DNA of 39,366 nt from Pseudoxanthomonas sp. (lineage in GTDB: Bacteria; Pseudomonadota; Gammaproteobacteria; Xanthomonadales; Xanthomonadaceae): assembly GCF_024710765.1 (NCBI RefSeq), contig NZ_JANJUE010000090.1, positions 1 through 39,366 of the forward strand. The letters run 5' to 3'. The first letter of the stretch is position 1; every line of letters begins with the position of its first letter. Both the position numbers and the translations under genes were made by a program. Below, in pieces: positions 1-39,366 of the stretch. The notes beneath the pieces were generated by a model. That model made no database searches, had not been told where the DNA came from, and worked only from the letters and a program-made list of their open reading frames with translations.

Positions 1-1517
1 AGCCGGGTCAGGCTGGCGCGCAGATCCCAGCCGGCCACCTCCAGGCCGCCTTCGGCCTCGAACCCGCGGATGCGGGCGCGATCGATGTTGTTGGGGCCGC
101 CGAAATCGCCCAGCGAGGCATCGAAGGCAATCATGTCGTCGATGCGGGTCTCGTAGGCGTGCAGCGCCCAGCGCGCCTTGCCGTGATCGCCGCGCAGGCT
201 CAGCTCGAAACTGCGCGACGTCTCCGGGCCCAGTTCCGGATTGCCGTAGCCGGGGAAGTACAGCTCGTTGAAGGTGGGCGCCTTGAACGCGGTGCCGTAA
301 CTCGCTCCCAGCCGCAGGTGTTCGGTGAAGTTCCAGCCCCACAACAGGCTGCCGGTGGTTTCGCCGCCGAACTGGCTGTCGTCGTCGCGGCGCACGCCGG
401 CCTGCAGCGAATGCGTGCCGAAATCCCGCTGCCACTGGCCGAACAGGCCACGGTTGATGCGCCGGTCGCGCGCATAACGGGTGTTGCTGTCGATCTCGTC
501 ACCGGACCAGTCGTAGCCCAGGGTCAACAGTCCCTCGCCCGCGTCGATATCGGCCTGCAGCGATCCGAGCCTGCGACGGGTGTCGAAATTGGAGGAATAG
601 ACGCCATCGAGGAAGTTCTCGCTCAGATCCGCGCTGGCGCCGACGCTGGCGGTGAGGCGCAGCCCGTCAACGGGCGCGTAGCGCACGCGTCCGCCGACCA
701 CCTGTTGGACCGTATCGGCTTCGTTGTTGAGGCTGCCGTCGTACTCGTTGCGTCCTTCCGCGCGGAACACACGCAGTTCGGCATCCCAACGTTCGTTGAA
801 ACGATAGCCGCCCTGCAGGCTCAGCGAGCGGCTGCGGTAGCCGTCGCGGTCGGGATCGAAGTTGCGGGTTCCCCGGTAGGCGTTGATGCCGTCGGTGTCC
901 TCGTGCCCGGCCTGGACCGCGTACCACCCGCCGCGAGCGGAATCGCCCGTGCGGCCACCCACGCCAGCCGATATCCGGCGGGTGCGCTCGCTGCCGATGG
1001 CCGCGCTGAAGTTGGGAGTGAAGGCGCCGTGCGGACGGCGGGTGAAGATCTGGATCACGCCGCCCAGCGCCTCCGAGCCGTACAGGCTGGAAAACGGACC
1101 ACGCACGATCTCGATGCGTTCGATCTGCTCGACCGGGATGTCCTGCAACGATGCGCCGCCGCTGGTGGCCGAACCCAGCTTGACGCCGTCCACCAGCACC
1201 AGCACGTGATCCGATTCGGTGCCGCGCAGGAACACCGAGGTGGACTTGCCGGGCCCACCGTTGTTGGCCAGCGAGAAACCGGCGCGACCGGTCAGCAGAT
1301 CCGGCAGCGAGGCCGGTTGCAGGCGTTCGATTTCGGCGCGATCGATGACGGTGACCGCGGCCAGGGCCTGATCCTGGGTCTGCGCGGTGCGGCTCGCGGT
1401 GACCACCACGCCATCGAGATCGGTGGGACTGTCGGCGAACGCCGGCGCGACAAGGGAAAGGGAAGACAGCAACAACGCCGCCAGGCGATGGCGACGGAAG
1501 AACGATTGCGGATGCAC
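1..1517 (-). CDS. btuB: BtuB-like TonB-dependent vitamin B12 receptor (3' end outside window)
   Basis: Outer-membrane TonB-dependent receptor, most likely for cobalamin uptake. I read this frame directly from the minus strand; it starts with GTG at 1517, seven bases after AAGGAG (1530-1525). Residues 1-28 form a signal peptide ending APAFA. The TonB box DLDGVVVTA follows at about 33-41. The plug domain carries VFLRGTESDHVLVLVDGVK and IEIVRGPFSSLYGSEALGGV, which are typical of BtuB. About 505 residues are present and the end of the barrel lies beyond base 1. E. coli BtuB is about 614 residues. A cobalamin riboswitch upstream (1647-1832) strongly supports B12 specificity: the gene should be shut off when adenosylcobalamin is plentiful. 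It is transcribed separately from the ompH-like gene upstream. Confidence 0.93.
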   Translation of the reverse strand, partial: MHPQSFFRRHRLAALLLSSLSLVAPAFADSPTDLDGVVVTASRTAQTQDQALAAVTVIDRAEIERLQPASLPDLLTGRAGFSLANNGGPGKSTSVFLRGTESDHVLVLVDGVKLGSATSGGASLQDIPVEQIERIEIVRGPFSSLYGSEALGGVIQIFTRRPHGAFTPNFSAAIGSERTRRISAGVGGRTGDSARGGWYAVQAGHEDTDGINAYRGTRNFDPDRDGYRSRSLSLQGGYRFNERWDAELRVFRAEGRNEYDGSLNNEADTVQQVVGGRVRYAPVDGLRLTASVGASADLSENFLDGVYSSNFDTRRRLGSLQADIDAGEGLLTLGYDWSGDEIDSNTRYARDRRINRGLFGQWQRDFGTHSLQAGVRRDDDSQFGGETTGSLLWGWNFTEHLRLGASYGTAFKAPTFNELYFPGYGNPELGPETSRSFELSLRGDHGKARWALHAYETRIDDMIAFDASLGDFGGPNNIDRARIRGFEAEGGLEVAGWDLRASLTR

Positions 1518-1646
1518 TGACACACTCCTTGACCGCGCCTGCCCGCGCGGGAACGTTGGATGAGGACAGGCGGAAAGAGAGTGCTATGGCAGCCCGACAG
1601 GGATCGGGCCCCATGACATCGCCCACCGCATGTCACGCCGCTCAAA

Positions 1647-1832
1647 GGCCGGTCTCCGGGCTCGCGAGTGAAGCGTGGCCGTGGGCCGTGCTTCCGATCC
1701 GCGCCTTCCCATGCATCAAGCACAGTGGCTGTTTGCGGACCTTGTCTCGCCTACCGTTGCGGGGGCAGCTCCGGAATTGCCGATCATGCAAGCACGAACA
1801 GGCGCACCGGATTCCCGTTTCAACCACCGGCC
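1647..1832 (-). ncRNA. Cobalamin (adenosylcobalamin) riboswitch upstream of btuB
   Basis: The minus strand holds the B12-riboswitch landmarks in the right order. First comes GGTGGTTGAAACGGGAATCC, then the core GGAGCTGCCCCCGCAACGGT (about 1752-1773), then GCCACTGTGC and GGGAAGGCG, and finally the box GAGCCCGGAGACCGGCC. Complementary arms GGCCGGT (1832-1826) and ACCGGCC (1653-1647) can close P1. It sits about 130 bases ahead of the btuB start. Ligand binding is expected to reduce btuB expression. The expression platform is within 1518-1646; I did not resolve its fold. Confidence 0.93.
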
Positions 1833-1859
1833 AGGCCGGCGGTCACCTCAGGCGGCGCG

Positions 1860-1868
1860 AGTATAGCA
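1860..1868 (-). promoter_or_regulatory. Extended -10 promoter for the riboswitch-btuB transcript
   Basis: TGCTATACT on the minus strand is an extended -10 element (TG, one base, TATACT at 1865-1860). It lies about 28 bases ahead of the first riboswitch stem, so the transcript would include the whole aptamer. I see no good -35 hexamer, which fits an extended -10 promoter. Confidence 0.5.
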
Positions 1869-1882
1869 GTTGGCGGGAGCGT

Positions 1883-1911
1883 CGCTCCGGTGCGCATCCG
1901 GCACCGGAGCG
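1883..1911 (-). terminator. Stem-loop after the ompH-like gene (possible terminator, no U-tract)
   Basis: Perfect 11-bp inverted repeat CGCTCCGGTGC/GCACCGGAGCG with a 7-base loop, 16 bases past the ompH-like stop codon and just ahead of the btuB promoter. No T-run follows on the minus strand, so it may only slow or protect the transcript end. Confidence 0.4.
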
Positions 1912-1926
1912 ATGGCACGCGGGCCG

Positions 1927-2529
1927 TCAGCGGCCGGCGGGCGTGGCGGTGTCCTCGCGATGCAAGGCGACCGGCACCGACTTCACCCGGGCGTCCAGCG
2001 ACTTGACCACGTCGGCGGTCAGGTCGTGGCTCATGTTGCCGGCCAGCACGGTGCCGCGATCGATCAGCACGCCGCAGCCGTGGCGCTTGTAGGCCTCGGC
2101 GATCACCGGCTGCGCGGCGTTGGAGATCTGCTCGAGGGTGGCCGCGCGCGTGGCCTCGATTTCGCGCGAGCGTTGCGCGGCGCGCTGCTGGACCGCCTGC
2201 GCGTCCTGTACCGCCCTGGTCTGTTCCGGCGTGAGCTTGTCGGGAGCGACCTTGCCACGCAATCCCAGCCGCAGCAGTTCCGCTTCCGCGTGCGCCTTGT
2301 CGCGTTCGATTTCGGCCTGCGCATCGGTGACCAGCTTCTGCAACTGCGCGCCGGCGTCCTTGCCGGCGGCGGCGTTGGCGAACACCGCTTCGCGGCTGAG
2401 AAAACAGACGCCGGCCACCGCCGGGCCTTCCATCGACGCGACCTCATCGGCGGCATGGGCGGCGACGGCGGAGGACGCCAGCAACACGACCGCGGCGCAA
2501 CGGAAAATGAGGGAACAATCAATCGACAT
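1927..2529 (-). CDS. OmpH/Skp-family periplasmic protein
   Basis: A 200-residue exported protein of the OmpH (Skp-like) family. Residues 1-26 are a signal peptide (hydrophobic AAVVLLASSAVAAHA). The mature part has a long charged helical stretch at about 60-135, rich in Ala, Glu, Gln and Arg, as in the tentacle helices of Skp. It is flanked by short beta-forming segments such as GVLIDRGTVLAG near 150. AGGA precedes the ATG by nine bases. It is the last gene of the minus-strand run that begins with the sapC-like gene, 39 bases away. Skp-type chaperones carry unfolded outer-membrane proteins. The inference is that it assists secretion or assembly of the large surface protein or porin encoded upstream. 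A single extra cysteine (VCFLS, near residue 42) is unremarkable. Confidence 0.75.
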   Translation of the reverse strand: MSIDCSLIFRCAAVVLLASSAVAAHAADEVASMEGPAVAGVCFLSREAVFANAAAGKDAGAQLQKLVTDAQAEIERDKAHAEAELLRLGLRGKVAPDKLTPEQTRAVQDAQAVQQRAAQRSREIEATRAATLEQISNAAQPVIAEAYKRHGCGVLIDRGTVLAGNMSHDLTADVVKSLDARVKSVPVALHREDTATPAGR

Positions 2530-2568
2530 GGCAATGTCCTGGATTCAAAGGGAGGGAAGGAAGAACGC

Positions 2569-3327
2569 TCAGGGCACCAGCAGATCGTTGAACCGGCCCA
2601 GCGAGGCCAGGTGGAAATGCACCAGCGCCAGCCAGCCCTTGCGGTGCCAGTCGAGCACCACCGCGTCCGGCAGCGCGTTGAACTTCTCCGCATCGACCAC
2701 ATGGAACCCATCGACGCTGGAGCGGCGGCCATCGGCGAAAGCGATGTTGGCGCTGCGTTCGATCAGCAGTTCCTGTTCGGCCAGGGCCGCGGTGAACCGG
2801 CGGGTCGCCTGATCCTCGCGGGTGAAGGTGTCGCAGAACTGCAGCGCCTGCCGGGTCAACTCGCTGGGCTGGCCGTCCTCGAACAGCGGACTGCCCTCCT
2901 CGCCCGACGCGATCACGGCGTCCGCGCCGGCATCGATGGCCAGCACATAGCCTTCCGGATCCCGGGTCTGCACGAACACGAACGGATAGCGGCGCACATA
3001 GGCCGGCACATAGGCGTGTTCCACCCAGGCGTCTTCGACGACGAAACGGTTGCGACCGGCTTCCACGCCCAGCACCGCGATCGGGGTGTGGTCCGGGCCG
3101 GCGAACACCAGCGGGTAATTGCGCGACGCGGCGGCGAATTCGCCGATGACCACCGGCACGGAATTGCTGGCGGCGGCGAAACCGGCGCCGGTCGGGCGCA
3201 CCCGCCATCCGGCGTGGTCGACCGAGGACAGTACGCGCGGTTCGCGGTAGAACAGCGGCCAGGCGCTGGCGTCGGCGCCGGCGGCGGCGGCGGGATTCGA
3301 CGATTCGGTTTCGGAAGTCTGGGTCAT
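2569..3327 (-). CDS. SapC-family protein
   Basis: A 252-residue protein starting MTQTSETE. I recognise the SapC family (named from Campylobacter S-layer loci and common beside TonB-dependent receptors in xanthomonads) by WPLFYREPRVLSS near the start and by YPLVFAGPD, YVRRYPFVF, PLFEDGQPS, FTAALAEQELL and WHRKGWLALVHFHLASLG. No signal peptide is visible, so a cytoplasmic location is likely. Its biochemical role is not established. The upstream in-frame extension to 3492 is rejected because it overlaps the preceding gene. The start is preceded by a run of seven A's rather than a strong ribosome site. It lies 43 bases after the Phd-like gene and 39 before the ompH-like gene, so these three probably share a transcript. 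Confidence 0.78.
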   Translation of the reverse strand: MTQTSETESSNPAAAAGADASAWPLFYREPRVLSSVDHAGWRVRPTGAGFAAASNSVPVVIGEFAAASRNYPLVFAGPDHTPIAVLGVEAGRNRFVVEDAWVEHAYVPAYVRRYPFVFVQTRDPEGYVLAIDAGADAVIASGEEGSPLFEDGQPSELTRQALQFCDTFTREDQATRRFTAALAEQELLIERSANIAFADGRRSSVDGFHVVDAEKFNALPDAVVLDWHRKGWLALVHFHLASLGRFNDLLVP

Positions 3328-3370
3328 GTCTTTTTTTCCATGGATTGCGTTGGTCGGATGCCGGAGCGGC

Positions 3371-3661
3371 TCACGCGGGCGGCTCGAACCTGCCGCGCAT
3401 GGCGTACAGGAGCTGCTTGCCCTCGATGAAGGATTCGATGCACTCGCCGATGTCCTCCGGCGTCTGCCCAGATTGCCGCAGGACCATTTCAACCATGTGC
3501 CGGTTGATGTCCGAGTCGTGCTGTCCGCCCCAGACCTTGATCGGCAGGTAGAACCCCAGCGGAACCTTGCCGCGGGTGATCAGGACCGGACCGTCCGCCA
3601 CCAGCACGATTTCGGCGAATCTGTCGGTGAACTTCCTCAGCGAGATGAAGCGTTCTTTCAC
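3371..3661 (-). CDS. Small Phd/YefM-antitoxin-like protein (PhdA-like), no toxin seen
   Basis: A 96-residue protein with a GTG start. The N-terminal half (FISLRKFTDRFAEI, then DGPVLITRGKVPLGFYLPI) has the layout of the Phd/YefM fold: a serine-led helix, then GPVLITRxGKPxAVL. The C-terminal half (about 45-96) is helical and unlike a typical toxin-binding tail. Known Phd/YefM proteins bind DNA and neutralise a toxin. No Doc, YoeB or VapC-like gene is adjacent. The P. aeruginosa PdtA/PdtB locus contains a comparable Phd homolog (PhdA), which is the best precedent for this gene here. The start is uncertain: the frame is open back to 3838 but overlaps the porin gene out of frame, and no strong ribosome site precedes the GTG. 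A palindrome at 3675-3686 just upstream could be an operator. Confidence 0.6.
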   Translation of the reverse strand: MKERFISLRKFTDRFAEIVLVADGPVLITRGKVPLGFYLPIKVWGGQHDSDINRHMVEMVLRQSGQTPEDIGECIESFIEGKQLLYAMRGRFEPPA

Positions 3662-3686
3662 GTCGGCATGTCTTGTTTCGGGAAAC

Positions 3687-3715
3687 CGACCGCTTCCCTG
3701 TCGGGAAAGCGGTCG
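3687..3715 (-). terminator. Hairpin between porin and Phd-like genes
   Basis: On the minus strand CGACCGCTTTCCC, loop GACA, GGGAAGCGGTCG forms a 12-13 bp stem with one bulged base, followed by GTTTC. It starts 10 bases past the porin stop codon. It may end or attenuate the tpsA-porin transcript before the Phd-like, sapC and ompH-like genes. The T-run is short, so termination may be partial. Confidence 0.5.
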
Positions 3716-3725
3716 ATCGCCGGGC

Positions 3726-5444
3726 TCAGAACCCGGCGTTGACCTCCAGCTGGAACACGTCGATGGCCAGCGGCGCGCCCATGATCTGCTTGGCGGCCAT
3801 CCAGCGGCCGGTGAGCCAGACGTTGCGGTCGAAGGCATAGGCCGCGCCCAGGGTGTAACCCTTGGCGTTGGTGCCGCCCAGATGGAAGTTAGAGTCGTTG
3901 AATCCGTCCGGCAGCGCGTCCGGTTCGATGTGCTTGTAACCCAGCCACAGCTGCCAGTCGCCGGCCTGCTTCAGCGCCAGATCCCCGAACGTGCCCTGCA
4001 CCAGCCAGGCGGTGTCCCCGCTCTTGAGGTCGGCCACGGTGGGGGTGGCCCCGGCCGGCGCGGCCAGGTTGGTGACCAGGCCGCCGCGGGCGCGGGTCCA
4101 CATCGCCTGCGGGTCGTAGGCGGTGTTCTTCAGCCAGTGGCCTTCCAGGCGCAGGCGGTGGTCGGCCAGCGCCGGGGTTTCCCAGCTCAGGTTCACGTCC
4201 ACCAGCTTGAAGGTCGAAGCCAGGCCCACGTACTGCGGCAGCGGAGTATTGGCCGGATCCAGCGGGTCCAGGGCGATGTTGCGCAGGAGCATGAGGGTAT
4301 TGCCCTTCTGCATGAACGCCGGGCGGGTGCCGTCGGTGCTGCAGACTTCGGCGCCGGCGTACAGCGCGCACGGCGCCGAGTACTCGCCGGAGATGTTGCG
4401 GAACTGGTAATAGGCCAGCGCCGCGCGCAGGCGCTGGTCATCCCCGAAGCCCCAGTCCAGGCCCACCTGCAGGCCGTTGAGCCACTTGTCGCGGCTGGCT
4501 TGCTTGTCTTGGCTGGTGGCCGGGAAGTTGTCGGCCGAGTACTCCAGCGGGCTCAGGCCCAGGCTGGCGAACAGGGTCGGTCCGCCTGCGCCCAGGGCAT
4601 GTTCGTACCGGGCCGCCACGCCGTCGAAGTTCAGATCGTTGGAGAACAGGATGTCGGTGGACCAGTACGGATTGGCGAAACGGCCGCCGGTCAGGGCCAG
4701 TCCCGGCAACGGCGACCAGGTCAGCCAGGCCTGATCCAGCCAGGCGTCCTTCTTGGCCAGGCCTCCGCCCAGGGTCTGGGTGGTGGACACCGGGCTGGTG
4801 TCGTTGCCGGTGGCCAGGCGCACGCCGGCGCGGGTGTGTTCGCCCAGCTGCGCCAGCACGCCCAGGCGGGCGCGGATGCGCCAGGAGTTGTTGCGGTCCT
4901 GGCGGGTGTTGCGCAGCGGCGGCAGGTCCAGGTTGGTGTTGGGATTGATGTCGTAGCCGGCGCCGGCGTTGATGCGCCCCCAATCGGTTTCGATGGTGCT
5001 GTTGCTCTCGGAGAACAGGCGCGATTCGTTGCGCACGCGCACGTCGCCGGTGAGCTGCACGCGCTGGGTCCATTCCGGTACCGCGTCGGGGGCGGCCCAG
5101 CGTTCGGCGCGGGCTTGCGCCAGCACCTCGGCCTTGAGCTCCTCGCGGATGCCTTCGCGCACGGACTCGGAAATGTAGGGCACGCGCACATCGCCCGGTT
5201 CCAGCGCGGGGCCGGCCGCAGCCGGCGTCCGCGCGGCGGCTTCGCGGCGGGCTTCGTCCAGCAGCGCCTGGCCCACTTCGGGGGTGAGCGCGCCGCTGTC
5301 GATGAGGCCGCGGATGAGCTTCATCATCGTGCTGTCGGGCGCCGGGGCGTCCTGTGCGTGGGCGGTGGACAGAACCAGGGCCAGGGCCAGGCCGGCGGCC
5401 AGGGTGGCCAGGGGTCGGGCGCTACGGGAGGGGGAACGGGTCAT
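3726..5444 (-). CDS. Putative outer-membrane porin
   Basis: A 572-residue outer-membrane protein of the putative-porin type. Residues 1-30 form a signal peptide (MTRSPSRSARPLATLAAGLALALV...TAHAQ). Residues about 35-120 are helical and charged (MKLIRGLIDSGALTPEV, then SVREGIREELKAEVLAQ), likely a periplasmic oligomerisation segment. From about 130 on, alternating aromatic strands build a beta barrel (VQLTGDVRVRNESRLF, WLTWSPLPGLALTGGRF, WQLWLGYKHIEPDAL). The sequence ends in Phe, the usual barrel-assembly signal. There is no TonB box or plug domain, so it should be a passive channel. It follows tonB by 55 bases and probably shares its transcript. Two upstream in-frame ATGs (5468, 5480) exist, but 5444 gives the cleanest signal peptide. 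The substrate cannot be told. Confidence 0.82.
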   Translation of the reverse strand: MTRSPSRSARPLATLAAGLALALVLSTAHAQDAPAPDSTMMKLIRGLIDSGALTPEVGQALLDEARREAAARTPAAAGPALEPGDVRVPYISESVREGIREELKAEVLAQARAERWAAPDAVPEWTQRVQLTGDVRVRNESRLFSESNSTIETDWGRINAGAGYDINPNTNLDLPPLRNTRQDRNNSWRIRARLGVLAQLGEHTRAGVRLATGNDTSPVSTTQTLGGGLAKKDAWLDQAWLTWSPLPGLALTGGRFANPYWSTDILFSNDLNFDGVAARYEHALGAGGPTLFASLGLSPLEYSADNFPATSQDKQASRDKWLNGLQVGLDWGFGDDQRLRAALAYYQFRNISGEYSAPCALYAGAEVCSTDGTRPAFMQKGNTLMLLRNIALDPLDPANTPLPQYVGLASTFKLVDVNLSWETPALADHRLRLEGHWLKNTAYDPQAMWTRARGGLVTNLAAPAGATPTVADLKSGDTAWLVQGTFGDLALKQAGDWQLWLGYKHIEPDALPDGFNDSNFHLGGTNAKGYTLGAAYAFDRNVWLTGRWMAAKQIMGAPLAIDVFQLEVNAGF

Positions 5445-5499
5445 GGAGGGCTCGCAGGGAAAAGTCATCGGGAAAATCAAAAGCGGAGGGGCGGCGGTT

Positions 5500-6183
5500 T
5501 CAGCCGGCCGGGCGACGGCCCTGCACCAGCACGCGGGCCGGGAAGACCAGCGAGGCCGGCGGGCGTTCGTCCAGGCGGCCGACGGCGCGGATGGCCTCCA
5601 GCACCGCCTGATCGGCGTCGGGGTTGCCGCTGCCGCGCACCAGTTCGACCCGGCTCAGTTCGCCGTCGGGGCCGAGCCAGACGTGGAGGGTCAGCTGGAA
5701 GGCCAGCGGGCGCAGGCGTTCCTCGCGGGCCACGGCCTGCTGCAGCACGTAGCCCAGGTAGCGGCCGTAGGAGGCGTTGCCGGCCCCGCCGGCGCCGGTG
5801 CCGCTGAGGCCACCGCCGCGGCCGGACTGGATGCCGAAGTTGTCGCTCCCGGCCTGGGCGTCGGTGTTCATGGTCACCGGGTCGGCGGTGTCCGGGGTCG
5901 GTGCCTGCTCGGTGGGCTTGGGCACGTCCTCCAGCGGCTCGGGCTCGGGCATCACCTCTTCCGGTTCCACCTCCGGCTCGGGTTCGGGCTCCGGTTCCGG
6001 CGGTGGTGGTGGCGGCGGTGGCAGGGCGAGCATCGGCACCGGGGTGACCGGACGCTTGGTGCTGGCGGTGTCCTGGAACAGCACCCACCACCCCAGCAGC
6101 GCCAGCGCCGCCAGTGCGCCCAGCCCGCCGAGCCATCGGGCCCAGCGCGCCGCCTGGAGGGTTCGGGTCGGGGGCCGATTCAT
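5500..6183 (-). CDS. tonB: TonB-family energy transducer
   Basis: A 227-residue TonB protein. An inner-membrane anchor spans about 16-36 ([20 protein letters not shown]). A Pro/Glu linker ([17 protein letters not shown]) spans about 55-85 and crosses the periplasm. A Gly-rich stretch at 118-137 is followed by a C-terminal domain from about 145 ([34 protein letters not shown]). TonB works with ExbB and ExbD to pass proton-motive force to outer-membrane proteins. Here it lies four bases after exbD, so the three form one complex and one operon. Unlike housekeeping TonB it sits inside a two-partner secretion locus, as in the P. aeruginosa PdtA/PdtB region. Its outer-membrane client is unknown: neither TpsB nor the porin shows a TonB box, though btuB lies nearby. 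Confidence 0.88.
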
Positions 6184-6187
6184 GCGC

Positions 6188-6595
6188 TCACCCCGGCACC
6201 TTGCCGGTGACCAGGCCGACTTGGGTCAGTTCCAGCTTGCGCAGCAGATCCAGCACCTCCACCACCCGCGCGTACTGCACCTGCGCGTCGCCGCGCACGA
6301 TGACCGGCAGGTCCGGGTTGACTGCCTGCTCGGTGCGCAGGCGCTCTTCCAGTTCGGCCAGGCTCACCGGGTAGGCGTCCAGGAAAATCTGCCCGGCGTT
6401 GTCGACCGTGATGGCCTTGGTCTGCGGCTTCTCCAGCGCCACCGAGGCGCTGGCCTTGGGCAGGTTGACCTCAATCCCGGGAATGGTGGCGTTGCTGGTC
6501 AGGATGAAGATGACCAGCACCACCAGCAGCACGTCCACGAACGGAGTGACGTTGATGCCCTTCTCGCGCTTCTTGATGCCTCGCTTGGCGGCCAT
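6188..6595 (-). CDS. exbD: ExbD/TolR-family biopolymer transport protein
   Basis: A 135-residue ExbD. The short cytoplasmic head MAAKRGIKKREKG leads into INVTPFVDVLLVVLVIFIL, the single membrane helix. Its Asp (PFVDVLLV, about residue 21) is the essential proton-carrying residue. The periplasmic domain has VNLPKASASVALEKPQ, ITVDNAGQIFLD and the family-typical VIVRGDAQVQYARVVEVLDLLRK shape. The gene is 11 bases downstream of exbB and 4 bases upstream of tonB. It is expected to form the ExbB-ExbD proton channel that drives the adjacent TonB. Confidence 0.92.
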   Translation of the reverse strand: MAAKRGIKKREKGINVTPFVDVLLVVLVIFILTSNATIPGIEVNLPKASASVALEKPQTKAITVDNAGQIFLDAYPVSLAELEERLRTEQAVNPDLPVIVRGDAQVQYARVVEVLDLLRKLELTQVGLVTGKVPG

Positions 6596-6606
6596 GGACG
6601 CGCTCC

Positions 6607-8409
6607 TCAGGCCCGCACCGGGTGCAGCACCGGCGGCGTGGCGCCGGCGGCGTCGTACTCCTCGGCCAGGCGGGCGCTGAACTCGTCCACGAACACCGCC
6701 ATGTCCGCGCCGATGGCCTCGGCGCGGGCGGCCAGCCAGTTGTAGCCAAACAGCGCCGGGATGGCCACGCCCAGGCCGGCGGCCGTGCACAGCAGCGCCG
6801 CGGCCATGCCCGGCGCCACCGAGTTGATGTCCACCGCGCCGGCCATGGCCGCCACCGCGAACACCAGCATGATGCCGATGACGGTGCCGAACAGGCCCAC
6901 GTAGGGCGCCCCTTCAATGGTGGTGGACAGCCAGTTCATGCGCTGGCTCATGCGCGTGTTCTCGCGGATGACCTCGGCGTCCATGGCCGCACGGATCGCC
7001 GCCAGCGCGGCCGCGCCCAGGCCGTGCGCATGCGCCTGCCGGCCGCCCAGTTCATCCATCGCGATGGCGTACAGCCGCCACAGCGAGGAGGCCTGGCGCA
7101 CGTCCTCGCCCAGCGCGCCGGTGCGCGCGCGATCCTGCAGGGCGGCCGCCGGCTGGCCGGCCACTTGCTGGTACTGCGCGGCGAAGGCCGCGTTGGCCCG
7201 CGCCATGCGGCCGAAGTAGCGGCCCTTGGCCAGCATGATGGTCCAGGACAGCAGCAGCATCAGCGCCAGCACGATGACCACCACCCAGGCGTCCACCGGC
7301 ATGGCCTTCAGGATGAAGCCGAAATGGCTCACGCCGGCGTTCTGCTCGTCCGGCCCGAAAGCGGTCAGGCGCGAGGCCGCGCCCTGCGACAGCGCCTCGG
7401 CCCGCAGCAGGCCGGCCGGACGCGCGACCTTGGACACGCGCACCTCGTCCACCGCGCCGATGAAGGGCTGGGCCGGCGGCAGCAATGCGCCCGCCTCCGG
7501 CGATGCCACGTCCGCGCCGACCTGGGCCGGACCGGCCAGCGCCGGCAGCGGGGCGGCCACGCGCGCGGCTTCGCGTCCGCCCACGTACAGCACCACCCCG
7601 GTCGCGTCGGCGGTGAGCGCCAGGTGACTCCACTGCCCGCTCGCCAGCGCCGGCACCGGCGCGCTGCGGGTCTGGTCCACCTGCACGAACGGCACGCCGT
7701 TGTCCACGCCCAGCAGCAGCCCGTGCGCGCCGTCGCGGCGCACGTACACCGTCTGCACCGGTCCGGCCTGGGCCGGCTTGACCCAGGCCGAGACGGTCAG
7801 CGGACCGCCGGCCGGCACCGCCAGCGCGGGCGTGGCCGGCAACTGCAGCGGCGTGCCGGCGAGCTGGGCGCCGCGACCGATGACCGCCCCGTCCAGCGGG
7901 GTGAACGTGCCGCTGGCGTGGTTGGCGTACGCGGTGGTGTCCTGCGCCGGGGCGCCCTTGCCGGCGAAGTGGTACACCGCCGTGTAGTCCGGATCGAACA
8001 CCAGTTGGCCGTTGCCGCTGGCCGGTGCCTTCGGGTTGCCGTAGTACATCCACACCGTCTGCGCGGTGGGGTTCACCGCCGGCACGTCGACCCAGATGAG
8101 CGCGATGCCCAGGTCCGCGTCGTACTGCTCGACCTGGTGGTTGAGCACCGTGCGTCCGTCGGCGGCGATGAAGCGCAGGTCCTTGCCACCCTCGGCCACG
8201 CCGTCGAAGGCGAAGTTGCCGGTGTGCAGCCGGACGAGCACCGGCATGCGCCCGGCGCCGGCGCCCAGCCCCGCACCCTGCGGGCCGGCGTCGATCGTCA
8301 GCGGTTTGCGGTATTTCCAGTCGGTCTGCCACCAGCCGGTCTCGGCGCGGGCCGGGCCGAGCACCGACAGGCCCAGGCACAGCAACAACAAAGTCAGGAC
8401 GCGTTGCAT
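6607..8409 (-). CDS. exbB: ExbB/TolQ proton channel with N-terminal DUF2341 and LamG-like periplasmic domains
   Basis: A 600-residue fusion, over twice the length of an ordinary ExbB (about 240). Residues 1-22 are a signal peptide (VLTLLLLCLGLSVLGPARA). About 25-140 match DUF2341 (WWQTDWKYRKPLTID, VLVRLHTGNFAFDG, DLRFIAADGRTVL, QTVWMYYGNPKA). About 145-345 look like a concanavalin/LamG jelly roll (YHFAGKGAPAQD, TVSAWVKPAQAG, QWSHLALTADATGVVLYV, FIGAVDEVRVS). After one membrane helix near 375-395 (WVVVIVLALMLLLSWTIML) comes the ExbB domain, with TIEGAPYVGLFGTVIGIML and ALLCTAAGLGVAIPALFGY as the other two helices. The start ATG has GGAG nine bases upstream. The jelly-roll module suggests the proton channel senses or holds a glycan or protein ligand in the periplasm. 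This combination is known in DUF2341-ExbB proteins, but its purpose is not. Confidence 0.87.
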   Translation of the reverse strand: MQRVLTLLLLCLGLSVLGPARAETGWWQTDWKYRKPLTIDAGPQGAGLGAGAGRMPVLVRLHTGNFAFDGVAEGGKDLRFIAADGRTVLNHQVEQYDADLGIALIWVDVPAVNPTAQTVWMYYGNPKAPASGNGQLVFDPDYTAVYHFAGKGAPAQDTTAYANHASGTFTPLDGAVIGRGAQLAGTPLQLPATPALAVPAGGPLTVSAWVKPAQAGPVQTVYVRRDGAHGLLLGVDNGVPFVQVDQTRSAPVPALASGQWSHLALTADATGVVLYVGGREAARVAAPLPALAGPAQVGADVASPEAGALLPPAQPFIGAVDEVRVSKVARPAGLLRAEALSQGAASRLTAFGPDEQNAGVSHFGFILKAMPVDAWVVVIVLALMLLLSWTIMLAKGRYFGRMARANAAFAAQYQQVAGQPAAALQDRARTGALGEDVRQASSLWRLYAIAMDELGGRQAHAHGLGAAALAAIRAAMDAEVIRENTRMSQRMNWLSTTIEGAPYVGLFGTVIGIMLVFAVAAMAGAVDINSVAPGMAAALLCTAAGLGVAIPALFGYNWLAARAEAIGADMAVFVDEFSARLAEEYDAAGATPPVLHPVRA

Positions 8410-8454
8410 GGATGCATCTCCAGAAAAAAATGGGGAACAGGAAAAATTTGGCGG

Positions 8455-10065
8455 TCAGTAGCTCGCGCCGACGCTCAGGTGCAGGCGGTCGGCGCCGCGG
8501 GTGGTGGTGGGGCCGTCCAGCAGGGTGTGGCCGTAGTCCAGGCGCACGTTGAAGTGCTCGGTCACCTGGAAGCTGGTGCCAAACCCGATGGCCGCCAGCG
8601 ACGCTTCCCGCTCCTGCTCGGGCAGCGGCCGGCGCAGGCCCAACCAGGCCCCGTCCAGATAGCCGTGCACGCGCCAGTCGCGCAGGCCCCAGCGCGTCAC
8701 CGGCGCGCTGCGCCACTCCAGGGTGAACAGCGCGCCGTAGTCGCCGATGGCCTCGGCCGAGCGGTAGCCGCGGGTGGTGAACATGCCGCCGGCGGCGAAC
8801 TGCTCGCCGGACACCAGCGGCTGGTCGGTCAGCTGCGCCGACACCCGGGCGAACCACTGCGCCCCGCTCTTCAGCGTCCAGGTGTCGCTGACCTCGGCCT
8901 TGAGCGCGAAGAAGCTGGCGTCGGCGTAGGCGCGCTTCCAGTCGAAGGCGGCCGCGTCGCTGCCGTAGCCCAGCAGGCTGCGCGCGCCGAACACCGCCTG
9001 CAGGCCCAGCGCGAACTGGTGCCGCTCGCCCTGCCGGAACCCGCTGTAGGCCAGCGTCACCGGCGCGTATTTCAGCGGCGCGAAGTCCGCGGCCATCCCG
9101 GTCAGGGCCACCGCCTCGTCCATGTCCTTGAAATCCACCCCCACCGCCAGCTGATGCCACCAGGCCCCCTCCGCGGCCAGGGTGCGGCTGAGCTTGATGC
9201 CCAGCGCATGCCCCTTGCCGGTGACCTGGGTCGCCCCGCTGGACACCACGTTGCTGTCGGAGCGGTAGCCGGCCACTTCCAGTTCCCAGTCGGGGTCGCC
9301 CAGCGGCAACCGGTAGCTGCCGGAGATCACGCTGGCCTCGTCCGTGTCCTGGGGCGCGGCGAACCAGGTCAGCGAAGCGCTGTGCCCACGCTGCCACAGG
9401 TTGTCGTGGCCGACCGTCAGGATGCTGCGCGCGGACGTGGTGTCCACGCTGTGATCGTTGTTGAGGGTGGCGCTGAACCGCCACGGCGAGGCGTCGTCCA
9501 CCTTCAGGTCCACGTCCATCGTGCCCTCGGCGGCACCGGCCTTGACCAGCGGCACCACCTGCCGGCGCGGCGTGCGGTTGAGCGCGGCCAGTTCGGCCTG
9601 CGCGCGGGTGAAGTCCGGCACCTGCCCCGGCGCCAGCGCCGGCACCGCCGCGCGCAGCCGATCCGGATCGTGGTGGCGCGCGCCCACCACGTTGACCGCG
9701 CCCACCCGGGTCTGGGTCACCTGCAGCAGCACCACTCCGCCGCTGACCTGCTGCGCCGGCAGATCCACGTATACCGACTGGTAACCGCGTTGCTGGTAAG
9801 CCGCCTGCAACGCCGCCCGCGCCGCTTCCGCGTCGGCCAGCGTCCGCCCCGGGCCCAGGTACGGGCCCACCGCGGCTTCGATCGCCCGCGCGTCCAGCAC
9901 GGTGTTGCCCCGCACCCGGTACTCCAGCAGGTTCACCCGCGGCTCGGGCGCCTCGGCGGACGCCGGTGCGACGGGCGCCTGTTCCTGGGCGAACGCGGGA
10001 ACCCCGCTCGCCAGCATGCACAAGCTCAACGGCGCCAGCAGTGGCGCCTTCTTGGTTGGGAACAT
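8455..10065 (-). CDS. TpsB-type two-partner secretion outer-membrane transporter
   Basis: A 536-residue Omp85-superfamily transporter that should export the TpsA protein encoded just upstream. Residues 1-27 are a signal peptide (SLCMLASGVPAFAQ). Two POTRA domains follow at about 43-200 (VNLLEYRVRGNTVLDARAIE, YQQRGYQSVYVDLPAQQV, GAVNVVGARHHDPDRLRAAV). The barrel carries the L6-loop signature TRGYRSAEAIGDYG near 430 and YLDGAWLGL later. It ends SVGASY, with the terminal aromatic residue of a barrel protein. The ATG at 10065 is chosen over an upstream frame extension because it gives a clean signal peptide. It lies 156 bases after tpsA and 45 before exbB. Closest known parallels are FhaC, HxuB and PdtB. 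Confidence 0.92.
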   Translation of the reverse strand: MFPTKKAPLLAPLSLCMLASGVPAFAQEQAPVAPASAEAPEPRVNLLEYRVRGNTVLDARAIEAAVGPYLGPGRTLADAEAARAALQAAYQQRGYQSVYVDLPAQQVSGGVVLLQVTQTRVGAVNVVGARHHDPDRLRAAVPALAPGQVPDFTRAQAELAALNRTPRRQVVPLVKAGAAEGTMDVDLKVDDASPWRFSATLNNDHSVDTTSARSILTVGHDNLWQRGHSASLTWFAAPQDTDEASVISGSYRLPLGDPDWELEVAGYRSDSNVVSSGATQVTGKGHALGIKLSRTLAAEGAWWHQLAVGVDFKDMDEAVALTGMAADFAPLKYAPVTLAYSGFRQGERHQFALGLQAVFGARSLLGYGSDAAAFDWKRAYADASFFALKAEVSDTWTLKSGAQWFARVSAQLTDQPLVSGEQFAAGGMFTTRGYRSAEAIGDYGALFTLEWRSAPVTRWGLRDWRVHGYLDGAWLGLRRPLPEQEREASLAAIGFGTSFQVTEHFNVRLDYGHTLLDGPTTTRGADRLHLSVGASY

Positions 10066-10221
10066 CGGTTCGGTTCTCAATGCGGAAAGAAGAGCGAAAG
10101 CGATTCGTTGTCGGCCTTCGCCGGGTGAGGTCGCCACGGTGGCGGCGTCACGGAATGCGCGGTGGCGGGAACCGGCGCATCGCGCGGAAGAGTCCGATCG
10201 CGATGCGCCGTTGCTTCATTG

Positions 10222-13200
10222 TCAGTGCCGTCCTTGACGTGGATTTGACGATGCGGGGCGGCTGCGCGATTCATTCGCCGGCTCGCCCATGCTGACCTGC
10301 ACCACGCTGTGGGCGTCGTAGCCGTCGTCGTCGCGCCGCGGCGCCGCGCTGCCCGCGTCGGCGCCGAAGCCGATCACCTGCACGCTGATGACCGATGGGC
10401 GATTACGCGCGGTCTGTCGCTTGACCATGTCCTGCGCCGCCTGCACCGCGCTGGTGGCGGCGGAACTGGCATTGGACAGCGCGCTGACGTTCACCGAGGC
10501 GACCACCGGAATGCCCTTGGCCTCGCCCTGCACCTGGATGTTCTCGGCATTGACCACGCGCAGCGCGGCGAGGTTGACGTTGCCGGAGACGCGGATGCCC
10601 GCCTCGCCCGCATCGATCGTGCCCAGCGGCGCGATCAGATCCACGTCGCCCGGCGGCACTTCGGCGATCGGGTTGAGCGTGGCGATGCCCGCGCCGGTGT
10701 TCGGCGTGGTCGGCGACAGCGAAACGTTGCCGATGGCGTCGTAGGCGCGCCGCTGCGGCGTGTACACGATGGTGGTCTTGCTGCCGCGGCCGGCGTTGAT
10801 GTCGCCTTCCGCCGACCACGCCAGGATGTTGCCGCCGAACGTGGTGAAGATGCGGCTCTGGCCCAGCAGCAGGCTGCCCCGCGAGTAGATGTTGATGTCG
10901 CCGTCGCCCTGTGTCAGGACGCCGGAGCCTTCCGCCGGGGTGAACCCGCCGTCCACGCCGATCAGCGTGCGTCCACCCGGCACCAGCAGATTGATGTCGC
11001 CGCCGAAGTCGGTGTGGATGCCGGCGTCGAGGACCTTGTAGAACGGAACGTCGCTGGGCAGGCCGCGGGCGAACCATTCGTCCTCGCGGATGTAGCTCCG
11101 GCCCGGTCGCGGCCGCGCGGAAGCGGTCTCGCCGAAGTTCTCGTAATACGCCGCGCTGCTGAACATGGTCAGCCCGCCCTGGTAATGGATCGCGTTGCCG
11201 GCCTTGTCCTTGGCCGGCAGCAACGTGGCGATGGCCTCGCGTCCACGCAGGTAGCTGCCTTCGCGCGGTCCGCCCGCCTGGTTGTACTCGCGGCCACCGG
11301 CCTTGAGTTCGTTGTAGTAGGCATTGCGCAGGAACACGCGCTGCTGTTCCGGCGGCAGGGCGGCGAAGAACGCGCGCGCGTCCATCCGGCCGGCATCGAA
11401 ATGCAGGCCCAGGCCGTTGGCGCCGCCGAAGCGCGTGGTGAGCCAGTTGACCAGGTGCAGGTCGCTCTCGCGCTGGAACTCGCGCGTCAGATTGCGGATG
11501 CCCGCGCTCCCGCCCGCCGCCAACGCGGCGTCGCGCGCCCGGTCCAGCTCGGCTTGTTTCCCGACCATGAACGCCTGCGCGCCGGCCTCGTCGCCACCGT
11601 AGCCGAACTCGCGTGCCAGCCACTGCGCCAAAGTCAGGCTGCCGTCGTAGATGCGCACCGCCTTGCCGGCCTGTTCGGCGAGCGGGCGTTCCGGATCGGC
11701 CAGGTTCGCCGGATCCAGGTAGCGCGCGGCGAAAGCGGCCCAATCCGCGCCATGCTCGCCCACCCCGGCCATCACGGTGATGCCCGCGCCGCTGCCACGG
11801 TCACCCGGCGTGATGTCGTAGACCGGGCCGATGCTGCGCAGTTCGCCCTTGTCGGCCATGTACACGTCGCGACCGGCGGTGAGTTCCAGCTGGCCCGGGC
11901 CGGCGACGTAGAAGGTGCTGTAGCGGATGTCGCGTCCGGCCTCGACCACCGACACGTCGTCGGCGCTGGCATGCACGATCAGATTGCCGCGCGAGGTGCC
12001 GGTGCCGATGTGGTCCGGCTTGTGCGGCGCGGACGGATCGAGGGTCGTCGGCGTGCCGAACCAGCCCAGCGAACCGATCATCTGCCCGTAGTTCTGGCCG
12101 AGCGTGTCGAACTGGCCCAACTGGGTGCCCGCGTTGACGATGTCGCGCCCCGCCCGGATTGCGACCGCGCCGCCGCCGTCGTACCAGGACGGATACTTGC
12201 CGCGCTCGCCGGTGTGCAGGCCGCGATAGACGATGCCGCCAAGCTGCAGGCCCACCAGATCCCCCTCGACCGCGTAGTAACGCGCGGGCTCGCGCCCCGC
12301 ATACACATGGCCCGACGCGGTGGGCGGCGTGAACGAGAACAGCGGATAGGCCTGCGCCGTTCCGAGCGGCCCGCCGCCCCCGGCGGCGAACAGCACCGAT
12401 GGCGCCACCGCGTCGGCACTGACGTTGTGCCAGATGCGACGCCCGTACCAGACGTTGTCGCCCAGGCCGATGAAGCCGGGATTGAAGGGACTGGGCAGCC
12501 GGGTCGGATCCGCGCCCGACATCGAGAAGCCGTTGCCGCCGGCGTAGATGGAATCGCGCGCCAGCAGTTCCAGCTGGCCGGCGCTTTCGACCACGAAACG
12601 CGTGTCCACCGGCGACGGCGCCAGCACCACGCCACTGGCATTGTTGTTGATCCCATAGAACAGGCTGCCGCTGGCGGCGACCGCGCGCACGATCGAGGGA
12701 TAGATGAAATTGCCGTCGGTGGCCAGGAAATCGCTGAAGTCGCCGCGATCCAGCTCACCCAGCGTCGGTGTCAGGTTGCCGCCGGCGGCGAACAGATCGA
12801 CCGAGGTCGAGGGCGTCCACAGCGAGAACCAGTTCCAGCCGCCGCCGTCGCGCAGCGTGTCGTTGATGCGGTACGGCGTGCCGCCGTGGAACTGCGGCAC
12901 CCGGCCGCCGTCGGCGGCGCCGGCCAGGACCAAATCGCCACGCGCATCGATACGCGCGGTCGCGTCGCCGAGCACCAGCAACGGGCCGCCGCCGGAGGTC
13001 GAGGTGATCGCGGTATAGACGTCGGAAGCGCGCGACTCCTTGGGATCCAGTCCGCCATAGCGCAGCTCGATGCCGCCGACCGAGCCGGCCTCCATGCGCA
13101 GCGCGCCCCGCAGGTTGGTGAAACTGCCGTTGAGATCCAGCCGGTGGACGTTGTTGACCGGGAAGGTATTCGCTTCCGGAAGCAGGTTGCCGACCGGGAA

Positions 13201-16200
13201 ACTGCGCTGGGCCGGATCCGGGTTCAGGCCGCCACCGATGCGGATATCCAGGTCGCCGCCGCCGGTCTGCACCAGCTCGCCGGACGCGGTCACCCGGCCG
13301 GTGCTGGCCACCGCCAGGTTCACGCCCTGGCTGCGGCTGATCACATAGCCCTGATCGCCGCGCCCCTGCAGCATGCCAGCGTCGCCGCCCGTCTCCAGCA
13401 GCAGGTTGCCGCCGCCCAGGGTGCCGAAACCGGTGAACGCCACCTGCCGCGGCATGATCTCGAACTGCGACATGCTGTTGTCGCGGCTCGACGCGACATA
13501 GGTGCCGAAGTTGATCCACCACGCGGTGGCCACGTTGCCGCCGGCGTCGCCCACGCTGCCGCTGCCCTGGCGCCACAGCCAGTTGCCGACGGACGCGCTG
13601 CCGGTGAGCGGCATGGTCCGGTAGCCGTTCGCATCCTGACGGATCACGGTGGTCGGCTTGCCGAGGCTGTCGCCCATGATGTCGCCGCGCGCGCGCAGCA
13701 GCAGATTGCCGCCGGCTTCCGGGAACCACGCCTGGTACAGACTCTGGCCGCCACCGTCGACCAGGTGTTCGAACAGGCCGCCGCCCGCCCCCAGCACGGT
13801 CCCCTGCGCCGTCCTGCCTCGCGCCAGATTGAACGGATCGCTGCCGTCGGCGGCGGCCAGGCGCGCCGACGGCGTGCCGGCGGTGTAGATGCCGTACAGC
13901 GAGGTGGTCAGGATGTCGTCGCCCGAAACCAGCTTGAGATCGCCGGTGCCGGTGCGCACCACGCTGGCCAGTTGCTCGCGCACCGGCAGGGTCACGAATT
14001 CCATGTCCGGCGGCGTCGCCGGCGTGACCATCGCGGCCAGGTCGCCGTAGCCCCAGGCGTTCAGTTCACTCGGATCCTCGGCGATGATGCCCAGCATCTT
14101 CAGTTCGTCGACTTCCGCGGGCGTAATCACCGCGCCGGCCATGATCGGGAACGAGTAGCCGAACAGCGACACCAGATCGACGAATTCCGGGTTGGGCGCG
14201 TCGTCCCAGCGATACACCGCCGGCGAACCGGTGCCGGGCACCGGCAATTCCTGCATGCCCATGCCGTAGTGATTGTCGGACAGGCGCAGGCCGCCGGTGC
14301 GTTCGCGCGAGACCGCCAGGCGATCCGCCGCTTCCGGATCCGCGCCGCCGACCAGGGTGATGTCCCACGATTGCGAACCGGCCGCCAGCATCGGCGCCAG
14401 CGTCCACTGACGTCCCTGGTTGCCATCGGCGTCCTTGCCGCGCAGATCCACCAGCTGCACATCGCCCGGCAGCTTGACGTCGGTCTCGCAGGGAATGAAG
14501 GCGCCCTTGGCCAGCGCCAGATCGGCGGCCAGGGTCACCCCCGTGCCGCGCGAAGGCGCCGGCAACGCGACGCCGGCCGGCCAGATCATCTCGCCCAGGC
14601 GCGCGGCGACCGGCAGGCGCAGGCCCGCGCCCAGGCGGGTGTCGACCGGCAGGACGATCGCGTCGGCCAGCACCGTGCCGGCCGCGTACAGCAGCTGGCC
14701 GGCGGCGTCGAACACCGGACCGCCCAGCACGGTGCCGCGCGCCAGCGTCATCGGCTGGGCCAGCGTCACCTCGGTCGGCAGCCGGGTCCCCGCCGCCACT
14801 TCCATGCCGTTGATGCGTACGTCGTAGTTGAGCACCTTGCCCGACGGGAACACCGTGCCCGCGACCAGGGTGACCATGCCGCCATGCGGCACGACCACAT
14901 CGGCGCCATGCGGCTGCCGACCCCGGGTCAGGATCCAGCCCTGGTCGTCGAATCCCGCGGCCAGGCGCGAGCCGTCGAAGCCATCGCTGATGCTGCCGAA
15001 CACTTCCAGATCGCCGCGCGCGCGGATCACCAGCGCGCCGGCCTCGCCCGAACCGCGCACGCCGGTCCGCTGCGAATGCGGATTGACGCTGGCGTAGCGG
15101 TGGCCGGACAGATCCAGATCGCCGTCCACGTGCAGGTTGCCGTCCGGATTGATGGCCGGATCGGTGCTGCTGACGATCTGGACGCCCGGACGCAGGTGGA
15201 ACTGATCGCGATATCCGCGCAGACCCGCCAGGCGATTTTCCATCAGGTCCGCATTGCCGAGCGCGGCGTTGAGGAAGATGGTGCTCTGGCCATGCAGGCG
15301 GTCCAGATAGTCCTGGTCGATGACCTGGTAGCTGCCGCCGTCGGTGGTGGCGTCGGTGCCGGGACGCGCGCTGTCGTCGCTGATGAAGGCGTTGACGGTG
15401 ATGGCCTTGGCGCCTTCGATGGCAATACCGCCGCGCGCATCGATGGTGATGTCATTCCCGCCCACGCGCGGCGCATTGAGCGCCACCGTGCCATAGCCGC
15501 GGTCGGCGCCGGCCACCCGCAGATCCATCCGCGCGCCGCTGTCGATCCGCAGCGGGCCGGTGCCGGAGTCCACCTCGATCGTCGCCCGGTTGGGCGCTTC
15601 GATGACCTGCCCGTAGCTGTCCCGGCGCAGCACGTCGGCGCTGGCATCCAGCACCGCGCCGCCGGTCAGGGTGACGCCGTCGCGCGCGGCGAGGCGGATA
15701 CTGCCGGCCTGTTCGCCGCTCGCGTCGATCGTGCCGTTGACGGTGATCTGTCCCCGGTCGAGCGAGACGTTGATTTCATGCGCTTTCAGTTCGTTGCCGA
15801 TGACCAGATCGCCCTCGCCCAGGCGGAAGCTGCGGCCGCCGGTCATGCCGTCGCTGGTCAGGCGCGCGTTGAGGCCGGCGAAATCGGCGATCCGGCGACC
15901 GTGCACGTCGATGCGCCCGGCCATGAACGGCACGTCGGTGCCACCGGCGTCGTAGTGGCCGCTGCTGGCGCCGAGGATGCGGCCGGCCAGATCCACCGTG
16001 CCGCCCTGCGCAATCGCGCTCAGCCTGCCGGCGCGGTTGAACCGCGCGGACAGATCGATCTGCGCCGTCGCGGACTGGCGCACGTCGCCCGCGCGGCTCT
16101 CCAGCACCACCTCGCCACCCCAGCTGTACTTGCTGACATCGAAGAAGTCGAGCTTGCGGCCCGCCAGATCCAGCCGCGCGGCGTCGCCCAGCACCACCTC

Positions 16201-19200
16201 GTCCCGCGCGCTGAGGCTCAGCTTGCCGCTCGGCAGCCAGGCGACGCCATCGAACGACAGCCCTCCGCCGCGGCTGTCCAGCGCGATTTCCGCGCCCAGC
16301 GCGTCACTGGCGTTGGTGGCCGGCGTCGTCGTGGCGCTGCCGGAACCGGTCACGCGGATGTCGCCGCCCGCGGTAATGCGATTGACCGAACCGGCCGCGC
16401 CGGTCAGCAGCGGCGTGGCGATGTTCAGGTTGCCACCGTGGTAGGCGAAGGTCCTGCTCGCCGCATCCCAGTCGCCCTGCGACTGATACACCGACAGCGT
16501 TCCCTTGTGCGAAGCGGTCACCCGTTCGCTCGCGTTGAGGCTCACGCCGGCGAAGCCCAACGCCAGCCGGTCATGGCTGCGCACCGTGTCCGGCTGGCTC
16601 TTGGTCGCATGGCCGAAATCGATGACGCGGGCGTCGAACACCAGCTGGCCGCTGCCCGTGCCCGGTCCCTGTGCGACCACGTTGCCGCCGGGCAGGCGCG
16701 AACCCGTCCAGACCAGGGTGTCGGTGTGGATGCGGGCGACATCGCCGGCATCGCCATGGCCCAGGATCGCCGGAGTACCCAGCACCAGCTGCTTCAGCGC
16801 GGACTTGCCGGTGGCCGGATTGAACGTGGACAGGATGACCGACTCGTAGAAGTTGATCGACTCGCGCGCGGTCAGCGCCAGGTTCTGCAACGCCGGTGCG
16901 CCGTTGCGGGTATCGCCGAGCAGCAGCCGGTCCAGGACCTGCTGGTTGAGGGTCATGCCCGCCGGCAGCGCGCCGCGGCGGGCCGCGTCGGCCAATGCGG
17001 TTTCGCTGCCGACATTGATGCCGCCGACCGCGAGCACCAGGTTGCGGGTGCCATAGCGGACCTCGTCGCCCAGCACGAAACGGTTGTCGGTGGCGGTGGC
17101 GATGGTGCCTTCCGAATACAGCCGGGTCTCGCCCTGGCAGGCCTTGCCGATCGCGCAGGTGCCGATCTCGATGGCGCCCGCGCCGTTGCCGTCCGAACTG
17201 GCCGCATCGGGCGCCAGCAGATCGAGCACGCCGTTGGAAACGGCGAGCATCGAATTGGCGCCCGGGCTGTACACGTAACCCTGTTCGGCGCCCAGGGTGG
17301 AAGCGCCCTTGCCCAGGGTGTTGATGCCGGCGCCCTGCTCCAGCGTGATCGCGCCATCGACCCGGCTGGTGATCAGGAAGACATCGGTGCCCTCCAGCAC
17401 CGCGCCCTCGCGCAGCACGATGCTGGCGGTCGAATTGCCCATGACGCCGACCTGGTTGGCTTTCTGCTGGCTGCCGGTATGGTCGCGCTGGGTGCTGGTC
17501 AGGCGTCCGCCGATGACCACGCGCGCGCCGCCGATGGCATTGAGCTCGCTGGCGTGGACCGAAACGCCGTTGAAGCCCTCGGTGGGCGCGGCGCCGTCGG
17601 CCAGGATCTCGTAGTTCCTGGCGTACCAGAGATTGGTCAGGCTGCCGTGTCCACCCGCTTCCGGCGTCGCCCGTACGGTGGCGTCGAAGCGCAACGCCGG
17701 CGCGCCGAGCGCCCCCTCCTCGCTTCTTTCAATCAACCGCAGGCTGATCGCCTTGGCGTCGCGCTCCAGCAGCGCCCGCGGCACCCCGTCACGGGCGGCG
17801 CTGTCGATCGCGAACTGCGCGTAGGACGTCTCGTTGTACTGCGAATAGCTGCGCAGGGTATCGGCGGAGGTCAGGATGACCTGCGTCGGCAGCGCGTCGC
17901 GCACGCCGGTGTTGGCGGTGCCCAGCTGCGCCGCCGTGCTCCAGGAACCGTTCCGCATCGCGGTGACGTTGCCGAACGGCGCGGCCGTGCCGGCCAGCCC
18001 GTTGATTTCGACGCGGAACGCGCCCGGCAGCAACGCATAGGTTGACGGCAACAGCGTGTAGGTACCCGGCGGCAGGCCCGGCACTCCGGCGCCGATGGTG
18101 ATCTGGCGGCCCAGCGCGGGTGCGCCGGCGCCCTGCTCGCCCCCCACCGGCGCCTGCCCGGCCTGCACGCCCGGGACGATCGCATAGACCGGATTGGTGA
18201 ACAGGCCGGGCAGGATGAAGCCGCTGCCATCGGCGGCCATCTGCACCAGTGGATGCAGTCGCGCGTCGGTGGAGCCGCCACGACCGGACAGGAACGCCGC
18301 CCCGGTGAGTTCGCCACCACCGGACAGGTCCACGGTCGCGTCCGCCTGCGCGTTCACCGCTGACGACTGGAACTCCACCTTGGGTTCGCTGCCGATGCCG
18401 TGGAAGTCCACGTCGGCGCCGTCGTACTGATAGACCAGGCCGTCGACGGTGCCGCCGTACGGCAGGGTCAGGCCGCGCGCGCTGACCGAGGTGATGCTGC
18501 CCGGCAGCAGATTGACCAGGCCGGTCTTGCCGCTGTTGTCCGCGCTGCCGAGGGTGATGCTGCCCAATGGCGCCCGCAGCACGCCGCCCTGGTTGACGGT
18601 GGCGGCGGAGAAGCTCATCGCGCCGAACACGCTGTAGGGCATCGGCGGCAATTCGGTGCCGACCCGGGCGATGTCGAGGCGGCTGTCCGGATCGTAGTAA
18701 TGCTCCAGGTTGTTCCACTGGTTGACCCGGCTGCGCAGGCCGACGACGACGCTGCCGCTGCCGTAGATCTGGCGCGCCGCCAGCGTGGCGTCGCCCGGCG
18801 AGAACAGCTTGGCGCCGCGCAGGCGCAGATCGCCCCGACTGTGCATCTGCAGGGCTTCGAATGCGTCGCGCCGGACTTTCAGCGGCGTGCCGCCGTTGTG
18901 GACGATCTCGCCATTGGCGCCCATGCCGACTTCGCCGACGAGGTCGATCAGATCCGCTTCCAGCCGCAGCGTCGAACCCTCGGCGATGCCCGGCGCTCCC
19001 AGCGTGCCGGCGCCCGCGCCGGCATTGCGGGAACCGAACACCGGATTGGGCATCATCTCGCCGTCGCCCTGCCGACGCGCGCTGCCGGACACCCTCAGAT
19101 AGGGCGCGGCGAGCGTCACCCGGCTGTCGCGGGCGGCGTCGACGCCCAGGCCGATGCCGCTGGCGGTGAGATGGAGCGCCTGCCGCATGCGCAGATCGAT

Positions 19201-22200
19201 GTCGCCGGCGAAGCTCAGCAGGCCATTGACGTACAGCGAGGTGGTATCGAATCCGCCCGCGTGGATGGCGTCCACGCCGTAGCGTGCCTGGCCGTAGCGC
19301 AGGCTGTCGTGCGCCACGCCGGCTTCGGCGTCCGCCGCCAGCCCGCTGCCGCCGTAGTGCTGTTCCAGCAGCAGTTCGCGCGGCACGCGCACGCCGTCGT
19401 CGACGTCGTTCCCCAGATAATCCCAGCGGCCGACTTCACGATAACGCGGCGTCTCCAGATTGAGCGCCAGCGTGCCGCCGGCCGCGCCGGCGCCGCCGGC
19501 GAGCGCGCGCAACTGGCCGTCGATGTACAGGCCGTTGCTCGCGCTCAGCGCGATGACGCCGCCGTGGCTCGGAATGAGCGTGCTGCCCAAGCCCGGCAGA
19601 TCGAGCGTCGCCTGCGCGCCCGACGCCTCCAGGCGCGCGCCAGCGCGGACCACCAGGAAGGCATCCACGGCATCGATGTCGCGCGCATCCAGATTGTGGC
19701 GCGCGCCGATTTCGATGGTGCCGCCGTCGAGCACCTGGCCAAAACGACGGCCCTGCGCATCGACGCCGGTGTAGGCGCGCCCGGAGACATCCAGCAGCGC
19801 CTGATCGCCGATCCAGATCGAGCGTGCGTTCGGCTGCCCGTTCGGACGATTCCTTTGAGTCCCCTGCCCCGACTCGCCGGGCAGGATGGAAATGCGCCCG
19901 CCATGCGCCCGCAGTTCACCCTCGACGGTGATCTGGTCGTTGGCGGTCAGGCGGATCGACTGGCCCGGATCCACCGTGATGCGACTGCCCTTGCCGATGT
20001 CCAGAAGACCGTTGGCGTAGATCGAACCGGCGACCAGCGACAGGCTGGCGCCGGGACGCAGCGTGGTGCGCCCCTTGGCGGCGTCATCCTGCTGCAGCGG
20101 CGGCAGCCAGGGGGTCAGGACATCGGCGGGATCCGCGCCGGTCGCGATCTGGCGCGCGCGTTCGCGGTCGTGGTCGAGCACCGGCATCACCACCGAAAGA
20201 TCGGTACCCGCCGGGACGATCACCCCGTCACGCCCCTGCACCGCGTACGACTTGAAGCCGGACTGGAACAGATCGCCGTCCAGGGTCAGGAACGGCAGCA
20301 CGTCGACGGCGTCAGGCCACGCCGTGCCGGGCGGGATGCGCTGGCCACGCGGCACCACGATGGCCGTGGTCGCGATGCTGCCCGCGGTATAGGTCGCGGT
20401 GTGCGAATGGATGGGCAGGCCATCCGGGAAGACGTCGCGCGGCACGACGAAGCCGGCGTCCAGTTCGGTGATCATGTGCAGCACCGTGCCGGCCGGCAGC
20501 ACCGTGCCCGCCTGGCGATAGACGCCATCGGCCGTCACCACCGTCACCGGCACGCGCCAGCTGGCCTGCAGGGTGACCGGATTGCCTTCACTGATGAGCG
20601 GACGCGTGCGTACCGGGACCTCCTGGCCGCCCATCACGCGGGTGATCGTGACGCTGAAATCGAGCGGAATCCGCTCACCGGGTTCGATCACGTAGTCGTC
20701 GGCCAGGCGCAGGGGAAGCTGGCTGGTTTCGCCCGCGGGCAGCCGTTCGATCGCCTGCGGCGCGTCGCCGCCAATGCTGATCAGGGTGCCGTTCTCGATG
20801 TCGAGCCGCCCGCCGCCCTTGACGCCATAGCCACGCACCTTGCCGTCCAGCGCAAGCACGCCGGTGCCGCCGTTCATGCCGGCGGCCAGCGTCACGTTGC
20901 CGCCACGCCCTCCCTGCAGGTGATCATCCACGACGAGGGTTGCGCCCGAGGACACGTCGATCAGGCTGTCCTTGCCCAGGATCACGTTGCCGTCGCTGCG
21001 CAACGACACGCTGCCGCCGTCCACGAACGGCAGGCCGGCGATGTCGTTGCCGTCGCGCTGCTGGTTGTTCCAGACTCCACGCGCATCCAGGGTGACGCCA
21101 TCGGCCAGGCTCACCTGGCGCAGATGGCCCTCCGGCGTGACCTCGCTGATCGCGATGTCCAGCCATTTGCCTCCGCCGCTGGTGGTTCGCTGGGTGACGA
21201 TGTTGCCCAGGCGGATGCTGCCGCTGCGTGCGGTCAGATCCGCGTTGACGTCCACCTGGCTGGCGTGCAGCGCGATCGTGCCGCCCGGCGAGACCGTGAG
21301 CGCCTCGTCCACCCGCACGCCGCCGCGCGCGTAGACTTCCAGCCCCCCGAGCCCCTGGCGATTCAACCAGGCCGTGTCCAGCGCGATGCGCCCGGCCTGC
21401 GGTTCGGCGCCCCGCGCGGCGGCGCCGATGGTCACCGTGTTGACGACGGCGCCCGGCGAATGGCGCAGATCGCCGGAGTCCTTGTCGTAAACCGGCTGAT
21501 GGCTGCCGATCACCAGCGTCGAGCCCCGCGCGACCGCGGTCTGCGCCTGCTGATAGCTTTCCAGCGCGGCGTCGCGCGCACGCTGCTGGCGATCGCCCTG
21601 GAAGGTGCTGCCTTCGACATCGCCTTCCAGCACCGCGCCGCGGGTCGCCACCACCAGCTTGCCGGCATCACGGCCCACCACGTAGCCGCTCTCCAGGCGC
21701 GTGCGCGGCGCGATCAGCGGGTTGTAGTAGTACGACGTGGTCTGCGAGCCCCAGCGTTCGTGACGATCCTCGAAGCCCTTGTAGAGGCCGGTGTAGATCA
21801 GATCGCCGGGCGCATTGGAGGCGTTGTAGAGCCTGCCGTCGGCGCCCTTGAGAAATGTCTGGTTGACCCGTCCGGTCTGCACGTCCAGGGTGCCCCCGGA
21901 CAGATTGATCCGGGAGCCCTCGCGGGTGACCACTTCGCCGCCGCTGAACTGCACGGTGCCGCCCTGCGCGGACCATTCGCCGATGCCGTGGCCGGTGACG
22001 CCCAGGTAGCCGCCGACTTCCAGCAGGCCGCCGGCGGTGTACCAGCGATCGGTTTCGTAGCCGTTGGTGCCGGCCGGCACCAGCACCAGATCGCGCCGGT
22101 CCAGCCATATGTTGCTGTTGTTGAGGCGCTTGTCGTCGCGGTTGCCGGACGCGTCGCGCTGTTCATTGCCCTGCACGTTGATCAGGACATTGTTGGCTTC

Positions 22201-23775
22201 CATGGCGATGCGCACGCCGACCGCGCCGGACACGTCGATGCGCGCGCCGTCGGCCACCGTGGACCGGCCCGCCGCTTCCACCAGCACCTGGCCGCCGGTG
22301 GCGAGGGTCAGCGACTGGCCCTGGAAATCGACGTCGCCGCCGCTGCTGATCCGGATCAGCGACTGGTCGCGGCGATGGGTGACGTTGCCGTCCGGCTTGT
22401 CGGTGTCGCGCACCAGGGTTTCGCGCTGCACGTCCAGCGCGGTGGTCGCGCTTTCGTCCAGCACCACCGCGGTGACACTGTCCTTGTCCAGGGTGATGCG
22501 GCCGTCGGTATTACCGGCCGCATTGGTCAGGTGGACGGTGCCGCGCGCGTGCACGGACGTGGTCGCCACCACCGTACCCTGCTGGCGCACGTCGTCGCCG
22601 ATCAGGCTGATGTCGCCGGTGGCTGCCTGGATCAGGCCGGTGTTGCCGACCAACCCGGTCGCCGTGTTGCCGCCCGCCGGCAGGCGCAGCGTGGAGACCA
22701 GGTTTCCGCGCGTGGTCGAGGCCTGGTTGCCATCGGTATCCATGCCCTTGCGGATGACGAAGGCATCGCCGGCGGCGAGCGTGGTCTGGCCGTTGGCCGT
22801 GGTGATCTGGCCGTGGTTCTGGACCTGCTGGCCCAGCAGCAGTACATAGCCACCGCCCTCGGTCACCGACTTGGGCACGTGGGTGGTGATCTGCGCGCCC
22901 TGCTCGACGGTGATGCCGGCGGTTGCCGCCCCATAGCGGAAACTGCTGGCCGTGGAAGCCAGATCGTTGGCGAAGGTGGGAATGAAGTCCTTGCCCTGCG
23001 CCTGGCTGTAGAGACCGTTGCGGAACTGCGCATCGTTGATGTTGACGGCCGACGCGGCGAGATTCTTGACGTTGACCTGGCTGGTGCCGTTGAACACCAC
23101 GCCGTTGCGGTTGATCAGGAACACGGTGCCGTCGGCCTTGATCTGGCCCTGGATCTGCGATGGCCGCGCGTTCGGGTCGTTGATGCGGTTGAGCACCGAC
23201 CAGGCCGCGCCCTGCTTGAAGTCGACCGTGGTGTTGCGGCCGACGTTGAAGGTTTCCCAGTTGAGGATGGCCTTGTCGGCGGTCTGCTCGATGGTGACGG
23301 TGGTCTTGCCGTCGGCCACCTGCTGGGTCGGATCCTTGGCGTTGTGCCAGCCGCGGGTGAGCGCATCCTGGTCGATCTTCAGGCCGCCTTCGCCCAGTCC
23401 ATCGGGGATGTTCGGCGCGCGCAGGCGCGCTGCGTCGCGCGCGGCCTGCTGCATGCGCTGCTGCATGGCGATGGCCTGCGCGGCGGTGCCCAGGTTTTCC
23501 AGCGAGGTCTTGAGTTTCTCGCGCGCCTCGCGGTTCTGCTGTTCGGGGCGCGGCAGGTTGCTCGGCTGTCCGTTGGGCAGCCGTCCGGATTGGCTGGCGC
23601 TCTGCTGGTTGGCGCCCTTGGCGGCGAACCAGGCCGGGCTGAAGGCCTGCTGCGCGCCGGCGGTTCCGATCATGCCGCCGGCAACCAGCAATGCGGTGAT
23701 CGCATGGGCCAACGGCTTGATGCCCAGGCCATCGGCCGTGGAAGGAGTGCCCGTGCGTTGCGCCTGCTTCACCAT
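10222..23775 (-). CDS. Giant TpsA filamentous-haemagglutinin-family exoprotein (DUF3739 type)
   Basis: A secreted beta-helix adhesin of about 4,517 residues. The start is ATG 23775; an in-frame GTG at 23784 adds three residues. A signal segment spans about 20-42 (PLAHAITALLVAGGMIGTAGA). A Gln/Arg/Ala-rich helical insert at about 75-120 separates it from the TPS recognition domain (about 155-300), which holds NWETFNVGRNTTVDF, LINRNGVVFNG and VKNLAASAVNI. The remainder is repeated beta-helix sequence built on GGxVxLxAxxDIxxxGx. Near the C-terminus, DFGGDINLLVPGGRTLIGVD and WSAEGDINAGRGSKT mark the DUF3739 region of this family, followed by a helical tail. No Hint, CdiA-CT or toxin domain is present, and no immunity gene follows. 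Only three cysteines occur (about 2207, 2213, 3096). TpsB lies downstream and the sigma/anti-sigma operon upstream. Role inferred: adhesion, biofilm or contact-dependent surface function. Confidence 0.92.
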   Translation of the reverse strand: MVKQAQRTGTPSTADGLGIKPLAHAITALLVAGGMIGTAGAQQAFSPAWFAAKGANQQSASQSGRLPNGQPSNLPRPEQQNREAREKLKTSLENLGTAAQAIAMQQRMQQAARDAARLRAPNIPDGLGEGGLKIDQDALTRGWHNAKDPTQQVADGKTTVTIEQTADKAILNWETFNVGRNTTVDFKQGAAWSVLNRINDPNARPSQIQGQIKADGTVFLINRNGVVFNGTSQVNVKNLAASAVNINDAQFRNGLYSQAQGKDFIPTFANDLASTASSFRYGAATAGITVEQGAQITTHVPKSVTEGGGYVLLLGQQVQNHGQITTANGQTTLAAGDAFVIRKGMDTDGNQASTTRGNLVSTLRLPAGGNTATGLVGNTGLIQAATGDISLIGDDVRQQGTVVATTSVHARGTVHLTNAAGNTDGRITLDKDSVTAVVLDESATTALDVQRETLVRDTDKPDGNVTHRRDQSLIRISSGGDVDFQGQSLTLATGGQVLVEAAGRSTVADGARIDVSGAVGVRIAMEANNVLINVQGNEQRDASGNRDDKRLNNSNIWLDRRDLVLVPAGTNGYETDRWYTAGGLLEVGGYLGVTGHGIGEWSAQGGTVQFSGGEVVTREGSRINLSGGTLDVQTGRVNQTFLKGADGRLYNASNAPGDLIYTGLYKGFEDRHERWGSQTTSYYYNPLIAPRTRLESGYVVGRDAGKLVVATRGAVLEGDVEGSTFQGDRQQRARDAALESYQQAQTAVARGSTLVIGSHQPVYDKDSGDLRHSPGAVVNTVTIGAAARGAEPQAGRIALDTAWLNRQGLGGLEVYARGGVRVDEALTVSPGGTIALHASQVDVNADLTARSGSIRLGNIVTQRTTSGGGKWLDIAISEVTPEGHLRQVSLADGVTLDARGVWNNQQRDGNDIAGLPFVDGGSVSLRSDGNVILGKDSLIDVSSGATLVVDDHLQGGRGGNVTLAAGMNGGTGVLALDGKVRGYGVKGGGRLDIENGTLISIGGDAPQAIERLPAGETSQLPLRLADDYVIEPGERIPLDFSVTITRVMGGQEVPVRTRPLISEGNPVTLQASWRVPVTVVTADGVYRQAGTVLPAGTVLHMITELDAGFVVPRDVFPDGLPIHSHTATYTAGSIATTAIVVPRGQRIPPGTAWPDAVDVLPFLTLDGDLFQSGFKSYAVQGRDGVIVPAGTDLSVVMPVLDHDRERARQIATGADPADVLTPWLPPLQQDDAAKGRTTLRPGASLSLVAGSIYANGLLDIGKGSRITVDPGQSIRLTANDQITVEGELRAHGGRISILPGESGQGTQRNRPNGQPNARSIWIGDQALLDVSGRAYTGVDAQGRRFGQVLDGGTIEIGARHNLDARDIDAVDAFLVVRAGARLEASGAQATLDLPGLGSTLIPSHGGVIALSASNGLYIDGQLRALAGGAGAAGGTLALNLETPRYREVGRWDYLGNDVDDGVRVPRELLLEQHYGGSGLAADAEAGVAHDSLRYGQARYGVDAIHAGGFDTTSLYVNGLLSFAGDIDLRMRQALHLTASGIGLGVDAARDSRVTLAAPYLRVSGSARRQGDGEMMPNPVFGSRNAGAGAGTLGAPGIAEGSTLRLEADLIDLVGEVGMGANGEIVHNGGTPLKVRRDAFEALQMHSRGDLRLRGAKLFSPGDATLAARQIYGSGSVVVGLRSRVNQWNNLEHYYDPDSRLDIARVGTELPPMPYSVFGAMSFSAATVNQGGVLRAPLGSITLGSADNSGKTGLVNLLPGSITSVSARGLTLPYGGTVDGLVYQYDGADVDFHGIGSEPKVEFQSSAVNAQADATVDLSGGGELTGAAFLSGRGGSTDARLHPLVQMAADGSGFILPGLFTNPVYAIVPGVQAGQAPVGGEQGAGAPALGRQITIGAGVPGLPPGTYTLLPSTYALLPGAFRVEINGLAGTAAPFGNVTAMRNGSWSTAAQLGTANTGVRDALPTQVILTSADTLRSYSQYNETSYAQFAIDSAARDGVPRALLERDAKAISLRLIERSEEGALGAPALRFDATVRATPEAGGHGSLTNLWYARNYEILADGAAPTEGFNGVSVHASELNAIGGARVVIGGRLTSTQRDHTGSQQKANQVGVMGNSTASIVLREGAVLEGTDVFLITSRVDGAITLEQGAGINTLGKGASTLGAEQGYVYSPGANSMLAVSNGVLDLLAPDAASSDGNGAGAIEIGTCAIGKACQGETRLYSEGTIATATDNRFVLGDEVRYGTRNLVLAVGGINVGSETALADAARRGALPAGMTLNQQVLDRLLLGDTRNGAPALQNLALTARESINFYESVILSTFNPATGKSALKQLVLGTPAILGHGDAGDVARIHTDTLVWTGSRLPGGNVVAQGPGTGSGQLVFDARVIDFGHATKSQPDTVRSHDRLALGFAGVSLNASERVTASHKGTLSVYQSQGDWDAASRTFAYHGGNLNIATPLLTGAAGSVNRITAGGDIRVTGSGSATTTPATNASDALGAEIALDSRGGGLSFDGVAWLPSGKLSLSARDEVVLGDAARLDLAGRKLDFFDVSKYSWGGEVVLESRAGDVRQSATAQIDLSARFNRAGRLSAIAQGGTVDLAGRILGASSGHYDAGGTDVPFMAGRIDVHGRRIADFAGLNARLTSDGMTGGRSFRLGEGDLVIGNELKAHEINVSLDRGQITVNGTIDASGEQAGSIRLAARDGVTLTGGAVLDASADVLRRDSYGQVIEAPNRATIEVDSGTGPLRIDSGARMDLRVAGADRGYGTVALNAPRVGGNDITIDARGGIAIEGAKAITVNAFISDDSARPGTDATTDGGSYQVIDQDYLDRLHGQSTIFLNAALGNADLMENRLAGLRGYRDQFHLRPGVQIVSSTDPAINPDGNLHVDGDLDLSGHRYASVNPHSQRTGVRGSGEAGALVIRARGDLEVFGSISDGFDGSRLAAGFDDQGWILTRGRQPHGADVVVPHGGMVTLVAGTVFPSGKVLNYDVRINGMEVAAGTRLPTEVTLAQPMTLARGTVLGGPVFDAAGQLLYAAGTVLADAIVLPVDTRLGAGLRLPVAARLGEMIWPAGVALPAPSRGTGVTLAADLALAKGAFIPCETDVKLPGDVQLVDLRGKDADGNQGRQWTLAPMLAAGSQSWDITLVGGADPEAADRLAVSRERTGGLRLSDNHYGMGMQELPVPGTGSPAVYRWDDAPNPEFVDLVSLFGYSFPIMAGAVITPAEVDELKMLGIIAEDPSELNAWGYGDLAAMVTPATPPDMEFVTLPVREQLASVVRTGTGDLKLVSGDDILTTSLYGIYTAGTPSARLAAADGSDPFNLARGRTAQGTVLGAGGGLFEHLVDGGGQSLYQAWFPEAGGNLLLRARGDIMGDSLGKPTTVIRQDANGYRTMPLTGSASVGNWLWRQGSGSVGDAGGNVATAWWINFGTYVASSRDNSMSQFEIMPRQVAFTGFGTLGGGNLLLETGGDAGMLQGRGDQGYVISRSQGVNLAVASTGRVTASGELVQTGGGDLDIRIGGGLNPDPAQRSFPVGNLLPEANTFPVNNVHRLDLNGSFTNLRGALRMEAGSVGGIELRYGGLDPKESRASDVYTAITSTSGGGPLLVLGDATARIDARGDLVLAGAADGGRVPQFHGGTPYRINDTLRDGGGWNWFSLWTPSTSVDLFAAGGNLTPTLGELDRGDFSDFLATDGNFIYPSIVRAVAASGSLFYGINNNASGVVLAPSPVDTRFVVESAGQLELLARDSIYAGGNGFSMSGADPTRLPSPFNPGFIGLGDNVWYGRRIWHNVSADAVAPSVLFAAGGGGPLGTAQAYPLFSFTPPTASGHVYAGREPARYYAVEGDLVGLQLGGIVYRGLHTGERGKYPSWYDGGGAVAIRAGRDIVNAGTQLGQFDTLGQNYGQMIGSLGWFGTPTTLDPSAPHKPDHIGTGTSRGNLIVHASADDVSVVEAGRDIRYSTFYVAGPGQLELTAGRDVYMADKGELRSIGPVYDITPGDRGSGAGITVMAGVGEHGADWAAFAARYLDPANLADPERPLAEQAGKAVRIYDGSLTLAQWLAREFGYGGDEAGAQAFMVGKQAELDRARDAALAAGGSAGIRNLTREFQRESDLHLVNWLTTRFGGANGLGLHFDAGRMDARAFFAALPPEQQRVFLRNAYYNELKAGGREYNQAGGPREGSYLRGREAIATLLPAKDKAGNAIHYQGGLTMFSSAAYYENFGETASARPRPGRSYIREDEWFARGLPSDVPFYKVLDAGIHTDFGGDINLLVPGGRTLIGVDGGFTPAEGSGVLTQGDGDINIYSRGSLLLGQSRIFTTFGGNILAWSAEGDINAGRGSKTTIVYTPQRRAYDAIGNVSLSPTTPNTGAGIATLNPIAEVPPGDVDLIAPLGTIDAGEAGIRVSGNVNLAALRVVNAENIQVQGEAKGIPVVASVNVSALSNASSAATSAVQAAQDMVKRQTARNRPSVISVQVIGFGADAGSAAPRRDDDGYDAHSVVQVSMGEPANESRSRPASSNPRQGRH

Positions 23776-24022
23776 TGCTCTCACCCGTGGAATGTCGTTC
23801 GCTGGATGCGCTTGCCGCTTCTTCCCATGCCCGTGTCGAACACGGTGGGATGCGTCGTGCGCGTTACGATGGGTAAGACCGCCGCCGGTGACGACGACTG
23901 AACCGTTGCAACAAAAAATTCATCTGCCTGATGGCGAATCGCTGTTCGACGGCGGATTTCATGTTTCCGTCATCTCCAGGTGCTAGGCAGGACGTGGCTG
24001 ACGCGTCTTGCGTCGCGCGTGT
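23776..24022 (-). promoter_or_regulatory. 247-bp gap between fecR-like gene and tpsA; presumed tpsA promoter region
   Basis: No gene is visible. It is the only sizeable gap between the signalling operon and the tpsA-porin genes, so it is the natural site for the promoter recognised by the adjacent ECF sigma factor. The minus strand contains an A/T patch (GAATTTTTTGTTGCAAC, about 23922-23906) and GGAAACATGAAATCC upstream of it. I could not fit a convincing -35/-10 pair, so the exact promoter is not called. The tpsA start has GGTGAG a few bases ahead. Confidence 0.4.
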
Positions 24023-25063
24023 TCAACCCAGCAGGGTCAGCCCGCCGGGCATCGTCGTGACGCGTGCGCCGTAGACGTCATGGACCAGGTCGAGAAAGGT
24101 GTCGGGCTGCGCGGTGGGAATGCGCGCCTGCACTTTCCGACGCCCCAGCTCCGCGCGCGTGATCAGGATCCGCCCGGGTCGATAGCGATTGATCTCGTCG
24201 ACCACGCGCGCAAGCGGCTCGTTGTCGAACACCAGGAAGCCGTGCCGCCAGGCGTCGACCCGCGCCGGGTCCACCGGCGCCACCGATGCGATCCGGGCCT
24301 GCGCCAGGCGCGCCTGCCACGCCGGTTCCAGCACCACCGTGCGTCCTCCCTGCTCCACCCGCGCCTGCCCGGCCAGACAGGTGATCAGGCGATCCTCGGC
24401 GACGCAGCGCAGGTTGACGCGCGATCCCGGGACCAGCGTGACCACGCCCGCGTCCAGCCATACGCGCAGCGGCGATGCCGCGGCCACCGGTACGCTGAAC
24501 TGGGCTTCGCCCTGCACCAGTTCCAGCGAAGGCGAACCGGCGCGGTGATTCCGGTCAAGCGCGGTGCGCGCGCCCAGTTCCACCTTGACGCCGTCGATGT
24601 CCAGTGCGCGTTGCTCGCCCACCGCGGTGCGATAGTCGGCGGCGACCTCCTCCCACTCCGGCCACAGCCCGAGCGGGGAGCGCGCGATCAGCCAGCCGGC
24701 GGACGCGGCAACCGCGCCGCCGACGAAGGCGCGCCGTCCTAGGTTGATCGCGCGCGGCCGGCGTGAGGCCCGCGATGCGCCGGGAGGTTCGGCAAGCCCG
24801 GCCGGCGACGGTCGCGACGGCAGTGCCCGCAGGGGCGGCGCGGCGGCGGCACTTTCGGCCGCGACGGCCGCCGCCGGTTCTATCGCCGCCCAGAGCCGGC
24901 GCGCCTCGGCGAACGCGCGCGCATGCAGCGGTTCCGCACGCCAGCGACGGAACGCGTCGGCATCCAACGTCGTCGCCTGCCCCGAATGCAGGCGCAGCAG
25001 CCAGTCACGCGCCTGGGCGCGTGCCCTGGATGCCTGCGGAGATTCGTCCGGCCTCATATCCAT
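24023..25063 (-). CDS. FecR/VreR-type anti-sigma (sigma regulator) protein
   Basis: A 346-residue FecR-family regulator. The cytoplasmic N-terminal part (about 12-60, QARDWLLRLHSGQ, RRWRAEPLHARAFAEARRLW) is the sigma-binding domain. A low-complexity Ala/Pro linker follows, then one membrane segment at about 111-127 (RRAFVGGAVAASAGWLIA). The periplasmic FecR domain (about 145-260) has YRTAVGEQRALDI, GVKVELGARTAL, LELVQGEAQFSV and ARVEQGGRTVVLEP. The C-terminal receptor-facing domain (about 270-346) has GFLVFDNEPLARVVDEINRY. These proteins bind the STN domain of a partner and release or activate the sigma factor. The ATG overlaps the sigma-factor stop codon (TGATG), so the two are translated together. 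Twin arginines before the hydrophobic stretch resemble a Tat signal, as reported for E. coli FecR. Confidence 0.88.
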   Translation of the reverse strand: MDMRPDESPQASRARAQARDWLLRLHSGQATTLDADAFRRWRAEPLHARAFAEARRLWAAIEPAAAVAAESAAAAPPLRALPSRPSPAGLAEPPGASRASRRPRAINLGRRAFVGGAVAASAGWLIARSPLGLWPEWEEVAADYRTAVGEQRALDIDGVKVELGARTALDRNHRAGSPSLELVQGEAQFSVPVAAASPLRVWLDAGVVTLVPGSRVNLRCVAEDRLITCLAGQARVEQGGRTVVLEPAWQARLAQARIASVAPVDPARVDAWRHGFLVFDNEPLARVVDEINRYRPGRILITRAELGRRKVQARIPTAQPDTFLDLVHDVYGARVTTMPGGLTLLG

Positions 25064-25599
25064 CACGACTGTTTTCCTGCGCCGGGACCGAACCGCTGCA
25101 CCACCCGGCGATCCAGGCGGGTGGCGCAGTGCTGCAACGCCTTCTTCAGATCCTTGCCGATCATCCGCAGCGAAACGCCATGGCGGCGCGCGATCGCGTC
25201 CAGCGGCTCCTGTTCGACCCGCGCGGCCAGCAGGATGGCGCGCTGGCGGCGCGGCAGTTCCCGCAGCGCCTCGGCCAGCACCGCGATCTCCGCCTGTCCC
25301 AGCGCCACGCTGGCCGGATCCTGGTCGTCGACCACCTCGTCCATCAGAGCTTCGATCTCCATGCCGGTAAGGACGCGCGCCTGCGCCACCCGCTGATCGG
25401 TGGCAGCATTGACCGCCATGCGGAACAGGTACGCCACCGGATTGCGGTCCGGCTGCGCGTTCTCCCGCATGCGCTCCACCCGCAGCCAGGTTTCCTGCAA
25501 CGCCTCCAACGCCAGATCGTCCGAGCCCAGGCGCCGGCGCAGCCGCTTGCGGAATTCCTCGTAGTGATCGAGCAGCAAGGTTCGCAGGCCGGCGCTCAT
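25063..25599 (-). CDS. ECF sigma factor, FecI/VreI type
   Basis: A 178-residue RNA polymerase sigma factor. Region 2 spans about 8-75 (LLLDHYEEFRKRLRRRLGS, ALEALQETWLRVERM, NPVAYLFRMAVNAATDQR). Region 4 spans about 108-162 (ALRELPRRQRAILLAARVEQ, LDAIARRHGVSLRMIGKDLK). It lacks region 3, as ECF factors do. The ATG overlaps the upstream stop codon as ATGA and the stop overlaps the fecR start, so STN protein, sigma and anti-sigma are a coupled unit. Expected role: activating tpsA and downstream genes when the surface signal is present. The order STN-sigma-FecR is that of vreA-vreI-vreR in P. aeruginosa. Confidence 0.9.
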   Translation of the reverse strand: MSAGLRTLLLDHYEEFRKRLRRRLGSDDLALEALQETWLRVERMRENAQPDRNPVAYLFRMAVNAATDQRVAQARVLTGMEIEALMDEVVDDQDPASVALGQAEIAVLAEALRELPRRQRAILLAARVEQEPLDAIARRHGVSLRMIGKDLKKALQHCATRLDRRVVQRFGPGAGKQS

Positions 25600-26327
25600 C
25601 GTCCACCTCCAACGCACGGCGGCGTCGAATCCGCGGTTTCCGGCAGCAGGGTCAGGGTGATGGGCTGCGGCAGATCCTCCGGCAAGCCCGGCAGCGACCG
25701 CCCCGCCACGCGCGCAAGGATGGCGCGATCGCGCAAGGCATCGCCGCTGGACGCCTGCAGTTCCGCCTCGCCGATGCGGCCCCGCGCGTCCACGCGGAAC
25801 CGGATCATGGCGCGATAGCCGCCCGGACGCGTCAATGGATCGGCGCACAAGGCGTCCTCCAACCCGCGTTGGAGCATCCTCGCGGCGCGCTGTCGGGAAC
25901 GATCGCCGCCCCTGCGGGGTACTTCATTCACGGGCGGCGCGGGCATGGCGGAATCCACCGGCACCATCATCAGGGTGAAGGCGTCATCGCCCACGAAACG
26001 CGGCGCCAATCCGGTACCCGCCAGCATCCGCCGCAACGCGTCCTCGTCACTGAAGCGCCCGCGCACCGCCGTCGAACGCAGTCCGGCGAGCGTGGGCGCA
26101 TCGACCAGCACCGCCAATCCGGTCAGCTGGCCATACGCCTGCAAGGCCCGCTCCAGCGGCTGCGCGGGCAGATCGAACCAGCGCCGCGAATCCGAATCTC
26201 CGGCGTGGACGGCGAACGGCGACAGCAACGCCGCCAACAGCATCGCGAACTTCGGCAGCCTTCGATGCCGGTTCGCCTCGCGGCGCGGTTCCAGAGGGGC
26301 AGCGGTCGTCCCGCAAATGACTGTCAT
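25596..26327 (-). CDS. Periplasmic STN-domain protein with TonB-like C-terminal domain (VreA-like signal receptor)
   Basis: About 243 residues. A signal peptide ends near 42 (FAMLLAALLSPFAVHA). The STN (secretin/TonB short N-terminal) domain spans about 49-120 (WFDLPAQPLERALQAYGQLT, LAVLVDAPTLAGLRSTAVRG, DALRRMLAGTGLAPRF). The C-terminal part, about 152-230, resembles a TonB C-terminal domain (YRAMIRFRVDARGRIGEAEL, then ALRDRAILARVAGRSLPGLP). In ordinary surface signalling the STN domain belongs to a TonB-dependent receptor; here there is no barrel, as in VreA of P. aeruginosa. It should contact the FecR-like protein in the periplasm and pass on a signal. The start is uncertain: ATG 26243 would give a shorter signal peptide with a better ribosome site. 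It ends in ATGA overlap with the sigma gene. Confidence 0.78.
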   Translation of the reverse strand: MTVICGTTAAPLEPRREANRHRRLPKFAMLLAALLSPFAVHAGDSDSRRWFDLPAQPLERALQAYGQLTGLAVLVDAPTLAGLRSTAVRGRFSDEDALRRMLAGTGLAPRFVGDDAFTLMMVPVDSAMPAPPVNEVPRRGGDRSRQRAARMLQRGLEDALCADPLTRPGGYRAMIRFRVDARGRIGEAELQASSGDALRDRAILARVAGRSLPGLPEDLPQPITLTLLPETADSTPPCVGGGR

Positions 26328-26408
26328 CAAACTGCAGGCGGAACGCGCCAGTATCGATACGCCGGGCACGGCACACTATTCGGCCATCGTTGCAGTCCGG
26401 TGACATCC

Positions 26409-26795
26409 ATGCCACGAACCTTTCTCCTCGCCACGATGCTCTGGATGATGGCCGGCGGCATCGCGTCCGCCGCCGAACCGGCAACGGCGACGCCGTCCGT
26501 CGCCACGGCAATGAAGGGCGAGCCGAAGGAAAGCGCGCAATGCGTCGACGTCCAGGTCAACGGCGAGCGCGTGCCCGATTACGCCTGTCTCGGCCAGTTA
26601 ATGCGCACGACGCCGGCGACCACGCCGCCTCCGGCGTCCCCGGGTTCCGAACGCATCGCGCGACGCCCGCCCACCGGACTCGGCCTGGCGCATCGCGCCG
26701 CCACCCAGCAGCGCATGGGCAATGCCTTCGGCGTCTCCACCCGCCCGCAGCGCCCGCCGCCGCCTCCGCCGCCGCCCGTGATTCCGGGGCGTTGA
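26409..26795 (+). CDS. Small secreted Pro-rich protein, unknown function
   Basis: A 128-residue protein. Residues 1-21 are a signal peptide (FLLATMLWMMAGGIASA). A short conserved-looking core at about 44-66 (CVDVQVNGERVPDYACLGQL) carries two cysteines that could form a disulfide. The C-terminal half is basic and ends in [14 protein letters not shown]-like polyproline. GGTGAC precedes the ATG by about eight bases. It is divergent from the STN-sigma-FecR operon across 81 bases and convergent with the next gene (15 bases between stops). I do not recognise a named family. Its position suggests involvement in the surface-signalling system. The polyproline tail could bind a TonB- or SH3-like partner, but that is speculation. 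Confidence 0.65.
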   Translation: MPRTFLLATMLWMMAGGIASAAEPATATPSVATAMKGEPKESAQCVDVQVNGERVPDYACLGQLMRTTPATTPPPASPGSERIARRPPTGLGLAHRAATQQRMGNAFGVSTRPQRPPPPPPPPVIPGR

Positions 26796-26810
26796 TCGCA
26801 ACCACCGCGT

Positions 26811-27245
26811 TCACTCCGTCGTGCGGGCATCCGTGGCCGTCGCGGCCGCGTCGCCTTCGACCTCGCGGAGCGACAGGCCCAGCACCAGCGGCTGGCGCAT
26901 GTCCGCAGGCGGCCGCGCAAGGCGGGTGCTGCGCAGCAGCGTCGCGAGCGCCGCATCGGCGTCGGTATCGCCCAGCGAGGCGAACTCGCTGCGCTCGATC
27001 GCGCCGCCAGCATCGATCCAGAGCTTCACCACGACGGGATCCTGGCGTTGCGACCGCGTCGCCGAACGTTCCATCCAGCCATGCAGCTCCGCGACCGTCG
27101 CGCTTCCGTCCGCCAGTCGCTGCTGCAATGTTTCACCAGCCTGCCGCGCGTAGGCCAGCCAGTGCGCGGGAACTTCCGCCGCCGCGGCGGTCGCCGCCAC
27201 CAGCACGCCCCACGCCATCGCCGCGGCCAGCCATCGGCGCAACAT
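26811..27245 (-). CDS. Small exported protein with TonB-C-terminal-like domain
   Basis: A 144-residue protein. Residues 1-23 are a signal peptide (WLAAAMAWGVLVAATAAAA). The mature part begins with a helical segment (LAYARQAGETLQQRL) and then VVVKLWIDAGGAIERSEF, DTDADAALATLLRSTRLARP and QPLVLGLSLREVE. This is the strand-helix-strand pattern of a TonB C-terminal domain, without membrane anchor or Pro-rich linker. The same pattern occurs in TonB (5500-6183) and in the STN protein (25596-26327). GGTGG sits seven bases before the ATG. An upstream ATG at 27299 would spoil the signal peptide. A much longer open frame on this strand extends to 29177 but is antisense to the GMC gene and is not coding. 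Function is unknown; it may bind the same partners as TonB. Confidence 0.65.
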   Translation of the reverse strand: MLRRWLAAAMAWGVLVAATAAAAEVPAHWLAYARQAGETLQQRLADGSATVAELHGWMERSATRSQRQDPVVVKLWIDAGGAIERSEFASLGDTDADAALATLLRSTRLARPPADMRQPLVLGLSLREVEGDAAATATDARTTE

Positions 27246-27497
27246 GCCAATGCCACCGCGACCTGATCCATGCCTGTTCTCGATGCCGGAATCCTTCATC
27301 GCCGTCTGCCGTTGCCAAACCGGCGGAATATGCGCCACGAAGATGACAATCCGGTGGCGTCCGGCCGGTCGTCGCGGCGGCATGGCCGGCTCCCGCCGCG
27401 GCTTGCGTAGCTTCTTCCTGTGCGGCCCGGACCGCGGGCCGGGTGAGGCAGTCCCGATGAGGAAGCCAACCTGTGATCGCATGGAAGGAACGTCGGC
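27246..27497. other. 252-bp divergent intergenic region
   Basis: No gene is seen. It separates the minus-strand TonB-C-like gene from the plus-strand GMC gene and must hold promoters for both. A hairpin CGGCCCG/CGGGCCG with a 5-base loop lies at 27423-27441, about 57 bases before the GMC start. GGAAGGA, a strong ribosome site, precedes that ATG by eight bases. Confidence 0.5.
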
Positions 27498-29153
27498 ATG
27501 TTGATTGACTATCGACACGCTTCCGCCCCCGATGACTTCGACGCCCATCTGTGCATCGTGGGCGCCGGTCCGGCGGGGATCGCGATCGCACGCCAGTTCC
27601 TGGGCACGGCGCTGCGCGTCTGCCTGCTGGAGGGCGGCGGGCTCTCGGGCGATGCCGACAACCAGTCGCTCTATGCCGGTGAATCGATCGGCGTCCCGGC
27701 ACTGGATCCCGCCGCCAGCCGCCTGCGCGCCTTCGGCGGGAGCACCAACGTCTGGGGAGGCGGCTGCATACCGCTGGGGCGCATGGATCTGGCGCCGCGC
27801 GACTGGGTGCCCTACAGCGGCTGGCCGATCTCCTATGCGGAACTGGAGCCCTACTACGCGCGCGCCCGCGATCTGTTCGCGATCGACGAGCACGAATTCG
27901 AGGCCGGTGGTTTCCTGACGCCGCCGGCACGGCAGCCCCCTGCGTTCGATCCGCGGCACCTGGTCAACCGGAATTTCGTGCTGAGCCCGGTGTTCTTCGG
28001 CTCCACCTATCGTGCGGAACTGGAGCGCGCGCCGAACATCCAGGTGGTCCTGCACGCCAACGTGCTGGAGCTGCAGGCCGACGCGCAGGGAGAACACGTG
28101 CAGCGGGCGCGCATCGGAACCTTGCAGGGCCGGCGTGGCCACGTTCGCGCGCATCGCTATGTGCTGGCCTGCGGCGGCATCGAGAACGCGCGCCTGCTGC
28201 TGCTTTCGAACTCGTCGGTACCGCAGGGCCTCGGCAATCGCCAGGACCTGGTGGGCCGCTATTTCATGGATCATCCGCGCGGGCGACTGGGCACCCTGCA
28301 GGCACGCGCGGTCACCCCGATCACCCGTCCCTATGACCGTTCTGGCGGCAAGGGCAGCGCGCCCGCCTTCCCGGAGCTGTGCCTGTCCGATGACGCGATG
28401 CGCGCGCATCGGCTGCTGGCCGGGCGCGTACGGCCGGTCGCCGTGGAGGGACCGGTGCCGCGTGGCATACACGCCGCGCGACGGCTGCGCTCGGCGCTGC
28501 GCAGGCCGCGCCCCGATGAAGGCCGTTCGCTGGAAGGACAGATGTCGCAGGCCCTGAGCTTCAACGCGCCGTCGGGGGATTCCACGCCCGACCGCGAGAA
28601 CATCGCCCGGCTCGCGCTGGCCCTGGCGCCCGGCGTCGGTGATCTGGCGCGCGGCGTGCTCAACAAGCTCGCCGACCGTCCGGTGGTGCGCCCGGATCAT
28701 GTCGATGTGATCGGCTACTTCGAGCAGGCGCCCAATCCGGAAAGCCGCGTGCACCTGGGCGAAGAACGGGACGCGCTGGGGCAGCGGCGCGTCTGCATCA
28801 ATTGGCGGCTCACGTCGCTGGACTGGCACACCTACCGGACCGCCGCGCACCTGTTCGGCGGCGAACTGTCGCGTGCAGGCGGCGGCGGAAGCTTCCAGGT
28901 CGAAGCCTGGCTGCGGGATGGCGGCACGCCGCAATTGCAGGGCACCGCCCACCACATGGGGACCACGCGGATGGCCGATGACCCCACCGAAGGCGTGGTC
29001 GACCGCAACCTGCGTGTCCATGGCATGGACAACCTGCATGTCGCGGGCAGCTCGGTGTTTCCGACCGGCGGCTGGGCATTCCCCACCTTCACCCTGGTCG
29101 CCCTCAGCATGCGCCTGGCCGAGCACCTGCGTGACTGCCTGTACCTGCTCTAG
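27498..29153 (+). CDS. GMC-family FAD-dependent oxidoreductase with altered active-site Asn
   Basis: A 551-residue flavoprotein. The N-terminal dinucleotide-binding motif CIVGAGPAGIAIARQF with acidic LLEGGG partner (about 19-48) binds FAD. FGGSTNVWGGGC near 80 is the flavin-contact loop of this family. ACGGIENARLLLLS (about 225) is also typical. The C-terminal GMC domain has HHMGTTRM (about 490), supplying the catalytic His, and VDRNLRVHGMDNLHVAGSSV. The family normally has Asn or His in GG-x-A-N-P-T; here it reads GGWAFPTFT, with Phe in that place. The protein has no signal peptide or membrane helix. Family members oxidise alcohols, sugars or sterols; the substrate here is unknown. It is convergent with the barrel gene 29184-30533 and is not in an obvious operon. 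Confidence 0.88.
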   Translation: MLIDYRHASAPDDFDAHLCIVGAGPAGIAIARQFLGTALRVCLLEGGGLSGDADNQSLYAGESIGVPALDPAASRLRAFGGSTNVWGGGCIPLGRMDLAPRDWVPYSGWPISYAELEPYYARARDLFAIDEHEFEAGGFLTPPARQPPAFDPRHLVNRNFVLSPVFFGSTYRAELERAPNIQVVLHANVLELQADAQGEHVQRARIGTLQGRRGHVRAHRYVLACGGIENARLLLLSNSSVPQGLGNRQDLVGRYFMDHPRGRLGTLQARAVTPITRPYDRSGGKGSAPAFPELCLSDDAMRAHRLLAGRVRPVAVEGPVPRGIHAARRLRSALRRPRPDEGRSLEGQMSQALSFNAPSGDSTPDRENIARLALALAPGVGDLARGVLNKLADRPVVRPDHVDVIGYFEQAPNPESRVHLGEERDALGQRRVCINWRLTSLDWHTYRTAAHLFGGELSRAGGGGSFQVEAWLRDGGTPQLQGTAHHMGTTRMADDPTEGVVDRNLRVHGMDNLHVAGSSVFPTGGWAFPTFTLVALSMRLAEHLRDCLYLL

Positions 29154-29154
29154 C

Positions 29155-29170
29155 CCGCCGGTCACGGCGG
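29155..29170. terminator. Small hairpin between convergent genes
   Basis: CCGCCG GTCA CGGCGG between the GMC stop codon and the end of the barrel gene. Six GC pairs with no T-run on either side; it could act weakly in both directions. Confidence 0.25.
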
Positions 29171-29183
29171 CCTGCATGCGTAT

Positions 29184-30533
29184 TCAGAAGGTGATCGGCA
29201 CCCGCGCGGTGAACGTCACGTCAGGCGTATCGCGGGTGAGCCCGGCGCCCAGCGCCACGTTGAGCGAGACACGATCGTTGAAACGGTAGGTACCGCCCAG
29301 CAGCAAGGTCGCCAGGGTCACCCGCACCGCACCGGCTACGTCCTGCCCGTTCTGCTGCGTCTTGCCGACCACGTTCATGTCGTAGCCGATGCTGATGGCG
29401 GCCTTCTCGTTCAGCGCCAGGCCCATGCCCAGGTTGAAGCCGATGATGTCGCCGGCCTCGATGTCGCCCAGCGACTCGCGCTTGCCGTCCACCAGCAGGC
29501 GCGACACGTTGCGGCGCTTGAAGTTGTGCAGGTAGCTCAGGCTGCCGAAGAACACCACCGGGTCGGAGGGATACAGCCAGGTCACGCCGGGCTGCAACGC
29601 CTCGAATCCGGATCCGGTCGGCAGGTCCAGCGGCAGGCCGGTGCCGGTGGTATTGGCGACGCAGCGGGTCACGCAGTCGGTGACCACGTCGAACAGGTCT
29701 TTGCCGGTCCGGCTCTTGTAGCGCAGCCAGCCGATGTAGAACGCCTTGTCGGGCCCGCCCTGGTTGATCTGGTAGCGCGCGGTCAGCTCGACATCGCCGA
29801 TGCCGTTGCCACTGGCGTTGAACACGCGGTCCTGCGCGGAACCGGTGAAGATCTCGCGGCTGACCGTATCGCCGTTGATGTACACGTACGGCAGCTTGGC
29901 CTCCAGTTCGAAGCGCCGGTTGATGCCATAGCGTCCGGTCAGCGTGGCGACTGCGGTGGTGGTCTTGACCTGGCGCACATCGATCAGGCCGATCAGGATG
30001 GCGGGGATCACGGTGTAACCGACCAGCGCGACGCGATCGTTCGCCGAGTAGCCGTACTGCAGGGAGGGTTCCAGCACGAGCTTCCCGGGCGGCGTCAACA
30101 CGCCGGGCTGGTCGAAAATCTGCGCCACTTCCGGCGGGCGCGAATCCGATTCAGGCGCCTGCCCCACCGGTTGCGCGGCAGGTCGCGCCGGCGGCGTGGC
30201 CTGCGTCGGCGCGCTCTGCGCGGCGAGTACCGGCGCCTGGCCGAGCACCGGCATCACCGCCGGCGCGTGTGCGCCGCGCGCGCGGGCGTTGGCCAGGACC
30301 TCCTCGTTGAGTGCGGACTGCAACCGCGACAGCGCCTGTTGTTGCTGCTCCAGTGATTGCCGGGTGTATTCGAGTTGGCGGGTCTGCTCGTTGATCTGCC
30401 GCTGCAGGGCGTCCAGGCGATCCTCGTCGGCGGCGGATACAGGCGACGCCTGCTGGGCCCACGCGGGGTTCGCGGACAACAGGCCGGCGGCGAGCGGCAA
30501 CGGCAGCAGGCGCGAGAGCGACATCCTTTTCAT
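29184..30533 (-). CDS. Outer-membrane beta-barrel protein with N-terminal coiled coil (FapF-like export channel)
   Basis: A 449-residue outer-membrane protein. Residues 1-27 are a signal peptide (LLPLPLAAGLLSANPAWAQ). About 36-80 form a coiled coil rich in Gln and Leu (DEDRLDALQRQINEQTRQLE, LEQQQQALSRLQSALNEEV). An Ala/Pro linker spans about 85-135. The barrel follows from about 140 (LVLEPSLQYGYSANDRVALV, YGINRRFELEAKLPYVYING, VVFFGSLSYLHNFKRRNVS) and ends VTFTARVPITF with terminal Phe. This is the architecture of FapF, the trimeric channel that exports Fap amyloid subunits in Pseudomonas. It is the last gene of the five-gene minus-strand operon, 27 bases after the previous one, with CGGAG ten bases before ATG. 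Similarity to FapF is by architecture and context, not by alignment. Confidence 0.78.
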   Translation of the reverse strand: MKRMSLSRLLPLPLAAGLLSANPAWAQQASPVSAADEDRLDALQRQINEQTRQLEYTRQSLEQQQQALSRLQSALNEEVLANARARGAHAPAVMPVLGQAPVLAAQSAPTQATPPARPAAQPVGQAPESDSRPPEVAQIFDQPGVLTPPGKLVLEPSLQYGYSANDRVALVGYTVIPAILIGLIDVRQVKTTTAVATLTGRYGINRRFELEAKLPYVYINGDTVSREIFTGSAQDRVFNASGNGIGDVELTARYQINQGGPDKAFYIGWLRYKSRTGKDLFDVVTDCVTRCVANTTGTGLPLDLPTGSGFEALQPGVTWLYPSDPVVFFGSLSYLHNFKRRNVSRLLVDGKRESLGDIEAGDIIGFNLGMGLALNEKAAISIGYDMNVVGKTQQNGQDVAGAVRVTLATLLLGGTYRFNDRVSLNVALGAGLTRDTPDVTFTARVPITF

Positions 30534-30560
30534 CGGGTTGTCTCCGTGGGAAAGAGCGGA

Positions 30561-31070
30561 TCAACGGGTACCGGCCGAACCGATCAGCGCATCCTGCAGG
30601 GCGCCGCCGGCATTGAGTCCCTGGAAACCACCCAGCACGTGGCTGTCAACTTCCAGGCGGGTGATGGTGGTGATGTTCTGGTTGTCGAGCGTGTTCTGGA
30701 TCACCACGCCCCCGGGCAACCTCACCGGATCGAAGCGGTTGCCGTCGCCGCGCTGGACCACGATGCCCCGGTTGAACTCGCCAAGCGCGCGCGCCTCTTC
30801 CGCGGTCAGCCGCGACAGATCCGCGACCCGCACCGATGTGCTCGCAGCCAGTTCGCCGTTGATGAACACCATCCGTTCGATGCCGAACGACAGCATCGCG
30901 CCGGACGGCAACTGGAAGCCGCCGCGCATCGTGTCCAGCCGGGCCGGATCGATCGGCGTCCATTCCGCCCCCAGGCCGTCTCCATCATCACCGGAAGCCG
31001 GCAGCGGGATGGCGGCAGCGGTGACCAGGCTGAAGAACGCGCCCAGGCAGATTGTCATTTGCCGGTTCAT
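30561..31070 (-). CDS. Secreted protein with double-glycine motif, possible amyloid-like minor component (FapE-like position)
   Basis: A 169-residue exported protein. A signal peptide spans about 1-27 (MTICLGAFFSLVTAAAIPLPASG). At 41-51 is DPARLDTMRGG, followed by FQLPSGAMLSFGIERMVFIN. Leu at -7, Met at -4 and Gly-Gly fit a C39 peptidase site, with cleavage expected after Gly51. The C-terminal third has VVIQNTLDNQNITTITRLEV, an Asn/Gln/Thr-rich strand motif also seen in the two other secreted proteins of this operon. The ATG follows the peptidase stop codon by one base (TGACATG), so expression is coupled. I recognise the RGGF...SFGI.R..F.NGEL shape from proteobacterial proteins next to C39 peptidases, but no function is assigned. 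By position it matches fapE, though it has no CxxC. Confidence 0.72.
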   Translation of the reverse strand: MNRQMTICLGAFFSLVTAAAIPLPASGDDGDGLGAEWTPIDPARLDTMRGGFQLPSGAMLSFGIERMVFINGELAASTSVRVADLSRLTAEEARALGEFNRGIVVQRGDGNRFDPVRLPGGVVIQNTLDNQNITTITRLEVDSHVLGGFQGLNAGGALQDALIGSAGTR

Positions 31071-31071
31071 G

Positions 31072-31764
31072 TCAGATATCCCCCGGGCCGCGTCGCGGCA
31101 CCGCGATGTTGCGCAGGCCATCGCGATGCAGGCCGACATCCAGCGGCGCGGGCGGCGCGGTGCGCCAGTCCCGTGGCTGGTTGAAACGCGCCTGGCCGCG
31201 ACGGTTGTGGATGACGAACAGCACCCGGTTGTCCCATAGCGCCTCGAAGCGCGACTTCGGCATCGCGCGGGTACCGCGCGCCGGATCTCCCAATAACACC
31301 CGGCCGTTCTTGAGTCCCTTGACCACCACGAAATGGCGGTAGCCACGGTCGTTGAGCAGCACGATCGCCGGCACGCCCTCTTCCTGCAGTTTTTCCAGCG
31401 GCAGTTCGAAGCCGTCGGCTTCGAAGCCCTGGGATTGCAGGTAGCGGCGCATGTCCAGCAGCGAAAAGCCTTCCTTGCGGATCCGTGCCTGATCGCCGTA
31501 GGTGTACATCCGCACGAACACGTCCTGCTCGCTGACCGGATGCCCGTACTGGAACGTCAACAGGGTCGCGGTCGCCGCCGATCCGCAACTGAAGTCGAAC
31601 TGCTGCGGGATGGTGGTGCGGAAACGGGCTTCCTTCAGGCTGGTCACCCGCACCTGGTACGCGCCGCTGGCGGGCACCCGCAGATCCATGTCCGCCGCGG
31701 CGGCGTTCATGGTGGCGCACGCCAGCATGATCGTTCCCGCCACGGCGGCACGGGCGGATCTCAT
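31072..31764 (-). CDS. Periplasmic C39-family cysteine peptidase (FapD-like)
   Basis: A 230-residue protein. A signal peptide spans about 1-24 (AAVAGTIMLACATMNAAAA). The C39 core holds QQFDFSCGSAATATLL (oxyanion Gln near 55, nucleophile Cys60), GYRHFVVVKGL (His144) and VLLGDPARG (Asp160), a complete catalytic set. There is no ABC-transporter part, so it acts alone after Sec export, like FapD. The start overlaps the previous stop codon as ATGA and the next gene follows by one base. Expected role: processing secreted subunits of this operon in the periplasm, probably after the Gly-Gly motifs in its two neighbours. The C-terminal tail (about 190-230) beyond the peptidase fold is Arg/Pro-rich and of unknown use. 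Confidence 0.85.
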   Translation of the reverse strand: MRSARAAVAGTIMLACATMNAAAADMDLRVPASGAYQVRVTSLKEARFRTTIPQQFDFSCGSAATATLLTFQYGHPVSEQDVFVRMYTYGDQARIRKEGFSLLDMRRYLQSQGFEADGFELPLEKLQEEGVPAIVLLNDRGYRHFVVVKGLKNGRVLLGDPARGTRAMPKSRFEALWDNRVLFVIHNRRGQARFNQPRDWRTAPPAPLDVGLHRDGLRNIAVPRRGPGDI

Positions 31765-32237
31765 CGTGCCGGATCCGCGAAGTTCACGGTCACCACCATC
31801 GCGTTCTGGATGAGCACGTTGGTGCCGGTGTTCTGGATGACCGTGTTGATGCCGTTGGCATTGTCGAAGGCGCCCTGGTTGATGGTGTTGCTGCCGCTGA
31901 TGATGCGGTCGGCGGTGTTGCCATCGACGGTGCCGTCGACATCGATGATCACGGCGCTGCCGTGGTCATCCTCGCCGCCGCGCATGCCGGCCAGCCGCGC
32001 CACGTCCACCGGCGCGCCGATTTCGAGCACGCTGCGTTCGCGGACCTGCAACCAGCCTTGCGGCACGTCGGCCCGAATCGGCACCGACAGGGCCGACTCC
32101 GCGCCGGCGCCCGTCATGGGCGCCGGTGATGCCGCCGGCTCGCCCGCGAGGGCCACGCCCGCACCGGCGCACCACAACGCGAACACCCTCCAGGACGCGG
32201 CCTGGAAATGCCGCGCGAAACGATAACGGGGATGCAT
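31761..32237 (-). CDS. Secreted protein with double-glycine motif and Asn-rich amyloid-like C-terminus
   Basis: A 158-residue exported protein. The ATG at 32237 is preferred over 32243 because GGGAG lies seven bases upstream. The signal peptide ends near 31 (RVFALWCAGAGVALA). At 78-88 is DVARLAGMRGG, nearly identical to the motif in the 30561-31070 product and expected to be cut by the C39 peptidase. The C-terminal 45 residues (SGSNTINQGAFDNANGI, then NTVIQNTGTNVLIQNAMVV) are Asn-rich alternating strands typical of amyloid or beta-helical subunits. The stop codon overlaps the peptidase start (ATGA). By position and composition it may be a minor subunit or nucleator, comparable with FapA/FapB, though sequence identity is not evident. 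Confidence 0.72.
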   Translation of the reverse strand: MHPRYRFARHFQAASWRVFALWCAGAGVALAGEPAASPAPMTGAGAESALSVPIRADVPQGWLQVRERSVLEIGAPVDVARLAGMRGGEDDHGSAVIIDVDGTVDGNTADRIISGSNTINQGAFDNANGINTVIQNTGTNVLIQNAMVVTVNFADPAR

Positions 32238-32294
32238 GGTCATTCTCCCTTGCCATGCGTTCCGTCCTGGCACGTCGCGCCACGCGCCCCCTGT

Positions 32295-32322
32295 CGATCC
32301 CGCCGCGGGGGCGGCGGGATCG
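32295..32322 (-). terminator. Very strong hairpin downstream of the Gly-rich gene (partial terminator or mRNA stabiliser)
   Basis: Perfect 12-bp stem CGATCCCGCCGC/GCGGCGGGATCG with a four-base loop, in the 139-base gap after the first operon gene. No T-run follows. Such a hairpin can protect the upstream message and reduce read-through, giving more of the first product than of the later ones. Confidence 0.5.
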
Positions 32323-32338
32323 TCCTGCGCACGGCGCG

Positions 32339-32360
32339 CCGGATCGATGCAGCGATCCGG
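32339..32360 (-). repeat. Second stem-loop in the same gap
   Basis: Perfect 8-bp inverted repeat CCGGATCG/CGATCCGG with a 6-base loop, 16 bases past the Gly-rich gene stop codon and 16 bases before the 12-bp hairpin. Together they form a tandem-hairpin transcript end. Confidence 0.45.
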
Positions 32361-32376
32361 TGTGCCCGGGGAGCGC

Positions 32377-33675
32377 TTACGGACCTACGGTCAGGTTGGC
32401 CTGCACGGTGATGCCCTGCTGGATCAGCGACGCGAAGCCGCTGTTCTGCGCAGCCACCATCACACCGGCGGCCGACTGGCCGACGCTGCTCATGGTGTTG
32501 GACATGTTGAACGTGCCCGCGTCGTTGGCGACGGAACCACCCGCGCCACCGGCACCCCCCATCGCGCCGTTGCCGACGCCACCGTTGCCGACGCCGCCAT
32601 TGCCGTCGCCGCCCACGCCGCCTTCCGCACCGACCGCGCCCATCGCGCCGTCACCGGCGGTGGCGTCGCCATTGCTGGCGGTCGAGGAAGCGTCGCCGTT
32701 GGTGGCATCGCCGTTGGTCGCCGAGCCACCTGCGCCGCCATCACCCGCGGTCGCGGTCAGGCTGCCGCCCGCACCGCCGGTCGCGGTGCCGTCGCCGCCG
32801 GTACCGGTGGCCGAGCCACCCGTGCCCGCGCCCGCGGTCGCGGTACTGGAGCTGCCCGTCGCGCTCGCGCCGCCGGACGTGCCGTCGCCGCCGGTCGCGG
32901 TGCTGGTGCCGCCGGTGGCGTCGCCCGCGCCACGTTCACGCACGCGTCCACTGTTGGCATCCGCATTGCCACCCGCCGCACCGTCGGCCGCGATCGCGTC
33001 GCCGCTGCCGCTGCCGGCGTCGCCGCCCCAGCCGCCGCTGGCGCCACCGCCCCAGCCACCGGCCGCACCGGCGTCGCCACCGCGGCTGCCGCGATTGTGG
33101 TCGGCGCGTCCGCCATTGCCGCCATCGCCGGCGACCGCATCACCGATCGATGCGCCGCCGTTGCTGACATCGCCCGCGGTGGCGCTGCCATTGATCGCGC
33201 TGCCGCCATCGCCGCCGTTGCCGCCACCGCCGCCGTTGCCGCCACCGCCACCGGTGCCTTCGCCACCGTAGCCGTCGCCACCGCGCCCGGTGCCGCCGCG
33301 TCCGCCGTTGCCGCCATTGGCATCGCCCCAGTTCTTGGCGACATTGCCGATGTCATGCACGGTCACGCCGCTGACCGAACCGATGAGCTTGGTTTCGGCC
33401 ACCGCCTTGCTGTGGTTGAAGGCGTTGGAGAACGTGGCGGTCGCGGTGCCACCGTTGTTCGCCGCCGCGGTGCCATAGCCGTCGGCATAGGCGACGCCGT
33501 CGTTGTCGCGATTGTCACCGTCGTGGGTACTGCTGTCGGTCGCATCGAAATCCACGGCGACGAGCGTATCGGCCCCAGGTCCGTTTTCCGTGTTGGTTGC
33601 CTGTGCGAAAGCCTGTCCCGTCAGACCAAGTCCCAGTAACACCGCAGATGCAATGAGAGTCTTACGCATGCACAT
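32377..33675 (-). CDS. Glycine-rich secreted repeat protein, candidate major fibre subunit
   Basis: A 432-residue protein. The ATG follows AGGAG by seven bases; the signal peptide spans 1-25 (LIASAVLLGLGLTGQAFAQ). An N-terminal part (26-115) has TATFSNAFNHSKAVAETKLI and SVSGVTVHDIGNV. About 119-383 is low-complexity Gly/Ala/Asp/Asn/Thr sequence (GGNGG, GDGGAGG, ATNGDAT units) without cysteine. The last 46 residues (FNMSNTMSSVGQSAAGVMV, AAQNSGFASLIQQGITVQA) form an Asn/Gln-rich module that lines up with the end of the next gene's product. It heads the operon with its own promoter region and is followed by strong hairpins, as expected for the most abundant product. The candidate role, a fibre or matrix subunit like FapC, is inferred from context only. 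Long open frames on the opposite strand are composition artefacts. Confidence 0.75.
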   Translation of the reverse strand: MCMRKTLIASAVLLGLGLTGQAFAQATNTENGPGADTLVAVDFDATDSSTHDGDNRDNDGVAYADGYGTAAANNGGTATATFSNAFNHSKAVAETKLIGSVSGVTVHDIGNVAKNWGDANGGNGGRGGTGRGGDGYGGEGTGGGGGNGGGGGNGGDGGSAINGSATAGDVSNGGASIGDAVAGDGGNGGRADHNRGSRGGDAGAAGGWGGGASGGWGGDAGSGSGDAIAADGAAGGNADANSGRVRERGAGDATGGTSTATGGDGTSGGASATGSSSTATAGAGTGGSATGTGGDGTATGGAGGSLTATAGDGGAGGSATNGDATNGDASSTASNGDATAGDGAMGAVGAEGGVGGDGNGGVGNGGVGNGAMGGAGGAGGSVANDAGTFNMSNTMSSVGQSAAGVMVAAQNSGFASLIQQGITVQANLTVGP

Positions 33676-33890
33676 GTTGATTCTCCTGTGTCGCTCTGGC
33701 GCCCAGGGGAGGCGCTAAAAAACGACGCCGGTCACGCTCACACAGGAAACGTTAGTCAGCCGGGGGGCATTTGTTAGGTTCTCGTTAACCGTTGCGCCGC
33801 TCGTCTGCCGCTCCCAAGACGGTTCCACGCGCCGACGATCGGTAGCCGGATCAAGGTGATGGCTGGCGTTCTTGCATCCTGTCCGAGGTC
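33676..33890. promoter_or_regulatory. Intergenic region upstream of the amyloid-like operon
   Basis: No gene is supported. It should hold the promoter for the minus-strand five-gene operon. A patch at about 33744-33790 is less GC-rich and has three TAAC units on the minus strand (in GGTTAACGAG, ACCTAACAAA and GACTAACGTT), possibly a regulator site. No confident -35/-10 pair was found. Confidence 0.35.
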
Positions 33891-33920
33891 TTCGACGGGC
33901 CCCGTCGACGATGCTAGGCT
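33891..33920 (+). promoter_or_regulatory. Putative promoter for the fluoride riboswitch-crcB transcript
   Basis: TTCGAC (33891-33896) and TAGGCT (33915-33920) are separated by 18 bases, with a TG two bases ahead of the -10. Transcription would start just before the aptamer. A palindrome (33892-33908) overlaps the spacer. Confidence 0.4.
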
Positions 33921-33925
33921 GTGCG

Positions 33926-33983
33926 CCCAGGGAGATGGCATGCCTCCCCGAACCGCCGGCATGACGGCTGATGATGCCTACCG
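33926..33983 (+). ncRNA. Fluoride riboswitch (crcB motif)
   Basis: GGAGATGGCATGCCTCCCCG, then AACCGCC, a variable stem, and GGCTGATGATGCCTACC match the crcB-motif aptamer. It lies 57 bases ahead of crcB. Downstream, GGTGGGCAT (about 34001-34009) can pair with ATGCCTACC of the aptamer, giving an alternative fold when fluoride is absent. Fluoride binding should turn crcB on. Confidence 0.92.
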
Positions 33984-34039
33984 AATCCCCGCAACGGGGT
34001 GGTGGGCATGCGCCATCGCTCCCCTCTGGAGACCCGCTG

Positions 34040-34426
34040 ATGTATTCCTTTCTTGCCATTGCACTGGGCGCGGCGTTGGGCGCGTGGGCGCGCTGGGGCC
34101 TGAGTGTCTGGCTCAATCCGAATCACGCGCAATTGCCGCTCGGCACGCTGGCGGCCAACCTGATCGGCGGCTACGCCATCGGCGTGGCGATGGGCTGGCT
34201 GGCGCACCATCCCTCGATCGCGCCGGAATGGCGCCTGTTCGTGATCACCGGCCTGCTCGGCGGCCTGACCACGTTCTCCAGCTTCTCCGCCGAAGCCATG
34301 CAGCTGATCCTGCGCCTGCAGTACGGCTGGGCATTCCTGCTCATCGCGGTCCATGTGCTGGGTTCGCTGTTGATGACCGGACTCGGCCTGATGACGGTGC
34401 GGATGGCGCGCAGCCTGGCGACGTGA
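34040..34426 (+). CDS. crcB: CrcB/Fluc fluoride channel
   Basis: A 128-residue membrane protein with four hydrophobic helices. Family motifs are [13 protein letters not shown] near 10-22, [14 protein letters not shown] near 36-49, and [18 protein letters not shown] near 70-87, which corresponds to the conserved GxTTFSTF pore segment. Fluc channels work as antiparallel dimers that let fluoride leave the cell. The fluoride riboswitch upstream confirms the role. TGGAG lies about ten bases before the ATG. The gene converges with rarA across 27 bases; a small GCGCG/CGCGC hairpin (34438-34451) is the only structure between them. Confidence 0.95.
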
Positions 34427-34453
34427 GCGGCGTGGCGGCGCGGGAACGCGCGA

Positions 34454-35830
34454 CTACGGACGCCCCGGCTTGGCCGCCCTCGCCTCGCGCCGCTGTTCGC
34501 GCAGGCGATCGAGTTTTTCCTTCAACTTGATTTCCAGCCCGCGCTCGACCGGTTCGTAGTAGACGCGTTCCCCCATGGCATCGGGGAACGCCGTCTGATC
34601 CAGCGCGATGCCGCCCTCAGCGTCATGGTCATACTGGTAACCACCGCCATAACCGAGCTGTTTCATCAGCTTGGTCGGTGCGTTGCGCAGATGCAGCGGC
34701 ACCTCCTGGGTCCCGTGCTCGCGCACGTCCTGCTTCGCCATGCCGAACGCCTTGTAGCCGGCGTTGGACTTGGCGGTGCTGGCCAGGTAAATCGCCACCT
34801 GCGCCAAGGCCAGATCGCCCTCGGGACTGCCGAGCCGCTCATAGGTGTCCCATGCGTCCACCGCCATCTGCAGCGCGCGGGGATCGGCCAGGCCGATGTC
34901 CTCCACCGCCATCCGGGTCAGGCGGCGCGCCAGATAGACCGGGTCGCAGCCTCCGTCCAGCATCCGCGCCAGCCAGTACAGCGCGCCGTCGGGATTGGAA
35001 CTGCGGATGGACTTGTGCAACGCCGAGATCTGGTCGTAGAACTGCTCGCCGCCCTTGTCGAACCGGCGCGTGCGATCGGCCAGCACCTGCTGCAGGGTCT
35101 GCGGGGTGATGGTGTTGTCTTCGCCCGTGGCCAGTTCCGCGGCGATTTCCAGCAGGGTCAACGCGCGACGCACGTCGCCATCGGCCGCGCCAGCGATTTC
35201 CCGGAGGGCGTCATCGCTGGCCTGCAAGCCCTGCCCGCCCAGGCCGCGCTCCTCGTCCTCCACCGCGCGTCGCAGCGCGTGCCGTATGTCGTCGGCCGAA
35301 ACCGCCTCCATGACATGGACGCGGCAGCGAGAGAGCAACGCCGAGTTGAGCTCGAAGGAAGGATTCTCGGTGGTCGCACCGACGAACAGGATGGTGCCGC
35401 GTTCGATGTGCGGCAGGAACGCATCCTGCTGGGCCTTGTTGAAGCGGTGCACCTCGTCGACGAACAGCACGGTGCGCCGTCCCTCGGCAAAACGCTGCGC
35501 CGCCTCGGCCAGCACCGCGCGCACGTCCGGCAGCCCCGACAGCACCGCCGAGATGGCCTGGAACTCGGCGTCCGCGTACTGCGCCAGCAACAGCGCCAGG
35601 GTGGTCTTGCCGCAGCCCGGCGGCCCCCACAGGATCATCGAGTGCACGCGCCCGGATTCCACCGCGCGCCGCAGCGCGCTGCCTGGCGCGAGCAGCCTGC
35701 GCTGCCCGACCATCTCGTCGAGGGTGCGCGGCCGCATGCGTTCGGCCAGCGGCCGCATCGCCGAGCGATCGACGCTCAGCAGATCGGCTTCCTGCGGAAA
35801 GTGATTGCGGGTTTTGGGGGATCTTGCCAC
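34454..35830 (-). CDS. rarA: Replication-associated recombination protein A (AAA+ ATPase)
   Basis: A 458-residue RarA/MgsA, similar in length to E. coli RarA (447). The AAA+ module has Walker A GPPGCGKTT (69-77), Walker B LFVDEVHRF (123-131) and sensor segment GATTENPSFELNSALLSRCR. The C-terminal part carries the family signature DQISALHKSIRSSNPDGALY, ARRLTRMAVEDIGLADPRAL and VPLHLRNAPTKLMKQLGYG. It acts at stalled forks with SSB and RecA. The start is GTG at 35830 with no ribosome site; TAGAAT (35842-35837) lies only six bases upstream, so the mRNA may be leaderless. An internal ATG (residue 25) would remove only a variable N-terminal segment. Confidence 0.94.
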   Translation of the reverse strand: MARSPKTRNHFPQEADLLSVDRSAMRPLAERMRPRTLDEMVGQRRLLAPGSALRRAVESGRVHSMILWGPPGCGKTTLALLLAQYADAEFQAISAVLSGLPDVRAVLAEAAQRFAEGRRTVLFVDEVHRFNKAQQDAFLPHIERGTILFVGATTENPSFELNSALLSRCRVHVMEAVSADDIRHALRRAVEDEERGLGGQGLQASDDALREIAGAADGDVRRALTLLEIAAELATGEDNTITPQTLQQVLADRTRRFDKGGEQFYDQISALHKSIRSSNPDGALYWLARMLDGGCDPVYLARRLTRMAVEDIGLADPRALQMAVDAWDTYERLGSPEGDLALAQVAIYLASTAKSNAGYKAFGMAKQDVREHGTQEVPLHLRNAPTKLMKQLGYGGGYQYDHDAEGGIALDQTAFPDAMGERVYYEPVERGLEIKLKEKLDRLREQRREARAAKPGRP

Positions 35831-35836
35831 CGGGGG

Positions 35837-35842
35837 ATTCTA
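35837..35842 (-). promoter_or_regulatory. Possible -10 element for a leaderless rarA transcript
   Basis: TAGAAT on the minus strand, six bases ahead of the GTG start. The spaced -35 position reads CCGACG, a weak match. Confidence 0.3.
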
Positions 35843-35870
35843 CCGTCCGCGGCTGCCCGCGTCGGCCCGC

Positions 35871-35907
35871 GGAAACGAAAAGGCCGGATTCCTCCCGGAA
35901 CCCGGCC
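35871..35907 (-). terminator. lolA: Rho-independent terminator of lolA
   Basis: On the minus strand GGCCGGGTTCC, loop GGGA, GGAATCCGGCC forms an 11-bp stem with one G-U pair, followed by TTTTCGTTT. It begins 29 bases past the lolA stop codon and separates lolA from rarA. Confidence 0.85.
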
Positions 35908-35936
35908 CGCATGCTCCGGCAAGGGAGCGTATCCCG

Positions 35937-36560
35937 CTAGCCGCCGACCACGTCCACGCCCGGGCCCGGCGTGTACTTGAAAGTGCCGCCGGCGAACGAG
36001 GGGTTGCGCTTCCAGCCACTGAACCTGATGGTGGTGCGCTGGCCGACCGCGTCGACCACTTCCATCTGCGCCAGCCCCTTGCCATCGAAACCCAGGCGCG
36101 CAGACTGGAAATTGGCGTCGCCCTCGCGCTTCGGGGTCAGGGTCAGCCACTCCAGTCCGTTCTGGCTGCCGCCTTCCTTGACGTTGAACTGCTGGTCCAG
36201 CTTGCCCGGATCAATCAGCGCCGACAGCGGGCTGTTCTGTTCCTCCACGCCCTGCTCGCGCACGGTGGCCTGCTTCAGGTCGGGGTCGTACACCCACACC
36301 TGCTTGCCGTCGGCGACGATCAACTGCTCGTAGGGCTTGTTGTATTCCCAGCGGAACAGGCGCGGCGCGGACAGCGCGACACGACCGTTGGAGGTTTCCT
36401 TGAGCTTGCCGCCACCATCGTGGACCTGCTGGACGAACTGGCCATCCAGGCCTTTCAGGCCGGCGGTGAAAGCCTTCAGCTGATCACGGGCGCCGGCGAA
36501 GGCGTTGCCGGCGAACAGCGCGGCGGCAATGAGAATCGTGGGTCGGACGATGCGGGTCAT
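35937..36560 (-). CDS. lolA: Outer-membrane lipoprotein carrier LolA
   Basis: A 207-residue periplasmic chaperone that carries lipoproteins from the LolCDE complex to the outer membrane. The signal peptide spans 1-22 (VRPTILIAAALFAGNAFAG). Family features are LKGLDGQFVQQVHD, GRVALSAPRLFRWEYNKPYE, LIVADGKQVWVYDPDLKQAT and SPLSALIDPG, with the C-terminal IRFSGWKRNPSF and FKYTPGPGVDV. ATG 36560 is chosen over 36611, which would put proline-rich sequence ahead of the signal peptide. It lies downstream of ftsK, as in many gammaproteobacteria, with a hairpin between them and a strong terminator after it. Confidence 0.95.
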   Translation of the reverse strand: MTRIVRPTILIAAALFAGNAFAGARDQLKAFTAGLKGLDGQFVQQVHDGGGKLKETSNGRVALSAPRLFRWEYNKPYEQLIVADGKQVWVYDPDLKQATVREQGVEEQNSPLSALIDPGKLDQQFNVKEGGSQNGLEWLTLTPKREGDANFQSARLGFDGKGLAQMEVVDAVGQRTTIRFSGWKRNPSFAGGTFKYTPGPGVDVVGG

Positions 36561-36647
36561 GGGCGGTGGCGGTGGGTGGTTTCGGGGTCGGTGCCGAGTG
36601 TGCCCCGGCAAGTCTGAATAGCACGCATCGGGATTCCCCGTGGCGGA

Positions 36648-36669
36648 AACGCCGGCATGAACCGGCGTT
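36648..36669 (-). terminator. Hairpin between ftsK and lolA
   Basis: AACGCCGG, loop TTCATG, CCGGCGTT on the minus strand, followed by TCC. An 8-bp perfect stem 25 bases past the ftsK stop codon; a weak terminator at best, so lolA may be partly co-transcribed. Confidence 0.4.
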
Positions 36670-36693
36670 CAGCCGCGATGGCGGCGCTTCCGC

Positions 36694-39045
36694 TCAGCGC
36701 GGCGGTGGCGGCGCCAATACCTGGCGATCGCCGTTGTGTTCCGGCGGCGAGACCACGCCCGCCGCTTCCATCGCTTCGATCAGGCGGGCGGCCCGGTTGT
36801 AGCCGATCTTCAGGCGGCGCTGCACGCCGGAGATGGAGGCGCGCCGGCTTTCGGTAACGATGCGCACCGCCTCGTCGTACAGCGGGTCGCTTTCGTCGCC
36901 ACCGCCGCCGCCGCTCTCGGGCAGGCCGGTCGGTCCCACCACCACGCCATCGCCCATCGTCTGGATTTCCTCCAGCACGCCTTCGATGTAGTCGGCGCTG
37001 CCGGTGGCCTTGAGGTGCTCGACGACGCGGTGCACCTCGTCGTCGCTGACGAAGGCGCCGTGGATGCGCTCGGGCATCGCGGTGCCCGGCGGCAGGTACA
37101 GCATGTCGCCGTGGCCCAGCAGGGTTTCCGCGCCGGACTGATCCAGGATGGTGCGCGAGTCGATCTTCGAACTGACCTGGAACGCGATGCGGGTCGGGAT
37201 GTTGGCCTTGATCAGGCCGGTGATGACATCCACCGACGGACGCTGGGTCGCCAGGCTCAGATGGATGCCGGCGGCGCGCGCCTTCTGCGCCAGACGGGCA
37301 ATCAGCTCCTCGACCTTCTTGCCGACGATCATCATCATGTCGGCGAATTCGTCGATGAAGATGACGATGAACGGCAGCGGCTCCAGCGGACGTGGCGCTT
37401 CGGCCAGATCCGGGTTGGGCTTGAACAACGGATCCATCAGCGGCTGGCCCGCGTCCTGCGCGTCCTTGACCTTCTTGTTGAAGCCGGCCAGGTTGCGCAC
37501 GCCCACCGCGCTCATCAGCTTGTAGCGGCGCTCCATCTCCGCCACGCACCAGCGCAGGCCGTTTGCGGCCTCCTTCATGTCGGTGACCACCGGCGCCAGC
37601 AGGTGCGGGATGCCCTGGTAGACGGAAAGCTCCAGCATCTTCGGGTCGATCATCAGCATCCGCAGGTCCTTGGCGGAGGCCTTGTACAGCAGCGACAGCA
37701 CCATCGCGTTGACCGCCACCGACTTGCCCGAACCGGTGGTACCGGCCACCAGCAGGTGTGGCATGCGCGCCAGGTCCGCCACGGTCGGGCGACCGGCGAT
37801 GTCCTTGCCCAGCGCCAGCGTCAGCGGGCTGGCGGACTTGTCGTATTCCTTCGAGCGCAGCAGCTCGGAGAGGAAGATCATCTCGCGGCTGGTGTTGGGC
37901 GTCTCCAGGCCGATCACCGACTTGCCCGGGATCACGTCCACCACGCGCACCGATTTCACCGACAGGCCGCGGGCGATGTCCTTGTCCAGCGAGCTGATCT
38001 GGCTGACCTTGACGCCCGGTGCGGGCTCGATCTCGAAGCGGGTAATGACCGGCCCCGGGTAGGCACCGACCACCTGCGCATCGATACGGAAGTCCTTGAG
38101 CTTGAACTCGATCTGCCGCGACAGGGTTTCGAGGGTCTGCTCGTCGTAACCCTTGGGCTGCGGCTTGGGGTCGTCCAGCAGTGCCAGCGGCGGCAGGCCG
38201 GTGCCGTCGCCGGCGTTGAACAGCGGGATCTGGGTCTCGCGCTTGGCGCGCTCGCTCTTCTCCACCACGGGCGCCGGCGGCGGCTCGATCTTCACCGGCG
38301 CACGCTTGGCGCGCAGTTCGGAGTCCACCTTGCGGACTTCCTCGCGTTCCTCGCGCAGGGCGCGGGTCTGCTGCCACTCGGTGGCCTGCTTGCTGCCGCG
38401 TTTGAACAGGCCCGACACCAGCGGCCCCAGCGCCAGCGTCCACTGGCCCAGCTTGTCCATCACGTGCAGCCACGACAGGCCCGTGGCCAGCGTGACCGAA
38501 ATCAGCAGCAACGCCAGCAGGAACAGGTTGCCGCCCACCGGGCCAAAGCCCTTGTACAGCGACTTGCCCACCACCTGGCCGAGGATGCCGCCACTACCGG
38601 CAGAGAAGTCCGACAGCCCGTTGAAGCGCAGGTACAGCAACCCGGTCGCCGAGACGAGGAAGCCCACGATGCCGATCAGCCGTAGCGCCGGCCCCAGGTC
38701 CGCATGGCCATCGCCATCAGTGTCCATGCCGAACAGCGCGATCCAGGCGATCAGTCCCAGGATGATCGGCAGCAGGAACGCGACGTAGCCCGTCAGGTAC
38801 AGCAGCACATCGGCCAGGAACGCACCCACCTTGCCGCCCAGGTTGTGCAGCGGCGCGGCGACGCTCCCGGACTGCGACCAGCCCGGATCCTGCGGCGAAT
38901 ACGTCACCAGGCTGGCCAGCAGGTACACCAGCAACGGCGCGATGATGATCAGCGCGATGTCGCGCATGAGCCGCTGGCGACGGGGCGATGGCGGGGCCTT
39001 TTCGGCCGTGACCTTCTTTCGGCTTGCTGCGGACGCTTGCGCCAC
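36694..39045 (-). CDS. ftsK: DNA translocase FtsK
   Basis: A 783-residue septal DNA pump for chromosome dimer resolution at division. The N-terminal part has four to five membrane helices ([55 protein letters not shown]). A short linker is followed by the FtsK alpha/beta motor with Walker [15 protein letters not shown], Walker [15 protein letters not shown] and [20 protein letters not shown]. The C-terminal gamma winged helix ([20 protein letters not shown]) reads KOPS sites. The linker is short compared with E. coli (1,329 residues), as is usual in xanthomonads. GTG 39045 is preferred over ATG 39111 because the latter lies inside the promoter, and AAGGCAG precedes the GTG. Confidence 0.94.
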
Positions 39046-39083
39046 CGTGATGTTCTGCCTTAAATCGATTGCGTTAGTTGTTG

Positions 39084-39112
39084 AATATACGGCGAAATAC
39101 CGAAAATTCACA
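39084..39112 (-). promoter_or_regulatory. Putative ftsK promoter
   Basis: An A/T-rich island on the minus strand with TGTGAA (39112-39107), 17 bases, then TATATT (39089-39084). Transcription would start about 30 bases ahead of the GTG start. It begins 30 bases past the ald stop codon. Confidence 0.5.
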
Positions 39113-39141
39113 GCCCAGCGAACGGGCTCCCCATCGCTAAA

Positions 39142-39366
39142 CTACAGGGTCATGCCCTGCAGTGCAGGGTGCACCAGGCGACCGCCCTCCACGTTGATGC
39201 CCCGGACCAGCGGTGCACTGTCCCGCCACGCCCCGGACGCCAGCTTGTTGACCCACGGCAGGATGGCCGCGCAGATCGCCTGCGAAGAGGTCTGCGGCAC
39301 GGCGCCGGGCATGTTGGTCACGCAGAAGTGGATCACCCCCTCCTCCACGAAGGTCGGATCCTTCCA
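39142..39366 (-). CDS. ald: Alanine dehydrogenase, C-terminal end only
   Basis: The last 74 residues of an alanine dehydrogenase, with the rest beyond the window. WKDPTFVEEGVIHFCVTNMP, GAVPQTSSQAICAAILPWVN and LASGAW are highly characteristic of this NAD-dependent enzyme, which interconverts L-alanine with pyruvate and ammonia. The stop codon is TAG at 39144-39142. A weak AGCCC/GGGCT hairpin follows (about 39126-39110), next to the ftsK promoter. Confidence 0.9.
   Translation of the reverse strand, partial: WKDPTFVEEGVIHFCVTNMPGAVPQTSSQAICAAILPWVNKLASGAWRDSAPLVRGINVEGGRLVHPALQGMTL

What the first reader, a model, noticed from the sequence alone, without database searches (positions are those of the whole stretch)
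30918..32006. Matching double-glycine cleavage motifs in both neighbours of the C39 peptidase
DPARLDTMRGG (residues 41-51, product of 30561-31070) and DVARLAGMRGG (78-88, product of 31761-32237) have Leu at -7, Met at -4 and Gly-Gly at -2/-1, with hydrophobic residues at -12. This is the consensus of C39 double-glycine leaders. Here both substrates and peptidase carry Sec signals, so cleavage would be periplasmic and would release mature C-terminal chains. The gene between them encodes the peptidase with a full Gln/Cys/His/Asp set.
Basis: partly seen in the sequence, partly recalled or inferred. Interest (0 to 1): 0.8.

Follow-up and report, generated by a model that had tools for sequence, protein, structure and literature searches.

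The report
Double-glycine cleavage tags beside periplasmic peptidase
In a Pseudoxanthomonas-like bacterium, two secreted proteins encoded on either side of a secreted protein-cutting enzyme carry the same conserved cutting tag, which points to the so far unknown targets of the enzyme that helps build Fap-type amyloid fibres.

Summary
The five genes (29184-33675, minus strand) form a Fap-like amyloid secretion operon: glycine-rich subunit, GA, FapD-type C39, GB, FapF-type barrel. Peptidase and barrel match NCBIfam FapD and FapF far below the curated cut-offs, so this is Fap-like, not Fap proper. Across 156 loci, the downstream family (137 rows) and upstream family (123 rows) keep a hydrophobic -12, Leu -7 and mostly Gly-Gly at -2/-1, as in known C39 leaders; Arg -3 is conserved too, Met -4 is not. 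FapE-position proteins of the 20 classical-Fap-like loci have Gly-Arg/Lys instead. GA, GB and this C39 co-occur strongly in the same 31 of 100 related genomes. Best reading: both neighbours are exported by Sec and then cut by the periplasmic peptidase at the motif. Cleavage itself is inferred. If true, it gives a concrete site for the long-open question of FapD's substrate.

The parts
32377..33675 (-). Glycine/asparagine-rich Sec-exported subunit (432 aa), putative major fibre subunit; no L...RGG motif
   Evidence: ORF; 0 families in Pfam and NCBIfam; C-terminal module shared with GA across loci (hhalign E 3.8e-8)
31761..32237 (-). GA: Sec-exported 158-aa protein with leader motif and C-terminal QN-rich module, putative minor subunit / substrate 1
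31974..32006 (-). DVARLAGMRGG, predicted C39 recognition and cleavage motif in GA (L82, R86, G87, G88)
31764..31973 (-). Predicted mature GA (70 aa) released after G88
   Evidence: residues after the motif 63-70 in 121 GA rows
31072..31764 (-). FapD-type C39 peptidase (230 aa) with Sec-type N-terminus; Q54, C60, H144, D160
   Evidence: PF03412 E 7.3e-21; NF058616 FapD 140.1 bits, cut-off 330
31585..31587 (-). Codon of nucleophile Cys60
30561..31070 (-). GB: Sec-exported 169-aa FapE-position protein, putative substrate 2
30918..30950 (-). DPARLDTMRGG, predicted C39 recognition and cleavage motif in GB (L45, R49, G50, G51)
   Evidence: predicted short helix 42-49 after a low-confidence stretch without helix or strand
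30564..30917 (-). Predicted mature GB (118 aa) released after G51
29184..30533 (-). FapF-type outer-membrane barrel with a heptad-like N-terminal region (449 aa), putative exporter of the subunits
   Evidence: NF058560 FapF 150 bits, cut-off 700
30270..30296 (-). LANARARGA in the FapF linker: possible weaker third recognition site (L...R[AG])
   Evidence: 84 of 109 FapF of window-type loci vs 22.4 expected by shuffling; 0 of 19 in the classical-Fap-like group; coordinates

Best explanation
The operon is a Fap-like amyloid secretion system. All five proteins go through Sec. In the periplasm the C39 peptidase binds the short helix carrying hydrophobic -12, Leu -7 and a mostly hydrophobic -4 of GA and GB, as known C39 enzymes bind double-glycine leaders, and cuts after Gly-Gly. 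This frees a nearly constant 63-70-residue GA module and a GB domain for passage through, or gating of, the FapF-type barrel. Shown from sequence: motif, conservation, intact peptidase, gene neighbourhood, co-occurrence. Inferred: binding, cleavage, exact bond, export and role in fibre assembly.
For: Motif columns: GB (137 rows) -12 V/L/I/A/M 137, -7 L 133 or M 4, -2 G 137, -1 G 117; GA (123 rows) -12 V/L/I/M/F/A 117, -7 L 123, -2 G 115 or A 8, -1 G 107 (distinct rows 130 and 114). In GB the columns -3, -2, -7 rank 2, 3, 4 of 152 by conservation. These match positions whose mutation stopped or impaired cleavage in LahT150 (-12, -7, -4), with -3 tolerant (PMC6363468, sections 8-9). LahT150 and PCAT1 lead the PDB sequence and fold matches of the peptidase. 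GB model: no helix or strand at 20-41 (low confidence), helix 42-49 at the motif, strands from residue 60. Length after the motif is steadier than before it: CV 0.03 vs 0.29 (GA), 0.22 vs 0.86 (GB). The same 31 of 100 genomes hold strong C39, GA and GB matches. Background rate of L...RGG 6 of 1119 other Sec-like ORFs. Glycine-rich subunits: 2 of 108 have L...RG[GARK]. Published: FapD Cys38 is needed for secretion, FapE is the only Fap protein with complete loss of its N-terminal peptides in MS, target unclear (PMC5557850 passages).
Against: In the 20 classical-Fap-like loci the second Gly is Arg or Lys, unusual for C39; GA has pairs other than Gly-Gly in 21 of 123 rows. -4 is charged in 8 of 123 GA and 2 of 137 GB rows and ranks low in conservation (48 of 152; 69 of 113). 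GA and GB are paralogues, so a shared motif could be ancestral. No cleavage data exist. Of 156 loci, 19 lack a detected GB and 33 a detected GA. Iterated profiles partly recruited distant rows through the motif itself. In named plasmid records some neighbours have only variants or none: AGK and AGR upstream in Polymorphobacter and Croceicoccus, MIGK in Acidithiobacillus, none found in Indioceanicola.
Confidence: 0.75

Rival explanations
1. The motif is a docking signal: the peptidase holds GA and GB (chaperone or gatekeeper, like the inactive C39-like domains of HlyB-type transporters) but does not cut there.
For: Second Gly is replaced by Arg/Lys in 20 of 137 GB rows and by other residues in 16 of 123 GA rows, while Leu -7 and Gly/Ala -2 persist.
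Against: Catalytic Cys and Gln 156 of 156, His and Asp 155 of 156, unlike degenerate C39-like domains; Cys38Ala of Pseudomonas FapD abolishes secretion (PMC5557850, passages).
Confidence: 0.12
2. The peptidase cuts at this motif but at another bond, for example after the first Gly (Arg-Gly|x), because Leu-x3-Arg-Gly is the more constant core and the last position varies.
For: -3 Arg and -2 Gly are more conserved than -1 in GB and GA; FapE-position proteins of classical-Fap-like loci read mostly [LM]RG[RK][YF].
Against: Spacing -12/-7/-4 to Gly-Gly is that of canonical leaders, which LahT150 also cuts after GA and GS, i.e. with -2 Gly fixed and -1 variable (PMC6363468).
Confidence: 0.1
3. The motif is a structural element inherited from a common ancestor of GA and GB and has nothing to do with the peptidase.
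For: GA and GB are homologous.
Against: It sits outside the confidently folded part of the GB model, stays while the pro-sequence before it diverges (mean pairwise identity 0.29-0.32), and fits C39 leader positions; in 100 relatives strong GA and GB matches occur only beside the peptidase (one marginal GB match, E 3.2e-4, in a genome without it; only part of the candidates was scored).
Confidence: 0.03

Closest known systems
Fap system of Pseudomonas (FapA-F; FapD periplasmic C39, FapE, FapF barrel)
   Same: Sec-exported C39 peptidase followed by a small secreted protein and a barrel of the FapF family; subunit genes upstream; the FapE-position protein shares the motif region (hhalign E 1.9e-5, probability 77.6%, 36 columns)
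   Different: C39 and barrel below the FapD/FapF equivalog cut-offs, no FapB/FapC/FapE model hit in the window; Gly-Gly instead of Gly-Arg/Lys; extra motif-bearing protein GA upstream; glycine-rich subunit without a FapC match
C39 domains of peptidase-containing ABC transporters (LahT, PCAT1, ComA)
   Same: Fold and catalytic residues; leader rules -12, -7, -4, GG
   Different: Free-standing, Sec-type N-terminus, periplasmic by inference; substrates carry a Sec signal plus the leader; conserved Arg at -3; no ABC transporter fused
Fil putative pilus system of Acinetobacter (FilB C39, FilC barrel)
   Same: FilB and FilC models match the peptidase (1e-37) and barrel (3.7e-9), below cut-off
   Different: Different secreted partners; among the ORFs shown for the one Fil locus looked at (L222) no N-terminal motif of this kind; FilA itself was not among the ORFs shown, so it was not checked

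Membership tests
Peptidase family C39 (PF03412) | Domain match above curated cut-off | tested here: met
   74.8 bits, cut-off 22
Peptidase family C39 (PF03412) | Gln/Cys/His/Asp catalytic set | tested here: met
   Q54, C60, H144, D160
Peptidase family C39 (PF03412) | Cuts after a double glycine | not testable with these tools
   needs an assay
Double-glycine leader (C39 substrate) | Hydrophobic -12, Leu/Met -7, Gly-Gly/Ala/Ser at -2/-1 | tested here: met
   Met in both window proteins; GB 117 of 137, GA 101 of 123 rows meet it (Ala-Gly also counted)
Double-glycine leader (C39 substrate) | Hydrophobic -4 | tested here: inconclusive
   Met in both window proteins; M/L/I/V/F in 98 of 137 GB and 75 of 123 GA rows
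Fap system | FapD equivalog NF058616 above cut-off | tested here: not met
   140.1 of 330 bits
Fap system | FapF equivalog NF058560 above cut-off | tested here: not met
   150 of 700 bits
Fap system | FapB/FapC and FapE model hits | tested here: not met
   0 NCBIfam families for the glycine-rich subunit, GA and GB
Fap system | Gene order subunit - FapD - FapE - FapF | tested here: met
   Order subunit-GA-C39-GB-FapF in 30 of 30 near-relative loci L031, L038-L066; GA is an extra gene between subunit and C39
Fap system | Forms secreted amyloid | not testable with these tools
   needs an assay

The most novel reading that the evidence does not exclude
Periplasmic C39 peptidases paired with FapF-type barrels form a widespread Sec-dependent double-glycine export route: substrates carry a Sec signal followed by a second, C39-type leader, and FapE of all Fap systems is one of them. 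Systems without FapE use other Sec proteins with leaders of the LSDADMDGVTAG type.
Probability: 0.5. Interest if true: 0.82.

Novelty: new variant of a known kind. Interest (0 to 1): 0.68.

Why it matters
FapD has been shown to need its catalytic cysteine for amyloid secretion, but its substrate was called unclear in 2017 and undetermined in 2018; a 2025 review says it is thought to process FapE and FapF (passages). A conserved, position-specific motif in the FapE-position protein and in a second neighbour gives an exact site to mutate and sequence, and links two fields: bacteriocin-type leader processing and biofilm amyloid export.

Tried and rejected
Chance match: rejected by conservation. 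Met -4 as part of the consensus: rejected. Glycine-rich subunit as a third carrier: rejected, 2 of 108 have L...RG[GARK]. A first, too strict pattern for that subunit found it in only 3 of 123 loci and was replaced (104 of 123). A Pseudomonas FapE could not be obtained: no genome above the FapD or FapE cut-off (0 of 369; 0 of 1; 0 of 4), and none among the rows shown of the plasmid search (20 of 440 records shown); Aeromonas caviae FapE-position protein (LAHLRGR) had to stand in. Similarity of the C-terminal modules to FapC repeats stayed weak (GA E 3.8e-4, probability 36%; glycine-rich subunit E 0.12, probability 0.5%). The GB model has no fold match at E 0.001 and no PDB sequence match. Residues of the peptidase that split with GG versus GR/GK (95, 98, 116, 117, 165, 186) were found, with a different charge at leader -8, but they follow one clade split and do not explain Arg/Lys at -1.

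Full report
Observation. The window holds five adjacent minus-strand genes: glycine-rich subunit (33675-32377), GA (32237-31761), C39 peptidase (31764-31072), GB (31070-30561) and a barrel (30533-29184). GA and the peptidase gene overlap by four bases. The motifs DVARLAGMRGG and DPARLDTMRGG are at the stated places. In shuffled mature sequences the pattern L..M.GG appears with P 0.0019 (GA) and 0.0076 (GB), a looser pattern with 0.12 and 0.24. Of 184 window ORFs of at least 60 aa, two carry L..[LIVMAT]RGG, namely these.

What the operon is. The peptidase matches PF03412 (7.3e-21) and, below the curated cut-offs, NCBIfam FapD (6.4e-41) and FilB (1e-37); the barrel matches FapF (8.7e-44), also below cut-off; GA, GB and the subunit match no NCBIfam family. 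It is therefore Fap-like but fails the Fap equivalog tests.

Distribution. The peptidase was found in 35 of 100 related genomes; 31 of these at 55% identity or more. GB (profile A3) was found in 32 of 100 (31 at E 1.2e-47 or better; one marginal at 3.2e-4 in G067, which has no peptidase match) and GA (profile A4) in 31 of 100. The 31 strong genomes are the same three times, the matches lying side by side. In some searches only part of the first-look candidates of many genomes was scored. In 30 of 30 near loci (L031, L038-L066) all five genes are present in the same order; in L039 and L062 the subunit gene runs off the contig. The window's nearest named relative there is a Pseudoxanthomonas (93%).

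Motif. 156 loci were examined (window, L031-L066, L097-L136 without L124, L137-L216). A GB-family protein was found next to the peptidase in 137 and a GA-family protein in 123. The 19 without GB are the 12 loci L125-L136 and seven others (L148, L149, L152, L169, L186, L198, L201). The search profiles were iterated, so in the distant loci the motif itself helped recruit members. GB: -12 V85 L26 I19 A6 M1; -7 L133 M4; -4 M65 L19 A19 V8 I6 T6 and others; -3 R136 T1; -2 G137; -1 G117 R15 K5; +1 F109 Y18. GA: -7 L123; -4 L46 M20 Y10 Q9 H8 and others; -3 R100 S17; -2 G115 A8; -1 G107, then K6 R3 and others. Removing near-identical rows leaves 130 and 114 with the same picture. The 20 GR/GK rows are the loci L032-L037 and L097-L110, which lack GA and which I call classical-Fap-like: four of four downstream proteins tested from this group match NCBIfam FapE (70.8-113.9 bits, below the cut-off of 250), and of two subunits tested one reaches the FapC cut-off (195.3 of 195) and one falls short (185.8). 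By Jensen-Shannon conservation the GB columns -3, -2, -7 and -1 rank 2, 3, 4 and 7 of 152, -12 ranks 20 and -4 48; in GA -7 ranks 9, -2 13, -3 19, -1 37, -12 42 and -4 69 of 113. L...RGG within the first 130 residues occurs in 48 of 74 GB, 64 of 95 GA, 11 of 96 FapF and 6 of 1119 other ORFs that passed the crude signal rule. Nine further named plasmid-collection records were looked at. Photobacterium has M-type versions on both sides (LTEAFMTHSRGG, LTDDEMSSLRGG), Polymorphobacter ITDYELATMRGG downstream and the variant VSDAELGEVAGK upstream, a Vibrio plasmid VSLDIMNESRGG upstream, Cupriavidus metallidurans LDDVRGG upstream with no clear downstream motif, Aeromonas caviae LAHLRGR downstream, Acidithiobacillus LAKMIGK downstream, Croceicoccus the variant VSEDALQATAGR upstream; none was seen in Indioceanicola, nor among the ORFs shown for Acinetobacter.

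Fit to C39 biochemistry. In LahT150 the leader's -4, -7 and -12 side chains sit in hydrophobic pockets and -4 to -11 forms a short helix; charged residues at -4 or -7 block or strongly impair cleavage, -3 accepts Tyr, Phe, Lys and Glu, and GG, GA and GS are cut (PMC6363468, sections 8 and 9 read). Arg at -3 is thus compatible. The profile of 16 such peptidases finds LahT150 first among PDB sequences (3.7e-14). The window peptidase's AlphaFold2 model (pLDDT 86.5) has PCAT1, LahT150 and ComA peptidase domains among its best fold matches, together with papain-like toxin domains. The GB model (pLDDT 76.7, so moderate) shows a signal helix, a low-confidence stretch without helix or strand, a short helix at the motif (42-49) and strands from residue 60. 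GA has 63-70 residues after the motif in 121 rows. Length varies less after the motif than before it (CV 0.03 against 0.29 in GA, 0.22 against 0.86 in GB), and mean pairwise identity is 0.29 and 0.32 in the pro-segment, 0.50 and 0.40 in the mature part. These are the marks of a cleaved leader.

Relation of the parts. GA and GB are distant homologues (probability 96.5%); GA and the glycine-rich subunit share a C-terminal QN-rich module (E 3.8e-8). GB aligns to FapE-position proteins over 36 columns round the motif (E 1.9e-5, probability 77.6%). The FapF linker of window-type systems often has L...R[AG] (84 of 109 versus 22.4 expected; some of these lie inside the coiled coil; 0 of 19 in the classical-Fap-like group), which recalls the published idea that FapD also cuts FapF.

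Literature. FapD was shown to need its cysteine, acts in the periplasm and has an unclear target; [quoted passage not shown] PMC6173800 (passages) says the substrate is yet to be determined; PMC12822426 (passages) says FapD is thought to process FapE and FapF. I saw no description of this motif or of GA in the listings of searches or in the passages I opened; the library is open-access only and does not hold most subscription papers.

Judgement. The sequence case that both neighbours are substrates is strong (0.75). The exact bond, the meaning of Gly-Arg/Lys in FapE-position proteins of classical-Fap-like loci and any role in fibres remain open.

Noticed in passing
L127, L129, L134, L136 (C39 plus FapF-type barrel, no FapE found): Small Sec-type proteins near the peptidase carry leaders such as LTEAQMDQVSAG, LNEQQLDSIYAG, LSNAQMDGVAAG, LSDADMDGVTAG; seen in 4 of the 12 loci L125-L136, four such genes in L136.
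   Followed up: partly
window 30270-30296 and FapF genes of window-type loci: FapF linker motif L...R[AG] after the coiled coil, sometimes LxxxRGG (15 of 144 FapF), a possible third peptidase site.
   Followed up: partly
C39 residues 98 and 117 versus leader position -8: E98/D117 with mostly Arg, Gln or Thr at -8 in GG systems, R/K98 and R117 with mostly Glu at -8 in GR/GK systems; a possible charge swap, confounded by one clade split.
   Followed up: no
window 8455-23784: Two-partner secretion pair: ShlB/FhaC-type transporter (8455-10137) and a 4520-aa filamentous-haemagglutinin-like exoprotein (10222-23784).
   Followed up: no
window 6607-8409: Fusion of DUF2341, a concanavalin-A/laminin-G-like domain and a MotA/ExbB channel domain in one 600-aa protein.
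   Followed up: no
window 24023-26369: FecR-like gene and a short STN plus TonB-C-terminal protein side by side.
   Followed up: no
window 27498-29153: GMC oxidoreductase gene convergent with the barrel gene, also in L038, L039 and L049.
   Followed up: no
L237 (Vibrio sp. plasmid) and L124: Peptidase genes that look broken beside other Sec-type genes.
   Followed up: no
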